64,000 nt of DNA, taken from positions 992,001 to 1,056,000 of the forward strand of contig NZ_CP080998.1 of the NCBI RefSeq assembly GCF_019645835.1, given 5' to 3'. This document shows, in pieces, positions 1 to 64,000 of this stretch. The DNA is from Mycolicibacterium holsaticum DSM 44478 = JCM 12374. Lineage in GTDB: Bacteria; Actinomycetota; Actinomycetes; Mycobacteriales; Mycobacteriaceae. Below the pieces are notes generated by a model, which searched no databases, was not told where the DNA came from, and saw only the letters and a list, made by a program, of their open reading frames with translations. Every line of letters begins with the position of its first letter. Within the stretch, counting starts at the first letter, position 1. The position numbers and the translations under genes were made by a program.

Positions 1-279
<279 letters not shown>

Positions 280-313
280 CGCTCTGTGCGCGAGATTGGG
301 GAAGGGGCCGGCG

Positions 314-1843
314 ATGGCGGTCGATCCGCGGACTCCGGTGCTGGTCGCCGTCGGCCAGTTCACCGAACGCATCGACGACCCCGACTACCGGGGCATGTCG
401 GCGGTGGACCTCGCGACCGAAGCGGTCCGCGCGGCGCTGACCGACACCGGGGTCGACCCGGCCGTGATCGCCGAGGCGATCGAAACGGTGTACGGGCTGA
501 GGCAATTCGAGATCTCCGGACCCATGCCGGCCACGCTCGGCAAGTCGAACAACTACCCGCGCTCGGTGATGAACCGGGTGGGCGGGAATCCGGCCCGCGT
601 CGTGCTGGAACCCGTCGGCGGACAGGGGCCACAAAAGCTCGTCACCGAGGCGGGCACTGCGATCGCGGCCGGCGAGGTGGACGTCGCGATGATCATCGGC
701 TCCGAACCGGGATCGACCGCACGCTACTTCGCCAAACGTGAGGACAAGCCGGACTTCACCGAACACGTCGACGGCCAGTTGGAGGACCGCGGTCACCAGA
801 TCCACCAGTACTTCACCGAGTACACCGCCTCACACGGGTTGACCGGTGCGGCAGTGCAATACGGGCTGCTCGACAACGCGCGCCGCAGCCGGCTCGGGCT
901 GGGTGTTGTCGAGTATCGGCGACAGATGGCCGAGTTGTTCGCGCCGATGTCGAAAGTCGCGGCGAAGAACCCGTTCTCGTCATCGCCGGTCGAGCGTTCG
1001 GTCGAGGAGATCTGCACGATCACCGACGACAACCGGATGATCTGCGATCCCTACCCCCGCCTGCTGGTCGCGCGAGATCAGGTGAACCAGGGCGCGGCCG
1101 TGATCATGATGTCGGTGGCGGCCGCCCGTCGTCTCGGCGTACCCGAGGCGAAATGGGCATATCTGCACGGTCATTCGGATATCACCGAGCAGGCGCTGCT
1201 GGACCGTGTCGACCTCGGCGCCAGCCCTGCGGCAGTGCACGCGTCGCGAGAAGCCTTGCGGGTCGCCGAGATCGGCGTCGACGACATCGCCATGTTCGAC
1301 CTGTACAGTTGCTTCCCGTTCCCGGTGTTCGTCGTCTGCGAGGCGCTCGGCATCGACGGTGCAGACCCGCGCGGGCTCACGGTGACCGGGGGCCTGCCCT
1401 ACTTCGGCGGGCCGGGCAACAGCTACTCGCTGCACGCGATCGCCGAGACCGTGACGCAACTGCGCGACAAGCCAGGCGAATTCGGCTTCGTGGGCGCCAA
1501 CGGCGGCACGATGAGCAAGTACTCGGTCGGTGTCTACTCCACCCGGTCGGCCCCATGGCGGTCCGATCGCAGCGAACAACTCAACCAGCAGATCAGTGCG
1601 TTGCCGAACGTTCCGGTGACCACCTCACCCGCAGGTGCAGCCACGATCGAGACGTACTCCGTGCGGTACGACTGGCCCACCACCACGGGCATCATCGTCG
1701 GACGCCTGGACGCCGACAATGCGCGTTTCATGGCCACCACCGAGGATCCCGACCTGGTCGCGCTGATGTGCGACGGTGATCCGCTCAACGCCGCCATCCA
1801 CGTCCGGTCGACAGAGCACGGCAACCGCGCGACGCTGAGGTGA
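314..1843 (+). CDS. Thiolase-like acetyl-CoA acetyltransferase family protein
   Basis: This protein of 509 residues belongs to the thiolase superfamily. The N-terminus PVLVAVGQFTERI and the late motif YSCFPFPVF, with the probable catalytic cysteine, resemble SCP-x type thiolases and mycobacterial 'acetyl-CoA acetyltransferase' proteins. The usual C-terminal GHP histidine motif is not obvious; the equivalent stretch reads GANGGTMSKYSVG. Substrate is unknown; a role in degrading fatty acid or sterol side chains is an inference. The ATG at 314 is chosen over the upstream TTG because GGGGAAGGGG lies about six bases before it. The gene is not in the corresponding M. tuberculosis order as I recall it. 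Confidence 0.8.
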   Translation: MAVDPRTPVLVAVGQFTERIDDPDYRGMSAVDLATEAVRAALTDTGVDPAVIAEAIETVYGLRQFEISGPMPATLGKSNNYPRSVMNRVGGNPARVVLEPVGGQGPQKLVTEAGTAIAAGEVDVAMIIGSEPGSTARYFAKREDKPDFTEHVDGQLEDRGHQIHQYFTEYTASHGLTGAAVQYGLLDNARRSRLGLGVVEYRRQMAELFAPMSKVAAKNPFSSSPVERSVEEICTITDDNRMICDPYPRLLVARDQVNQGAAVIMMSVAAARRLGVPEAKWAYLHGHSDITEQALLDRVDLGASPAAVHASREALRVAEIGVDDIAMFDLYSCFPFPVFVVCEALGIDGADPRGLTVTGGLPYFGGPGNSYSLHAIAETVTQLRDKPGEFGFVGANGGTMSKYSVGVYSTRSAPWRSDRSEQLNQQISALPNVPVTTSPAGAATIETYSVRYDWPTTTGIIVGRLDADNARFMATTEDPDLVALMCDGDPLNAAIHVRSTEHGNRATLR

Positions 1844-1849
1844 ACGACC

Positions 1850-2596
1850 GTGAAACGGGTGCTGCTGGCCGCGGTGGTGGTGCTCGCTTCGCTGACCGGA
1901 TGCGGTTCGCGCGCCTCCGAGGGCAACACGATCGTGGTGTTCGCGGCCGCGTCACTGCAAACTGCGTTCACCGAGATCGGTAAGCAGTTCGAACAAGCTG
2001 ATCCCGGTGTCTCCGTGCAGTTTTCGTTTGGCGGATCATCGGACCTGGTGACCCAGTTGACACAGGGTGCGCGGGCCGACGTATTCGCCTCGGCCGACGT
2101 CACCAACATGGACAGGGCGATCGACGCCGGGCTGGTGGCGGGCGAGCCGCTGAACTTCGCGTCGAACACGCTGACCATCGCCGTCGCACCCGGCAACCCC
2201 AAAGACATTGCGTCGCTGCGTGACCTGACGCGGCCGGACACCACCGTCGTCGTCTGCGCACCGCAGGTGCCCTGCGGTGCGGCCACCCGGCGTGCCGAAC
2301 AGGCGGCGGGCGTCGATCTGTCCCCGGTCAGCGAGGAGTCATCGGTCACCGACGTGCTCAACAAGGTGAGCAGCGGACAGGCCGATGCCGGGCTGGTCTA
2401 CGTCACCGACGCGATCGACGCCAAAGACCAGGTCAGCGCCGTGGCCTTTCCCGAATCGAACGGCGCCGCCAACACCTATCCGATCGCGGCCCTGAGGGAG
2501 TCTGAAAAGCCCGATCTGGCAAGAAGGTTCGTCGCAGCCGTCACCGCCGAACCCGGGCAGCGGGTGCTGCGTGCGGGCGGCTTCGGCGCCCCCTGA
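1850..2596 (+). CDS. modA: ModA-like molybdate-binding lipoprotein
   Basis: This 248-residue protein is a periplasmic-type solute-binding lipoprotein of the ModA family, which hands molybdate to an ABC importer. The N-terminus is a lipoprotein signal with the lipobox LTGC at about residues 15-18. The body shows ModA features: VFAAASLQTAFTEIG, FSFGGSSDLVTQL and a GADVFASAD-like segment. The GTG start at 1850 lies six bases after the thiolase stop and follows GCTGAGG. No modB or modC permease gene is nearby, so it is an orphan in this window. The 3' end abuts the convergent oxidoreductase gene with no gap. Confidence 0.85.
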   Translation: MKRVLLAAVVVLASLTGCGSRASEGNTIVVFAAASLQTAFTEIGKQFEQADPGVSVQFSFGGSSDLVTQLTQGARADVFASADVTNMDRAIDAGLVAGEPLNFASNTLTIAVAPGNPKDIASLRDLTRPDTTVVVCAPQVPCGAATRRAEQAAGVDLSPVSEESSVTDVLNKVSSGQADAGLVYVTDAIDAKDQVSAVAFPESNGAANTYPIAALRESEKPDLARRFVAAVTAEPGQRVLRAGGFGAP

Positions 2597-3445
2597 TCAG
2601 GCCAGGGCGGCCAGTTTGCCCGCGAGACGCTCGACGTAGGCGGCGACGTCGTCGGGGGATTTGTCCGGCAGGCCGAACAGCACCTCGGTGACGCCCAGGT
2701 CGGCCCAGCGTGCCAGCTTCTCCGGGTCCGGCTTGAAATCCAGCGCCACGATCTGCGGTGCGCCCTGCCGGCCCGCGCCGGCCCAGATGTCCTGCAGCTG
2801 CTTCACAGGAGCATCGATGTCGAAGTCGCGCGGCGTGGTGATCCAGCCGTCGGCCGAGCGCGCGATCCACTTGAAGTTCTTCTCGGTGCCCGCCGCGCCG
2901 ACCAGCACCGGGATGTGCGGCTGCACCGGCTTGGGCCATGCCCAGCTCGGCCCGAAACTGACGAACTCGCCCTCGTAGGACGCTTCCTCCTGGGTCCACA
3001 GGGCCCGCATGGCCTCCAGATACTCGCGCAGCATCGTGCGCCGGCGGCCCGGGGGTACGTTGTGGTCTTTGAGCTCGTCGGTGTTCCAGCCGAAGCCCAC
3101 GCCGAGGCTGACCCGGCCGCCGGACAGGTGATCGAGGGTGGCGATCGACTTGGCCAGCGTGATCGGGTCGTGCTCGACCGGCAGCGCGACCGCGGTGGAC
3201 AGGCGCACCCGGGTCGTCACCGCGCAGGCCGTGCCCAGGCTGACCCACGGATCCAGCGTTCGCATGTAGCGGTCGTCGGGCAGCGACTCGTCGCCGGTCG
3301 TCGGGTGGGCGGCCTGCCGCTTGATCGGGATGTGGGTGTGTTCGGGCACGTAGAAGGTGGTGAACCCGTGGTCGTCGGCGAGCTTGGCCGCGGCTGCCGG
3401 GGTGATCCCGCGATCGCTGGTGAAAAGTACGAGCCCGTAATTCAT
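2597..3445 (-). CDS. LLM-class F420-dependent oxidoreductase (Rv0953c-like)
   Basis: This 282-residue protein is a luciferase-like monooxygenase-fold oxidoreductase of the group that normally uses coenzyme F420 in mycobacteria. It begins MNYGLVLFTSDRG and contains the family segments FYVPEHTHIP, GRVSLGVGFGWN and the C-terminal DLGVTEVLFGLP. Length and position correspond to Rv0953c. The ATG at 3445 is preferred because upstream in-frame residues are low-complexity and a KstR-like operator lies only ten bases upstream. The substrate is unknown; the operator suggests a link to sterol or lipid catabolism. Confidence 0.85.
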   Translation of the reverse strand: MNYGLVLFTSDRGITPAAAAKLADDHGFTTFYVPEHTHIPIKRQAAHPTTGDESLPDDRYMRTLDPWVSLGTACAVTTRVRLSTAVALPVEHDPITLAKSIATLDHLSGGRVSLGVGFGWNTDELKDHNVPPGRRRTMLREYLEAMRALWTQEEASYEGEFVSFGPSWAWPKPVQPHIPVLVGAAGTEKNFKWIARSADGWITTPRDFDIDAPVKQLQDIWAGAGRQGAPQIVALDFKPDPEKLARWADLGVTEVLFGLPDKSPDDVAAYVERLAGKLAALA

Positions 3446-3454
3446 GCCTCGAAT

Positions 3455-3468
3455 TAGAACGTGTTCTA
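3455..3468. promoter_or_regulatory. KstR-like operator
   Basis: The 14 bases TAGAACGTGTTCTA form arms TAGAAC and GTTCTA around two bases. They fit the published KstR pattern TnnAACnnGTTnnA at every fixed position. KstR is the TetR-family repressor of cholesterol-catabolism genes. The site is ten bases upstream of the F420-type oxidoreductase start, where a repressor would block transcription of that gene. No binding data are available here. Confidence 0.7.
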
Positions 3469-3769
3469 GTGGCGGTGGCAATACCGGGGTCGATATGGCA
3501 CCGAGCAACGTCCGCATCCCGCGGTCGGCCACCGCCCCGAAAACTCGTCGCGGAACGTGTTGCGCCGTATCGCAAACTCTGCCGCGGTTTTGCGCACTAC
3601 CGCTTTCTGCACGTCCGCTGGGAATTCGAGTACGTCCGTGCGCCGGCATCGCCCGTGGTGCGCGAAACCGAAGATTCCGAAGAGGATTCGATCGGGCAAC
3701 CCGTGCCCGCGTCGATGCCAGCCAGGTGCGCTAGCGTGGTCTTCAAGCCCGTCCAGCACAGGAGAGGTC
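3469..3769. other. Intergenic region between divergent genes
   Basis: About 300 bases between the oxidoreductase and the DUF5336 gene hold no convincing gene. Open frames here are short and lack ribosome binding sites. A second AACGTGTT core at 3556-3563 lacks the outer bases of a KstR site. The GGAGAGG at 3761-3767 is the ribosome binding site of the next gene. Confidence 0.5.
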
Positions 3770-4666
3770 ATGACCTACCCGCCCGGTCCGCCCGGTAGCC
3801 CCGGATATCCGTCCGCACAACAGCCGACCCACCAGTTCGCCGCGCCGACACAGCAGTTCGGCAAGGTGAACGAACCCGCAGCCGCGACGCCCGAAGGCGC
3901 CAGCAGGCTGCCCGCCTATCTGATCGCCGCTGTCGCCGCGCTCGGCCTGGCGGTCTATCTGTCCAGTTTCGGCCCGCTTTTCACGATCGCCGCATCGGAT
4001 TTCCCCGGCCTGGTCGACGTCAGCGGCGGCTCGTTCGGTCTGGTGCTGGCCGTGGCTGCCGCGGTGCTGGCCGGCCTGCTCGCCGGTGTCAGCCTGCTGC
4101 CCCGGCAGACGGTGGCGACATCGCTGATGACGGTGCTCTCGGTGCTGGCGTTGCTGCTCGTCATCGCCGAGGTCATCAACAAGCCCAGCGTCGCCTCGAT
4201 CGACTGGGGGCTGTACCTGGTCATCGCGTTCACCGTGCTGCAGGCGATCGTCGCCGTGGCGGTGCTGCTGTTCGAGTCAGGCATCATCACTCCGCCCGTC
4301 CCGCGCCCGAAGTACGAGCAGAACTACGGCCAGTACGGCGGTCCCGGCGGGCCCTACTACGGCCAGCAGTACGGCGGGCCGCAGCAGCACCAGCAGCACC
4401 AGCAGCGGCCGGGTTATCCCACGCCCTACGGCGGTTATGGCAGCGGCCCGTCGACCGGCGGGTTCGCCGGTCCGCAACCCGGCTCGCAGCAAGGGACACA
4501 ACCCGGCTCGCAGCAATCGGGCTCGCAGTCCGGCGGTCAGAGCGGCCCCCCGACCCCGCCGACCGGCTTCCCGACGTACGGGCAGCCGCCGTCGAACTCG
4601 AATCAGACGACACAGGCGTCCTCACAGCAGTCGTCCTCCTCGCAGTCGGGGCAGACGCCGTCGTAG
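3770..4666 (+). CDS. DUF5336 membrane protein (Rv0954-like)
   Basis: This 298-residue protein has a proline-rich cytoplasmic N-terminus, four predicted membrane segments between about residues 45 and 175, and a long low-complexity tail rich in Gly, Gln, Pro, Tyr and Ser, with YGGPGGPYYGQQYGGP-like runs and SGSQ repeats. This layout matches Rv0954, a membrane protein linked to the mycobacterial divisome. The ATG at 3770 has GGAGAGG two bases upstream. The next gene is perM, also a division factor, so the two probably act together at the septum. The exact biochemical role is not known. Confidence 0.85.
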   Translation: MTYPPGPPGSPGYPSAQQPTHQFAAPTQQFGKVNEPAAATPEGASRLPAYLIAAVAALGLAVYLSSFGPLFTIAASDFPGLVDVSGGSFGLVLAVAAAVLAGLLAGVSLLPRQTVATSLMTVLSVLALLLVIAEVINKPSVASIDWGLYLVIAFTVLQAIVAVAVLLFESGIITPPVPRPKYEQNYGQYGGPGGPYYGQQYGGPQQHQQHQQRPGYPTPYGGYGSGPSTGGFAGPQPGSQQGTQPGSQQSGSQSGGQSGPPTPPTGFPTYGQPPSNSNQTTQASSQQSSSSQSGQTPS

Positions 4667-4726
4667 TCTGAGCCGCGCGTGCGTCAACTTCGCACGCGGT
4701 GAGCTTGTGCGAGGAGCGGCCAACCA

Positions 4727-6121
4727 GTGGACAACCGACCGGTGGGCACGCGTCAAGCACGTGAGCTGATTCGGGTTGCGTTCGGTCCGTCGATCGTCGC
4801 GCTCGTCATCATCGCCGCGGTCGTACTGATCCAGCTGCTCATCGCGAACAGCGAGATGACCGGCGCGTTCGGTGCGATCGCCAGCATGTGGCTGGGTGTG
4901 CACCTGGTGCCGGTGTCCATCGGTGGTGCCGAGCTCGGCGTGATGCCGCTGTTGCCGGTGCTGGCAATGGTCTGGGGCACGGCCCGCACGACGGCGGCTG
5001 CCACCTCACCCCAGAGTTCGTGGTTCCTGACCCGGTGGGTGGTCGGATCCGCGCTGGGCGGACCGCTGCTGATCGCGGCGATCTCCCTGGCGATCGTCCA
5101 CGACGCCGCCTCGGTGCTGACCGACCTGCAGACGCCCAACGCGCTGCGCGCCTTCGGCAGCGTCCTGGCGGTGCATGCGGTCGGCGCGGGCGTGGGCGTG
5201 GGATCCCGCGTCGGCAGGCGGCTGCTGAGCGCGTCGCCGCTGCCGCGCTGGCTGCCCGACGCGATCCGCGCGGCCACCGCGGGAGTGCTCGCGCTGCTCG
5301 GCCTGTCCGGTGTCGTGGCCGCCGGATCGCTGATCGTGCACTGGTCGACCATGCATGACCTGTTCGGGATCACCGAGTCGGCGTTCGGACAGCTCAGCCT
5401 CGCTGCGTTGTCGGTCCTGTACATCCCGAACGTGCTGGTGGGCACCGCGGCGGTCGCCGTCGGTTCCAGCGCCCACATCGGGTTGGCGACGTTCAGCTCG
5501 TTCACCGTGTTCGGCGGCGACATCCCTGCGCTGCCGGTGCTGGCGGCCGTGCCGACCCCGCCGCTCGGTCCGATCTGGGTGGCGCTGTTGATCGTGGCCG
5601 CGGTCTCCGGGGTGGCGATCGGCCAGCAGTGCGCGCGACAACCGCTGCCGTTGGTGCCCGCGCTGCTCAAGCTCGTCGTCGCGGCCGCACTCGCGGCGGT
5701 GACGATGGCGCTGCTCGGCCACGCCGGCGGGGGGCGGCTGGGCAACTTCGGCGACGTCGGCGTCGACCAGGCCACGTTCGGGCCCGCGGTGTTCCTGTGG
5801 TTCGCCGGTATCGGTGGGCTGACGGTGGCGATGTCCGGCGGCGTCACGCGCAGACCGAGAACGGCCGAGCCCAAACCCGAGCCCGACCCCGACCCCGAGC
5901 CTGAACCCGAGCCCGAGGCTGAGCTCGAGCCCGACCCTGAACCCGACCCCGAACCCGACCCTGAGCCCGAGCACATCGGCGACGACGACGCAGCACCCGA
6001 GGTTGGCGAAAAGGCGCCCGCCGCCGCGGCGGTGCCCATCGAGGACCCCGAGGAACACTTCGTCGTCGACGACGACGGTGCGCCGGACACCGCAGACCGG
6101 CCCCACAACGGTGACCATTAG
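4727..6121 (+). CDS. perM: PerM-like integral membrane protein (DUF6350)
   Basis: This 464-residue polytopic protein has about eight to ten hydrophobic segments followed by an acidic Pro-Glu-Asp tail from about residue 382. Position and architecture match Rv0955 (PerM), a membrane protein that supports cell division, reportedly by stabilising FtsB, and that is needed for persistence in the host. The GTG start at 4727 follows GAGGAG at 4711-4716. The gene is 60 bases after the DUF5336 gene and probably in the same transcript. The acidic tail is strongly repetitive; I do not know whether it is conserved. Confidence 0.85.
5870..5970 (+). repeat. In-frame Pro-Glu/Pro-Asp repeat in perM
   Basis: About 34 codons alternate CCC with GAG, GAC, GAA or GAT-type acidic codons, giving a (P-E/D)n tail (residues about 382-415), interrupted once by AELE. 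The tract is short-period and could vary in length between strains without frameshift if changes are multiples of six bases. Confidence 0.8.
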
Positions 6122-6131
6122 GCTCCCAGAC

Positions 6132-6761
6132 GTGCAGGAACCGCTTCGTGTGCCGCCCAGCGCACCGGCGCGGGTGGTGGTGCTGGCCTCGGGCACCGGT
6201 TCGCTGCTCGCCTCCCTGCTCGCCGCCGCGGTCGGCGACTATCCGGCCCGAGTGGTCGCGGTCGGCACCGACCGCGACTGCGCCGCCCTGCAGATCGCGG
6301 CGTCGTCGTCGGTGCCCGCGTTCACCGTCGCGCTTGGCGACCAACCCGACCGCGCCGCATGGGACGCCGCCCTCACCGAGGCCGCCGCCGCATATGCGCC
6401 GGACCTGGTGGTATCGGCGGGGTTCATGAAAATCCTTGGTCCCCAATTTCTTTCTCGCTTCCCCGGCCGGGTGCTCAACACCCATCCGGCGCTGCTGCCT
6501 GCCTTCCCCGGCGCGCACGCGGTGACCGACGCGCTGGCCTACGGTGTCAAGGTCACCGGCTGCAGCGTGCATCTGGTCGACGCGGGTACCGACACCGGAC
6601 CGGTGCTGGCCCAGGAGGCGGTGCCGGTCCTCGACGACGACGACGAAGCCACCCTGCACGAGCGGATCAAGGTCGTGGAGCGACGACTGCTCGTGGACGT
6701 ACTGGAAGCGCTCGCGACCCGCGGCGTGACCTGGACCGGACGAAAGGCGACCCTGGGATGA
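6132..6761 (+). CDS. purN: Phosphoribosylglycinamide formyltransferase
   Basis: This 209-residue enzyme transfers a formyl group from 10-formyl-THF to GAR in purine synthesis. It shows [12 protein letters not shown] at the N-terminus, the [16 protein letters not shown] active-site region with the Asn-His pair, and the later aspartate in DAGTDTGPV. The GTG at 6132 gives an N-terminus [14 protein letters not shown] resembling the tuberculosis protein; GTG at 6150, with AGGAA nine bases before it, is an alternative. The stop overlaps the purH start (ATGA), indicating translational coupling. Confidence 0.93.
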
Positions 6762-8326
6762 GCGATAAACGGCCGATTCGGCGCGCGTTGGTCAGCGTGT
6801 ACGACAAGACCGGCCTCGCCGAACTGGCCCGCGGACTGCACGAGGCGGGCGTCGCCATCGTCTCGACCGGGTCGACCGCCAAAACCATTGCCGGCGCCGG
6901 TGTTCCGGTCACCCCGGTGGAGGAGGTGACCGGTTTCCCCGAGGTGCTCGACGGCCGGGTCAAGACCCTGCACCCGCACGTGCACGCCGGTCTGCTGGCC
7001 GATCAGCGCAAACCCGAACATGTTTCGGCGCTGGCCGACCTGGGCGTCGCCGCGTTCGAGCTCGTGGTAGCGAACCTGTATCCGTTCACCGAGACCGTCG
7101 CATCCGGCGCGGGCATCGACGAGTGCGTCGAGCAGATCGACATCGGCGGCCCATCCATGGTCCGTGCCGCCGCCAAGAACCATCCCAGCGTCGCCGTCGT
7201 CGTGGACCCGCTGGGCTACGACGGGGTGCTCGCCGCGGTGCGCGCAGGCGGGTTCACGCTGGAAGAGCGAAAGAGGCTGGCGGCGCTGGCGTTTCGGCAC
7301 ACTGCCGAGTACGACGTCGCGGTGGCGTCGTGGATGGGCTCGGTGCTGGCGCCCGAGGGCGGGCCGGCGCCCGCATCGTTGCCGCAGTGGCTGGGTGCGA
7401 CGTGGCGACGGGACGCGGTGCTGCGCTACGGCGAGAACCCGCACCAGCAGGCCGCGCTGTACCGCGACGACGCGGCGTGGCCCGGGCTGGCGCAGGCCGA
7501 GCAACTGCACGGCAAGGAGATGTCCTACAACAACTACACCGACGCCGACGCGGCCTGGCGCGCGGCGTTCGACCACGAAGAGACCTGTGTCGCGATCATC
7601 AAGCACGCCAACCCGTGTGGCATCGCGGTCTCCTCGGTCTCGGTGGCCGACGCGCACCGCAAGGCCCACGAATGCGATCCGCTCTCGGCGTTCGGCGGTG
7701 TGATCGCCGCCAACACCACGGTCAGCGTCGCGATGGCCGAGACGGTCGCCGACATCTTCACCGAGGTGATCATCGCGCCCGCCTACGAACCCGGTGCGGT
7801 GGAAGTGCTGGCGCGCAAGAAGAACATCCGGGTGCTGGTGGCTTCGGAGCCGCAGTCCGGCGGTTCGGAATTCCGCCAGATCAGCGGCGGCCTGCTCGTC
7901 CAGGAGCGTGACGCGTTCACCGCGCCCGGGGACGACGTGGTCAACTGGACGCTCGCCGCCGGTTCGCCCGCGGACCCTGCGACGCTGGCTGATTTGAAGT
8001 TCGCCTGGCGGGTGTGCCGCGCGGTGAAGTCCAACGCGATCGTGGTGGCCGCCGACGGCGCCACCGTCGGGGTGGGGATGGGTCAGGTCAACCGGGTCGA
8101 CGCGGCGCGGTTGGCCGTGCAGCGTGCCGGGGACCGGATGCGCGGCGCGGTCGCGGCGTCCGACGCGTTCTTCCCGTTCCCCGACGGGCTCGAGACGCTC
8201 ATCGAAGGCGGGGTGAAGGCCGTCGTGCATCCCGGCGGCTCGGTGCGCGACGAGCAGGTCACCGAGGCCGCCGCCAAGGCCGGCATCACGCTCTACCTCA
8301 CCGGCGCGCGTCACTTCGCACACTGA
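6758..8326 (+). CDS. purH: Bifunctional AICAR transformylase/IMP cyclohydrolase
   Basis: This 522-residue enzyme performs the last two steps of IMP synthesis. The N-terminal cyclohydrolase domain starts [13 protein letters not shown] and includes [10 protein letters not shown] and [15 protein letters not shown]. The C-terminal transformylase domain contains KHANPCG and ends [19 protein letters not shown]. The ATG at 6758 overlaps the purN stop by four bases. A longer frame reaches upstream into purN, but that part is out of register with any PurH sequence. Length is typical for the family. Confidence 0.96.
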
Positions 8327-8388
8327 AACCGGCGGCGGCGGGCAGGATGAACTGCGCCGTCACCACTCGTCCCGAACGGAGCAGCATC

Positions 8389-9789
8389 GTGGCCGTCTTC
8401 ATCAGCTACTCCAGTCGTGACACGGAGACCGTCGGGCATCTGGCGGCCGCGCTGCGTCGCGGCCACCATGACCTGTGGATGGACGATGAACTCAGCGGGG
8501 GAGACGCCTGGTGGCGCGCGATCCTCGGCAAGATCCGAAGCTGTGACGTCTTCCTGGCGGCCCTTTCGCAGAACATGTTGCAGTCCAAGGCATGTCAGGC
8601 TGAAATCCGCTACGCATTGGCGCTGGGCAAGCCCATCTTGCCGGTGCTGGTCGGTCCGGTCGACAGCATGCGCACCAACCCGCTGGCCGGTATGCAGGTG
8701 ATCGACTTTCAGCAGCGCAGCATCGAGGCGTGGATGGAACTCGACGAAGCCGTTCGTGCGAAGCAGGCCTCGGCGCCCGCGCTGCCCGATCCGCTGCCCG
8801 CCGAACCGCCGATGCCGTTCGGCTACCTGATGCGGTTGGGCGGGCAGATCAGCGGATCTCAGCTGACACCGCAGCAGCAGACGGTCATCGTCGCCGAACT
8901 TCGGGCCGCCCTCGACGACGACGGGGACGACGCGGGTGCGCGCCGTGACATCTGCGCGTTGCTGGGGCAGTTACGCGACCGCCAGGACGTCACCTATCGC
9001 ACCCGAACCGAGGTCGACGCGCTGCTGGGCCAGGCCGAGCCGGCAACACCGCCGCCGGCGGAACCGCCGCAGCGCGGGCGTCGTCTGGGCTGGGTCATCG
9101 GCGCGGTCGGTGCCGCCGTCATGCTCGTCGCCGTGATGGCGTTCGTGGTGGTGAACCGCGGCACGGAAACCGACTCCGACGCGCGCTCGGCCGCGCCGCA
9201 ACCCCCAGCCAGCGTCGGAGCCGGCGACGGCGGGGCCCCCGCGGTCCCGGCCGCGGAAGCGACCGTCGGCGGCGCCTGCGCACCCACCGAGGGACAGCTG
9301 GCCGTCATCCAAACCGACCCTGACGAACCCGTGCTAAAGATGCCGCAACCGCCCGGCTGGGAGCGCAACACCTGGATGGAGTCGGACGGAATCTTCCGGT
9401 TCGCGCTCTACAACAACAGCATGATGAGCACCGACGGCGTGGCACCCAGCGCGCTGGTGTCACTGGACGAGGAGCGGTCGCTGACACCCGCCGACAGCAT
9501 CTTCATGCTCAAACGCGGGGCCCTGTCGGCCATCGGCGCCACTGACGTCACGACCGAGAAGCACACCGTCTGCGGGCTGCCCGCCGAGACGGTCCGCTAC
9601 CTGACCGGCGCGATCGCCGGGCTGGCACCGCATCCGGCCACCCTGCTCCTCGTGTCGTTGCAGACCGCCGATCGGACCTACACCGCGTCGCTGACGATCG
9701 AAGCCGTCGACTCGCAGGATCCGACGTTCGAGGCCGACGCCGAATCGATGTTGTCCGGCTTCCAGATGCTGCCGCCCGCGGGTCGCTAG
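8389..9789 (+). CDS. TIR-domain membrane protein with extracytoplasmic tail
   Basis: This 466-residue protein has an N-terminal TIR domain (residues about 1-130): it opens AVFISYSSRDTETV, continues DLWMDDELSGGDAWW, and has SKACQAE with Glu72 at the position of the catalytic glutamate of NAD-cleaving TIR domains. A disordered linker leads to one membrane helix at about 232-254 (LGWVIGAVGAAVMLVAVMAF) and a roughly 200-residue outer domain containing cysteines. The GTG at 8389 follows CGGAGC and places the fold at the very N-terminus; ATG 8347 is an alternative. It sits between purH and the MoxR gene, where M. tuberculosis has no such gene. A defence or NAD-signalling role is inference. Confidence 0.75.
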   Translation: MAVFISYSSRDTETVGHLAAALRRGHHDLWMDDELSGGDAWWRAILGKIRSCDVFLAALSQNMLQSKACQAEIRYALALGKPILPVLVGPVDSMRTNPLAGMQVIDFQQRSIEAWMELDEAVRAKQASAPALPDPLPAEPPMPFGYLMRLGGQISGSQLTPQQQTVIVAELRAALDDDGDDAGARRDICALLGQLRDRQDVTYRTRTEVDALLGQAEPATPPPAEPPQRGRRLGWVIGAVGAAVMLVAVMAFVVVNRGTETDSDARSAAPQPPASVGAGDGGAPAVPAAEATVGGACAPTEGQLAVIQTDPDEPVLKMPQPPGWERNTWMESDGIFRFALYNNSMMSTDGVAPSALVSLDEERSLTPADSIFMLKRGALSAIGATDVTTEKHTVCGLPAETVRYLTGAIAGLAPHPATLLLVSLQTADRTYTASLTIEAVDSQDPTFEADAESMLSGFQMLPPAGR

Positions 9790-9890
9790 CTTCGGGACGG
9801 CCGAACGTGGGTTACCCGCACGCCATCGGCACCCGAACCGTGGCATAACCCCACACTGGACCGTCGGCGCGCGGAGTTGCGTAACTTGGA

Positions 9891-11276
9891 GTGGTGACTC
9901 AACCACGTGATCTGCCCCGCACCGTCGGCGAGCTGAGAGCTTCCGGCCACCAAGAGCGGGGCGTGAAGCAGGAAATCCGGGACAACTTGCTGGCCGCCCT
10001 CGCCGAGGGCCGCGACCCATGGCCGGGCATCCTCGGGTTCGACGACACCGTGATCCCGCAGCTGGAACGGGCCCTGATCGCTGGTCACGACGTCGTACTG
10101 CTCGGTGAACGCGGGCAGGGCAAGACGCGGCTGCTGCGCGCGCTGACCGGTCTGCTCGACGAGTGGACGCCGGTCATCGAAGGTTCGGAGCTCGGTGAGC
10201 ACCCCTACAGCCCGATCACGCCCGAATCGATCCGGCGCACCGCCGACTCCGGCGACGACCTGCCGATCGTGTGGCGGCACCGCAGCGAGCGCTACACCGA
10301 GAAGCTGGCCACCCCCGACACCAGCGTGGCCGATCTGGTCGGCGACATCGACCCGATCAAGGTCGCCGAGGGCCGCAGCCTCGGCGACCCCGAGACCATC
10401 GCCTACGGGCTGATCCCACGCGCACACCGCGGCATCGTCGCCATCAACGAGCTGCCCGACCTCGCCGAGCGCATCCAGGTGTCGATGCTCAACGTGATGG
10501 AGGAGCGCGACATCCAGGTGCGCGGATACACCCTGCGGTTGCCGCTGGACGTCCTCGTGGTGGCCAGCGCGAACCCCGAGGACTACACCAACCGCGGGCG
10601 CATCATCACCCCGCTCAAGGACCGGTTCGGCGCCGAGATCCGCACCCACTACCCGCGGGAGCTCGACGCCGAGGTCGGCGTCATCAAGCAGGAGGCGCAG
10701 CTTTCCGCCGAGGTGCCCGAGTACCTGCTTGCGGTGCTGGCGCGCTTCGCCCGCCACCTGCGCGAGTCGCGCTCGATCGATCAGCGCTCGGGGGTCTCGG
10801 CCCGGTTCGCGATCGCGGCCGCCGAAACCGTCGCCGCGGCCGCGCGGCACCGCTCGGCCGTGCTCGGCGAGCAGGATCCGGTGGCCCGGGTGGTCGACCT
10901 TTCCACGGTGATCGACGTGCTGCGGGGCAAGCTCGAATTCGAGACCGGCGAAGAGGGCCGCGAACAGGCGGTGCTCGAGCACCTGTTGCGCCGCGCCACG
11001 GCCGACACCGCCCAACGGCTACTCGGCGGCATCGACGTCGGCCCGCTGGTGGTGGCGATCGAGAACGGTTCGGCGGTCACCACAGGCGATCGGGTGTCGG
11101 CGCGCGAGGTGCTGGCCGCGGTGCCCGAAGTGCCCGCGATCGCCGAGGTGCAAAAGCGCCTCGGCGCGACGACGGACGGCCAACGCGCCGCCGCCGTCGA
11201 ACTGGCGCTGGAGGCGCTGTATCTGGCCAAGCGGATCGACAAGGAATCCGGCGAAGGTGAAACTGTCTATGGTTAA
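9891..11276 (+). CDS. MoxR/magnesium-chelatase-type AAA+ ATPase (Rv0958-like)
   Basis: This 461-residue AAA+ protein has a Walker A motif GERGQGKT near residue 70, a Walker B-like GIVAINELPDL, and the sensor segment LVVASANPEDYTNRGRI. It resembles the ChlI/MoxR branch and corresponds to Rv0958. Such ATPases act as chaperones together with a VWA-domain partner; the next gene encodes one. The first of two adjacent GTG codons is taken as start. No chlorophyll or cobalamin genes are nearby, so a chelatase role is unlikely. Confidence 0.85.
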   Translation: MVTQPRDLPRTVGELRASGHQERGVKQEIRDNLLAALAEGRDPWPGILGFDDTVIPQLERALIAGHDVVLLGERGQGKTRLLRALTGLLDEWTPVIEGSELGEHPYSPITPESIRRTADSGDDLPIVWRHRSERYTEKLATPDTSVADLVGDIDPIKVAEGRSLGDPETIAYGLIPRAHRGIVAINELPDLAERIQVSMLNVMEERDIQVRGYTLRLPLDVLVVASANPEDYTNRGRIITPLKDRFGAEIRTHYPRELDAEVGVIKQEAQLSAEVPEYLLAVLARFARHLRESRSIDQRSGVSARFAIAAAETVAAAARHRSAVLGEQDPVARVVDLSTVIDVLRGKLEFETGEEGREQAVLEHLLRRATADTAQRLLGGIDVGPLVVAIENGSAVTTGDRVSAREVLAAVPEVPAIAEVQKRLGATTDGQRAAAVELALEALYLAKRIDKESGEGETVYG

Positions 11277-11363
11277 ACGCCGCCGGACGACGATCAAGCA
11301 GCGAGGGACGAGCCGCGTTGTGGGGGCACCTCCCGCGCGAAGCGCAGAGAGAGAGTGCGGCTA

Positions 11364-13355
11364 ATGAGCAGAAGCTCACGATATTCGCGGTACACCGGCG
11401 GGCCCGACCCGCTGGCACCGCCGGTCGACCTGCGTGACGCGCTCGAGCAGATCGGCCAGGACGTCATGGAGGGCAGCTCGCCGCGACGCGCGCTGTCGGA
11501 AATGCTGCGGCGCGGCACCAAGAACATGCGCGGCGCCGACAAGCTCGCCGCCGAGGCCAACCGTCGTCGTCGAGAACTGTTGCAGCGCAACAATCTCGAC
11601 GGCACACTGCAGGAGATCAAGAAGCTGCTCGATGAGGCGGTGCTGGCTGAACGCAAGGAGCTGGCGCGCGCGCTCGACGACGACGCGCGCTTCCAGGAGA
11701 TGCGTATCGAGAACCTGCCGTCGTCACCGGCCAAGGCCGTCCAGGAACTCGCCGACTACGAGTGGCGCAGCCCGCAGGCGCGTGAGTCTTACGAGCAGAT
11801 CAAGGATCTGCTGGGCCGCGAGATGCTCGATCAGCGGTTTTCCGGCATGAAGCAGGCGTTGGAGAACGCCACCGACGAGGACCGGCAACGGGTCAACGAC
11901 ATGCTCGACGACCTCAACGACCTGCTCGACAAGCATTCCCAAGGACAGGATTCGCAACAAGACTTCGATGACTTCATGAACAAGCACGGCGAGTTCTTCC
12001 CCGAGAACCCGCAGAACGTCGAGGAGTTGCTGGACTCGTTGGCCAAGCGGGCCGCCGCCGCGCAGCGGTTCCGCAACAGCCTCTCAGCAGAACAGCGCGC
12101 CGAGTTGGATGCGTTGGCGCAGCAGGCGTTTGGTTCGCCGTCGCTGATGAACGCGCTGAACCGGCTCGACGGCCATCTGCAGGCCGCGCGGCCGGGTGAA
12201 GACTGGACCGGCTCGTCGCGGTTCTCCGGCGACAACCCGCTCGGCATGGGCGAGGGCGCCCAGGCGCTCGAGGACATCGCCGAGCTCGAACAGCTCGCCG
12301 AGGCGCTGTCGCAGAGCTATGCGGGTGCCACCATGGAGGACGTCGATCTGGACATGCTCGCGCGCCAACTCGGCGACGAGGCCGCCGTCGACGCACGCAC
12401 GCTCTCCGAGCTCGAACGGGCGCTGATGGATCAGGGCTTTCTGGACCGGGGCTCCGACGGACAGTGGCGGCTCTCGCCCAAGGCCATGCGTCAGCTCGGC
12501 CAGACCGCGTTACGTGATGTGGCGCAACAGCTTTCGGGTCGACACGGGGAGCGTGAGACCCGTCGCGCCGGGGCCGCCGGTGAGCTCACCGGTGCGACGC
12601 GGCCGTGGCAGTTCGGCGACACCGAGCCGTGGAACGTCACCCGCACGCTCACCAACGCGGTGCTACGACGAGCGGGCTCGGGCTCCGCGGCGCTGCCGAT
12701 GGACATCACCGTCGAGGACGTCGAGATCTCCGAGACCGAGACCCGCACGCAGGCCGCCGTCGCGCTGCTGGTGGACACGTCGTTCTCGATGGTGATGGAG
12801 AACCGGTGGCTGCCGATGAAACGCACGGCGCTCGCGCTCAGCCATCTGATCAGCACACGGTTCCGCTCGGATGCGTTGTCCATCATCGCGTTCGGCCGCT
12901 ACGCGCGCACCGTCACCGCCGCCGAACTCACCGGCCTGGAGGGCGTCTACGAGCAGGGCACCAACCTGCACCACGCGCTGGCGCTGGCGGTGCGGCATCT
13001 GCGTCGGCACCCCAATGCCCAACCGGTGGTGCTGGTGGTCACCGACGGCGAGCCGACCGCGCACCTGGAGTCTTATGAACGAGGCGCGGGACCTGATTCG
13101 GCGGCTCAGCCGCCGGGAGTCTTCTTCGACTACCCGCCGCATCCGCGCACCATCGCCCACACGGTCAAGGGCTTCGACGACGTGGCCAGCATCGGCGCGC
13201 AGGTGACAATTTTCCGGCTGGGTAGCGATCCGGGCCTCGCGCGGTTCATCGACCAGGTGGCGCGGCGGGTGGAGGGACGTGTGGTGGTGCCGGAGCTCGA
13301 CGGGTTGGGTGCGGCCGTTGTCGGCGACTACCTGCGCTCGCGGCGCCGCCGCTAG
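11364..13355 (+). CDS. VWA-domain protein, partner of the MoxR ATPase (Rv0959-like)
   Basis: This 663-residue protein has a charged, mostly helical N-terminal two-thirds and a C-terminal von Willebrand A domain from about residue 465. The metal site is intact: D471-T-S473-F-S475 (DxSxS) and the later TDGE. It corresponds to Rv0959. The ATG at 11364 is preferred to a GTG nine bases upstream; both follow a GAGAGAG run. The 87 bases before it contain GGGGGCACCTCCC, a sequence often seen in mycobacterial gaps. The pair is probably co-transcribed and may remodel a protein complex; the target is unknown. Confidence 0.85.
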   Translation: MSRSSRYSRYTGGPDPLAPPVDLRDALEQIGQDVMEGSSPRRALSEMLRRGTKNMRGADKLAAEANRRRRELLQRNNLDGTLQEIKKLLDEAVLAERKELARALDDDARFQEMRIENLPSSPAKAVQELADYEWRSPQARESYEQIKDLLGREMLDQRFSGMKQALENATDEDRQRVNDMLDDLNDLLDKHSQGQDSQQDFDDFMNKHGEFFPENPQNVEELLDSLAKRAAAAQRFRNSLSAEQRAELDALAQQAFGSPSLMNALNRLDGHLQAARPGEDWTGSSRFSGDNPLGMGEGAQALEDIAELEQLAEALSQSYAGATMEDVDLDMLARQLGDEAAVDARTLSELERALMDQGFLDRGSDGQWRLSPKAMRQLGQTALRDVAQQLSGRHGERETRRAGAAGELTGATRPWQFGDTEPWNVTRTLTNAVLRRAGSGSAALPMDITVEDVEISETETRTQAAVALLVDTSFSMVMENRWLPMKRTALALSHLISTRFRSDALSIIAFGRYARTVTAAELTGLEGVYEQGTNLHHALALAVRHLRRHPNAQPVVLVVTDGEPTAHLESYERGAGPDSAAQPPGVFFDYPPHPRTIAHTVKGFDDVASIGAQVTIFRLGSDPGLARFIDQVARRVEGRVVVPELDGLGAAVVGDYLRSRRRR

Positions 13356-13373
13356 CTTTCGCGCTGAGCCCCG

Positions 13374-13431
13374 CGAGCAGACACTGAATCGCACATTCCG
13401 CGCCGCGATCACGCGACTTCGCGTCTGCTCG
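13374..13431. terminator. 58-base inverted repeat between convergent genes
   Basis: Perfect outer arms CGAGCAGAC (13374-13382) and GTCTGCTCG (13423-13431) enclose an imperfectly paired, CGCG-rich interior. It lies 19 bases after the VWA stop and 10 bases before the end of the convergent DUF1707 gene, so it can serve both as a terminator. There is no U-tract. I recall similar palindromes in other mycobacterial gaps. Confidence 0.6.
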
Positions 13432-13441
13432 GCTGGGAACG

Positions 13442-14023
13442 TCAGGCGGGTTTGCGCTTCTTGCGCTTGACGCCGACGCTGCCCCACAGCGAAAAGCCGC
13501 GGATACGCACGCACGGCGCGCCGGGGGAACCCTCGCCGCTGACGCTGTGGTCGAAGCTGCCCATCACCCCGACCCCGCGCAGGTCGACGTTGACCTCCGG
13601 CGGCACCAGAATCGTCTGCCCGCCGAAGATCGAGTAGGCATGGATCTCCACCTCCGGTGAGGTGAAGTCGGCGTAGCGCAAATCCACCACGCCGCCGCCC
13701 AGCACGGCAACCGTGGTCATCCGTTCGGGCACGTTCCACCGGCCACGGCGTTCGAAGCCGCTCAGGATCGCCAGCAGCAGCGTCGAGGGCGCAGGCCGGC
13801 ACGGACCGCCGCTGCGGCCACGGTTCATGGCGCCGGGCAGGTCCGCGGACAACCGCTCGAGCTCGTCGTACGTCTGCGCCGCGTACGCCCTGGTCAGCCG
13901 ATCTTCGTATTCGCCGAGCTGCAGGCGTCCCTGCGCAGCGGCGTCCGTCAGCAACTGCGCTACCTGAATCCGATCGGTATCGGCAGCACGCATTGAACCG
14001 TTCCGCGACGCTGGGCTACTCAT
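13442..14023 (-). CDS. DUF1707 (SHOCT-like) and cell-wall-type C-terminal domain protein
   Basis: This 193-residue protein begins with the DUF1707 motif: MRAADTDRIQVAQLL, then GRLQLGEYEDRL and AQTYDELERLSADLP. A C-terminal beta-helical segment (GGVVDLRYADFTSPEVEIHA and following) resembles the LiaF/DUF2154 type domain found in several actinobacterial envelope-stress proteins. It corresponds to Rv0966c in position. It ends KRKKRKPA, a basic tail. No membrane helix is evident. Function is unknown. Confidence 0.8.
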   Translation of the reverse strand: MSSPASRNGSMRAADTDRIQVAQLLTDAAAQGRLQLGEYEDRLTRAYAAQTYDELERLSADLPGAMNRGRSGGPCRPAPSTLLLAILSGFERRGRWNVPERMTTVAVLGGGVVDLRYADFTSPEVEIHAYSIFGGQTILVPPEVNVDLRGVGVMGSFDHSVSGEGSPGAPCVRIRGFSLWGSVGVKRKKRKPA

Positions 14024-14117
14024 CGATTACGAGCCTACGACGAACGCTGGCACATGCAAGGTGGTTGTCCAAACTGTGCCCTCACCGTCGTTGGCGAAGC
14101 ATGTAGATGTGCAAAGT

Positions 14118-14879
14118 TTATGGCTTCCCCGTCAGGTAGTCGGCGAAGCTGACCGTGCCGACGGCGTTCGCGGGCACCAGGTTGGCGCCCGAGCGAAACC
14201 CGGCGACGATGCGGCCCGTAATCGGCAGCGCGACGGCCTTGCGCCGGCTGCCGCGCGCCGCGAGGTACATCCGGCCCAGCTCCGTGTGGGTGTGCACGGC
14301 GGGCCCGCCGATATCAGGGGCCCGCCCGGCCGGTTCGGCGTCGACCAGCTCGACGAGACGCGCGGCGACGTCGTGGGTGTCGATCGGCTGGAACCGCACC
14401 CCGCGCAGCGCGCACAGCACCGGGGAGAACCGTTGGATCGCGAAGATGGCGTAAATCAGGTCGTGGAACTGTGTGGCGCGCAGCACGGTGTGGCCGACGC
14501 CCGACGCCTCAAGGAGCTGCTCGGCCCGCAGTTTGGTCCGGTAGTACGGCAGCGGGATGCGGTCGATGCCGACGATCGACACGTGCACGATGTGCCCGAC
14601 CGAGGCCCGGCGCGCGGCCGCGATCAGGTTGGCCATGGACGTGACGTCCTTGCCGCCGGTGGGCTGCGTCGCGCAGTTCACCACCACGTCCACGCCGTGC
14701 AGCGCATCGTCCAGACCCGTGCCGGCGAGCAGGTCGCCCTGTGCCCAGCGCACACCGGTGTAGCCGACCCGGTTCTTGCGGCTGAGCGCCCTGACCTGAT
14801 GTCCTGCGTCGACGGCTTCGGGGACCACACAGTGGCCCAGCGTGCCGGTGGCTCCGGTGATCAGGACGGTGTGCGCCAT
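14118..14879 (-). CDS. NAD(P)-binding SDR-like protein (NmrA/atypical epimerase type)
   Basis: This 253-residue protein has the dinucleotide-binding start HTVLITGATGTLG and the segment VVVNCATQPTGG, typical of atypical short-chain dehydrogenases with an NmrA/NAD(P)H-binding fold. The canonical YxxxK pair is present as YYRTK. Its start overlaps the echA7 stop (ATGA), so it is the last gene of the acyl-CoA operon. Substrate is unknown. Confidence 0.8.
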   Translation of the reverse strand: MAHTVLITGATGTLGHCVVPEAVDAGHQVRALSRKNRVGYTGVRWAQGDLLAGTGLDDALHGVDVVVNCATQPTGGKDVTSMANLIAAARRASVGHIVHVSIVGIDRIPLPYYRTKLRAEQLLEASGVGHTVLRATQFHDLIYAIFAIQRFSPVLCALRGVRFQPIDTHDVAARLVELVDAEPAGRAPDIGGPAVHTHTELGRMYLAARGSRRKAVALPITGRIVAGFRSGANLVPANAVGTVSFADYLTGKP

Positions 14880-15646
14880 CAGCCTGCCCAGCGGGGTGGC
14901 CGCTTCTCCAGGAACGCCATCATGCCTTCGCGGGCCTCCTCGGAGACGAACAGCTCGGCGGACTGTTTGGTCAGCTCTTCGGCGTGGCGGTCGAACTCAT
15001 CCAGTATGCGCGACGTCGTCAAGGCCTTGGAAGCCGCGAGCCCCTGCGGTGACCCCTTGCCGATGGCTGCGGCCAGCTCGGCCACGGTGGCGTCGACGTC
15101 CTCGGCGGCGACCGTGACCAGCCCGATCTCGGCGGCCTGCTGCGCGCCGAACTTCTCCCCGGTCACGAAGTAGCGGCCGGCCGCTCTCGGGGTCATCTTG
15201 GGCAGCAGGGTCAGCGAGATGATCGAGGGCGCGACCCCGATGCGCGCCTCGGTCAACGCGAACGTGCTCGTCGGTCCGGCCACGGCGAGGTCGCAGGCAC
15301 CGACGAGCCCGAGCCCGCCCGCGCGGACATGCCCGTCGACGGCGGCGATGACGGGTATCGGCAACTCGAGGATGCGACGCAGCAGCCGGGCCGCCTCGCG
15401 GGCGCGGTCGAGGGCGACATCGCCGGGGTCGCGTCCTGCGGTCTCGCGAAGGTCGGCTCCCGCGCAGAAGGTGCCGCCGGTGTGGCCGAGGACGACGACC
15501 CGTGCGCCGGGTTCGGCGACGGCCTGGGTGAGGCCCTGGTGCAACTGGTCCACCAACTCGGTGGACAGCGCGTTGCGGTTCTCCGGAGAGTCCAGGGTGA
15601 GTCGGGCGATGGGGCCGTCGACGCGGTAGCGGACCAAGGTGCTCAT
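14879..15646 (-). CDS. echA7: Enoyl-CoA hydratase/isomerase (EchA7-like)
   Basis: This 255-residue protein is a crotonase-fold enoyl-CoA hydratase. It shows SPENRNALSTEL, the oxyanion segment GTFCAGADLRE and the second oxyanion region HVRAGGLGLVGACDLAVAG. The operon around it (acyl-CoA dehydrogenases plus a biotin-dependent carboxylase) suggests breakdown of branched acyl-CoAs, where the enzyme might act as a 3-methylglutaconyl-CoA-type or isohexenyl-type hydratase. It overlaps fadE12 and the epimerase gene by the ATGA arrangement. Symbol assigned from the Rv0971c position. Confidence 0.88.
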   Translation of the reverse strand: MSTLVRYRVDGPIARLTLDSPENRNALSTELVDQLHQGLTQAVAEPGARVVVLGHTGGTFCAGADLRETAGRDPGDVALDRAREAARLLRRILELPIPVIAAVDGHVRAGGLGLVGACDLAVAGPTSTFALTEARIGVAPSIISLTLLPKMTPRAAGRYFVTGEKFGAQQAAEIGLVTVAAEDVDATVAELAAAIGKGSPQGLAASKALTTSRILDEFDRHAEELTKQSAELFVSEEAREGMMAFLEKRPPRWAG

Positions 15647-16815
15647 CAGTAGGACCTCGGCAGGCCCAGCGAGGTCTGCGCCACGAAGTTGAGCACCATC
15701 TCCCTGCTGACCGGGGCGATGCGCGCCAGCTTCGACGCGGTCACCGCCGCGGCGATGCCGTACTCCTTGGTCAAACCGTTGCCACCCAGCGATTGCACCG
15801 CCTGGTCGACCGCACGCACCGACGCCTCACCCGCGGCGTACTTGGCCATGTTCGCGGCTTCGGCGGCCCCGGCGTCGTCGCCGCTGTCGTAGAGCGCAGC
15901 CGCCTTCTGCATCATCAACTTGGCCAGCTCGATCTCGATATGGTTCTGCGCCAACGGATGTGACAGCCCCTGATGCGCACCGATCGGCGTCTTCCACACC
16001 TGACGGGTCTTGACGTAGTCGACGGCCTTGTTGATCGCGAACCGGCCCATGCCGACTGCGCTGGCCGCACCCATGATCCGCTCGGGGTTGAGCCCCGCGA
16101 ACAGTTGGGCGATCGCCGCGTCCTCGGAACCCACCAGCGCGTCGGCGGGCAGTCGAACGTCGTCGAGGAACACCTGGAACTGGCTCTCGGGGCTGATCAA
16201 CTCCATCTCGATCTTGGTCCAGCTCAACCCTTTTGCGTCGGTGGGGACGATGAACAGGGCGGGGCGCAGAGATTCGGACTTGGCCACTCCGTCTTTGAAG
16301 GCGCGGCCGACCACCAGCACCGCCTGCGCCTGGTCGATGCCGGAGATGAACACCTTCTGCCCCGACAGGATCCAATCGGAGCCGTCGCGGCGCGCGGTGG
16401 TGGTGATGCGGTGGCTGTTGGACCCGGCGTCGGGTTCGGTGATCGCGAAGGCCATCGTGGTCGAACCGTCGGCCAGGCCGGGCAGCCACCGCTTCTTCTG
16501 GTCGTCGGTGCCGAACTTGGTGATGATCGTGCCGTTGATGGCCGGCGAGACCACCATCATCAGCAGCGCCGAACCGGCGGCGGCCATTTCCTCCATCACC
16601 AGCGACAGCTCGTACATGCCGGCGCCGCCGCCGCCGTACTCCTCGGGCAGGTTGACCCCGAGAAATCCGAGTTTGCCTGCCTCCTGCCATAATTCGGTGG
16701 TGTGCTGGCCGGCGCGGGCCTTCTCCAGGTAGTAGTCCTGGCCGTAGTTGGTGGCCATCGCGGCGACGGCCTTACGCAGCGCGTGCTGCTCTTCGGTCTC
16801 GATAAAGCTGCTCAA
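15646..16815 (-). CDS. fadE12: Acyl-CoA dehydrogenase (FadE12-like)
   Basis: This 389-residue flavoprotein has the dehydrogenase signatures FAITEPDAGSNSHRI and, near the C-terminus, AVQSLGGNGLTKEYG. The catalytic base cannot be placed with certainty. The frame is open far upstream, but the start is taken at TTG 16815: AAGGAG lies eight bases before it, it overlaps the accA2 stop by four bases, and the protein then begins LSSFIETEEQHALR as expected. In this operon it probably oxidises a branched acyl-CoA. Confidence 0.9.
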   Translation of the reverse strand: MSSFIETEEQHALRKAVAAMATNYGQDYYLEKARAGQHTTELWQEAGKLGFLGVNLPEEYGGGGAGMYELSLVMEEMAAAGSALLMMVVSPAINGTIITKFGTDDQKKRWLPGLADGSTTMAFAITEPDAGSNSHRITTTARRDGSDWILSGQKVFISGIDQAQAVLVVGRAFKDGVAKSESLRPALFIVPTDAKGLSWTKIEMELISPESQFQVFLDDVRLPADALVGSEDAAIAQLFAGLNPERIMGAASAVGMGRFAINKAVDYVKTRQVWKTPIGAHQGLSHPLAQNHIEIELAKLMMQKAAALYDSGDDAGAAEAANMAKYAAGEASVRAVDQAVQSLGGNGLTKEYGIAAAVTASKLARIAPVSREMVLNFVAQTSLGLPRSY

Positions 16816-18749
16816 CGGGGGTCTCCTTCTTCGGTGTCCACTCGGGCAAGGACGGCGCCGACGTCGACCTGCTGGCCGGATTCGACGTTGAGTTCGGCGA
16901 GCACGCCATCGGCGGGCGCGGTCACGGTGTGTTCCATTTTCATCGCCTCCAGCCACACCAGCGGCTGGCCGGCGCTGACCCGGTCGCCGACCGCCGCGCC
17001 GATGCGCAGCACCGAACCCGGCATCGGGGCCAACAGCGAACCGTGCGCGACGGCCGCGTCGGGATCCGGAAAGCGCGACAGCGCGACGAGGTGCACCGGT
17101 CCCAGTGGTGAGTCGACGAACACGTCGTCGCGGTAGCGGGCGACGTCGAACGGACGGTCCACACCGTCCACCCGCAGCACCACACGGTCCGGCGCCTGCG
17201 ACACCAGCGTCACCCCGGCCACGTCGGGCAGGTCCACCCCGGTGCGCGTGAACCGGTACCGCACCTGCTGTTCGCCCCCTGCGGCGTCGCTGTAGCGTTT
17301 GGTCTGGAAACCCGATGCCAGGTTACGCCAGCCGCTGGGTGCAGCGGCGAACACCGTTGCGCCCGAGCGGTTTTGTGCGGCATCGGCGAATGCCGCGGCG
17401 ACGGCGCTCAACGTGACGGCCCGCTCGTCGGTCAGCGTGGCCGACAACGCGGCCAGCCCGTGGGTGTCGAAGAACGAGGTGTCGGTGGCGCCGTCGAGGA
17501 ACGCCGGATGCCGCAGCACGTTGACCAGCAGGTCGCGGTTGGTGCGCACGCCATGGATGCGCGCGCGTGCCAGTGCGTCGGCGAGCACCCCCGCGGCCTG
17601 GCGGCGGGTCGGCGCGTGCGAGATCACCTTGGCCAGCATCGGGTCGTAGTAGATGGAAACCGTTGAGCCGTCGACGATGCCGGAGTCGACCCGCACCGCC
17701 CCGGTCACCTCGAACCGGTGCACCGGTCCTGCCTGCGGCTGCCATCCCTTGGCGGGATCCTCGGCGTACACACGCGCCTCGATCGAGTATCCGCCAGACG
17801 GCGGTGGTTCGGGGTCAAGGCGACCCCCGTCGGCGACGTGCAGTTGCAGCTCGACCAGGTCCAGGCCCGTGGTGAGCTCGGTGACCGGATGCTCGACCTG
17901 CAGCCGGGTGTTCATCTCGAGGAAGAAGAAGTTGCCCGAGTCGTCGGCCATGAACTCGACGGTGCCTGCGCCGGTGTAGCTGATCGCCTTCGCGGCCAGC
18001 CGCGCGGCCTCGAACAGCTTGGCGCGCATGCCCGGTGTGCGCTCGACGAGCGGCGACGGTGCTTCCTCGATGACCTTCTGGTGGCGTCGCTGGATCGAGC
18101 ATTCGCGTTCGCCGACCGCCCACACCGTGCCGTGAGCGTCGGCGAGCACCTGCACTTCGACGTGGTGACCGGTGGCCAGATAGCGCTCGCAGAACACCGT
18201 CGGGTCGCCGAACGCGGACTGGGCTTCGCGGCGGGCCGCCTCGAGCTGGCCGGGCAGCTCGGCGAGATCGCGGACCACCCGCATGCCCCGCCCGCCCCCG
18301 CCCGCCGAGGCTTTGATCAGCACCGGCAGCGCCTCGGCTGTCACGGTGTCGGGGTCCAACTCGTCCAGCACGGGCACACCCGCGGCGGCCATCAGCTTTT
18401 TCGCCTCGATCTTGGAGCCCATCGCGGCGACCGCGGCGGCAGGCGGCCCGATCCATGTCAGCCCGGCCTCTTGGACGGCCCTGGCGAATTCGGCGTTCTC
18501 CGAGAGGAATCCGTAACCGGGGTGGACGGCGTCGGCGCCGGCGGCGCGTGCGGCGGCGATCACCTGGGCCGCATCGAGGTATCCGCGGGTGCCGTCCAGT
18601 CGGACCCGCGCGTCGGCCTCGGCCACGTGCGGTGCCCGGGCGTCGGGATCGGTGTAGACCGCCACGGTGCCGACACCGATGCGCCGGCACGTGGCGAACA
18701 CCCGTCGGGCGATCTCACCGCGGTTGGCGACCAGTACGCGGGCGATCAT
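16812..18749 (-). CDS. accA2: Acyl-CoA carboxylase alpha subunit with biotin carrier domain
   Basis: This 645-residue protein has a biotin carboxylase module (IARVLVANRGEIARR; ASAGGGGRGMRVV; FLEMNTRLQVEHPVTE) and a C-terminal biotinyl domain with EAMKMEH, whose lysine carries biotin. Together with AccD2 it would carboxylate an acyl-CoA such as 3-methylcrotonyl-CoA, geranyl-CoA or a related intermediate; gene order matches Rv0973c. It lies 82 bases after accD2, separated by a large hairpin, and overlaps fadE12 by four bases. Confidence 0.92.
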   Translation of the reverse strand: MIARVLVANRGEIARRVFATCRRIGVGTVAVYTDPDARAPHVAEADARVRLDGTRGYLDAAQVIAAARAAGADAVHPGYGFLSENAEFARAVQEAGLTWIGPPAAAVAAMGSKIEAKKLMAAAGVPVLDELDPDTVTAEALPVLIKASAGGGGRGMRVVRDLAELPGQLEAARREAQSAFGDPTVFCERYLATGHHVEVQVLADAHGTVWAVGERECSIQRRHQKVIEEAPSPLVERTPGMRAKLFEAARLAAKAISYTGAGTVEFMADDSGNFFFLEMNTRLQVEHPVTELTTGLDLVELQLHVADGGRLDPEPPPSGGYSIEARVYAEDPAKGWQPQAGPVHRFEVTGAVRVDSGIVDGSTVSIYYDPMLAKVISHAPTRRQAAGVLADALARARIHGVRTNRDLLVNVLRHPAFLDGATDTSFFDTHGLAALSATLTDERAVTLSAVAAAFADAAQNRSGATVFAAAPSGWRNLASGFQTKRYSDAAGGEQQVRYRFTRTGVDLPDVAGVTLVSQAPDRVVLRVDGVDRPFDVARYRDDVFVDSPLGPVHLVALSRFPDPDAAVAHGSLLAPMPGSVLRIGAAVGDRVSAGQPLVWLEAMKMEHTVTAPADGVLAELNVESGQQVDVGAVLARVDTEEGDPR

Positions 18750-18766
18750 CGGGTCCCTCCCTCAGT

Positions 18767-18815
18767 GATTTCGGTGTAGTTGGTCACGCTCAACGAGACC
18801 AAGCACACCGAAATC
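18767..18815. repeat. 49-base hairpin between accD2 and accA2
   Basis: Outer arms GATTTCGGTGT (18767-18777) and ACACCGAAATC (18805-18815) pair perfectly over 11 bases; inner arms TTGGTC and GACCAA pair over six more, around an 11-base loop, with two-base bulges. It falls inside the leftward operon, after accD2 and before accA2. It may attenuate transcription or stabilise the upstream mRNA, or be a dispersed mycobacterial palindrome. Confidence 0.75.
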
Positions 18816-18831
18816 GCAGTCATCACGGCGC

Positions 18832-20423
<1,592 letters not shown>

Positions 20424-20427
<4 letters not shown>

Positions 20428-21598
20428 GACTGGAATCCCAACGTTTTGGCGGCCAACGCGGTGAGGATTTCGGTGGTGCCCCCACCGATGCCGAGGATGC
20501 GCATATCGCGGTACTGGCGTTCGACCTCGGACTCGGCCATATAGCCCATGCCGCCGAACAACTGCACCGCCTGGTTGGCCACCCATTCTCCGGCCTCCAC
20601 GGCGGTGTTCTTGGCGAAACACACCTCGGCGATCAGGTTCGGCTCACCCTGGCTCGATGTCGCCGGCTCCGCGGCTCCGGCGAGCTGACGCTGCACCACG
20701 TGGTGGGTGTACACCCGCGCCACGTCGATGCGACGGGCCATCTCCGCCAACGTGTTCTGGACCTGTTGACGGGAGATCAGCGGCCGGCCGAACGTCTCCC
20801 GGTCGCGGCACCACTGCACGGTCAGGTCCAGGCAGCGTTGCGCGCTGGAATAGGCCTGCGCGGCCAGCCCGACGCGTTCGGCGACGAACGCCCCGGCGAT
20901 CTGGAGGAACCCGGAGTTTTCGGCGCCGATCAGGTTGGCCGCCGGTACCCGCACGTCGGTGTAGGACAGCTCGGCGGTGTCCGAGGACCGCCAGCCCATC
21001 TTGTCGAGTTTGCGGCTGACCTCGAAACCCGCAGCGCCCTTGTCCACGACGATCAGCGAAACCCCCGCTGCCCCAGCGCCGCCCGTGCGTACCGCGGTGA
21101 CGACGTAGTCGGCCCGCACGCCCGAGGTGATGTACGTCTTGGCGCCGTTGATGATGTAGTCGTCACCGTCCGAATCGGCACGGGTCCTCAGGTGCCCGAC
21201 GTCGGAGCCGCCGCCCGGTTCGGTGATCGCGAGGCTGCCGATCAGCTCACCGGCGAGTGTGGGGCGCACATAGGTGTCGATCAATCGCTGATCACCGGAG
21301 GCGATCATGTGTGGCACCGAGATTCCGCAGGTGAACAGCGACGCGAACACCCCGCCGGGGCAGCCCGCCTGATGCATCTCCTCGCAGATGACCACCGCGT
21401 CGGCGCCGTCGCCGCCGCCACCACCGACCGATTCGGGGAATCCCGCGCCCAGCAGCCCGGCCGCACCGGCCTTGCGGTGCAGTTCGCGGGGCAGCTCACC
21501 GCTGCGTTCCCACTCGTCGACATACGGCAGGATCTCGCGTTCGGCGAACGCGCGCACCGACTTTCGCAGTTGTTCACGTTCGGGCGTGTGCCAGATGC

Positions 21599-21602
<4 letters not shown>
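20424..21602 (-). CDS. fadE13: Acyl-CoA dehydrogenase (FadE13-like)
   Basis: This 392-residue acyl-CoA dehydrogenase has SLAITEPGGGSDVGHLRT in the middle domain and the C-terminal VQLFGGMGYMAESEVERQ, close to citronellyl- and isovaleryl-CoA dehydrogenases. The start is TTG 21602, overlapping the AtuA-like stop as TTGA, with GAGGAG upstream; the longer frame into the neighbouring gene is not credible. It corresponds to Rv0975c. Confidence 0.9.
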
Positions 21603-23308
<1,706 letters not shown>

Positions 23309-23343
23309 CAGGCCTCCCATCGCGTCACCGGCGTGCCGTGCCG

Positions 23344-23357
23344 ACCAACCGGTAGGT
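23344..23357. promoter_or_regulatory. Candidate operator of the AtuA-fadE13-acc operon
   Basis: The 14 bases ACCAACCGGTAGGT are palindromic at 12 positions. They overlap TAACCT (leftward, 23359-23354), a possible -10 box for the operon that starts at 23308. A TetR-type repressor site is plausible, but no cognate regulator is encoded nearby. Confidence 0.4.
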
Positions 23358-23516
23358 TAGCGAGCGCCGGCAGGTTCCCGTCAAGGCACTCCGCATTTTG
23401 GAGGCTACGCAGCGCGGGGGCTATCCTGAAGGGCAATTGTCGACGCTGGACACCTCCCGCGGCGCAAGTTGGATTTCCGGCCCGGCCGGTGACCCCCTCA
23501 CGAGGAGACTTCTTTC

Positions 23517-23690
23517 ATGGCTGTGCCCAAGCGCAGGATGTCGCGCTCGAACACCCGTAGCCGTCGCTCACAGTGGAAGGCCAAGCGCCCCGAGCTGGTC
23601 AGCGTCACCGTGGCAGGCCGGGAACACAAGGTGCCGCGCCGGCTGCTCAAGGCCGCCCGCCTCGGCCTGATCGACCTCGACCGCCGCTAG
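23517..23690 (+). CDS. rpmF: 50S ribosomal protein bL32
   Basis: This 57-residue basic protein begins [19 protein letters not shown] and ends [13 protein letters not shown], as in mycobacterial bL32 (Rv0979A). No cysteine is present, so this is the zinc-free type. GAGGAG at 23502-23507 precedes the ATG. A TATCCT at about 23430 could be the -10 box. It sits just upstream of mprA as in M. tuberculosis. It is easily missed because of its size and because a longer frame overlaps it. Confidence 0.95.
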
Positions 23691-23704
23691 TTGCTCCGGC
23701 GCGC

Positions 23705-23722
23705 CTCTCAGGTCACTCTCAG
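23705..23722 (+). promoter_or_regulatory. Direct repeat upstream of mprA, candidate MprA box
   Basis: CTCTCAG occurs at 23705-23711 and again at 23716-23722, an 11-base period, i.e. one helical turn apart as expected for an OmpR-type dimer. It ends 16 bases before the mprA start. MprA is known to bind tandem repeats and to control its own gene. A matching pair lies before pepD. Confidence 0.65.
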
Positions 23723-23738
23723 ATAGGGAGATGACACT

Positions 23739-24431
23739 GTGGCTGTGCGCATACTTGTCGTCGACGACGATCGCGCGGTGCGCGAATCCCTGCGCCGCTC
23801 GCTTTCGTTCAACGGATACGCGGTCGAGCTGGCCCAGGACGGTGTCGAAGCCCTCGACCTGATCGCCAGCGACCGGCCCGATGCCCTGGTGTTGGACGTG
23901 ATGATGCCGCGGCTCGACGGCCTCGAGGTGTGCCGTCAGCTGCGCAGCACCGGAGACGACCTGCCGATCCTGGTGTTGACCGCGCGCGACTCGGTGTCCG
24001 AGCGGGTGGCCGGGCTCGACGCCGGCGCCGACGACTACCTGCCCAAACCATTCGCCCTCGAGGAACTGCTGGCCCGCATGCGCGCGTTGCTGCGGCGCAC
24101 CACCTCAGACGACGGTGAAGAGTCGCCCGCCCTGACGTTCTCCGACCTCTCGCTGGACCCGGTCACCCGGGAGGTCACCCGCGGGCAACGCCAGATCAGC
24201 CTGACGCGCACCGAGTTCGCGCTGCTCGAAATGCTCATCGCGAACCCGCGGCGGGTGCTGACCCGCAGCCGCATCCTCGAGGAAGTGTGGGGCTTCGACT
24301 TCCCGACGTCGGGCAACGCCCTCGAGGTGTATGTCGGCTATCTCCGCCGAAAGACAGAGGCCGAAGGAGAGCCGCGACTGATCCACACCGTTCGAGGGGT
24401 GGGTTATGTGCTGCGCGAGACCCCGCCCTGA
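23739..24431 (+). CDS. mprA: Response regulator MprA
   Basis: This 230-residue OmpR/PhoB-type regulator has an N-terminal receiver domain with DDD (residues 9-11), the phospho-acceptor Asp53 in LVLDVMMPR and the conserved lysine in LPKPFA. The C-terminal winged helix ends [13 protein letters not shown]. With MprB it senses envelope stress and controls sigE, pepD and persistence functions in M. tuberculosis. GTG 23739 follows AGGGAG. The stop overlaps the mprB start by one base. Confidence 0.95.
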
Positions 24432-25882
24432 TGTCGACCCCGAGTCACGGATTTGGGCCGCAGCCCAACTCGTCACCGCCGGTGCCGCCCACCAAGTCCG
24501 TGTCGCTGCGCTGGCGGGTGATGTTGCTCGCCATGTCGATGGTCGCGATGGTGGTGGTGTTGATGGCCGTCGCGGTCTGGGCGGTGGTTTCGCGGGCGCT
24601 CTACGACGACGTCGACAACCAACTGCGCAGCCGCGCTCGACTGCTCATCGAAAGCGGGTCGCTGCAGGTGGACCCGAGCAAGGCGATCGAGGGCACCGCC
24701 TACTCCGACGTCAACGCGATGCTGGTGATCCCGGGACGGGCGATCTACACCGCGAACCAACAGGGCGAGACGCTGCCGCTCGGCGAGCCGGAGAAGGCGG
24801 TGCTGCGAGGTGAGCTGCTCATGTCGCTGCGGACCGCCAACCACCAGCGGGTGCTGGCGATGCGCCTGTCCAACGACAGCTCGTTGTTGATCTCCAAGAG
24901 CATGGCGCCCACCGCCCTGGTGCTCAAACGGCTGGGCACGGTGCTGTCGATCGTGGGCGGCATCGGTGTCGCGGTGGCCGCCATGGCCGGCGGCGCGGTC
25001 GCCCGTGCGGGGCTGCGTCCGGTGGCCCGGCTGACCGAAGCCGCCGAACGGGTGGCCCGCACCGACGACCTCCGCCCGATCCCGGTGGTGGGCAGCGATG
25101 AACTCGCAAGGCTCACCGAAGCTTTCAATATGATGCTGCGCGCGCTCGCGGAATCACGGGACCAGCAGGCCAGATTGGTCACCGACGCCGGGCACGAACT
25201 GCGTACGCCGCTGACCTCGCTGCGCACCAACGTGGAGCTGTTGATGGCGTCGATGGCGCCGGGGGCGCCACGGTTGCCCGATGAGGAGATGGCCGGGTTG
25301 CGCGCGGACGTGATCGCCCAGATCCAGGAATTGTCCACGTTGGTGGGCGATCTGGTGGATCTGACCCGCGACGACGCGGGCGTGGTCATCCACGAGCCGG
25401 TCGACATGACCGAGATCATCGACCGGTCCCTTGAGCGGGTTCGTCGCCGCCGCAACGACATTCAGTTCGGAGTGGATGTGACGCCGTGGCAGGTGTACGG
25501 CGACGACGGCGGGCTGGGCCGGGCGGTGCTCAATCTTCTCGACAACGCCGCGAAATGGAGCCCGCCCGGCGGACGGGTCGTGGTCCGGATGACCCAGATC
25601 GATCCGGTGCACGCCGAGTTGGTGGTGTCCGACGAGGGCCCGGGGATCCCGCCGCAGGAGCGCCAATTGGTGTTCGAGCGGTTCTTCCGCTCGGCGTCGG
25701 CGCGTGCGATGTCCGGTTCCGGGTTGGGGCTGGCGATCGTCAAGCAGATCGTCGTCAAGCACGGCGGCACGTTGTGGGTGGAGGACGCCTCGCCCGGCGG
25801 GCAACCGCCGGGGACCGCCATGCACGTGGTGTTGCCCGGCAGCCCGATTCCAGTGCCCGCCGATACCGACACGCCAGCCTGA
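24431..25882 (+). CDS. mprB: Sensor histidine kinase MprB
   Basis: This 483-residue membrane kinase has two membrane helices (about residues 28-55 and 160-190) flanking an extracytoplasmic sensor domain, then a HAMP domain, the phospho-acceptor His255 in DAGHELRTPLTSLR, the N box LDNAAKWSPPGG and the G boxes DEGPGIPP and GSGLGLAIVKQ. ATG 24431 overlaps the mprA stop (TGATG). It autophosphorylates and passes phosphate to MprA. The neighbouring pepD encodes a protease that in M. tuberculosis feeds into the same stress circuit. Confidence 0.95.
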   Translation: MSTPSHGFGPQPNSSPPVPPTKSVSLRWRVMLLAMSMVAMVVVLMAVAVWAVVSRALYDDVDNQLRSRARLLIESGSLQVDPSKAIEGTAYSDVNAMLVIPGRAIYTANQQGETLPLGEPEKAVLRGELLMSLRTANHQRVLAMRLSNDSSLLISKSMAPTALVLKRLGTVLSIVGGIGVAVAAMAGGAVARAGLRPVARLTEAAERVARTDDLRPIPVVGSDELARLTEAFNMMLRALAESRDQQARLVTDAGHELRTPLTSLRTNVELLMASMAPGAPRLPDEEMAGLRADVIAQIQELSTLVGDLVDLTRDDAGVVIHEPVDMTEIIDRSLERVRRRRNDIQFGVDVTPWQVYGDDGGLGRAVLNLLDNAAKWSPPGGRVVVRMTQIDPVHAELVVSDEGPGIPPQERQLVFERFFRSASARAMSGSGLGLAIVKQIVVKHGGTLWVEDASPGGQPPGTAMHVVLPGSPIPVPADTDTPA

Positions 25883-25964
25883 CGTCGCCGTCCGCGGGCC
25901 CGCCGTCGCCGATGATTGGGGTGCGCGCCACGGGGGAATCGACTCAGAGCATGCCCCGAAGGAT

Positions 25965-25982
25965 TTCTAAGTGGATTCTCAG
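25965..25982 (+). promoter_or_regulatory. Direct repeat upstream of pepD, candidate MprA box
   Basis: TTCTAAG at 25965-25971 and TTCTCAG at 25976-25982 repeat with the same 11-base period as the pair before mprA. They lie about 80 bases before the pepD start, in a gap of 177 bases after mprB, so pepD probably has its own MprA-controlled promoter. Confidence 0.6.
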
Positions 25983-26059
25983 CCCGCTTGGGGACATTGG
26001 GCGTGGCTGAACCGTTGTCTTGATAACTGCCCTAATAGAAGGAAGAGCATCACAGCGCT

Positions 26060-27412
26060 ATGACAAACCATCCGAGGTATTCGTCGCCGTCACCACATCC
26101 GGGTCGTCGGCCCGGCGGGCATGAGAACGCGGCACCCGGTTACCCCGGTGCGCAGCGGTCTGGTCCCTATCAGCAGGCCTACGACTGGCGCTATGCGACC
26201 CAGCAGCAACAGCAGCAGTCGGCGCCCTTCCGTGCGCCCTACGACCCCTACCGGGGCGCATCCCAGCCGATGGCCGGTGGACCGTCGGGACCGCCGCCGC
26301 AAAAGCGTTCGCGTGCAGGCGCTTTGACGGTAGGCGCGCTTGCCGTCGCGGTGGTTTCGGCTGGCATCGGTGGTGGGGTCGCCGTGCTCGCGCAACCGGA
26401 TCGGCCCGCGGCCACGTCGTCGGTCACGGGGGCGGCGCCGACCGTGCCCGCCGCCAGCCTGCCCGCCGGCTCCGTCGAACAGGTCGCGGCGAAGGTGGTG
26501 CCCAGCGTGGTCAAGCTCGAGGTCGATCTCGGCCGCCAGTCCGAGGAGGGCTCGGGAATCATCCTGTCGTCGGACGGCCTGATCCTGACCAACAACCACG
26601 TCATCTCGGCTGCGGCCGGGGCAGCGCCCCGCGGCGCGGACGCCGACGCATCGACCAAGGTGACGTTCTCCGACGGCCACACCACGTCGTTCAGCGTCGT
26701 GGGAACCGACCCCAGCAGCGACATCGCCGTGGTCCGCGCCGAGGGCGTGTCCGGGCTGACGCCCATCGCGATCGGGTCGTCGGGGGACCTGCGGGTAGGC
26801 CAGGACGTGGTGGCGATCGGCTCACCGCTTGGTCTCGAAGGCACCGTGACGACCGGCATCATCAGCGCGCTGAACCGTCCCGTCGCCGCAGGCGGGGACG
26901 CCCGCAACCAGAACACCGTGCTCGACGCCATCCAGACCGACGCGGCGATCAACCCGGGCAACTCCGGTGGCGCGCTGGTCAACATGAACGGCGAGTTGGT
27001 CGGCGTGAACTCGGCCATCGCCACACTCGGCGGCGACGCGGGACCGCAGGCCTCCAGCGGGTCGATCGGACTCGGGTTCGCAATCCCGGTGGACCAGGCC
27101 AAGCGCATCGCCGACGAGCTGATCAAGAACGGTTCGGCCTCCCACGCCTCGCTTGGCGTGCAGGTCACCAGCGATGCGACCGTCGACGGCGCCCGGATCG
27201 TCGAGGTCACCGGTGGCGGCGCCGCCGCAGCGGCCGGACTGCCGAGCGGGGTCGTGGTCACCAAGGTCGACGGCCGGGTCGTCAACAGCGCCGACGCGCT
27301 GGTGGCCGCCGTGCGTTCGAAGGCGCCCGGTGATCAGGTCACGCTGACGTTCCTGGACCGCTCGGGTAAGCCGCAGACGGTGCAGGTAACGCTCGGCAAG
27401 GCCCAGCAGTGA
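26060..27412 (+). CDS. pepD: HtrA-type serine protease PepD
   Basis: This 450-residue protein has a glutamine- and proline-rich cytoplasmic N-terminus, one membrane helix at about residues 86-112, a trypsin-like domain with the full triad (His180 in TNNHVI, Asp221 in SSDIAVV, Ser302 in NPGNSGGALV) and a C-terminal PDZ domain (residues about 355-445). It acts outside the membrane as protease and chaperone on misfolded envelope proteins. GGAAGAG lies upstream of the ATG. It belongs to the MprAB stress circuit by position and by the candidate MprA box. Confidence 0.93.
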   Translation: MTNHPRYSSPSPHPGRRPGGHENAAPGYPGAQRSGPYQQAYDWRYATQQQQQQSAPFRAPYDPYRGASQPMAGGPSGPPPQKRSRAGALTVGALAVAVVSAGIGGGVAVLAQPDRPAATSSVTGAAPTVPAASLPAGSVEQVAAKVVPSVVKLEVDLGRQSEEGSGIILSSDGLILTNNHVISAAAGAAPRGADADASTKVTFSDGHTTSFSVVGTDPSSDIAVVRAEGVSGLTPIAIGSSGDLRVGQDVVAIGSPLGLEGTVTTGIISALNRPVAAGGDARNQNTVLDAIQTDAAINPGNSGGALVNMNGELVGVNSAIATLGGDAGPQASSGSIGLGFAIPVDQAKRIADELIKNGSASHASLGVQVTSDATVDGARIVEVTGGGAAAAAGLPSGVVVTKVDGRVVNSADALVAAVRSKAPGDQVTLTFLDRSGKPQTVQVTLGKAQQ

Positions 27413-27993
27413 CCACCACGACGAATACGGGGCCACGCGGCGCCACCCTGACAGTGGCCGCGCCGATGTCGCTACCCGCATATACGGTTGCACTCATGGA
27501 ACAGCCAGGCGAGTTGGTGGGCCGCGCTCTTATCGTCGTCGTCGACGACCGCACCGCACACGGCGACGAAGAGGACCACAGCGGTCCGTTGGTGACCGAA
27601 CTGCTCGGTGAGGCCGGGTTCGTCGTCGACGGTGTGGTCGTGGTGTCCGCCGACGAAGTCGAGATCCGCAATGCGTTGAACACCGCGGTGATCGGGGGAG
27701 TCGACCTGGTGGTGTCGGTCGGCGGCACCGGGGTCACGCCGCGTGACGTCACGCCCGAGGCGACCTTGGACATCCTCGACCGCGAACTCCTCGGCATCTC
27801 CGAAGCGCTGCGCGCGTCGGCGTTGTCGGCGGGCATCGTCGAAGCCGGGGTGTCTCGCGGGCTCGCGGGAATCTCGGGCAGCACGCTGGTGGTCAACATT
27901 GCCGGCTCCCGGGCCGCAGTGCGCGACGGCATGGCGACGCTGAGCCCGTTGGCGGTACAGATCATCGGCCAGCTGTCCAGCCTGGAGATTTGA
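27409..27993 (+). CDS. moaB2: MoaB/Mog-type molybdopterin adenylyltransferase-like protein
   Basis: This protein of up to 194 residues has the MoaB/MogA fold: ALIVVVDDRTAHGDEEDHSGPLV (start of domain), DLVVSVGGTGVTPRD with the GGTG substrate loop, and GISGSTLVVNIAGS. The family adenylates molybdopterin before metal insertion. The GTG at 27409 overlaps the pepD stop (GTGA). ATG codons at 27466 or 27496 are also possible and would remove a low-complexity N-terminus. It corresponds to Rv0984. Confidence 0.88.
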   Translation: MTTTTNTGPRGATLTVAAPMSLPAYTVALMEQPGELVGRALIVVVDDRTAHGDEEDHSGPLVTELLGEAGFVVDGVVVVSADEVEIRNALNTAVIGGVDLVVSVGGTGVTPRDVTPEATLDILDRELLGISEALRASALSAGIVEAGVSRGLAGISGSTLVVNIAGSRAAVRDGMATLSPLAVQIIGQLSSLEI

Positions 27994-28051
27994 CGTATCC
28001 GTCAGCCGTATGCCGGCAAAGATGTGATCTTCATCACATAGGGGACTCTCG

Positions 28052-28210
28052 ATGGCCGACCCATCCAAGCGCTCGCGCGAGGCGATAGACCGGATTTTCG
28101 GTGACTCGTTGCCGTCCAAGGAAACTGACGAGGACGACATTTCCACCCGCACCGAGGACCTCGCACATGAACACTGGCTGCGGGAAAACGTGCCGCCCCA
28201 CCATGATTGA
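28052..28210 (+). CDS. Small acidic protein of 52 residues, function unknown
   Basis: ATG 28052 follows AGGGGA and opens a frame of 52 codons: MADPSKRSREAIDRIFGD, a run of acidic residues, then HEHWLRENVPPHHD. Composition looks like a real soluble peptide: codons are mostly G/C at the third base, and the pattern of charged helix followed by histidine-rich end is coherent. I do not recognise it. It lies 58 bases after moaB2, in the same direction. Confidence 0.6.
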   Translation: MADPSKRSREAIDRIFGDSLPSKETDEDDISTRTEDLAHEHWLRENVPPHHD

Positions 28211-28593
28211 TCAGTGATCCGGAACGAGCCGCCGGGGGTTAGCTGGTGGCAGCGGCGGCGGGGTTCCCGGCCGAGGGGGTACGGCCGGATCGGCGGGCGT
28301 CGACCCTTATGCTGGGCACGCGTTCCGGTTGCTGCCGGCGGCGCAAGGCCAGGGGTGAACGGGGAGGTCCAGTAACGCGCGGCAGGCGGCGGGCGATCTC
28401 TCGTTGCCGGGGTAATCGACCGACCGTTATGTTCCTTCTGTCAAGGATGAGCACAACGTAAGAGCCGCTTATGGGGATTCTCATTTGCGTCACATGGGGC
28501 TGCTGAGTCATGTGTGGTGTAGCGGTAGGACCAGGCACGAACGGGACAACCACGCGGGGCGGCCGGGCCCGGCGTCGACAAGCTAGGGAGATC
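28211..28593 (+). promoter_or_regulatory. Promoter and long leader of the first porin gene
   Basis: No gene is seen in these 383 bases. The block CCGTTATGTTCC (TATGTT at 28428-28433 is a possible -10 box) and the following GATGAGCA, AAGAGC and GACAAGCTAGGGAGATC segments recur in the same order before the second porin. If TATGTT is the -10 box, the leader is about 150 bases. The ribosome binding site AGGGAG is at 28585-28590. Confidence 0.6.
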
Positions 28594-29238
28594 ATGAAGG
28601 CAATCAGTCGGGTGCTGATCGCGTTGGTTGCGGCCGCCGCGTCTCTGTTCGTGAGCACGGGCACCTCTCACGCGGGCCTGGATAACGAGTTGAGCCTGGT
28701 TGATGGTCAGGATCGCACGCTGACGATTCAGCAGTGGGACACCTTCCTCAACGGTGTGTTCCCGTTGGACCGCAACCGGCTTACCCGTGAGTGGTTCCAT
28801 TCCGGCCGGGCCAAGTACGAGGTGACCGGCCCCAATGCCAACAAGTTCCAGGGCACGCTGGAGCTGGGTTATCAGATCGGCTTCCCGTGGTCGTTGGGTG
28901 TCGGGATCAACTTCAGCTACACCACGCCCAACATCCTGCTGGATCAGGCGCCGCTTCCCGGTGAGCCCGCCGCGATCTTCGGTCCGGGTTTCATCACGAC
29001 GCCCAACCTGTTTCCCGGAGTGTCGATCAGCGCGGATCTGGGCAACGGCCCGGGCATCCAGGAAGTCGCCACGTTCTCGGTCGACGTCAAGGGCGCTAAA
29101 GGTGGTGTGGCGGTGTCGAATGCGCACGGCACGGTGACCGGTGCGGCCGGCGGTGTGTTGCTGCGTCCGTTCGCCCGGCTGATCTCCTCGGCCGGTGACA
29201 GCGTCACCACCTACGGCGAGCCCTGGAACATGAACTGA
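28594..29238 (+). CDS. MspA-type outer membrane porin, copy 1
   Basis: This 214-residue preprotein has a 27-residue signal peptide (MKAISRVLIALVAAA..., cleavage after SHA) and a mature part starting GLDNELSLVDG. It matches MspA closely in the rim and barrel (LELGYQIGFPWSLGVGIN; SISADLGNGPGIQEV), so it should form an octameric pore for small hydrophilic nutrients. The constriction loop differs: after NILLD it reads QAPLPGEPAAIFGPG, where MspA as I recall has two adjacent aspartates and a third soon after. The loop is three residues longer. ATG 28594 follows AGGGAG. Position before mscL corresponds to mspC of M. smegmatis. Confidence 0.92.
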   Translation: MKAISRVLIALVAAAASLFVSTGTSHAGLDNELSLVDGQDRTLTIQQWDTFLNGVFPLDRNRLTREWFHSGRAKYEVTGPNANKFQGTLELGYQIGFPWSLGVGINFSYTTPNILLDQAPLPGEPAAIFGPGFITTPNLFPGVSISADLGNGPGIQEVATFSVDVKGAKGGVAVSNAHGTVTGAAGGVLLRPFARLISSAGDSVTTYGEPWNMN

Positions 29239-29262
29239 CCTAGTCCTCTCCCAAGCGCCACA

Positions 29263-29300
29263 GAAAGCGGCCCCCGACAACCACGCCGGGGGCCGCTTTC
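29263..29300 (+). terminator. Hairpin terminator after porin copy 1
   Basis: Arms GAAAGCGGCCCCCG (29263-29276) and CGGGGGCCGCTTTC (29287-29300) pair perfectly over 14 bases with a 10-base loop. It starts 24 bases after the stop codon; there is no long U-tract, which is usual in mycobacteria. Confidence 0.9.
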
Positions 29301-29738
29301 GTGGTTTCGCCAGGGTGTCGCGGATATTGCCGCACGGTGAACAAAAATAGGTCGGCTAAGTGGTCTTGATCACAGCCAGCGACATCGCGTGCGCACGTGC
29401 AATGTTTTCACCTCCGCGCGCAACTGCCGCCTGATGCAGCGCCGTGGTCCCCGCCATCTGCAGTTCTAGCCAAAACGGTTGCGGCACCGGAACGGCCAGC
29501 CGTCGTCGAGACGAACGCGACGTGTCGACGAGCCCGACATCAACACCCCGCACGCCCAGACCGCGCGATTCTGTTCGCGTTGCCGGTTGTCCGACCGCCC
29601 GTTATGTTCCTCTCGTCAACGATGAGCAAAACCTAAGAGCAGCATGTGGCGTCTCTCATCCGCACCGCATGACGCTGCTCGGGGGCAGGGACAACACGCT
29701 GGGTCAGCCGGGCCCGGCGCCGACAAGCTAGGGAGATC
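29301..29738 (+). promoter_or_regulatory. Promoter and leader of the second porin gene
   Basis: These 438 bases hold no gene. From about 29592 the sequence repeats blocks of the first porin leader, including CCGTTATGTTCC (possible -10 TATGTT at 29603-29608), GATGAGCA, TAAGAGC and GACAAGCTAGGGAGATC just before the ATG. The stretch 29301-29590 is not shared and shows nothing recognisable. Confidence 0.6.
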
Positions 29739-30383
29739 ATGAAGGCAATCAGTCGGGTGCTGATCGCGTTGGTTGCGGCCGCCGCGTCTCTGTTCGTGAG
29801 CACGGGCACCTCTCACGCGGGCCTGGATAACGAGTTGAGCCTGGTCGACGGTAAGGATCGCACGCTGACGATTCAGCAGTGGGACACCTTCCTCAACGGT
29901 GTGTTCCCGTTGGACCGCAACCGGCTTACCCGTGAGTGGTTCCATTCCGGTCGGGCCAAGTACATCGTGGCGGGCCCGAAGGCCGACGACTTCGAGGGCA
30001 CGCTGGAGCTGGGTTATCAGATCGGCTTCCCGTGGTCGTTGGGTGTCGGGATCAACTTCAGCTACACCACGCCCAACATCCTGCTGGATCAGGCGCCGCT
30101 TCCCGGTGAGCCCGCCGCGATCTTCGGTCCGGGTTTCATCACGACGCCCAACCTGTTTCCCGGGGTGTCGATCAGCGCGGATCTGGGCAACGGGCCGGGC
30201 ATCCAGGAAGTCGCGACGTTCTCGGTCGACGTCGAAGGCGCGGAAGGCGGTGTGGCGGTGTCGAATGCGCACGGCACGGTGACCGGTGCGGCCGGCGGTG
30301 TGTTGCTGCGTCCGTTCGCCCGGCTGATCTCCTCGGCCGGTGACAGCGTCACCACCTACGGCGAGCCCTGGAACATGAACTGA
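29739..30383 (+). CDS. MspA-type outer membrane porin, copy 2
   Basis: This second porin, also 214 residues, is almost identical to copy 1. Differences cluster in three places: VDGK for VDGQ, a run reading IVAGPKADDFE where copy 1 has EVTGPNANKFQ, and EGAEGG where copy 1 has KGAKGG. Copy 2 is therefore more acidic. It shares the same altered constriction loop (NILLDQAPLPGEP). Start ATG 29739 follows AGGGAG. The tandem arrangement with repeated leader and separate terminators points to duplication of a full transcription unit. Confidence 0.92.
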   Translation: MKAISRVLIALVAAAASLFVSTGTSHAGLDNELSLVDGKDRTLTIQQWDTFLNGVFPLDRNRLTREWFHSGRAKYIVAGPKADDFEGTLELGYQIGFPWSLGVGINFSYTTPNILLDQAPLPGEPAAIFGPGFITTPNLFPGVSISADLGNGPGIQEVATFSVDVEGAEGGVAVSNAHGTVTGAAGGVLLRPFARLISSAGDSVTTYGEPWNMN

Positions 30384-30405
30384 CCTAGCTGCCCAGGCAA
30401 AGCGC

Positions 30406-30438
30406 AAACGACCCCCGGCACCCCGCCGGGGGTCGTTT
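30406..30438 (+). terminator. Hairpin terminator after porin copy 2
   Basis: Arms AAACGACCCCCGGC (30406-30419) and GCCGGGGGTCGTTT (30425-30438) pair perfectly over 14 bases around a five-base loop. It sits between the porin stop and the end of the convergent mscL gene and can end transcription from both sides. Confidence 0.9.
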
Positions 30439-30449
30439 CACGTTGTGGC

Positions 30450-30911
30450 TCAGGACTTGTCGGCGCTCGTCGTCTCGGCGGTGTCGGGGCTCGGGCCGGT
30501 GCCAGGCCCGCTGACATGCTTGCCCGAGGAGGAGCCGTTGGTTTCGGCGAGAATGTTGCGGATCTCGGTCAGCAGCGACAGCTCGGTGTCCTGTGCCTGT
30601 TCGACCTCGCCCTTCTTGCGCAGCCGGTTGTAGGGCACCACGACGAGGAAGTACACCACCGCGGCGACGAGGACGAAGTTGATCAACCCGGACAACAGGA
30701 CGTTGAGATCGATGGCCTGCCCGCCGCCGATATTGATCCGCAAGACGCCGTAATTCGATTCACCGCCCGCGCCGATGCGACTGATCAACGGTTGGATGAT
30801 GCTGTCGGTGAACCTCGTGACCAGGCCGGTGAACGCGGTACCGATGACGACCGCGACCGACAGGTCGACGATATTGCCGCGGGCGAGAAATTCCTTGAAC
30901 CCCTTCAACAT
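30450..30911 (-). CDS. mscL: Large-conductance mechanosensitive channel
   Basis: This 153-residue membrane protein is MscL, the pentameric channel that opens under membrane tension to release solutes. It begins [20 protein letters not shown] and has the first helix [16 protein letters not shown] and a second helix [18 protein letters not shown], followed by a cytoplasmic charged helix and a disordered tail. The internal ATG at 30911, after GGGAGA, is the real start; the frame continues upstream without homology. It corresponds to Rv0985c. Confidence 0.94.
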
Positions 30912-31018
30912 GGTCTCCCGATCCCTCCCTGCCATGGTGTTAGCTGTCAGACACGCCACGTTAGTCGGGTGTTGCTGCTTTGACGATGGATCGCGCCCGC
31001 GTCGCAGCGTCGACGTGA

Positions 31019-31681
31019 TCAGTGAAACGTTAGCGTGACCGCCGAAACCAGCGTGGCCGCCGCGACGTCGTTGGCGGCACGAGCCGGCAGCGCCACCAAC
31101 ACCACCCGATCGCCGCCGGTCGCTGCGCCCGTCGGCTTCTCGGACACCACCACGACGACGGCGTCCCGCGCGACCACGCTGGGTTCGGCGTCGGCGGCCA
31201 CCGTCGATTCCGCGCCGGCCGTCAGCACGTCGACGACATCGCCAGGGCGCACGAGGTCGAGTAGCGCCGTGTCGTCGAGGCGTAACGGCACGATCCGCGC
31301 ATCGGGACCCGCCGCGGATTCGGCCAGCCGCGGACCCAGCACGCGCACGTCGGTGAGCGCTTCGCCGCGCCGGGCCGGACCGGCAAGCGTCGCGCCGACG
31401 ACGGAACCCGGGTCGGTCTGCGCACCATCGGGAATCATTGTGGCACTGCGTGATTCGACCTTGACGTCGGCGGCGTCGAGCTTCACGCCCGGCATCAGAT
31501 CGTGCGCGGCGACGACGACGTCGGCGCGTCGGTCGTCGGGATCGGGACGCACGGCCGCGACGGCGGCCAGCACGACGAGCACACCTGCGGCGGCGCGACG
31601 GGCCGCCAGCGTGCGGGTCCAGTCAGGGCGCAGCGCGTCTTGGATTCGGCTCAGCACCGACGGGCTCAGAGATTCCCCCAT
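31019..31681 (-). CDS. SAF-domain membrane protein (RcpC/CpaB-like)
   Basis: This 220-residue protein has one N-terminal membrane helix ([15 protein letters not shown], about residues 31-45) and an extracytoplasmic SAF domain ([22 protein letters not shown], then the [13 protein letters not shown] segment). The pattern is that of Flp pilus assembly protein CpaB/RcpC, but no other pilus genes are present here. Position matches the small gene cluster after mscL in M. tuberculosis. Function is unknown. Confidence 0.75.
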
Positions 31682-31752
31682 ACCGCCAAATTAGGCAGCC
31701 GGTCCCCGAAATGGTGCGGGCGCGGCGCCCGCCTGTGGATAACCCTGGGCGG

Positions 31753-32100
31753 TTAGTTGGATGCCGCGGCGGCCGGCGTCGAACTCGACGAGCCAGCGCT
31801 CGACGTCGAGCCCGAAGTCGAACTCGAACTTGAGCCCGAACTCGAGTTGTCGGTGGAACTGGACTTCTCCGACGAGGAACTCTTGGAGCTACTCGAGGAG
31901 CCGTTGGAGGAACTCTTGCTCGGCTCGCGGCTGTCGGTGCGATAGAACCCGCTGCCCTTGAAAACCACGCCCACATTGCCGAATAGCTTGCGCAGCCGGC
32001 CGTTGCACTTGCTGCACGTGGTCAGCGCGGCGTCGCTGAAGGACTGCACGGCGTCGAACCGGTTATCGCATTCAGTGCACGCATAAGAATAGGTGGGCAC
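31753..32100 (-). CDS. ruc: FmdB-type zinc-ribbon protein, Ruc-like
   Basis: This 115-residue protein starts VPTYSYACTECDNRFD, has two CxxC pairs (CTEC and CSKC) that form a zinc ribbon, then a serine-rich disordered tail (SSSNGSSSSSKSSSSE and similar). It corresponds to Rv0991c, described as Ruc, a redox-switched chaperone that acts with DnaK when its cysteines are oxidised. GTG 32100 follows GGAGG at a six-base gap, so the longer frame is not used. Confidence 0.82.
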   Translation of the reverse strand: MPTYSYACTECDNRFDAVQSFSDAALTTCSKCNGRLRKLFGNVGVVFKGSGFYRTDSREPSKSSSNGSSSSSKSSSSEKSSSTDNSSSGSSSSSTSGSTSSAGSSSSTPAAAASN

Positions 32101-32158
32101 GCTAACCTCCGAGGTGGTCAAACAACTTAGCACTCTACCGTGCCAAGTGCTAGAACCG

Positions 32159-32779
32159 CTATGTGGGCTGCGTCATTCCCGCCCGCTTTTCCGCGCCGGC
32201 TCCGAGCGCGATCAGCCCGCGTCGCGGCGTCAACGCGTGGGTCATCGGCACGTCGTGCGGCTCGGCGGGCAACTCGTCGAGGATCTCCTCGTCGCGCACC
32301 ACCGCGATCATCCGGGTGCCCGGCGCGGCCAGCCGTAGCGACCGATCGTAGAACCCCGCTCCGCGGCCCAGTCGCACGCCGGCCCGGTCGACGGCGAGCG
32401 CGGGCACCAGGATCATCGACGCGCTGGTCACGGCTTCGGCGGCTAGCCACGGCGGTGCCGGCTCACGCAGCCCGAACCGCGCGTCGACCAACTCGCCGGG
32501 CCGGTACTCACCCCACTGCAGGGGTAACGGGATGCCGCCCGCGTCGTGGCGCGCGACCGGTAGCAACACCCGCACCCCGCGCCGATGCGGCGAATCGACG
32601 AGCTCAGAAGAGCCCGGTTCGGAGCCCACAGGCACATAGCCGCATAGGGTTTGGCCGTCGGCCACCAAGCCGGCGAGGTGCTTGGCCAAGGCGTGCGCAT
32701 CGGCGTCGTGCTGCTGCGCTGGCAACGCACGACGAGCCGAAAGAATCGCGGCACGCAACTCGGTTTTCACCACGCTCAC
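32159..32779 (-). CDS. 5-formyltetrahydrofolate cyclo-ligase
   Basis: This 206-residue enzyme converts 5-formyl-THF to 5,10-methenyl-THF using ATP. It has the family motif GRGAGFYDRSL near residue 140 and the N-terminal VKTELRAAILSARR. GTG 32779 with GGAGG seven bases upstream is chosen over an upstream TTG. It corresponds to Rv0992c and is divergent from galU. Confidence 0.88.
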   Translation of the reverse strand: MSVVKTELRAAILSARRALPAQQHDADAHALAKHLAGLVADGQTLCGYVPVGSEPGSSELVDSPHRRGVRVLLPVARHDAGGIPLPLQWGEYRPGELVDARFGLREPAPPWLAAEAVTSASMILVPALAVDRAGVRLGRGAGFYDRSLRLAAPGTRMIAVVRDEEILDELPAEPHDVPMTHALTPRRGLIALGAGAEKRAGMTQPT

Positions 32780-32844
32780 CGGACCGCCTCCAAACAACGA
32801 ACCTTGGGAGGTTAATCCAACCCGAGGAGGTTAATGTGTGAACG

Positions 32845-33756
32845 ATGACACGGGGTTCGGTATCGATACCGCTGACGGCGGTGGTTCCAGCGGCCGGGTT
32901 GGGGACCCGGTTCCTGCCTGCGACCAAAACGGTGCCCAAGGAATTGCTGCCGGTGGTGGACACACCGGGCATCGAGCTCGTCGCGGCGGAGGCGGCAGAG
33001 GCTGGCGCCGAGCGCCTGGTCATCATCACCTCCGAGGGCAAGGACAGCGTGGTCGCGCACTTCGTCGAGGACCTGATCCTCGAGGGCACGCTGGAAGCGC
33101 GCGGTAAGCAGTCGATGCTGGAGAAGGTGCGTCGCGCGCCCGCACTGATCAAGGTCGAGTCGGTGGTGCAGGCCGAACCCCTCGGCCTCGGCCACGCGGT
33201 GAGCTGCGTCGAGAGCGTCCTGGCAGCCGACGAAGACGCGATCGCGGTGCTGCTGCCCGATGATCTGGTGGTGCCCAGCGGCGTGCTGGAGACGATGTCG
33301 AAGGTCCGGCGCAAACGCGGCGGCTCGGTGCTCTGCGCCATCGAGGTCCCGGGCGAGGACATCAGCGCCTACGGCGTCTTCGACGTCGAAACCCTCCCCG
33401 ACGCCGACAATCCGAACGTGCTGCGGGTCAAGGGCATGGTGGAAAAGCCCAAGGCCGAGGACGCACCGTCGCCCTATGCCGCCGCCGGCCGCTACATATT
33501 GGACCGCGCGATATTCGACGCGATCAACCGCGTGTCACCAGGGGCGGGTGGCGAGATCCAGTTGACCGACGCGATCGCGCTGTTGATCGACGAAGGTCAT
33601 CCCGTGCACGTCGTCGTGCATCGCGGCTCCCGACACGACCTGGGAAATCCCGGCGGCTACCTGAAGGCTGCGGTTGACTTTGCATTGGAGCGCGACGACT
33701 ACGGGCCTGAATTGCGGCGATGGTTGGTAGAGCGACTGGGCTTGGCCGAACGGTAG
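32845..33756 (+). CDS. galU: UTP-glucose-1-phosphate uridylyltransferase
   Basis: This 303-residue enzyme makes UDP-glucose, the sugar donor for trehalose, glycolipids and arabinogalactan precursors. It has the nucleotidyl-transferase signature PAAGLGTRFLPATKTVPKE, the segment LLPDDLV and VEKPKAEDAPS, and ends near GNPGGYLKAAVDFAL. GAGGAGG at 32824-32830 is rather far (14 bases) from ATG 32845, but no better start is in frame. Its product could supply the glycolipid genes further along the window. Confidence 0.94.
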   Translation: MTRGSVSIPLTAVVPAAGLGTRFLPATKTVPKELLPVVDTPGIELVAAEAAEAGAERLVIITSEGKDSVVAHFVEDLILEGTLEARGKQSMLEKVRRAPALIKVESVVQAEPLGLGHAVSCVESVLAADEDAIAVLLPDDLVVPSGVLETMSKVRRKRGGSVLCAIEVPGEDISAYGVFDVETLPDADNPNVLRVKGMVEKPKAEDAPSPYAAAGRYILDRAIFDAINRVSPGAGGEIQLTDAIALLIDEGHPVHVVVHRGSRHDLGNPGGYLKAAVDFALERDDYGPELRRWLVERLGLAER

Positions 33757-33823
33757 AACCACGCGCCGCAGCCGCCGGGTCGGCGACATTGGGGAAATGC
33801 CCCGCAAGGCAGAAAGGCGTGTT

Positions 33824-35086
33824 GTGCGTTCGGTGGAGGAGCAGCAGGCTCGAGTAGCGTCCGCCGCGATGGCTCCCCGGCCGGTCCGGGTGGCGATCGC
33901 CGAGGCCCAAGGCCTGATGTGCGCCGAGGAGGTGGTCACCGAGCGTCCCCTGCCCGGCTTCGACCAGGCGGCCATCGACGGTTATGCGGTACGCAGCGTG
34001 GACGTCCTCGGGGTGGACTCCGACGATGCCGACGACGGCGGTCCGGTCGACCGGGAGATCAGCCTGCCGGTGATGGGGCTGATCGAGGCCGGCGCGCGCA
34101 CCCCCAGCCGGTTGCAGCCGCGCCAGGCCGCCAGAGTGCAGACCGGCGCACCCATGCCGACACTGGCCGACGCGGTACTTCCGCTGCGCTGGACCGACGG
34201 CGGCGACTCCCGAGTGACCGTGCTGCGCGGCGTGCGCTCGGGCGCATACGTCCGTCGCACCGGCGACGACGTACAACCCGGCGACGTCGCCGTGCGCGCA
34301 GGCACGATCATCGGACCCGCGCAGGTCGGGCTGCTGGCCGCGGTCGGGCGTGAACGCGTGCTGGTACATCCGCGCCCGCGGCTGTCGGTGATGTGCGTCG
34401 GCGGTGAACTCGTCGATATCTCCCGCACACCCGGAAACGGTCAGGTCTACGACGTGAACTCCTATGCGTTGGCCGCCGCGGGCCGCGATGCCGGTGCCGA
34501 GGTGAACCGCGTCGGCATCGTCGACGCCGATCCCGCGAAACTCCGCGAAGTCGTTGAGGGCCAACTCAACCGCGCCGAGGCACTCGTCATCGCGGGCGCG
34601 GTCGGCGGGGCCGCTGCCGAAGGGGTGCGGTCGGTGCTCGCCGAGCTGGGCGATATGGAGGTCACCCGCATCGCGATGCATCCCGGTTCCGTCCAGGGCT
34701 TCGGCCAGCTCGGACCCGAACGCGTGCCGGTGTTTCTGCTGCCGGCCAACCCGGTCAGCGCGTTGGTGGTCTTCGAGGTGATGGTGCGTCCGCTGATCCG
34801 GCTGTCGCTGGGCAAGCGCCAAGCGCACCGACGGATCGTGCAGGCCAGGGCGCTGTCGCCGATCAGCTCGGTGGTGGGTCGCAAGGGCTATCTGCGTGGA
34901 CAGCTCATGCGCGATCAGGACACCGGCGAGTATCTGGTGCAGGCACTCGGCGGTGCGCCCGGCGCGTCGTCGCATCTGCTGGCCACGCTGGCCGAGGCAA
35001 ACTGTCTGGTGATCGTTCCCAGCGAAGCAGAGCAGATCCGCACCGGTGAGATCGTCGACGTCGCGTTCCTGGCCCAACGCGGTTGA
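33824..35086 (+). CDS. moeA1: MoeA-family protein Glp/MoeA1, gephyrin-like
   Basis: This 420-residue protein has the MoeA fold (PGFDQAAIDGYAVRS; VQTGAPMPTLADAVLPL; MCVGGELVDI; GQVYDVNSYAL). The loops that bind molybdopterin are altered: the glycine-serine motif near residue 270 reads AGAVGGAAAEG and the later PGK-type loop reads HPGSVQG. This suits the actinobacterial Glp branch, which binds SepF and the membrane protein GlpR at the division site, more than a molybdenum-insertion enzyme. GTG 33824 with GAAAGG upstream gives the expected N-terminus VRSVEEQQAR. The glpR-like gene is two genes downstream. Confidence 0.85.
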   Translation: MRSVEEQQARVASAAMAPRPVRVAIAEAQGLMCAEEVVTERPLPGFDQAAIDGYAVRSVDVLGVDSDDADDGGPVDREISLPVMGLIEAGARTPSRLQPRQAARVQTGAPMPTLADAVLPLRWTDGGDSRVTVLRGVRSGAYVRRTGDDVQPGDVAVRAGTIIGPAQVGLLAAVGRERVLVHPRPRLSVMCVGGELVDISRTPGNGQVYDVNSYALAAAGRDAGAEVNRVGIVDADPAKLREVVEGQLNRAEALVIAGAVGGAAAEGVRSVLAELGDMEVTRIAMHPGSVQGFGQLGPERVPVFLLPANPVSALVVFEVMVRPLIRLSLGKRQAHRRIVQARALSPISSVVGRKGYLRGQLMRDQDTGEYLVQALGGAPGASSHLLATLAEANCLVIVPSEAEQIRTGEIVDVAFLAQRG

Positions 35087-35754
35087 TCAGCGCGGGCAAC
35101 GTGAACTTCTGGCGGTCCACCTCCTTGCATCCCGGGTGGCCAGTGCCCGTAGGTCCGCTCCGGGTACCCGCAGGGGTGGTGCGACTGCGACCGGTACGGC
35201 TGCGCGACGGCGCCCAATGGAGCCGGATCCGGCTGGCCGACCAAGAGCACTTGGAGCGGTGGGAGCCGGCCACCGGGATGGATTGGAAAGCGCGCCATGC
35301 TGTTACGTCGTGGCCGGCGGTGTGTTCGGGGCTGCGGGCCGAGGCGCGCAAGGGCCGGATGCTGCCCTATGTGATCGAACTCGACGGCCAGTTCTGCGGC
35401 CAGCTCACGATCGGAAACGTGACGCACGGAGCGCTGCGGTCGGCGTGGATCGGGTACTGGGTGGCCAGGTCTGTCACCGGGGGCGGGGTCGCGACCGCAG
35501 CCTTGGCGTTGGGTGTGGACCACTGCTTCGGCCCCGTCTCGCTGCACCGCGTCGAGGCGACGGTACGGCCGGAGAACGCGGCGAGCCGCGCGGTGCTGGC
35601 AAAGGTCGGCTTCCGCGAGGAAGGCCTGCTGCGCCGCTATCTCGACGTCGACGGGGCGTGGCGTGATCACCTGTTGGTTGCCGTCACCGTCGAGGAGGTC
35701 GACGGTTCGGCGTCATCGACGCTGGTCCGCCGGGGGCGCGCGGCCTGGGTGTAG
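35083..35754 (+). CDS. rimJ: GNAT acetyltransferase, RimJ-like
   Basis: This protein of up to 223 residues is a GNAT-family N-acetyltransferase of the RimJ/RimL group, with VRLRPVRLRDGAQWSRIR at the start of the domain, the acetyl-CoA region SVTGGGVATAALALG and the C-terminal RVEATVRPENAASRAVLAKVG. The start is uncertain: TTG 35083 overlaps the upstream stop, and GTG 35101 is another option. It corresponds to Rv0995. The target is unknown; in this cluster a link to division proteins is possible but unproven. Confidence 0.85.
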   Translation: MISAGNVNFWRSTSLHPGWPVPVGPLRVPAGVVRLRPVRLRDGAQWSRIRLADQEHLERWEPATGMDWKARHAVTSWPAVCSGLRAEARKGRMLPYVIELDGQFCGQLTIGNVTHGALRSAWIGYWVARSVTGGGVATAALALGVDHCFGPVSLHRVEATVRPENAASRAVLAKVGFREEGLLRRYLDVDGAWRDHLLVAVTVEEVDGSASSTLVRRGRAAWV

Positions 35755-35963
35755 CCACTTCTTCTCGGCTCTTCGCCGAGGGTTGCGGGCGGGCTCGGAC
35801 TCCGGCTCCGACGCGCATTTCGCGACACCGGGTTGTTACAAATGTGACATTTGTGACTGGTGGTGCTTGTCAGCAGCGAATTACAGGTGTGTAATTGTCT
35901 CGGCGCGCCGTCCACGGATGCGCTGGTCGCAGACCTAGCCTGATGGGGAAAGGAGCAGGCGCA

Positions 35964-37040
35964 ATGCCAAGCATCCCCCAATCTCTGCTGTGGATCTCGC
36001 TCGTCGTCCTCTGGTTGTTCGTTCTCGTCCCGATGCTGATCAGCAAGCGGGACGCGGTTCGCCGCACCAGTGACGTCGCCCTGGCGACGCGGGTGCTCAA
36101 CAGCGGCCGCAACGCACGTCTGCTGCGACGCCCCCGTCCGGCGGCCGGGCACGCGAGCGATCCGGACTGGCGCCCGTCCGAGGACGATCTGGACGACGAC
36201 TATGGCGACGCGGTCGACGAAGCGCCGGCCCGTGCGCCCGAGCGAACGCTGGTGCGCGCGGCTGTGGTCGAGGCCGAGCGCGACGCGGAGTCCGAGTACC
36301 TCGACGTGGATGTCATCGGTGAGGACTCCGGGGCGCTGCCCGTCGGCGAGTCGGCGATGTATGAGGACGACGAACCCGATGCCGAAACCGGCGAGCTGAC
36401 ACTGGAATTCGACGAGTCGGCCGGAGACGAACCCGCCGACACGCCGCCGCAGGCCCACGACGACTCCCACGACTCCCACGACTCCCACGACTCCCACGAC
36501 TCCCACGACTCCGACGACTCCGACGACGACGCGTACGAATATGTCGACGACTCGTCGGGGCTCGAGGCGCCCTCGGAAACCGATTTGCAGCTCGCCGACT
36601 CGATGACTGCGGCAAGGCGGCGCAGGCACGAGTCCAAGACGGCCGCCGCGGTGAGTGCCCGCAAGTACAACTTCCGCAAGCGGATGCTGACCGCGATGGC
36701 GGCGATGCTGGTGGTATCCGCGATCGCGGCGGCGACGCTGTCACCGTCGTTGTGGTGGCTGTGTGGCGCAGTCGGCGGTGTGACGGTGCTGTACCTGGGT
36801 TATCTGCGCCGTCAGACCCGCATCGAGGAGCGGCTGCGGCGTCGCAGGGCCCAGCGGATCGCCCGCTCGCGACTGGGCGTGGAGAACACCCTTGACAGCG
36901 AGTTCGACGTCGTGCCTGCGCGGCTGCGGCGGCCGGGTTCTGTGGTGCTGGAGATCGACGACGAGGATCCCGACTTCGAGCACCTGGAATATGTGCCGTT
37001 CGCCCGAGGGTTTGACCTGCCGCGGGCCGCGGGCCAGTAG
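35964..37040 (+). CDS. GlpR/SepX-like membrane protein (Rv0996-like)
   Basis: This 358-residue protein has an N-terminal membrane helix (SLLWISLVVLWLFVLVPMLI), a long acidic disordered region (about residues 60-215) and two further helices near residues 240-280 (LTAMAAMLVVSAIAAATL; WWLCGAVGGVTVLYLGYL), then a basic C-terminus. This matches GlpR of corynebacteria and SepX of Streptomyces, membrane receptors of the Glp protein at division sites. ATG 35964 with AAAGGAG eight bases upstream is the start. The acidic region contains a nine-base tandem repeat. Confidence 0.8.
   Translation: MPSIPQSLLWISLVVLWLFVLVPMLISKRDAVRRTSDVALATRVLNSGRNARLLRRPRPAAGHASDPDWRPSEDDLDDDYGDAVDEAPARAPERTLVRAAVVEAERDAESEYLDVDVIGEDSGALPVGESAMYEDDEPDAETGELTLEFDESAGDEPADTPPQAHDDSHDSHDSHDSHDSHDSDDSDDDAYEYVDDSSGLEAPSETDLQLADSMTAARRRRHESKTAAAVSARKYNFRKRMLTAMAAMLVVSAIAAATLSPSLWWLCGAVGGVTVLYLGYLRRQTRIEERLRRRRAQRIARSRLGVENTLDSEFDVVPARLRRPGSVVLEIDDEDPDFEHLEYVPFARGFDLPRAAGQ
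36462..36524 (+). repeat. Nine-base tandem repeat in the GlpR-like gene
   Basis: GACTCCCAC is repeated five times without change (36462-36506) and is followed by two GACTCCGAC variants. It encodes (Asp-Ser-His)5(Asp-Ser-Asp)2. Gain or loss of a unit would keep the reading frame, so the length may vary among strains. Confidence 0.9.
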
Positions 37041-37102
37041 GTCAGCACCGGTTTCCGATTTTCAGGCGCCGTGCGCAGGCTGGTAACCTGCTATCGGTAT
37101 CA

Positions 37103-37178
37103 GGGGCTATGGCGCAGTTGGTAGCGCGACTCGTTCGCATCGAGTAGGTCAGGGGTTCGATTCCCCTTAGCTCCACCA
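37103..37178 (+). tRNA. tRNA-Ala (anticodon CGC)
   Basis: A 76-base cloverleaf: acceptor arm GGGGCTA pairs with TAGCTCC (one G-U), D stem GCGC/GCGC, anticodon stem ACTCG/CGAGT around TTCGCAT with anticodon CGC at 37136-37138, T arm GGGG-TTCGATT-CCCC, discriminator A and an encoded CCA. It reads codon GCG. The conserved gene order of the left part ends here. Confidence 0.96.
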
Positions 37179-37216
37179 CGATTGAGCAGGTCAGATCCCT
37201 ACGCCTGGTTCGTCTC

Positions 37217-38041
37217 TCACGGATGCGTGACGAGATAGGTCTCGTTGTCCAGCCCGGCGGTGAGCTCCGCGACGTTGAATGGCCGGTCCAGCCGGGCGTG
37301 TAGTGCTTTGGGCTCGATGAGAAGACTGATCTCAGCGGTCTGGCGGGCGAAGAACCGGCCGATGAGCGGGTAGATCCGACGCATCATCGCCCGCTCTGCA
37401 GAGGTGCAGCGCGACGCGCAATACCCGACATGACCGATTTCGTCGGTGAGGATTTCGCTGTAAAGCAGTTCGATCCGGGCGGCGACTTCGGGTTCGTCGG
37501 CGAACAGTCGGCCGCCGACACGGCGTAGTTCGTCGAACATGATGCAGCCCGCCATTTCCGCGGCTCCGACGAACAGGAAGCTGAGCCGCTCCGGGATGAA
37601 CACGCCGGCCTTGACGAACTGTCGCATCATGAACGGCGGCGGGACTACCTGGAACGTCAGGTCGAAGATGTCGAGGGCGTAGGCCAGCAAGCGGGTGTGG
37701 TAGTGCTCCTCGAGTTCGAGGTAGACGTTCTCCGGCGGCAGATTCTCGTCGCTGTTGCGCCCGTAGGTTTCGCCGAGCCCGACGCCGAACCGTTCTGCCT
37801 GGTTCAGCTTGGCGGTCGCCAGCAGGAACAGCATCTTGTCGTCCAGTCCGGGTTCAGGTCGGCGGCGGCGTAGATTGCGCAGAAAGATCTCACGGTCGGC
37901 CGGACGGGCCGACCGTACCGGGTTGGTTTCCAGCTCACTGAAGAACCGCTCCCGGTTCGCCAGGCGGCGATTGAGCAGGTCGGCTTCACCGTCGCGCCTT
38001 GCCAGAAACTCCCGGTAGCCTTCGATGCCTGAAGGGTTCAT
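37217..38041 (-). CDS. Ferritin-like diiron protein, function unknown
   Basis: This 274-residue protein is helical and has two metal-type motifs, LELEEHYHTRLL and SEILTDEIGHVGYC, with an ExxH pair in each, as in ferritin-like diiron oxygenases and the AurF-like group. No substrate can be named. It overlaps the TetR-family gene by four bases (ATGA), so the pair forms an operon and the repressor probably controls it. Homologues I can recall are annotated only as hypothetical. Confidence 0.7.
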   Translation of the reverse strand: MNPSGIEGYREFLARRDGEADLLNRRLANRERFFSELETNPVRSARPADREIFLRNLRRRRPEPGLDDKMLFLLATAKLNQAERFGVGLGETYGRNSDENLPPENVYLELEEHYHTRLLAYALDIFDLTFQVVPPPFMMRQFVKAGVFIPERLSFLFVGAAEMAGCIMFDELRRVGGRLFADEPEVAARIELLYSEILTDEIGHVGYCASRCTSAERAMMRRIYPLIGRFFARQTAEISLLIEPKALHARLDRPFNVAELTAGLDNETYLVTHP

Positions 38042-38640
38042 CGTTTCTCCATTCCGTTGACAATCGTTGTCACATAGCGACGTAACACCGCGGGGTCATG
38101 GGCCCCGGTGGCTAAGAGCGCGAAAAGGCCGGTCAGAAAGAAGATCCCGAGTTCTGCAGGATCTGCGTCCGAGGGCACTTGGCCGACGTCTTGTGCTCCT
38201 TGGATGAGGGCGATGACGAACTCGGCCAGCGGGTGTCGCACCAACTCGTCCTCGACAGGACGTGTCGCCGAGAAATGCAATCCCAGCATGTCGCGGAAAA
38301 CAACTGTGCCCAAACGGCGTTCAGCGTCGAGCACATGGTTGACGACCTGCGAGAGCACGGACTCCAGATCGCCCTCGGCGTCGCCGAGTTCGGTGACGAT
38401 CCGGGTCTCCTCGGTGCGCTCCAACTCGATGAGGACGTGTTCCTTCGTCGGGAAGTGGAAGTAAAACGTTCCTCTGGCCACACCCGCCGTCGCGGCGATC
38501 GCGCTGACATCGGCGTCGGCCAGACCACGCCGTGCGATTTCGGCCAGCGCCGCGTCGAACAGTCGCGACCGGGTTTCGAGTCGTCGCGCCTCTCGGACGC
38601 CGACCGGCGGTCCGGTCAGGGCGGCGGTTTTCGAAGGCAC
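38038..38640 (-). CDS. TetR-family transcriptional regulator
   Basis: This 200-residue regulator has the typical N-terminal helix-turn-helix: TRSRLFDAALAEIARRGL, then VSAIAATAGVARGTFYFHFPTKEHVL (residues about 22-70). The C-terminal ligand domain is not assigned to a known group. It is translated together with the diiron protein. A long perfect palindrome begins 17 bases upstream of its start, which suggests autoregulation. Confidence 0.9.
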   Translation of the reverse strand: MPSKTAALTGPPVGVREARRLETRSRLFDAALAEIARRGLADADVSAIAATAGVARGTFYFHFPTKEHVLIELERTEETRIVTELGDAEGDLESVLSQVVNHVLDAERRLGTVVFRDMLGLHFSATRPVEDELVRHPLAEFVIALIQGAQDVGQVPSDADPAELGIFFLTGLFALLATGAHDPAVLRRYVTTIVNGMEKR

Positions 38641-38656
38641 GGGCCGACCCTACGCC

Positions 38657-38693
38657 TTTCGCTGACGACCGTCAATGACAGTCGTCAGCGAAA
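38657..38693. promoter_or_regulatory. Long palindrome upstream of the TetR gene, candidate operator
   Basis: Arms TTTCGCTGACGAC (38657-38669) and GTCGTCAGCGAAA (38681-38693) are perfect inverted repeats of 13 bases around 11 bases. The spacer again contains GTCA and TGAC, so the site may bind two dimers. It sits between the end of the SDR gene and the start of the TetR gene. It could also end SDR transcription, but it lacks a U-tract. Confidence 0.65.
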
Positions 38694-38710
38694 CGGCTGG
38701 GGGTCGGCCG

Positions 38711-39475
38711 CTAGGTGATCGTCACACCGCCGTCGACGACGATCGTCTGGCCGGTCACGTAACCGCCCGCTTCCGACGCCAGCCAGATCACCGTTGCCGA
38801 GAGCTCTGCGGGGTCACCAACCCGTTGCAGCACAACGCGATTCGCGAGCGTCTGCTCGAGATATCCGGGAACGTACTGATCGGTCATCTCCGATTTGAAG
38901 AAGCCCGGCGCAATGGCGTTGACCCGGATGCCCTTGCGTGACCCCCACTGCTGGGCGAGGTCGCGGGTAAGCCCCACGATGGCCGCCTTGCTGGCGCTGT
39001 AGGCGGCCTGCGGCAGCCCCGCCGTCGTCAACCCCAGCACGCTGGAGATGTTGATGATCGAGCTACCCGGCCGCATCACCTTGCCGCACGCCTGAGCGGT
39101 CCAATACGACCCGTGCAGGTTGATGTCGACGACGGCGCGGAACTCGTCGGGCGTCTCGCGGCTGGCCGGAACCGCCGTGCCCACGCCGGCATTGTTGACC
39201 AGTACGTCGACCCGGCCGAATTCCTGCACGGCCGACTCCACGAGCGCGGTGCACTGCTCGGGATCGGTGACGTCCGTCGGCACGATGTGCGCACGACGCC
39301 CCGCCTCTCGGACGAGTTCAGCTGTGGCAGTAAGCTTCTCGGCCCGCCGAGCCGCCAGCACGACGTCGGCGCCTGCCTGCGCACATGCCTCGGCGAACGA
39401 CACCCCCAAGCCCGACGATGCTCCGGTGATGATGACCACTTTGTCATCGAGCCGAAACCTGTCCAGAATCGTCAT
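38711..39475 (-). CDS. Short-chain dehydrogenase/reductase
   Basis: This 254-residue classical SDR has the cofactor motif TGASSGLG, the NNAG motif and the catalytic YSASK. It ends with the usual GGYVTGQTIVVDGG. The acidic residue after the cofactor loop is not clear, so NAD or NADP preference is open. It resembles glucose-dehydrogenase- and gluconate-5-dehydrogenase-like proteins common in mycobacteria. It lies leftward between sodA and the TetR gene. Confidence 0.88.
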   Translation of the reverse strand: MTILDRFRLDDKVVIITGASSGLGVSFAEACAQAGADVVLAARRAEKLTATAELVREAGRRAHIVPTDVTDPEQCTALVESAVQEFGRVDVLVNNAGVGTAVPASRETPDEFRAVVDINLHGSYWTAQACGKVMRPGSSIINISSVLGLTTAGLPQAAYSASKAAIVGLTRDLAQQWGSRKGIRVNAIAPGFFKSEMTDQYVPGYLEQTLANRVVLQRVGDPAELSATVIWLASEAGGYVTGQTIVVDGGVTIT

Positions 39476-39572
39476 TGCATTGAGCCCTTTCGCGTCGGCC
39501 GGTGGTCGTCCTGAGACATCCTGACCTGGCAGGCTAAGCGGGCTGCGACGGGGCCATCCGGGCGCGTCTGCG

Positions 39573-40193
39573 TTAGAAGATCAGGCCGATGGTCTTGCTG
39601 GTGGCCGCGGCGAACCGGTCCTGTACGTCGGCCCAGTTCACCACGTTCCAGAACGCCTTGACGTAGTCGGCCTTGACGTTTTTGTACTGCAGGTAGTAGG
39701 CGTGCTCCCACATGTCGACCTGCAGCAGCGGAATGATGCCGAGCGGGACGTTGGCCTGCTGGTCGTAGAGCTGGAAGGTGAGCAGTCGCTGGCCGAGCGT
39801 GTCGTAGCCCAGCACCGCCCAGCCCGAGCCCTGCAGTCCGTTGGCGGCCGCGGTGAACTGTGCCTGGAATTTGTCAAAAGACCCGAACTGGTCGTCGATG
39901 GCGGCGGCGAGGTCGCCGGTGGGCTTGTCGCCGCCGTTGGGGGAGAGGTTTTTCCACCAGATGGAATGGTTGACGTGTCCGCCGAGGTGGAAGGCGAGGT
40001 TCTTCTCGTGCAGGAAGATCGCCGAGTGGTCGCCGTTGGCCCGCGCTTCCTCGAGCTTGGCGATGGCGTCGTTGACGCCCTTGACGTACGTGGCGTGGTG
40101 CTTGCCATGGTGGATTTCGTTGATCTGACCGGAGATGTGGGGCTCCAGCGCGCCGTAGTCGTAGTCCAGGTCCGGCAGCGTGTACTCAGCCAT
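39573..40193 (-). CDS. sodA: Superoxide dismutase, manganese type
   Basis: This 206-residue protein is an Mn/Fe superoxide dismutase with metal ligands in [19 protein letters not shown] and the DMWEHAYY motif. At the position of His145 in the iron enzyme of M. tuberculosis it has Gln (LYDQQAN), which fits the manganese enzymes of rapid growers. No signal peptide is present. A possible promoter is TTGGAC (40334-40329) with TATGCT (40309-40304) on the minus strand, 19 bases apart. Confidence 0.95.
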
Positions 40194-40457
40194 GAGCGTC
40201 CTTTCTGATGTTCAGTTGTCGTCTCTGTGCCCGCGGTCGCCGTGATCTCACCGCCGGGGTTGAGTCGGCGCGGATCCGCGGCCGGGGCGTTCGATCCGCT
40301 GGCAGCATATGGCCTGGCCAGCCCATCTGTCCAACTGTTCATATGTTCATGTGTTACGTTGGCGCTTGCGGGCCGGTTGGGTGCGACGTCGATGCAGCAC
40401 ATCGGAACCGACTTGTCATCGAGGCGGTGGGTGGCGCCACGGCCGGCCCGTTCCAAA

Positions 40458-40479
40458 AGTTCCCCAAACAGTTCCCCAA
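40458..40479 (+). repeat. Direct repeat of ten bases
   Basis: AGTTCCCCAA occurs at 40458-40467 and 40470-40479, with a related GTTCCAAA at 40450-40457. The close spacing resembles a tandem regulator-binding site upstream of sodA or of the rightward genes. No regulator is known. Confidence 0.5.
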
Positions 40480-40553
40480 CCGTGACCGAGCAACCCGGCA
40501 ACCCGGCATAAGGGACGTGTCCGACGTAGCTACGAGGGCCTGCTTACAAGTTG

Positions 40554-40592
40554 CTGAGAGCAGCCTGAGGAACCCAAGTTCGCTGCTCAGCG
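40554..40592. other. Hairpin in the intergenic region
   Basis: GCTGAGAGCAGC (40554-40565) can pair with GCTGCTCAGC (40583-40592), leaving a two-base bulge and a 17-base loop. Purpose unknown; no adjacent coding end makes it a clear terminator. Confidence 0.4.
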
Positions 40593-41069
40593 CGGGTATG
40601 AACGCTTTTAATGAGCACCACTAACTATTTGCGAAATTTGCGTTTTCTCGCACTTGTCTTTGTCTCTTTATTTGCCATTCCCGTGCGGTAGTTGAGCGCC
40701 TCCCGGCAAACCACCACGTCGAGCTGGGCGGTGTGACGAATGTCACCGCAGGACGGAAAATTGCCATGGGTAAACGGCCGGGCGGAAGGCCCCGGAACAG
40801 GGGCGCGAGCGGTGCTCTGCATTGTTCGCGCTCTAACCGTGACGCAACCGTTGCCGGATCGGTCTTTTCGGTGGTGCATATGGTGCTCCAGGCACCTTCT
40901 GAACCGTTATTCGATACTCTTTGCCCAGTTCCGTTATAGGATATGAACACCGCAGTATATTGACGGTTTCGTTAGTTTTGGTGGGTTTGCTCACCCGATG
41001 GCCGCCTGGACGGCCGTTCGGGCGGGGAGCGAATCTGGGAAATATGTCCCATTGCTGGGAATCGCCTGT

Positions 41070-41075
41070 TAGATT
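41070..41075 (+). promoter_or_regulatory. -10 box of a likely leaderless transcript
   Basis: TAGATT fits the mycobacterial -10 pattern TAnnnT and ends seven bases before the ATG at 41083, the spacing typical of leaderless mRNAs in mycobacteria. Confidence 0.5.
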
Positions 41076-41082
41076 GACGGCC

Positions 41083-41376
41083 ATGCTCGATCTCACTGGC
41101 CCGAAGCAAACCAGCTCCGCTGCAGCGTGGCCACCAGATCTGCAAACGGTCGACTCCCGTGGCTGGTTTGCGGAGTCGGCGATGCCTTCCGAGGGTGATC
41201 GCGCAAACTGCGGAATAGTTGCCGTCATCAGGGACGCGTGGCGCTCCCGTGGGCGGTGCAGCTGCGGTTGGCAGGGGAGGCAACATTTGTTGTCATCGAT
41301 CGCGGTTTATGATGCGCATCTACATGCGGCCAGCAACCAATGCCGGCCGGCGGTGCCATTAGTCTTCAGGAGTTGA
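41083..41376 (+). CDS. Small CxCGW-motif protein, function unknown
   Basis: A frame of 97 codons begins MLDLTGPKQTSSAAAWPPDL and includes ESAMPSEGDRANCG and GRCSCGWQGR, then YDAHLHAASNQC. The CxC pair with further cysteines could bind a metal. The start is set at ATG 41083 because a -10 box lies seven bases upstream; a longer frame from 40921 has poor composition. Codon use is less GC-biased than in the neighbours. It is 72 bases before the polyketide synthase gene and could be a regulator or be unrelated. I do not recognise the family. Confidence 0.55.
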   Translation: MLDLTGPKQTSSAAAWPPDLQTVDSRGWFAESAMPSEGDRANCGIVAVIRDAWRSRGRCSCGWQGRQHLLSSIAVYDAHLHAASNQCRPAVPLVFRS

Positions 41377-41448
41377 GACAGGGCGCGACTTTCGCCTTAT
41401 TCTGTTCCGGTCGCATTCAGTGCTCACTCCTGAGAGAGGTTTACAGAC

Positions 41449-44400
41449 GTGGGTGAAACGCGCACAATTTCCGTCGCTGTAATCGGAATGTCGTGCCGCC
41501 TTCCGGGGGGGATTGATTCCCCTGAGCAGCTATGGGAAGCGTTGCTGCGTGGCGACGACTTCGTAACTGAGGTACCCGCCGAGCGCTGGGACGCGGAGCA
41601 GTACTACGACCCGGAGCCGGGCGTGCCCGGGCGGTCCGTCTCCAAGTGGGGCGCATTCCTCGATGACGTGGCGGGCTTTGACGCCGACTTCTTCGGGATC
41701 ACTTCCCGTGAGGCCACGGCGATCGATCCACAGCACCGCCTGCTGTTGGAGACCGCGTGGCAGGCCGTGGAGCACTCGGGTATGAACCCGACGACGCTGA
41801 CCGGATCCAAAGCCGGCGTGTTCATGGGCGTGACGCACAACGACTACGCGTACCTGGCCGCCGACACCCAGACCCTCGAGGGCCCGTACGGGTTCACCGG
41901 CACCAGCTTCAGCCTGGCCTCCGGCCGGATCGCCTATGCGCTCGGCGTCCACGGCCCCGCCTACACCATCGACACCGCCTGTTCCTCGGGCTTGAGCGCG
42001 ATTCACATGGCCTGCCGCAGCCTGCAGGACGGTGAAAGCGATCTCGCGCTGGCCGGCGGGGTGTCGGTGCTGCTCGAACCCCGCAAGGCCGCGGGAGGTT
42101 CGGCGGCGGGCATGTTGTCACCGACCGGCCACTGCCGGGCGTTCGATGAAGCCGCCGACGGCTTCGTCTCCGCCGAGGGCTGCGTCGTCCTGATGCTCAA
42201 ACGCCTCGACGACGCGCTTGAGGCAGGCGACCGGGTGATGGCGGTCATCCGCGGCACCGCGGTCAACCAGGACGGCCGCACGGTCAATATCGCCACGCCG
42301 TCCTCGGAGGCGCAGTCCGCGGTCTACCGGGCTGCGTTGGCGGCCGCCGGCGTGGAGGCGGGCACCGTCGGCATGGTGGAGGCGCACGGCACCGGAACCC
42401 CGGTCGGCGATCCCCTCGAGTACGCGAGCGTGGCCGCGGTGTACGGCGCCGATGGGCCGTGCGCGCTGGCGTCCGTGAAGACGAACTTCGGCCATACCCA
42501 GTCGGCGGCCGGTGCGCTGGGGGTGATGAAGGCGGTTTTGGCCGTGCAGCACGGCATCATCCCGCAGAACCTGCACTTCAACCGTCTGCCCGACGAGTTG
42601 ACCCACATCGAGACACATCTGTTCGTCCCTCAGTCCACGACGGCGTTTCCCACCAGCGGCCAGCAGCCGCGCCGGGCCGCGGTGTCCGCGTACGGGTTGT
42701 CGGGGACGAACGCGCACGCCATCGTCGAGCAGGCTCCGGAGCCGGTGGCACCGCCGAAGCCCGACGTCACGACCGGACCGCTGCTGTTCCCGTTGTCATC
42801 GACGTCGGCCGAACAACTGCGGCGTACCTCGGGGAATCTGGCCGACTGGCTGGCCAAGAGCGGAGACGGCAACGGACGCGGACCGGCAGTCGACCTGTTC
42901 GACCTGGGTTACACGCTCTCGCGGCGGCGCGGTCACCGCTCGGTGCGGACCTCGGTGCTCGCCGGTGGTCGCGAAGAGCTGATCGCCGCGCTGCGTGAGG
43001 TGGCCGACGGGGAGAGCCCCTACGAGGCCGCTGTCGGCCAGGACGACCGCGGGCCGGTGTGGGTGTTCTCCGGGCAGGGCTCGCAGTGGGCAGCGATGGG
43101 TGCTGAGCTGCTGGCGCGCGAGCCGGTGTTCGCCTCGACGGTCGCCGAGCTGGAGGAATTGATCCGGCAGGAGTCGAACTTCTCTGTCACGCAGGCGATG
43201 TCGGCGCCGGAGACGATCACCGGGATCAATCGGGTGCAGCCGACCGTGTTCGCGGTGCAGGTGGCGTTGGCCGCCACGATGAAGTCGTACGGGGTCACGC
43301 CCGGTGCGGTCATCGGACACTCCATGGGTGAGGTGGCGGCCGCGGTGGTCGCGGGTGCGCTGACGCTCGAGGACGGCGTGAAGGTCATCTGTCGGCGCTC
43401 GACGCTGATGTCGCGCATCGCCGGTTCGGGTGCGATGGCATCGGTGGAATTGCCTGCTTCCCAAGTTCTTTCGGAACTCGCCGCACGCGGCATCACCGAT
43501 GTGTCACTTGCGGTGGTCGCCTCACCGCAGTCGACCGTGATCGGTGGCGCCACACAGTCGGTCCGTGACCTGGTGGCCGGCTGGGAGCAGCGCGATGTGA
43601 TGGCGCGCGAGGTCGCCGTGGACGTCGCGTCTCATTCACCGCAGGTCGATCCCATCCTCGACGAGCTCGAAGAGGTGCTGGCCGACCTCAACCCGATGCA
43701 ACCCGAGATCCCGTACTACTCCGCGACGTTGTACGACCCGCGCGACGAGCCGGAGTGGGACGCCTACTACTGGGTGGACAACCTGCGGCACACCGTGCGG
43801 TTCGCCGCGGCGGTGCAGGCGGCGCTCGAGGACGGGTTCCGGGTCTTCGGGGAACTGTCCCCGCATCCGCTGCTGACCCACGCGGTCGACCAAACCGCCC
43901 GCGGCCTCGACATTCCGCTGACCGTGTTGGCGGCCATGCGGCGCGACCAGCAGCTGCCCCACGGGCTGCGACAACTGGTCGCAGACGTCCACAATGCCGG
44001 CGCGGCAGTCGATTTCTCCGTGCTCTACCCGATCGGACGGCTGGTCGACGCGCCGCTGCCCACCTGGACGCACGAGTCGTTGCTGCTCGACCGGGACGGG
44101 CAGGACGCGACCGCGCGCGGGGGATGCACGGTTTCGGTGCACCCGCTGCTGGGTTCGCACGTCGTACTGCCCGAGGAGCCCGAGCGGCACGTGTGGCAAG
44201 GCGAGGTCGGCACGGACGCCCAGGAGTGGCTCGCCGACCACCAGGTCCACGAGGTGGCGGTGCTACCGGGTGCCGCGTACTGCGAAATGGCGCTTGCCGC
44301 GGCGCGCACCGTGCTCGGTGACACCGCAGAGGTGCGGGACATCGCCTTCGAGCAGATGCTGATGCTCGATGAGACGACGCCGATTTCGGCCTCGGCGTCG

Positions 44401-47400
44401 GCGCTGGCGCCGGGGATCCTCGATTTCGCGGTGGAGACCTACGAAGCCGGCGAACGTACGCGGCGCGCGCACGCGGTGCTGCACGCCGAGGTGACGGCCG
44501 GTGAACCCGCCGCCCATGACATCGACACGCTGCTGACCGCTCACGCCGACGGAGTTGACGGTGCGGACCTGCGAACCGCCTTCGGTGCATTGGGGATTTC
44601 CCACGGACCGGCCTTCGCGGGGCTGGCGACGGCCTACACCGCCGACGTGCCTGCGCAGACGGTGCTGGCGGTCGTCGCGCTGCCCGGCCCGCTGCGGGCA
44701 AACCAGGGCGCCTACGGGGTGCATCCGGCACTGCTGGACGCCTGCTTCCAGTCGGTCGTCGCGCATCCGGTCGCCCAGAACGCGGCCACCGGCGGCATGC
44801 TGCTGCCGTTGGGTGTGCGCCGGCTGCGGGCCAACGGCTCGGCGCGAAACGCCCACTACTGCTACAGCCGGATCGTCAAGGCGGACGCCGACGGCATCGA
44901 GGCGGACCTCGACATTCTCGACGAGCGCGGCGCAATTCTGGTGAGCCTGGAAGGTTTACGGCTCGGCACGGGTGCTTCGCAGAAGGCTCAGGCCGACCGG
45001 GTGCTCAACCAGCGGCTGCTGACCATCGAATGGCACCAGCGCGACTTGCCCGAGGCCAACCCCGTGGACGCGGGGTCCTGGCTGCTGATCGACACCAGCA
45101 CCAACGGAGACATCCTCGCCGCCGCGCTCGGTGATGCCTTGAAGACCGCAGGCGCAGAGTGCACGACGATGACGTGGCCATCGGACGGTGAGCATCAGAC
45201 CAACCGTGAGCTGCTGATGTCCTACGTCGGTGAGCAGGCGCTGTCCGGCGTGGTGGTCGTGCCGGACCTCGCCGAGGGCGACGGTGACGCCCATGCGACG
45301 GTGCGAGGCGGCGAGCATGTCCGTCACCTGGTGCGGATGATCCGGGAGCTGCCCGAAGCCCCGGGTGAGCCCCCGCGGCTCTTCGTCGTGACCCGCAACA
45401 CGCAATCGGTTGTCGGGCAGGATGTTCCGAATCTGGAACATGCCGGTCTGCGCGGCTTCGTCCGCGCGATCGGGATGGAACATCCGCGGCTGCGCGCCAG
45501 CCAGATCGACGTCGACGAGGCAACCGGCGTCGAGCAGTTGGCCCGTCAGCTGCTCAGCGGTTCGGACGAGGACGAGACCGCCTGGCGCGACGGCCGTTGG
45601 TACACCGCGCGGTTGAGTCCGGCTCCGCTGCACGCCGACGAACGACACACCGCGACGGCATCCAACGAACGCGACGGGATGCGGCTGCAGGTCCGCACCC
45701 CAGGCGATCTGGAGTCGCTGGAAATGGTTTCGGTCGAGCGGGTGGCACCGGGTCCCGGCCAGATCGAGGTCGCGGTGAGCTCGTCCAGCATCAACTTCGT
45801 CGACGTGCTCGTCGCCTTCGGGCGGTGCCCGAGCTTCGACGGGCGGCTGCCGGAACTGGGTTCGGAGTTCGGCGGCGTCGTCACCGCGGTCGGTCCCGGC
45901 GTCACGACCCACCGGGTGGGCGACCGCGTCGGCGGCGTGTCCGCCAACGGCTGCTGGGGCAACTATGTCATCTGCGAGGCCAACCTCGCGACGACGTTGC
46001 CTGCCGGGCTGGAAGAGCATCAGGCCGCCGCGGTCGGCCTCGCGTACGGCACCGTGTGGCTCGGCCTGCAGGAGCTGGCCAGGATCTCCTCGACGGACAA
46101 GGTGCTGATCCATTCGGCCACCGGCGGCGTCGGTCAGGCCGCGATCGCGGTGGCGCGCGCGGCCGGTGCGGAGATCTACGCCACCGCAGGCAGTGAGGCG
46201 CGCCGACAGCTGTTGCGGGACTGGGGCATCGAGCATGTCTACGACTCGCGCAGCACCGAGTTCGCCGACCAGATCCGGCGCGACACCGACGGTTACGGCG
46301 TGGACATCGTGCTGAACTCGGTGACCGGTGCCGCCCAGCGCGCCGGGTTGGAGCTGCTGGCCTTCGGCGGCCGGTTCCTCGAGATCGGCAAGCGCGACAT
46401 CTACGGTGACACCCGGGTGGGTCTGTTCCCGTTCCGCCGCAACCTGTCGTTCTATGCGATCGACCTGGCGCTGATGACGATCACCCATCCCGACAAGGTG
46501 CGTGGCCTGTTGGAAAAGGTGTACCAACTGACCGCCGACGGCTCGCTGCCGCTGCCGGACATCACGCGCTACCCACTCGCCGACGCGGCCAGCGCGATCC
46601 GCAAGATCGGCGGCGCCCAGCACACCGGGAAGTTGGTGCTCGACGTCGCGCAGAGCGGCAGCACCGAGGTGATGGTGCCGCCAGAACAGGCACCGACATT
46701 CCGCTCCGACGGCGCATACATCGTCACCGGTGGTCTTGGCGGTCTGGGCCTCTTCCTCGCCGAGAAGATGGCGGAGAAGGGTTGCGGGCGCGTCGTTCTC
46801 ACCTCGCGTAGCCAGCCAAGCGTCAAGGCGCAGGAGATCGTCGAACTCATCCGGTCCACGGGTGCCGACATCGTCGTCGAGTGCGGCGACATCTCCGCGC
46901 CGGGCACGGCCGAACGGCTGGTGGCCGCGGCGACCGCGACCGGGTTACCGCTTCGCGGGGTGCTGCACGCAGCCGCCGTGGTCGAGGACGCCACCTTGCC
47001 GAACATCACCGACGAACTCGTCGAACGGGACTGGGCACCAAAGGTGTACGGCGCCTGGCATTTGCACCGCGCGACGGAGGGGCAGCCGCTGGACTGGTTC
47101 TGTGCGTTCTCGTCTGCCGCTGCGCTGGTCGGTTCGCCGGGCCAGGGTGCCTACGCGGCCGCCAACAGCTGGCTGGACGCGTTCACGCGTTGGCGCCGGG
47201 CACAAGGCCTTCCGGCCAACGCCATCGCGTGGGGCGCGTGGGGTGAGATCGGTCGCGGCACGGCGCTTGCCGAAAACGATGCGGCGATCCTTCCCGACGA
47301 GGGTGCTTACGCGTTCGAGTCGCTGCTGGCATACGACCGCGTGTACACCGGTTACGCCCCGATTCTCGGGACGCCCTGGTTGACCGCGTTCGCGCAGCGC

Positions 47401-47739
47401 AGCCCGTTCGCTTCGGCGTTCAAGTCGGCAAGCCAAAGTTCCACCGAGGGGAGGAAACTTCGGGCGGAGCTGGCCGCGTTGCCGCGCGATGAGTGGCCAA
47501 CGCACCTGCGGCGGCTCATCTCCGAGCAGGTCGGCCTGATCCTGCGGCGCGCGATCGATCCTGACCGCCCGCTGTCCGAATACGGGCTCGACTCGCTGGG
47601 CAACCTCGAACTGCGCACCAGGATCGAGGCTGAAACGGGAATTCGCATTACCGCAATGGGGGTCAATACTGTTCGCGCATTGGCCGACAGCCTCTGCGAG
47701 ACGCTCGCGGCGGACGACACGGTCGCGGCGTCCTCATGA
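41449..47739 (+). CDS. MAS/Pks5-type reducing polyketide synthase
   Basis: This 2096-residue type I synthase has the order KS-AT-DH-ER-KR-ACP. The KS has Cys178 in DTACSSG, His313 in EAHGTG and His349 in KTNFGH. The AT has Ser625 in GHSMGE and later VDVASHS, as in methylmalonyl-using mycobacterial synthases. DH has His931, ER the GGVGQAA loop near 1560, KR the TGGLGGLG loop near 1760, ACP Ser2049 in LDSLG. Length and layout match Mas, Pks2 and Pks5, which work iteratively to make methyl-branched fatty acids for surface lipids. Start GTG 41449 follows GAGAGAGG. A possible promoter is TTGAGA/TATTCT before it. No FadD loading enzyme is in the window. Confidence 0.93.
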
Positions 47740-47766
47740 CGACGGCACCGAAGTAGGAGGCGAGGA

Positions 47767-49212
47767 ATGTTCGCGCTAGAAGCAATCCACGAGTGGGTGG
47801 ACGCTCCGGGCCAACTCATCACCTGGGATCCCTCACCGGCGACCCTTGCCAAGGTCGGCGATGCACCGATCGCCGAGGTGCCCGCCAGTTATCAGCAGGC
47901 CCAACATCTTCGGAACTACCGCGAGCATGCGTCCCGCGGTAACGAGATGGCCCGCCTGACCATTCCGGCCTGGAACATCGCCGGCCGCTGTGATGTGCGG
48001 GCGATGACGCACGTGCTCAACGCCTACCTTCGGCGCCACGACACGTACCGCAGCTGGTTTCAGTTCACCGAGGACGACCGCATCGTGCGGCGCACGCTGC
48101 GCAACCCCAAGGACATCAAGTTCGTCGCCTCCGAGCGCGGCGAGAAGTCGTCGGCCGAGTGGCGTGAGCATATTCTCGCCACACCGTCTCCGCTGAACTG
48201 GGATTGCTTCCGTTTCGGCGTCATTCAGCGTGCCGACCACTTCACGTTCTGGATGAGCGTGGACCATCTGCACGTCGACGCGATGTTCATGGGGTTGGCG
48301 TTCGTCGAGATCCACATGATGTACGCCGCGCTGGTCGGCGGCGGCGCGCCCATTCCGCTGCCGGAAGCGGGCAGCTACGAGGACTACTGCGTGCGCCAGC
48401 GTGAGTTCACGTCCGCGCTGACGCTGGACTCGCCGCAGGTGAACGAATGGATCAAGTTCGCCAGGGGCAACGACGGCACCCTGCCGCGGTTCCCACTTCC
48501 GCTCGGCGATCCGGCGGTGCCGTGCGAGGGCGACCTGCTCACCGTGTCGCTGATGGACGAAAACCAGTCGGACCGCTTCGAATCGGCGTGCATCAAGGCC
48601 GGCGCGCGATTCATCGGCGGCGTGTTCGCCGCGACCGCGATGGCCGAGCACCAACTCACCGGTACCGACACCTACTACGTCATCACGCCCACCAGCACGC
48701 GAACCACGCAGGCCGAGGTGATGACGACGGGCTGGTTCACCGGCACGGTTCCCATCACGGTGCCCGTCAGCCCGACGTCGTTCGCCGAAACCGCGAGGGC
48801 CGCACAGGCTTCTTTCGACTCCGGCCAGGCTCTGGCGCATGTTCCGTTCGACCGGGTGTTGGAACTGGCGGCCGCCGAACGTGGCTTGACGCAGCCGAAG
48901 CCGGGCGTGCCGATGATCTCCTACCTCGACGCCACCATCGCGCCGCTGTCACCTGCGGTGGTCGCCGAGTGGAATGGGTTGAACGGCAAGATCTACAGCG
49001 AACTCGGGGCGGCCCACCAGGTCGGCATGTGGATCAACCGGTTCGGCAACGGCACGTCGGTGACACTGGCGTTCCCGAACAATCCGATCGCGCGTGAGTC
49101 GGTCACCCGCTACGTCGAGGCGATGAAGGCGGTGTTCCTGCGGGTCGCCGACGGCCGCGGCGAGTTGATGGCGACGCCAGAACTCGTAGGCGTCATCCAG
49201 AAGTCGTCCTGA
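47767..49212 (+). CDS. PapA-type polyketide-associated acyltransferase
   Basis: This 481-residue protein is a PapA acyltransferase of the condensation-domain fold. The catalytic motif is H167-LHV-D171-A (HxxxD with Ala where many have Gly). The N-terminus (FALEAIHEWVDAPGQLITW) and NIAGRCDVRAMTHVLNAYLRRH resemble PapA1-PapA4, which move polyketide acyl chains from the synthase to trehalose or another sugar. ATG 47767 follows AGGAGGCGAGGA, 27 bases after the synthase stop. It is probably the first acylation step of the glycolipid made here. Confidence 0.9.
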   Translation: MFALEAIHEWVDAPGQLITWDPSPATLAKVGDAPIAEVPASYQQAQHLRNYREHASRGNEMARLTIPAWNIAGRCDVRAMTHVLNAYLRRHDTYRSWFQFTEDDRIVRRTLRNPKDIKFVASERGEKSSAEWREHILATPSPLNWDCFRFGVIQRADHFTFWMSVDHLHVDAMFMGLAFVEIHMMYAALVGGGAPIPLPEAGSYEDYCVRQREFTSALTLDSPQVNEWIKFARGNDGTLPRFPLPLGDPAVPCEGDLLTVSLMDENQSDRFESACIKAGARFIGGVFAATAMAEHQLTGTDTYYVITPTSTRTTQAEVMTTGWFTGTVPITVPVSPTSFAETARAAQASFDSGQALAHVPFDRVLELAAAERGLTQPKPGVPMISYLDATIAPLSPAVVAEWNGLNGKIYSELGAAHQVGMWINRFGNGTSVTLAFPNNPIARESVTRYVEAMKAVFLRVADGRGELMATPELVGVIQKSS

Positions 49213-49235
49213 ATCGCGGTCAAGCGGGCGGCTCG

Positions 49236-50594
49236 ATGACTGTGGCGGCACAAGCGCGGCTGGACAACCGGCTCTCCTTCACCGACCAGCTGTTGTTCCT
49301 CGGCCAGCGGGCCACCGGCCAGGAACTCGTCATGCAGTGTGTGTGGGTGTATGAACACCCCGTCGACCTGGACGGAATACGACGGCTGCACGAGAACGTC
49401 GGTTACGGCTTGTACGGTCGGTTGATCGAACGCTCGCCGCTGCCGTTCGGCAGGCACCGGTGGGTTTCTGCGCCGGGGGCGAAATCGAGCCTCGATATCG
49501 TCGAAACCCCGGTCCCTCGAGAGGAACTCAGCGACTGGATCGACGAACGCGCGCAGTTGCCGATCGACCCGGAAACCGGACCCAGCTGGCATCTCGGCGT
49601 GCTGCCGATGACCGACGGGTCGACCGCGGTCTCCATGGTGGGCTCGCACTGCTTGGCCGACGGCTTCGGCGGGTTACTGACGATCGTCGATGGCATCATC
49701 GGCAACCGTCGCGACCTCGGTTACCCGCCGCCGCGGTCGCGCCCGACGCTGCAGGCCGCGACCGCCGACCTGAAGGAGACGGTGCGTGGACTTCCCGAGG
49801 TGGCGCGCACGCTGGTGAGGGTGGGTAAGCAGGCGGTGCGTCGGCGCCACGAGATCAAGAGGTCGACCGGACCGCGAGCCGCGGTCACAGCAGAGAACAT
49901 GACGGAAAACGTTGTGGTGCCTGCGATCACCATCTACATCGACGTCGACGACTGGGATGTCCGGGCGAACGCTCTCAACGGAACGAGCCACTCGCTGGTC
50001 GCTGCATTCGCCGCCAAGTTGGCCGAACGCCTCGAGCGTCATCGCCCCGACGGCGGTGTCACCCTTCATATTCCGATCAGTGACCGGGTTGCCGACGATA
50101 CGCGGGCGAATGCCGCATCGATCGCCACCGTCGTCATCGATCCCACCTCGGTGACCACGGATCTCTCCGCGGCCCGCCGCGAGATCAAACGTGCGCTGAC
50201 GACCATGCGCGAGGAGCCAGACGAGAACCTGGAACTTTTACCGCTGACCCCGTTTATCCCCAAGCGCGCGGTCAAGCGCGGTTCAGATGTGGTGTTCAAC
50301 TTCGCGGATATGCCCGTATCCTGTTCCATCCTCGGCGATATCGACTCGATCGTTGCCCGGGCCGACGGAACCGAATCCGAGTACGTCATGCTCCGTGGGG
50401 TAGACCGGCAGGTGTCGCGCGGGTATCTCGAGCACCGCGGCGGGATGCTGACCGTGCTGGCCGGGCGAATCTGTGGCAAGGTGTCGATCACCGTCGTCGC
50501 GTACCAGTCCGGTGAAGAGAACTCCAAGCCGCGCCTGCGTGAGCTGGCCGCCAAGGTGCTGGCCGAGTTCGAGCTCACCGGTGTGATCGACTAG
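49236..50594 (+). CDS. HxxxDG acyltransferase, paralogue 1
   Basis: This 452-residue protein is a condensation-fold (WS/DGAT-like) acyltransferase. The motif is H138-CLA-D142-G in VGSHCLADGFGG. It contains [11 protein letters not shown] and FTDQLLFLG, which recur in the next gene and in the one at 53001, so the three are paralogues. Such genes are found in glycolipid loci, including the lipooligosaccharide type, and probably add further acyl groups to the sugar. It lies 23 bases after papA. Confidence 0.85.
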   Translation: MTVAAQARLDNRLSFTDQLLFLGQRATGQELVMQCVWVYEHPVDLDGIRRLHENVGYGLYGRLIERSPLPFGRHRWVSAPGAKSSLDIVETPVPREELSDWIDERAQLPIDPETGPSWHLGVLPMTDGSTAVSMVGSHCLADGFGGLLTIVDGIIGNRRDLGYPPPRSRPTLQAATADLKETVRGLPEVARTLVRVGKQAVRRRHEIKRSTGPRAAVTAENMTENVVVPAITIYIDVDDWDVRANALNGTSHSLVAAFAAKLAERLERHRPDGGVTLHIPISDRVADDTRANAASIATVVIDPTSVTTDLSAARREIKRALTTMREEPDENLELLPLTPFIPKRAVKRGSDVVFNFADMPVSCSILGDIDSIVARADGTESEYVMLRGVDRQVSRGYLEHRGGMLTVLAGRICGKVSITVVAYQSGEENSKPRLRELAAKVLAEFELTGVID

Positions 50595-50604
50595 CAGGAA
50601 GGAC

Positions 50605-52011
50605 ATGGCCATCCAAGCTCGTCCAGCGTTGCAGCGGCTGAGCCGCCGAGCAGCCAAAACCGGTACGGCGCAGGATAATCAGCTCACATTCATGGATCAG
50701 GCCGGTTTCCAGCTGCTGCGTGCGACCGGGCGCGGTCAACTCATGCAGGTGCTGTGGATTTACGAACATCCCGTCGACATGGACGGCCTGCGGCGGTTCC
50801 ACCGCAATTTCGGCTACGCGGTCTACGGGCGGTTGATCGAACGCTCACCGCTGCCGTTCGGCCGGCACCGCTGGGTGTCTGCGTTGGGGCCGGCCACCGA
50901 ACTCGACATCGCCGAACCGCGGCCTCGGTCAGAGGTCAGCGACTGGTTCGATGAACGAGCGCAGATACCGGTGGATCCCGAACGTGGGCCGGGATGGCAC
51001 TTCGGTGTGCTGCCGATGACCGATGGGTCCACCGCGGTCAGCGTGGTGGGTTCGCATTACCTCGCCGACGGTGTGGGCGGCTTGCAGTCGGTCACCGAGG
51101 CGGTCTCGGAAACCCGGCGGGACTTCGGCCATCCGCTTCCACAGGCGCGCAGGCGCTTTCGTGCTGCGCTGGCAGAACTTCGCGGAACCGCCAAGCAGAT
51201 CCCCGAGGCGGTCCGCACGGTGGGGGTGGCCGCGAGACTGGGCTATCAGAGCCGAGGTGAGGCGGCGGCCTCGACCGCGTCCGCGTCGCCGGTCACCGGC
51301 CGAACCGGCGACGATACCCGCGTTGTGCTGCCTGCGGTCTCGGTGCTGGTGGACCTGGCGCAGTGGGACGCCCGGGCAGCTTCGCTCAACGGTACGAGTC
51401 ATTCCCTGGTGGCCGGTTTCGCTGCGAAGCTGGGTGAACACCTGGGGCGCAGGCGCGCCGACGGCACCGTGACACTGGTGATGGCACTCAACGCGCGTAA
51501 CCTGCCCGACGACACCCGCGCGAACGCGATGATTTTCGGTTCCGCCGATATCGACCCGACCTCGGTGACCACGGATCTGACCGATGCCCGCAGCGCCGTG
51601 CGGCAGGCACTTCAGAAGGCACGAGACGAGCCCGACCCGGTCCTGCAACTCCTTCCGCTGGTGCCGTTCGTGCCGCGTTCGGCGCTCAAGCGAGTGGTCG
51701 AGCAGTTCTTGGGATCCGGTGCCGAGCTTCCGGTTTCGTGTTCGAACATGGGTGACATAGACCCGGCGGCAGCCTGTGCCGACGGGACCCCGGCCGAGTA
51801 CACCATGCTGCGCGGGGTGGACCAGAACGTGCGGCGCGCGGACGTCGAGCGCGCCGGCGGTCAGCTCGTGCTGGTGGTGGCACGGATCAGCGGACGGATC
51901 TCCATCGACGTTGTCGGTTACCAGGTCGGCGTCGAGAACTCCAAGCAGCGGCTGCGCGACGTGGCCGCGCGCACCCTGGCCGAATTCGGCCTCACCGGTG
52001 AGATCGTCTAG
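50605..52011 (+). CDS. HxxxDG acyltransferase, paralogue 2
   Basis: This 468-residue protein is a close paralogue of the previous one ([17 protein letters not shown] is shared). The motif is H151-YLA-D155-G in [15 protein letters not shown] 50605 follows AGGAAGG. It overlaps the end of the convergent methyltransferase gene by four bases. The two adjacent copies share more sequence with each other than with paralogue 3, which fits a recent duplication. Which acyl position each serves is unknown. Confidence 0.85.
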
Positions 52012-52829
52012 GTCTTGACCAGGCAGTACAGCCGGTAGGACAGATCGCCCCGTTCGACCTGTTCATACAGCGGAGAGCCTTGTGTGACAGCGACATCGCG
52101 GCCGAACCTGCGCAGCAGCGGCGGCGCGTGGCGATTGACCAGCTCCTGGTAGCGAGGGGAGTTGCGCTCCAGACCCCGCAGAACCTGGGCGTTGATCTCT
52201 TCCTGCGACACCACCTGCAACGCGGAATCGGCAAGGGCCGCTTCCCATTCCTCGACGCCGTTTCGGCCACGAAGATCGGCGTACAAGAAGTGTCCACCGG
52301 GGCTGAGCACCCGCGTCACCTCGGCGAGGAAGCGGCGGAAGTCCGGATACAGGTGAGCGGCTTCGACGTTGATCACCGCGTCGAAGTTCTGGTCGGGAAA
52401 CGGCAGGTTCTCCGCGTCACCCTGTACGAACGTCAGATTGGGAATGTTGTGCCGCCGTTGGCAAAAGGAGATACCCGACGGGTTGAGGTCCAGCCCCGTG
52501 TAGGAGGCGGGGCTGAACGTCCGCATGATGTAGGAGGCGGCGCCGCCGTGGCCGCAACTGACCTCCAACACCCGTTTATCCTTCAGGTCGACCTGGCTGG
52601 CCACGCGGTGATAAAGCTGAATGCAGACGCGATCTGGCTCATCGGAGGCCGCCAGCGGCAAATCCATCGGGGGGTCCTCCTCATAACCCCAATTGAGGAA
52701 GAGCACCTCGTCGTCGCCCAGCCGGCGGGTCATCAAGCTGTAGCCATATTTACCAACGAGTTTCCCAAGGTGGCGGTGCGAAAAGCCAACGACTTTGGAC
52801 ACCAACGGCCGGTAGATCTCCTCAATCAC
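52008..52829 (-). CDS. SAM-dependent methyltransferase, Rv2952/GPL type
   Basis: This 273-residue methyltransferase has the SAM motif [14 protein letters not shown] and the segments [22 protein letters not shown] and [16 protein letters not shown]. It closely resembles Rv2952, which methylates phthiotriol lipids, and the O-methyltransferases of glycopeptidolipid loci. It should methylate a hydroxyl of the lipid or sugar of this locus. It is encoded opposite to the synthase genes, divergent from acyltransferase 3 with a 171-base gap that contains no clear promoter motif. Confidence 0.88.
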
Positions 52830-53000
52830 GTGCGCAAGTATTCACGGTGGCCCGCCTGTTGTCAGCAACATGAGAAAACCGGCGAAACTGCTCTGCAACA
52901 TGGCCGGCAGGAGGACATCGCGGGAGCCGCGCGCGTAGCGGATCTGCCGTTGATAGCCTCGATGTGCGGTGAACCCTGAGCGCCGGTGAGACGAGGTGAC

Positions 53001-54380
53001 GTGCCCGAATCCAATTTGCGATCCGGACGGGCGGCAAATGCCGCTGGGCCCGACAGCACGCTTGCCTACATGGACCAGGCGTCGTACCTGTGGGTGCGGG
53101 CAAGCGGCCATGTCCACGGCATCCAGTGCACGTGGGTGTATCGGCGCGAAGTCGACCACGACGGGTTGCGTCGGGTGCACGACAACCTCGCGCACGGACT
53201 GCTGGGGCGACGTGTCGAACCGTCTGCGCTGCCATTCGGCCGCCATCGTTGGGTGTCATGTCACGAACTGCCCGGTATCGACGTCGCCAATCCCGTCGAC
53301 AGCCGTGACGCCGTGACCGACTGGTTCGACGAACGCGCACGGGTCCCGATCGACCCGGAGTTCGGCCCCTGCTGGCATCTGGGTGTCCTGCCCATCGAGG
53401 GCTACGGGACCGCGGTCACCCTGGTGGCGTCCCATACCGTGGTCGACGGAGTGGGTACGTGCATTGCGCTCACCGACGCCGTCAAGGGGGTGCGGCGGGA
53501 TCTGCGGCTACCGCCTCCGGGGGCCCGCCCGAAACGCCAGGCGCTCGTCGAAGACTTCCGACAAACCCTTCGCGGACTGCCCGAGATCGGCGATGCGCTT
53601 CGCGCGACGGTGACCGTCGCGCGCCAGAATCGGCCCACCAAAGAAGGGCCGGGTGGACAACCGTCGGCGCCCAAGCCGAACCGCAAAGACAACCGACCGG
53701 CGATGGTGCCGGGCGCGACGATCTACATCGACGGCGCCGAGTGGGACACCCGTGCCGAAAGCCTGGGAGGGACGAGTAACGCGCTGATGGCCGGCTTCGC
53801 GGCGAAGCTGGCCGAGAAATACGGGCGGCTCCGCGGCGACGGGTTGGTGACGTTGTCCTACCCGATCAACGACCGAACCGAAAACGACATGCGGGCCAAT
53901 GCGTTGAAGGGCATCGACTTCCCGGTGGACCCGCGGCCGGTGACATCGGACCTGCGCAAGATCCGCAACGATTTTCGGGAGACGATCAACGCCGGGCTCG
54001 GCAAATTCAAGGAACAGGAGCGGGCCTTCCCGCTGACCCCGTTCGTGCCGACGATTGTCCTTCGAAAACTTCCACTGGCGGCGATGAACGCCGATCTCAC
54101 CGTCGGGTGTTCGAACTTCGGGGAGATGGATCCCGCCGTCGCCTATGTGGACGGCAGCGAGGCGGACTACTACGGGATGCGGATGGTCGAGCAGAACCTG
54201 ACGGCCAACAGTCCCGAGGTGGCCTCGGGTGAGCTTTACGTGGCCTCGGGCCGGGTCGCTGGAAAGCTGTTCGTCAGTTTCCGGGCCTATCACCCGAATT
54301 GGGACAACTCGAGGCAGGCCCTGCTCGAGAAGATATCCGCGACGCTCGCCGACTTCGAGTTGACGGCCTTCATCGAGTAG
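53001..54380 (+). CDS. HxxxDG acyltransferase, paralogue 3
   Basis: This 459-residue protein is a third member of the acyltransferase set, more divergent than the first two. The motif is H145-TVV-D149-G in VASHTVVDGVGT, and [12 protein letters not shown] is kept. GTG 53001 with GAGG four bases upstream is preferred over GTG 52986. The gene is separated from its paralogues by the methyltransferase and runs in the opposite direction to it. Its end overlaps the convergent glycosyltransferase by 11 bases. Confidence 0.82.
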   Translation: MPESNLRSGRAANAAGPDSTLAYMDQASYLWVRASGHVHGIQCTWVYRREVDHDGLRRVHDNLAHGLLGRRVEPSALPFGRHRWVSCHELPGIDVANPVDSRDAVTDWFDERARVPIDPEFGPCWHLGVLPIEGYGTAVTLVASHTVVDGVGTCIALTDAVKGVRRDLRLPPPGARPKRQALVEDFRQTLRGLPEIGDALRATVTVARQNRPTKEGPGGQPSAPKPNRKDNRPAMVPGATIYIDGAEWDTRAESLGGTSNALMAGFAAKLAEKYGRLRGDGLVTLSYPINDRTENDMRANALKGIDFPVDPRPVTSDLRKIRNDFRETINAGLGKFKEQERAFPLTPFVPTIVLRKLPLAAMNADLTVGCSNFGEMDPAVAYVDGSEADYYGMRMVEQNLTANSPEVASGELYVASGRVAGKLFVSFRAYHPNWDNSRQALLEKISATLADFELTAFIE

Positions 54381-55620
54381 CGCGGCCGTCGCGGGCGGCC
54401 GCTTCGAGCAGGTCGGCGGCGGTGGAGACGCTCACGGCGGGCTTCGTGAGCCGGGTGGCGACCTCGCGGGCCTGCGCGACGTATTCCGGTGCCAGCACCG
54501 CCCGCAGTTTCGCACTCAGCGACTCGGTGGTCATCTTCGAAAAACGCTGGTATGCACCGACTTTCAAGCGCTCCACCTGCTTGGCCCAGACCGGCTGGTC
54601 GGCGCCCACCCACAGGACCAACGTCGGCACGCCCGCCCGGATGCTTGCGGCGGTTGTTCCCGCACCGCCGTGATGGACCACCGCGCGGCAGAGGGGAAAC
54701 ACGTCGGCATGGTTGACCGCGGGCGCGATCTTGACGTGCTCGGCGGGCCGGAAGTCACCGAGATCCCAAGATCCAGAACAGATCAGCGCCCGCTCACCCA
54801 GCCCTGCGCACACCTCGGTGATGGTGGCGACGGCGGCAGCAGGGGACTGGACCGGCATGCTGCCGAACCCGAAGTAGATCGGTGGGGTGCCCGCGGCGAT
54901 CCAGGAGAAAACGTCGTCGTCGGTTGCGGTGGCCAGCTCCATTGTCATCGCGCCGACGAACGGTCGCCTGCCACCCCATTCTTCGGCCAGCCCCGGAAAG
55001 AACAGCTCGTCGTAGGCCTGAATTTCCAGCGCTCCGCCCGCCACGATGCGGCTCACCGCGCGGGCCCGCGCCTTGGGTAGGCCGAGCTCGCGTCGCTGCG
55101 CATCCTCGGCGTTCTTCAACGCGCGCCAGTGCACCCACTCAGCGCCTGCCCACGCCGATCGGACCACCTTTGCCGGCAGCGGAATGGGCAGCACCTGGCT
55201 GTTGGCGCGCGCGGGGAAGTAGTGCAGCGCGGCCAACGGCACGTCGTAGTACTCAGCGACGTTGGCTGCGACCTCTTGATAGGTGGTGCCGGTCAGAACC
55301 AAGTCCGCGCCATCGGCCAGCGAAACCAACGTCCGGCTCATCTCGGCCCAGCCCTGGGTGATGTAGTCCCGTAGTTCGCGCAGCGCGGTGACGGGATTCT
55401 GGATCTTCCAGTACTTGCGGAAGATGTCGGCGTCCATCTGCTGCTGTGAATCCACCCCGTACGGCGCCGCAGGCGGAAGACCAGCGGTTTCGACGAACCG
55501 AAGGAGGTTCGGTGGAACTGCCAGGCGGACGTCGTGCCCGCGACGGAGGAGCTCGCGGCTGACGGCAGCACAGGGTTCGATATCGCCACGGGTGCCGTGC
55601 ACGCCCACAGCAAACTTCAC
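54370..55620 (-). CDS. GT1 family glycosyltransferase, GPL type
   Basis: This 416-residue glycosyltransferase begins VKFAVGVHGTRGDIEPC and has IYFGFGSMPVQSP and the C-terminal donor motif VHHGGAGTTAASIRAGVP, as in mycobacterial Gtf enzymes and Rv2962c. It should use a nucleotide sugar (often dTDP-6-deoxysugar) on a lipid acceptor. GTG 55620 with GGAG seven bases upstream is chosen; the longer frame runs into the promoter region. It is divergent from the mmpL gene. Confidence 0.88.
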   Translation of the reverse strand: MKFAVGVHGTRGDIEPCAAVSRELLRRGHDVRLAVPPNLLRFVETAGLPPAAPYGVDSQQQMDADIFRKYWKIQNPVTALRELRDYITQGWAEMSRTLVSLADGADLVLTGTTYQEVAANVAEYYDVPLAALHYFPARANSQVLPIPLPAKVVRSAWAGAEWVHWRALKNAEDAQRRELGLPKARARAVSRIVAGGALEIQAYDELFFPGLAEEWGGRRPFVGAMTMELATATDDDVFSWIAAGTPPIYFGFGSMPVQSPAAAVATITEVCAGLGERALICSGSWDLGDFRPAEHVKIAPAVNHADVFPLCRAVVHHGGAGTTAASIRAGVPTLVLWVGADQPVWAKQVERLKVGAYQRFSKMTTESLSAKLRAVLAPEYVAQAREVATRLTKPAVSVSTAADLLEAAARDGRATR

Positions 55621-55643
55621 TAGCCGCTCCAACGGGGTTTTAG

Positions 55644-55660
55644 AAAGGCAGAGTGCCTTT
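55644..55660. promoter_or_regulatory. Perfect palindrome in the glycosyltransferase leader
   Basis: AAAGGCA and TGCCTTT (arms of seven bases, three-base spacer) lie 24-40 bases upstream of the glycosyltransferase start. Minus-strand TAGTAT at 55685-55680 is a possible -10 box, so the site would be in the leader, as an operator or small hairpin. Confidence 0.5.
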
Positions 55661-55875
55661 ACCTGCCAATTCAGCAAATATACTAACGGCACTATGCGGA
55701 CATTCGACCGATCGCTGCGAGTTCATCGGCGAAAATGCATGCGCAGGCACGCCCCGATTACAACACAGTTACCACCGGCGCCGGGTGACCAGAGGCCGTA
55801 ACAGGAATGCTTACACCGGATTCCGACATTTACGTAGTTCGATCTGAGCAAACTCGGTGATTCCTCGTCTGCGCG

Positions 55876-55891
55876 GGTACCGGTGTACCGT
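55876..55891 (+). promoter_or_regulatory. mmpL promoter with inverted repeat
   Basis: GGTAC-CGGT-GTACC (55876-55889) is an inverted repeat that overlaps TACCGT (55886-55891), a possible -10 box ending seven bases before GTG 55899. This would give a leaderless mmpL transcript whose promoter could be blocked by a repressor bound to the repeat. Confidence 0.4.
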
Positions 55892-55898
55892 ATTTGGG

Positions 55899-58800
55899 GT
55901 GTTGAGGCGCGCCTTATCCACCGGTGCGTTCGAGGGCGCGGGCTTTCCGGCACTGGGTCGTCTGGTGGTCCGTCATCCGATCTTGGTGATCGTAGCGTGG
56001 CTTCTACTTGCGCTCACACTCTTCCTATCGCTGCCGCCGCTGACCGAGGTGGCAGAACGCAAGCCGCCGGGATTCCTTCCGGACGATTCCTCGGTACTCA
56101 TCGCCAGCCGTGAGATGAGCGAGGCCTTCAACGAAGGCGGCGAGGGCGGATCTGGCAGCTCCGGCAACGTCGGCGTCATCGTTCTCGTCGACGACAACGG
56201 GCTCACTCCTGAAGACGAGACCGTCTACCGCACCCTGGTGGAACGCCTCAACGCCATACCCGAGAGCGTGTCCTCGACGCAGGACTTCGTCACCATCCCT
56301 GAGTTGCGGCAGGTGATGACCAGCGAGAGCAAGAAGGCCTGGCAGCTGCCGATCAGCATGGAAGGCACGATGGGGACCGGCCCCGGGCAGCGGGCCTACA
56401 AGAACGTCGTCAAGGTCGTCGAGGAAACGACGGCGGGCACCTCGCTGAAGGCCAACGTCATCGGGCCGGCGGCCACGGTCGCCGATCTCAACAGGGTCGG
56501 TGTGCGAGACCAGCATGTGATCGAAACCGCCACCGTCCTCATCGTCTTCACGATCTTGATCGTGGTGTACCGCAACATCGTCGCGATGCTGTTGCCGTTG
56601 CTGATGATCGGCGTCGCGCTGGTGGTGTCCCAACAGACCGTGGCCGGCCTCGGTGAGGCGGATCTGTTGGGGCTGGGCCCGCAGACGTTCATGTTCATGA
56701 CGGCGATGATCATGGGGGCGGGCGTCGACTACGCGGTGTTCTACTTCACCCGCTATCACGAGTGCCTACGGCACGGGATGACTTCAGATGACGCGGTGAT
56801 CGAGGCCATGTCGTCGATCGGGAAGGTGATCGCGGGCTCGGCGGCGACCACCGCGCTCGCGTTCTTCGGCCTGAGCTTCACCCAACTCGGTGTCTTCTCC
56901 ACGGTCGGCGCGGCCCTGTCGATCACGGTTGGGATCGGCTTCCTGGCCTCGATGACACTGCTGCCCGCGATGGTTGTGCTCGCCGGGCGGCGCGGCTTGG
57001 TCAAACCGCGTAAAGACCTCACCGGACGGTTGTGGCGGCGCTCGGGTGTGCACATCGTGCGCAGGCCGGTGGCGCACCTGCTCGTCAGCCTGCTCATTCT
57101 GGGCACGCTGGCCAGCGCTGTCGGGCTGATCAGGTACAACTACGACGAGCGTAAGAACCTGCCGCCGGAGGCGCAGAGCAACAAGGCCTACGAAATCATG
57201 GACGAGCACTTCGACGTCAGCAGCACCGTCCAGCAGTTCATCCTCGTCCAGGCCCCCCATCAGGATCTGCGCAGCCCCAAGGCGCTGGCCGATATGGAGG
57301 AGATGGCCGACCGGGTCGCCGACCTGCCCGATATCGCCGTCGTGCGTGGCATCACCCGGCCCACCGGAGAAGTGCTCGAACAGGCCAAGGCCACCTACCA
57401 GGCCGGTGAAGTCGGCTCCAAGCTGGGCGACGCCTCCAAGCTCATCTCCGACAACGACTCCAACCTCAACCTGCTCAGCGGAGGCGCCGACAAGCTCGCC
57501 GACACCCTCGACCAGCTCCGCGACGGCGTACTCAACGGGCTCATCACCGTGCGGCCCTTGACGAACGTCCTCATCGACATGCAGGAAAAGTACGGTGGTG
57601 AAACCACTCTCGAGGAGATCGACAAGACCGCCGACCTCGTCGCGAACATGAACTCGCTCGGAGATGCTATGGGCGACAGCCTGATGGAGATCTCCGAGAT
57701 GTACAGCTGGGCGGCGCCGATCGTCAACGCCCTCAACACCAGCCCGGTGTGCAACCTCGATCCGGCGTGTGTTGAGTCGCGGTCCTACCTCCAGCGCGTC
57801 ACCACGTTCCAGAACGACGGCACGGCGGAGAAGGTCGCCAATCTCGGTCGCGTGCTCAAAGAGACCAAGGCGACCCAGACCCTCGACGAGACCGTGCGGG
57901 ATCTGGGCACCACGATGAAAACCGCAGTGGACGCGGCCCGCCAGGCCGGCTTGGACGAGCCGAACGCGATTCGCGAGCAACTCAAGAAGGCCGAGCAAGG
58001 GGCGAACCTGCTCGCCGATTCCAGCAGGCAGCTCGCCGAAGGCGTCCAACTGCTCGTTGACCAGACCAAGAACTTGGGCGGCGGCCTTGATCAGGCTTCG
58101 GCATTCCTGCGGGCGATGAAGCAGGATGCGAACGAACCGCCGATGTCGGGCTTCTACGTCCCGCCGCAGATCCTCACGCAGGACGAGTTCAAGAAGGCAG
58201 CCGATGTCTTCATCTCACCGGACGGCCACACGGCGCGGTATTTGGTGCAGACCGCGCTCAACCCGTTCGGCAGCGAATCGATGGACCAGGTGAAGTCCAT
58301 CATCGAGACCGCCGAAGGCGCGCGCCCCAACACCACGCTCGAGGACGCGAAGATCTCGATGGTGGGGTTCTCCGCGGTGCAGAACGACATGCGCAACTAC
58401 TACAACGGCGATCTGCGGTTCATCATCTTCTTCACGTTGATCATCGTGTTCGTGGTGCTCGTGGCGCTGCTGCGTTCCATCGTGGCACCGATCTATCTGG
58501 TCGGGTCGGTCATCCTGTCGTATCTGTCCGCGCTCGGCATCGGGGTGGTGTTCTTCCAGTTCATCCTCGGCCAGGAACTCGCCTGGAGTGTCTCGGGGAT
58601 GGCGTTCCTGGTGCTCGTGGCGGTCGGCGCCGATTACAACCTGTTGCTGATCTCCCGGATCCGCGACGAGGCGCGCCACGGTATCCGGTCAGGTGTGATC
58701 AAGACGGTCGGCGCCACCGGCGGCGTCATCACATCGGCCGGGCTGATCTTCGCCGCGTCGATGTTCGGCCTGACCTTCAGCAGTATCGCCGGCGTGGTCC

Positions 58801-59120
58801 AGATGGGCTTCGTGATCGGTATCGGCCTGCTGCTGGACACCTTCATCGTGCGCACCATCACCGTGCCGGCGATGGCGGTGCTGCTAGGTGACAAGAACTG
58901 GTGGCCGGGCAAGCTGACTTTCCATCGGAAGCAACCTGCGCAACATCCCCCGCAGCATTTTGATGACGACTTTCCCACGGACGAACTGGATTTGGCGGGA
59001 GCATCGGCGCCGACGGCCCGCATCGGCAGCGCCGTGAAGGCGCGCAGGGATGCGGCTGTGCGTCCGCGGCGATCACCGCGCTCACCCGCGCGGCCGGCGC
59101 CGTCGGGCGTGACCTACTGA
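55899..59120 (+). CDS. MmpL family RND lipid transporter
   Basis: This 1073-residue protein is an MmpL transporter that exports lipids or glycolipids to the cell envelope. It has an N-terminal helix (HPILVIVAWLLLALTLFLS), two blocks of membrane helices with the proton-relay pairs VDYAVFYFTRY and ADYNLLLISR, and two large outer domains. The C-terminus is short and basic. The GTG at 55899 is chosen because it fits a leaderless start; GTG 55857 is an alternative 14 codons upstream. Next to a Pks and PapA it most likely exports the product of this locus, as MmpL12 or MmpL10 do. Confidence 0.92.
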   Translation: MLRRALSTGAFEGAGFPALGRLVVRHPILVIVAWLLLALTLFLSLPPLTEVAERKPPGFLPDDSSVLIASREMSEAFNEGGEGGSGSSGNVGVIVLVDDNGLTPEDETVYRTLVERLNAIPESVSSTQDFVTIPELRQVMTSESKKAWQLPISMEGTMGTGPGQRAYKNVVKVVEETTAGTSLKANVIGPAATVADLNRVGVRDQHVIETATVLIVFTILIVVYRNIVAMLLPLLMIGVALVVSQQTVAGLGEADLLGLGPQTFMFMTAMIMGAGVDYAVFYFTRYHECLRHGMTSDDAVIEAMSSIGKVIAGSAATTALAFFGLSFTQLGVFSTVGAALSITVGIGFLASMTLLPAMVVLAGRRGLVKPRKDLTGRLWRRSGVHIVRRPVAHLLVSLLILGTLASAVGLIRYNYDERKNLPPEAQSNKAYEIMDEHFDVSSTVQQFILVQAPHQDLRSPKALADMEEMADRVADLPDIAVVRGITRPTGEVLEQAKATYQAGEVGSKLGDASKLISDNDSNLNLLSGGADKLADTLDQLRDGVLNGLITVRPLTNVLIDMQEKYGGETTLEEIDKTADLVANMNSLGDAMGDSLMEISEMYSWAAPIVNALNTSPVCNLDPACVESRSYLQRVTTFQNDGTAEKVANLGRVLKETKATQTLDETVRDLGTTMKTAVDAARQAGLDEPNAIREQLKKAEQGANLLADSSRQLAEGVQLLVDQTKNLGGGLDQASAFLRAMKQDANEPPMSGFYVPPQILTQDEFKKAADVFISPDGHTARYLVQTALNPFGSESMDQVKSIIETAEGARPNTTLEDAKISMVGFSAVQNDMRNYYNGDLRFIIFFTLIIVFVVLVALLRSIVAPIYLVGSVILSYLSALGIGVVFFQFILGQELAWSVSGMAFLVLVAVGADYNLLLISRIRDEARHGIRSGVIKTVGATGGVITSAGLIFAASMFGLTFSSIAGVVQMGFVIGIGLLLDTFIVRTITVPAMAVLLGDKNWWPGKLTFHRKQPAQHPPQHFDDDFPTDELDLAGASAPTARIGSAVKARRDAAVRPRRSPRSPARPAPSGVTY

Positions 59121-59130
59121 CGTCGGTGTA

Positions 59131-60039
59131 TCAGGGCTGTCCGCGCTGGACCTGCTCCAGCGTGGGTAGCCGCCAGTGCCTGCCCTGCTCGTGGTCGAAT
59201 TGCCGTGGCCGATAACGCAGTAAACCCCCGCCGGGGTAGGGCGTGTACTCCCCGAACCAGACAGTCCCGTCGACCGCGTAGAGATCGATCCTGATGAAAT
59301 CCCAGCCCGAGCCCAGGGCGCTGGCGATCTCCAGCATGGTCGGCAATTCGGGCGGCCGCGGCTCGTCGGCTACCGGGCGGATTCGCCAGCGCACCGGTAG
59401 CCGGTTCCAGTCGGCGTCGACGAAGGTGGCGGTCTGATGGCCGAACCGGCCACTGTTGACCTGAATCAGCTCCACCCGGCCGTCGAACACGAAGAATTTG
59501 TAATCGGGTGGCGGGGCGCCGTCCGGGGTCGGGATGCGTTCCTCGAGCAGCAGCAGGGGCCGGGCCGCGCCGTAGCCCCACTCACCCAGCTCCAGCGGCG
59601 TCCGCTTCCACCAATCCTTGGTCTGCTCCAGCAGATCGGCGAGACCAGTCGCCGGGTCCGGCCCGAACAACGCGTGACCGCTGCTGTGGTTGGGCTTGAG
59701 CACCCACGGCGGGAGGGCGGCCAGGTCCGGGGCATCGCGCAGGTCGGTGCCGGACCAGTAGGTCTGCGGGATCCGCATCAAGTCACCGGGATACGCCGCG
59801 CGCGCCATCTCCTTCATGCGCAACTTGTCGCAGGCGGCGATGATCCGCTCTCGCCGGTCGAACAGGATGCGCCAGTTGACTTTCTCGTTGAAAGTGCTCG
59901 GCTGCCTGAAGTTTCCCGGCCGGTGAATCATTGTCAGGTGAAAAGCCTGTCGCAGCAACGGTAGTGGGAGCTTGCTGATCATCCGCCGGTGCGCTGCAAG
60001 AAAGGCCGCCGGGGGAGTCCTGTTCATCAACAGCGGCAT
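59131..60039 (-). CDS. TupA-like ATP-grasp protein
   Basis: This 302-residue protein resembles TupA-like ATP-grasp proteins found in polysaccharide and teichuronopeptide clusters. It shows FNEKVNWRILFDRR, VLKPNHSSGHALFG (ATP-binding lysine and loop), DYKFFVFDGRV and DLYAVDGTVWFGEYTPYPGGG with metal-binding acidic residues. It probably joins an amino or carboxyl group to a glycan precursor. ATG 60039 with AGGGG six bases upstream is chosen; it lies 13 bases after the formyltransferase stop. Not to be confused with a glycosyltransferase, which such genes are often labelled. Confidence 0.8.
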   Translation of the reverse strand: MPLLMNRTPPAAFLAAHRRMISKLPLPLLRQAFHLTMIHRPGNFRQPSTFNEKVNWRILFDRRERIIAACDKLRMKEMARAAYPGDLMRIPQTYWSGTDLRDAPDLAALPPWVLKPNHSSGHALFGPDPATGLADLLEQTKDWWKRTPLELGEWGYGAARPLLLLEERIPTPDGAPPPDYKFFVFDGRVELIQVNSGRFGHQTATFVDADWNRLPVRWRIRPVADEPRPPELPTMLEIASALGSGWDFIRIDLYAVDGTVWFGEYTPYPGGGLLRYRPRQFDHEQGRHWRLPTLEQVQRGQP

Positions 60040-60052
60040 CGAAAACCCCTGT

Positions 60053-60994
60053 CTACGAGGCCTGGTCGGTGAGGTAACCGCCGCGGCGGAAGAACTCGTC
60101 GGCGCGGTGTTCGACGCCATCGGCAGCGCGCACCCGGGTGATCACCAGGCCGCGGTTCGTCCCGCGATACGCCGCAGGCCCGCACACCACCGCGCCGCCG
60201 CCCTCCTGCACGATCACCCGCCCCGGCGTTCCGCCATAACGGATTTGGGACACCCTCGCCTCGAGGACCTCGATGCGCTCGCCCCGGTAGTAGGCGTACG
60301 GGCGGGGATAGGGATCCGACAACGCGCGCACGAAGCGCTCCAGATCTTCGGCGGGCCAGTTCCAGTCGATCAAACTGTCACGCTCGGAACGTTTGTGGAA
60401 GTACGTGCGCTCAGCCTTGTTCTGCGGGCGCCACACCGCGGTCCCGGACTCCAGCGCGGTCAGCGCTTCGGCCAACGCGCCCGGAATCAGGTCGATTCCG
60501 CGTTCCACCAACTCGGTACCGGTGTCGTGGGGGCCGATGGGGAGCGAGTGCTGGACCAGGATGTCGCCGGTGTCCAGCTGCTCGTCCATCCGGTGAATGG
60601 TCAGCCCGATGGACGATTCGCCGCTGATCAACGACCAGATGACCGGGGAGAAGCCGGTACCTTTCGGCAGCAGCGAATCATGCAGGTTCAGCGTGCCGTG
60701 CGGCGGCAGGTCGTACAGCTCCGGGGGCATCCAGGTGTACCAGCTGTTGACGACGATGACGTCGGGTTCGGCCCGCTTCACCAGGTCGATGGTGTCGTTG
60801 TCGACCCGCTCGGTGAGGTGCACCGGGATGCCGAGGCTGTGCGCGAGGTCCTCGACCGAATCCGAGAAGATCCCCTTGTAGGAGTCGTCGCTAGCCGGGT
60901 GGGTGACCGCGAGCGCGACGTCGTGGTTCAGATCGATCAGCGCTTGCAGGGTCTTGACTCCCCACGTCTGGAAGCCGAACGACACGATGCGCAT
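60053..60994 (-). CDS. FxbA/CchA-like formyltransferase with iron box
   Basis: This 313-residue protein has an N-terminal formyltransferase domain and a C-terminal Fmt-like domain. The catalytic Asn-His pair is in TLNLHDSLLPKGTG and the aspartate in LDTGDI. The start MRIVSFGFQTWGVKTLQAL and the segment TYFHKRSERDSLIDWNWP resemble enzymes that formylate N5-hydroxyornithine for exochelin (FxbA) or coelichelin (CchA). A near-consensus IdeR box upstream supports a siderophore role. The neighbours are glycan genes, so a sugar N-formyltransferase is the main alternative. ATG 60994 follows TGAGG; no NRPS gene is in the window. Confidence 0.75.
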   Translation of the reverse strand: MRIVSFGFQTWGVKTLQALIDLNHDVALAVTHPASDDSYKGIFSDSVEDLAHSLGIPVHLTERVDNDTIDLVKRAEPDVIVVNSWYTWMPPELYDLPPHGTLNLHDSLLPKGTGFSPVIWSLISGESSIGLTIHRMDEQLDTGDILVQHSLPIGPHDTGTELVERGIDLIPGALAEALTALESGTAVWRPQNKAERTYFHKRSERDSLIDWNWPAEDLERFVRALSDPYPRPYAYYRGERIEVLEARVSQIRYGGTPGRVIVQEGGGAVVCGPAAYRGTNRGLVITRVRAADGVEHRADEFFRRGGYLTDQAS

Positions 60995-61058
60995 GACGAA
61001 CCTCACTGGATCTCTGCTGGCGGTGAGGGCGATCCCCCGAACGCTACGGCAAGTCAAC

Positions 61059-61077
61059 TTACCTTAGCCTAAGCTAA
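61059..61077 (-). promoter_or_regulatory. IdeR iron box upstream of the formyltransferase
   Basis: On the minus strand these 19 bases read TTAGCTTAGGCTAAGGTAA and match the IdeR consensus TTAGGTTAGGCTAACCTAA at 16 of 19 positions, with the central nine bases intact. The internal TAAGGT could be the -10 box, so bound IdeR-iron would repress the formyltransferase 65 bases downstream. fxbA of M. smegmatis is a known IdeR target. Confidence 0.75.
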
Positions 61078-61170
61078 GCTACACGGTGACCCCGGGAAAT
61101 CGCCTCTGACAGCCCCGGTGAGGCCTGCCGGCTCAGGCGTCAAACACGGTGTGCGGTGGGCACGTTTCAT

Positions 61171-62058
61171 TCACTGCCGGGTCAAATACAGGTCACACCG
61201 TTTCGTCGGCGGCGCATCCAGCCTGCGCAATTCGCTGTCACGCCACCGCAGGTACCACCGATTGCTGTACTCGTTCTCGACTATCCAGGCGCTGAACCCG
61301 GCCGCACTCAAGCGGCCAAACACCCGGCCCATCATCTCCACGTCATCCTCTGGATTCGCCTCGACGATCAGGTCCATGTCATCGGGGTAGGTGTCGAGGT
61401 TGTCGAGGATGTCGCCAAGGATGGCCGGCTCGGCCCCTTCGACGTCCATCTTGATGAGCCGCGCCCGCGCCATCTCGTCGTCGGTGAGGATGTCGCCTAA
61501 CCGCTGGGCGGGCACGGTGGCGACCCGCTTACCGTGCCGTGAAGCGAGCGTCGTTGTGGCACCGATGTTGCGCGGACCAAACCCGTATAAATCGATCGAC
61601 CCGGGTCGGTCCGAGACCGCCATGTTGACCGGGCGGACACGACCCGACAGCACCGGATTGTGCGCCAGGTTGCGCTGCAACCGCTCGAAGATGGCGGGGA
61701 ACGCCTCTACCGCAACGACAGCGCCTTCCGAACCCACTCGGGTAGCCGCCAGCAGCGAGTCGTACCCGACGTTCGCCCCGACGTCGACAAACACCGCACC
61801 TGGTCGCAGATTGCGTTCGATCAGGCGCGTGATGCCCGGTTCCCACACCTGGAACAACATGATCGTCCGCTGCACCGAATCGGCGGGATCACACGTCATC
61901 TTCGCGCCGAAATAGGTTTCGCAGTCCTGCTCGGACGCCCACCGTCGCAGCGCCATCGAGTACCAGTCCAACAACCCACCGCCGAGCGGGCCCAACCGGG
62001 CTGCGGCTCGAACGATTCTCTGGTGCCGACGGCGGGATTCGACCATCTTCTCCACCAT
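61171..62058 (-). CDS. FkbM-family methyltransferase
   Basis: This 295-residue methyltransferase has the SAM motif FVDVGANVGYDSLLA and the FkbM segment LIKMDVEGAEPAILGD. Family members O-methylate sugars of antibiotics and surface glycolipids. ATG 62058 is used; ATG 62046 with GGAG just before it is also possible. It starts 35 bases after the GT4 gene. It probably methylates a sugar of the surface glycan. Confidence 0.87.
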   Translation of the reverse strand: MVEKMVESRRRHQRIVRAAARLGPLGGGLLDWYSMALRRWASEQDCETYFGAKMTCDPADSVQRTIMLFQVWEPGITRLIERNLRPGAVFVDVGANVGYDSLLAATRVGSEGAVVAVEAFPAIFERLQRNLAHNPVLSGRVRPVNMAVSDRPGSIDLYGFGPRNIGATTTLASRHGKRVATVPAQRLGDILTDDEMARARLIKMDVEGAEPAILGDILDNLDTYPDDMDLIVEANPEDDVEMMGRVFGRLSAAGFSAWIVENEYSNRWYLRWRDSELRRLDAPPTKRCDLYLTRQ

Positions 62059-62093
62059 AGTCAGCCCGGGGCTGCCATGGCACTCCGTTGTGC

Positions 62094-63167
62094 TCAGCCG
62101 CGAAAAACGGTGCCGACCCTTGCTGCTGCGTCGCGCCAGTCGCCAAGGCGGGCCGCCGTCCAGGCACGCACCTCGGCGTGGTCGATGGTGGCCGCGGCGT
62201 CGCGTGCGTGAGCAAGGCCCGCCTCCAGGCCGTCGGGTCCGTCCTGGATCGGGAATACGCGCTGGGCGCCTGCGAGGTCGGCGAGGTGGTGAACCGAAGG
62301 GCCCACCACCGGGCAGCCCATCGTGAGGGCCAGCGGCGCGGTGCCCGAGGTGAAGAACTCCCGGTGCGCGGTGACGGCGACATCGGCTGCCCCGAAGTAC
62401 AGCGGAACGTCGTCGTGCGGAATCTTTCGCGCGTGCACCACAATTCGTGGGTCGTCTTGGGCCAGTGCGAGTTCGGCGGCGACGTCGCCCTCGCGGATGC
62501 CCGCGATGACGAGCCGGTCACGATCGCCGGCGATGGTTCGGAACGCCTGAATGATCGAACCGATGCCCTTGTAGGGGCGGATGCGGCCGAACGCCAGACA
62601 GACGAAACCGTCATCTGGCAGGCCGAGGCGTGCTCTGGCCATGGCACGGGGCGCGGGCGGCGGATAGGTGTCCATGAAATGTGGATGAGGCATGACCGTG
62701 GTCGGGCCGGTGTAGCCGAACGTCTCGGCCAGGTCGGTGCGCGCGCCGGCGAAGTGCACGAATACGTGGTCGACGACGGCGAGCATGTCGCGACGGGCAC
62801 GGTGGCCCAGATCGGGGTGCGGGTCGTCGTGGGGAACCAGGTTGTGGGCGGTCCAGGCGATGCGGACACCGCGGCGCTTGAGCGCGCGCAGTTGCATACC
62901 GACCAGCGCAGCGTGCGCGCTGTAGAGCCAGCGCGTCCTGTGGGTGTGCGCCTCGCCGGGCCAGTGAAGGTGCAGCCAATCCCCGCCGCGCAACCGGGCC
63001 GCGCATACGGCAAGCGTGTACGAAGCGCTGGCGTCGATGCCTTCCTCCCGCAGCGCCGCAATCAACTGGGGCAGATAAGGATTGGAGAACCAGCGTGGCC
63101 ATGCCACGACACGTACGGCGCCGGACTTCCGAAGCGACAAGGCCTCGGCTAGCCGTCTGTCAACCAA
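62094..63167 (-). CDS. GT4-type glycosyltransferase
   Basis: This protein of about 357 residues has a GT-B fold. The N-terminal part includes WLHLHWPGE and the C-terminal donor domain has FGRIRPYKGIGSII and a degenerate E-x7-E-like region around FTSGTAPLALTMGCPV. The start is uncertain: TTG 63167 overlaps the upstream gene by 19 bases, and TTG 63140 is an option. It probably adds a sugar in the same glycan pathway. Confidence 0.8.
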   Translation of the reverse strand: MVDRRLAEALSLRKSGAVRVVAWPRWFSNPYLPQLIAALREEGIDASASYTLAVCAARLRGGDWLHLHWPGEAHTHRTRWLYSAHAALVGMQLRALKRRGVRIAWTAHNLVPHDDPHPDLGHRARRDMLAVVDHVFVHFAGARTDLAETFGYTGPTTVMPHPHFMDTYPPPAPRAMARARLGLPDDGFVCLAFGRIRPYKGIGSIIQAFRTIAGDRDRLVIAGIREGDVAAELALAQDDPRIVVHARKIPHDDVPLYFGAADVAVTAHREFFTSGTAPLALTMGCPVVGPSVHHLADLAGAQRVFPIQDGPDGLEAGLAHARDAAATIDHAEVRAWTAARLGDWRDAAARVGTVFRG

Positions 63168-63988
63168 CGCACGAATCCATGCTTACGCAACAGGTAACGC
63201 AGCGACTTGGCCTGTTGCCACTTACGCTTTCGGCCCCGGACATCGATGTAGTGATGAACGACTTCGATGCTGGGATCGAATTGGCGTTTGACGCCCCGCT
63301 TCTCCAGCCGTATCGCCAGATCCTGTGCCCCGTGGTTGCGCAGCAGCGGGTCATAGCCACCGACCGCCTTGAACACATCGGAGCGGATGAGCATATTGCC
63401 CTCGTGAAGCCAGTATGCCGGGGCCGGTTTCGGTGATTCGAGTACGTCTGGCCAGTATTTCGCCCCGGGCGCGGCCAGGCGCTGCACCGCGCGGGCAAGC
63501 CTTGGCTTGTCCCTCACCCTGTCCAGTAGCGGAGGCAGGGCCAGGAGGTGGCTCTTGAGCGAGAAGACCGGACCGTAGTTGTAGGGTTCCTGGCTGCCGT
63601 CTTTCCGGCTCACCAGACCGCCGATCGCACCGACTCCCCGGTCGGCGTAGCGGGCGGCGAGTTCCCTGGCGACCGACGCGGTTTGCGGTGTCTCCAGGTC
63701 CATGTCGGCGTCGATGAAGTGGATGAGCTCGTCGTCACTGACATGGTCGATGATCTGGTTGCGGTTGGCGGTGCAGCCCTGGTTCTGAGCGCTTCTCACC
63801 AACGTCACGTCACCGCCGAAGGCCGTTACCACCTCGACGCTGTCGTCGGTGGAACCGTCGTCGAGCACGAACACCCGGTCATAGCCCTGCTCCAGGGTCT
63901 GGGGCAGCAACGTGCGAAGGTGGTTTCCCATGTTGTAGTTGGGGATCGCCGCGACTACCGGTAACTGTCTAGGCATCGTGGTTGCCAT
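63149..63988 (-). CDS. GT2-type glycosyltransferase
   Basis: This 279-residue protein is a GT-A fold family 2 glycosyltransferase: VVAAIPNYNMGNHL at the N-terminus, VFVLDDGSTDDS for nucleotide binding, FIDADMDLE as the metal-binding DxD, and GGYDPLLRNHGAQDLAIRLE as the acceptor-side segment with the catalytic-type aspartate. GAGGA directly precedes ATG 63988; ATG 63976 is also possible. It is the first gene of the leftward run in the window; more may lie beyond the edge. Confidence 0.85.
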   Translation of the reverse strand: MATTMPRQLPVVAAIPNYNMGNHLRTLLPQTLEQGYDRVFVLDDGSTDDSVEVVTAFGGDVTLVRSAQNQGCTANRNQIIDHVSDDELIHFIDADMDLETPQTASVARELAARYADRGVGAIGGLVSRKDGSQEPYNYGPVFSLKSHLLALPPLLDRVRDKPRLARAVQRLAAPGAKYWPDVLESPKPAPAYWLHEGNMLIRSDVFKAVGGYDPLLRNHGAQDLAIRLEKRGVKRQFDPSIEVVHHYIDVRGRKRKWQQAKSLRYLLRKHGFVRWLTDG

Positions 63989-64000
63989 TCCTCGCTTTCG

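Follow-up and report, generated by a model that had tools for sequence, protein, structure and literature searches.

A siderophore-type N-formyltransferase gene paired with an ATP-grasp ligase gene behind a predicted IdeR box in Mycolicibacterium holsaticum

The window, by which we mean the whole stretch of 64,000 nucleotides of Mycolicibacterium holsaticum DNA that was analysed, encodes an N-formyltransferase (FT) and a TupA-like ATP-grasp ligase (TupA) in the same orientation. A putative iron box lies upstream of FT, and genes of a glycolipid type are found on the side of TupA. The features are as follows.

41449..59120, no strand assigned: glycolipid-type neighbours (a 2096-aa PKS, acyltransferases, a methyltransferase, a glycosyltransferase and MmpL)
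59131..60039, minus strand: TupA-like ATP-grasp ligase, 302 aa (PF14305, 86 bits; predicted fold)
60053..60994, minus strand: FT, N-formyltransferase, 313 aa (PF00551, Formyl_trans_N, and PF02911, Formyl_trans_C)
60995..61170, no strand assigned: intergenic spacer that separates FT from the FkbM-type gene and contains the iron box; no sigma-70-type match
61059..61077, minus strand: IdeR-type iron box, reading TTAGCTTAGGCTAAGGTAA; a putative site, by sequence match
61171..62058, minus strand: FkbM-type methyltransferase gene (PF05050), the upstream neighbour, outside the unit

The box TTAGCTTAGGCTAAGGTAA is identical at 16 of 19 positions to TTAGGTTAGGCTAACCTAA, the sequence used for scoring, which we take to be the IdeR consensus. 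Positions 5, 15 and 16 differ and the centre is intact. At up to 3 mismatches this is the sole IdeR-type site in the 64-kb window (shuffled sequences lead us to expect 0.00), which confirms the match reported by the first-pass annotation. The same search of the 5.62-Mb genome returned three places, and none in a reversed control. The second (305790) is between a DUF2470 gene and pheA, a setting that presumably resembles Rv3839, and the third (1393632) precedes a gene for a siderophore-interacting protein. A looser core pattern, TTAGNNNAGNCTNNNNTAA, occurs at five places genome-wide, against none for the control. Two are in the mbt locus, one is between the DUF2470 gene and pheA, and one is before FT; the fifth falls within a MazF-like gene and is probably a chance match. 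The ATG of FT at 60994 is 74 bases 3' of the box centre and agrees with the starts of orthologues. The first-pass annotation had also described the box as overlapping a possible -10 element. This was not confirmed by a promoter scan of 58900-61400, which covered one promoter type and returned no sigma-70-type site.

No NCBIfam model matches FT at its cut-off; the Fmt model scores 155 against 201.5 bits. The genome's own, separate Fmt passes the Fmt-model cut-off (228.6 bits). Named relatives of FT are mostly annotated 'methionyl-tRNA formyltransferase', yet FT falls below that cut-off, which suggests that the name is wrong for this group. The best PDB sequence matches of FT are an ArnA domain (132 bits) and Fmt (123 bits), and its predicted fold is ArnA/Fmt-like (mean pLDDT 91.9). 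Residues N103, H105 and D141 do not vary across 27 aligned rows, as would be expected of a TerH-type N-formyltransferase. We take these N-H-D residues to be catalytic in formyl transfer, in the role that they have in ArnA and Fmt. The source genome has one FT orthologue only. The other formyltransferase-like match in the window (6393-6746) is PurN (6003-6761), which adjoins the PurH gene.

Relatives in the best 80 loci of a genome-collection scan share 57-88% identity with FT and come from Mycobacterium with its split-off genera and from Nocardia, Williamsia and Streptomyces. A genus survey of 297 mycobacterial genomes (FT at E <= 1e-60) identified FT in 84 (88 hits), and 87 loci were studied. 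TupA adjoins FT in 15 of these and is encoded elsewhere in the genome in 7 (both 73-100% identity). A further 42 are without TupA (74-84%) and 23 are of the fxbA type (55-65%). In a quick 105-row tree, with SH-aLRT support only and long outgroup branches, the window FT falls in a 21-row group from TupA-holding genomes (SH-aLRT 92), which includes the FT of genome G202. This group nests in a clade of Nocardia and mycobacterial FTs (support 100), and the fxbA-type FTs form a separate clade (support 93). The tree does not resolve the order of the three mycobacterial groups, and for comparison with sugar enzymes it includes only ArnA and the genome's own Fmt, both on very long branches. Identity to the Nocardia elegans orthologue is 77%. 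By sequence, the window FT is a member of the nocobactin-type (TerH-type) hydroxylysine formyltransferase clade. Neither this kinship nor the ATP-grasp partner was mentioned in the first-pass annotation. FT is not part of an NRPS cluster of the kind expected for TerH, as no NRPS-probe match was found in window positions 44001-64000.

The proposed likeness to FxbA is borne out: FT is 57% identical to an M. smegmatis formyltransferase (P0256) that lacks an FxbA label and is itself 84% identical to an fxb-locus protein. The further suggestion, that FT is a displaced exochelin gene, did not survive. The fxbA-type clade, anchored by gene order and by 84-85% identity of one member to M. smegmatis formyltransferases, does not include the window FT. 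The NRPS probe matches 22 of the 23 fxbA-type loci, and the formyltransferase gene has ABC exporter and NRPS genes beside it in the two that were examined one gene at a time, with MbtH in one; no such set of exporter, MbtH and NRPS genes adjoins the window FT. In genomes G286 and G187 an orthologue of the window FT coexists with an fxbA-type gene that lies in an fxb-type locus. Because the fxbA clade is separate and two genomes carry both kinds, we rejected a displaced exochelin gene. A displaced fxbA whose NRPS partners lie elsewhere could draw on the 57% identity and on two large NRPS loci in this genome (3.84 and 4.96 Mb). The tree and the two genomes count against it, as does the finding that these loci, which are outside mbt, have no box of at least 14/19 in the stretches read, and we judge it highly improbable. 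For lack of such a box we also set the two loci aside as partners of FT. The first (G000:C1:3844000-3900000) contains NRPS frames of 8108 and 2769 aa and, by eye, glycosyltransferase-, MFS- and sulfotransferase-like genes; it is probably a glycopeptidolipid-type cluster.

The iron box is widespread among relatives of FT, as would be expected of an IdeR regulon member and in line with the earlier proposal of an IdeR box before a formyltransferase gene. At 74 of the 87 loci the 130 bases preceding FT contain a box of at least 14/19, compared with 0.93% of 17,400 random 130-base stretches. It precedes 17 of the 22 TupA-partnered FTs, 40 of the 42 same-clade FTs without TupA, and 17 of the 23 fxbA-type genes, all 23 of which have at least 13/19. 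In the best-80 set a box of at least 14/19 was present in the 350 bases upstream of FT in 70 cases; the remainder are L007, L009, L015, L045, L047, L056, L074, L082, L084 and L085. The FT match in L074 starts at residue 21 and a 14/19 box is found about 1.45 kb upstream, possibly indicating a disturbed FT start or promoter. The TupA-partnered FTs below the threshold are those of G014, G096, G233, G254 and G286, and three of these five are pairs at the bioB locus. Unlike most relatives, the bioB-locus pairs (L007, L009, L015) have no IdeR-like box upstream, and they may have lost their iron control.

Two genomes have FT and TupA in divergent orientation, with a box in the region that they share. 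The nine loci where TupA is away from FT (the seven genomes with separate genes plus second copies in G251 and G204) have no box of at least 14/19, the best being 13. The ligase is thus not generally under iron control. As judged from these matches, predicted iron control is well conserved for FT, and for the ligase only where it adjoins FT.

Clues to the function of the clade come from Nocardia. Two papers describe nocobactin-type clusters with either an acetyltransferase, NbtH, or an N-formyltransferase, TerH, and mass spectra that fit acetyl or formyl products (PMC7413640; PMC3751702). In the first of these, clusters with TerH-type formyltransferases accompany N-formyl nocobactins (PMC7413640). 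Six strains that it names are among our FT loci (L029, L045, L050, L054, L079, L080): N. elegans NBRC 108235, N. jejuensis NBRC 103114, N. gamkensis NBRC 108242, N. brasiliensis NBRC 14402 and IFM 10847, and N. fusca NBRC 14340. For N. elegans and N. jejuensis, PMC7413640 relies on MS to postulate the formyl compounds. It gives a mass consistent with formobactin for N. gamkensis, lists both nbtH and terH in N. fusca, and names the two N. brasiliensis strains for their clusters.

FT also occurs in a nocobactin-like cluster in several mycobacteria, for example M. simulans and M. asiaticum (L014, L022; also L150, L171). Among the 15 mycobacteria with FT in such a cluster and without TupA, an MbtK match (threshold 1e-20) is absent in 9, weak in 2 and strong in 4; overall it is absent in 64 of the 297 genomes. 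This scarcity fits a role for FT in doing the job of MbtK in those 15 genomes. In Mycobacteroides sp. LB1 (L059), and also in L057, L058 and L060, FT has an MFS-type gene on one side and a long NRPS on the other. PMC9505556 describes an internal hydroxylysine without an acyl group in the mycobactin of M. abscessus; a formyl group at this position may be worth a check.

The TupA gene starts 13 bases past the FT stop. Its product matches PF14305, a family that we believe was named after a cell-wall polymer enzyme, and is predicted to have an ATP-grasp fold (pLDDT 90.9). The closest solved folds are the amide-forming ATP-grasp ligases D-Ala-D-Ala ligase, LysX/ArgX, RizA and RimK, at a TM of only ~0.4. 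A PDB sequence search with the TupA profile returned no match. Close homologues are named 'ATP-grasp fold amidoligase family protein' by NCBI. TupA (best copy at least 68% identical) is present in 22 of the 297 genomes, and every one of the 22 also encodes FT; G140 has a 41% homologue of TupA and no FT. The raw chance of this co-occurrence, with kinship ignored, is 9e-14, a value that overstates independence because the TupA genomes share one FT group. Stronger evidence is that the adjacent pair recurs in eight neighbourhoods in 15 genomes, where a neighbourhood is defined by the two mechanically called genes flanking the pair on either side. These are the glycolipid locus, bioB, rplJ, suf (names based on bioB- and L10-type Pfam matches and on SufB) and four others.

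An NRPS probe (tblastn, 1e-15; loci of ~8 kb each side, shorter at contig ends) matches none of the 15 loci with adjacent pairs, versus all 42 loci with same-clade FTs without TupA. Where TupA is apart from FT the probe matches near FT in five of seven genomes. Four of these matches are to an A-T-TE protein (domains scanned in one), and the fifth is to a nocobactin-like cluster in G202. In that genome (L133, L146) FT is within the cluster and TupA is elsewhere, beside MmpL and AMP-ligase genes, so this genome may be intermediate between an FT bound to a cluster and a free one. The lack of an NRPS match beside FT would also be expected if the genes were a remnant of a lost siderophore cluster, surviving by chance with no present function. 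This seems very improbable given that both frames are intact and strongly conserved, that the box is retained in 17 of 22 cases, and that the genes stay together in eight neighbourhoods. In the titles and abstract openings of the open-access papers searched we found neither a pairing of a free-standing FT of this clade with an ATP-grasp ligase nor TupA, ATP-grasp and siderophore mentioned together.

The A-T-TE protein has AMP-binding, PP-binding and thioesterase domains and no condensation match. It is encoded a few kb from FT in L147 (12750-15422) and near FT in L010, L148, L149, L169, L008 and L012. Boxes of 16-17/19 are located just before its gene in L147 and L010, and of 15/19 nearby in L148 and L149. 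We considered it as a third member of the unit and rejected it. In a genus search (E <= 1e-130, three candidates scored per genome) it was identified in 34 of the 297 genomes and not in the source genome, and 10 of the 34 are FT-positive, a share like the 84 of 297 overall. One Streptomyces locus (L085) encodes a 57% identical FT with no NRPS-sized gene called in ~10 kb on each side. A 13/19 box lies upstream of this FT (14/19 in L086), and the next gene has no clear family.

The glycolipid-type genes beside the pair in the window include condensation-like and PapA-type acyltransferases (the PapA likeness is our assumption), with a stand-alone condensation-like acyltransferase at 47767-49212. 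From this setting the first-pass annotation had raised iron control of glycan formylation, and FT could be a sugar N-formyltransferase of the surrounding locus that was put under iron control. Glycosyltransferases, the PKS, acyltransferases and MmpL nearby are compatible with this, as is the best PDB match to ArnA, a sugar formyltransferase, although Fmt is close behind. The locus of TupA in G202, beside MmpL and AMP-ligase genes, looks similar. Nor would iron-linked sugar formylation be wholly without precedent, given that Rv3402c, by number a neighbour of Rv3404c, is called iron regulated in the abstract of PMC3983203. However, FT falls in a siderophore clade, and the glycolipid locus is just one of the eight neighbourhoods of the pair. 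A genome-wide search for the NDP-sugar aminotransferase family PF01041 (other amino-sugar routes being outside this search) identified four partial matches, all above the Pfam cut-off and none in the window, the best with 37 bits over 131 of 360 positions. Since the pairs recur in eight neighbourhoods without an NRPS match nearby, the glycan setting is probably incidental, and we consider a sugar substrate improbable. Neighbourhood alone would probably have misassigned FT to glycan work. Neither original proposal, be it glycan formylation or a displaced exochelin gene, is likely.

Genes for siderophore synthesis are encoded elsewhere in this genome. Its mbt locus includes NRPS genes and an MbtG-like gene, the latter being the best match to the lysine/ornithine N-monooxygenase family PF13434 (49 bits). 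Fifteen further matches are shorter and score at most 38.5 bits, yet exceed the Pfam cut-off, which leaves room for another N-monooxygenase. The genome also encodes an MbtK-like protein (157 bits), whose gene has a 14/19 box and adjoins an ACP gene, and we therefore rejected a replacement of MbtK by FT in the source genome.

We conclude, with a probability of roughly 0.58, that FT and TupA form a two-gene unit that IdeR is predicted to repress at high iron and that likely makes or trims a formyl-hydroxamate chelator. What we observed is a conserved box, the clade of FT, its pairing with TupA, the lack of an NRPS match beside the pair and the presence of MbtK- and MbtG-like genes; from these we infer IdeR binding, the response to iron, the substrate, the order of steps and the product. 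At low iron IdeR would be released and FT and TupA transcribed. FT would then use N10-formyltetrahydrofolate to formylate N6-hydroxylysine at its hydroxylamine nitrogen. MbtG, the genome's best N-monooxygenase candidate, may provide the N6-hydroxylysine. This substrate is predicted from kinship, and the formylation step from kinship and predicted regulation. The ATP-grasp enzyme could activate a carboxylate with ATP and link the formylated unit to an amine via an amide bond, a step suggested only by fold and pairing. It would thus take the place held by the NRPS among relatives, and the product would be an extra hydroxamate beside ordinary mycobactin acylated by MbtK.

The main rival is that FT formylates N6-hydroxylysine for MbtE/MbtF in part of the mycobactin. 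This could give a shorter, more soluble variant, with the ATP-grasp enzyme editing the product or acting otherwise. The closest kin of FT do work in the assembly of mycobactin-like nocobactins, the genome has an mbt locus, and an MbtK match is often missing where FT is in a nocobactin-like cluster. However, all 22 TupA genomes retain an MbtK match, and FT is therefore dispensable for ordinary mycobactin acylation. A formyl-mycobactin would also leave unexplained the restriction of close ligase copies to FT genomes. We consider it unlikely, but the most credible of the rivals.

The siderophores of mycobacteria are usually regarded as mycobactins and exochelins, both of which are built by NRPS. 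If FT and TupA form a chelator-making unit as we propose, it is possible, and we suggest it tentatively, that a hydroxamate formyltransferase freed from the NRPS line works with an ATP-grasp ligase so that some mycobacteria form an NRPS-free formyl-hydroxamate siderophore beside mycobactin and exochelin. A predicted iron-controlled formyltransferase-ligase pair in eight neighbourhoods would point to an overlooked hydroxamate in environmental mycobacteria.

Among known systems, FT resembles the TerH-type formyltransferase of Nocardia in clade, in its two domains and in the box upstream of most members, with 75-83% identity to the Nocardia orthologues of FT, which stand in this comparison for TerH itself. 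It differs in having no NRPS match beside it, in the TupA-like ligase next to it, and in the MbtK-like gene that is also present. CchA, of coelichelin, to which the first-pass annotation also likened FT, is presumably of the same kind; the comparison here is with two Streptomyces relatives, which are 57% identical to FT with boxes of 13-14/19. IdeR-controlled siderophore formyltransferases are already known, for example fxbA, which an IdeR site precedes according to PMC2170428. With FxbA, of the M. smegmatis exochelin, FT shares the 57% identity to P0256, but the clades are separate, the two fxb-type loci examined in detail have ABC exporter and NRPS genes, and the two kinds occur together in two genomes. 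The ArnA formyltransferase domain and Fmt share the fold and the N-H-D residues, but identity is 27-30% and FT is below the Fmt-model cut-off. The sugar N-formyltransferases of the Rv3404c type (4pzu, 4q12) have the Formyl_trans_N domain in common with FT, at only 33 bits. The ligase, in turn, shares with the TupA-like ATP-grasp family (PF14305) an 86-bit match and the ATP-grasp fold.
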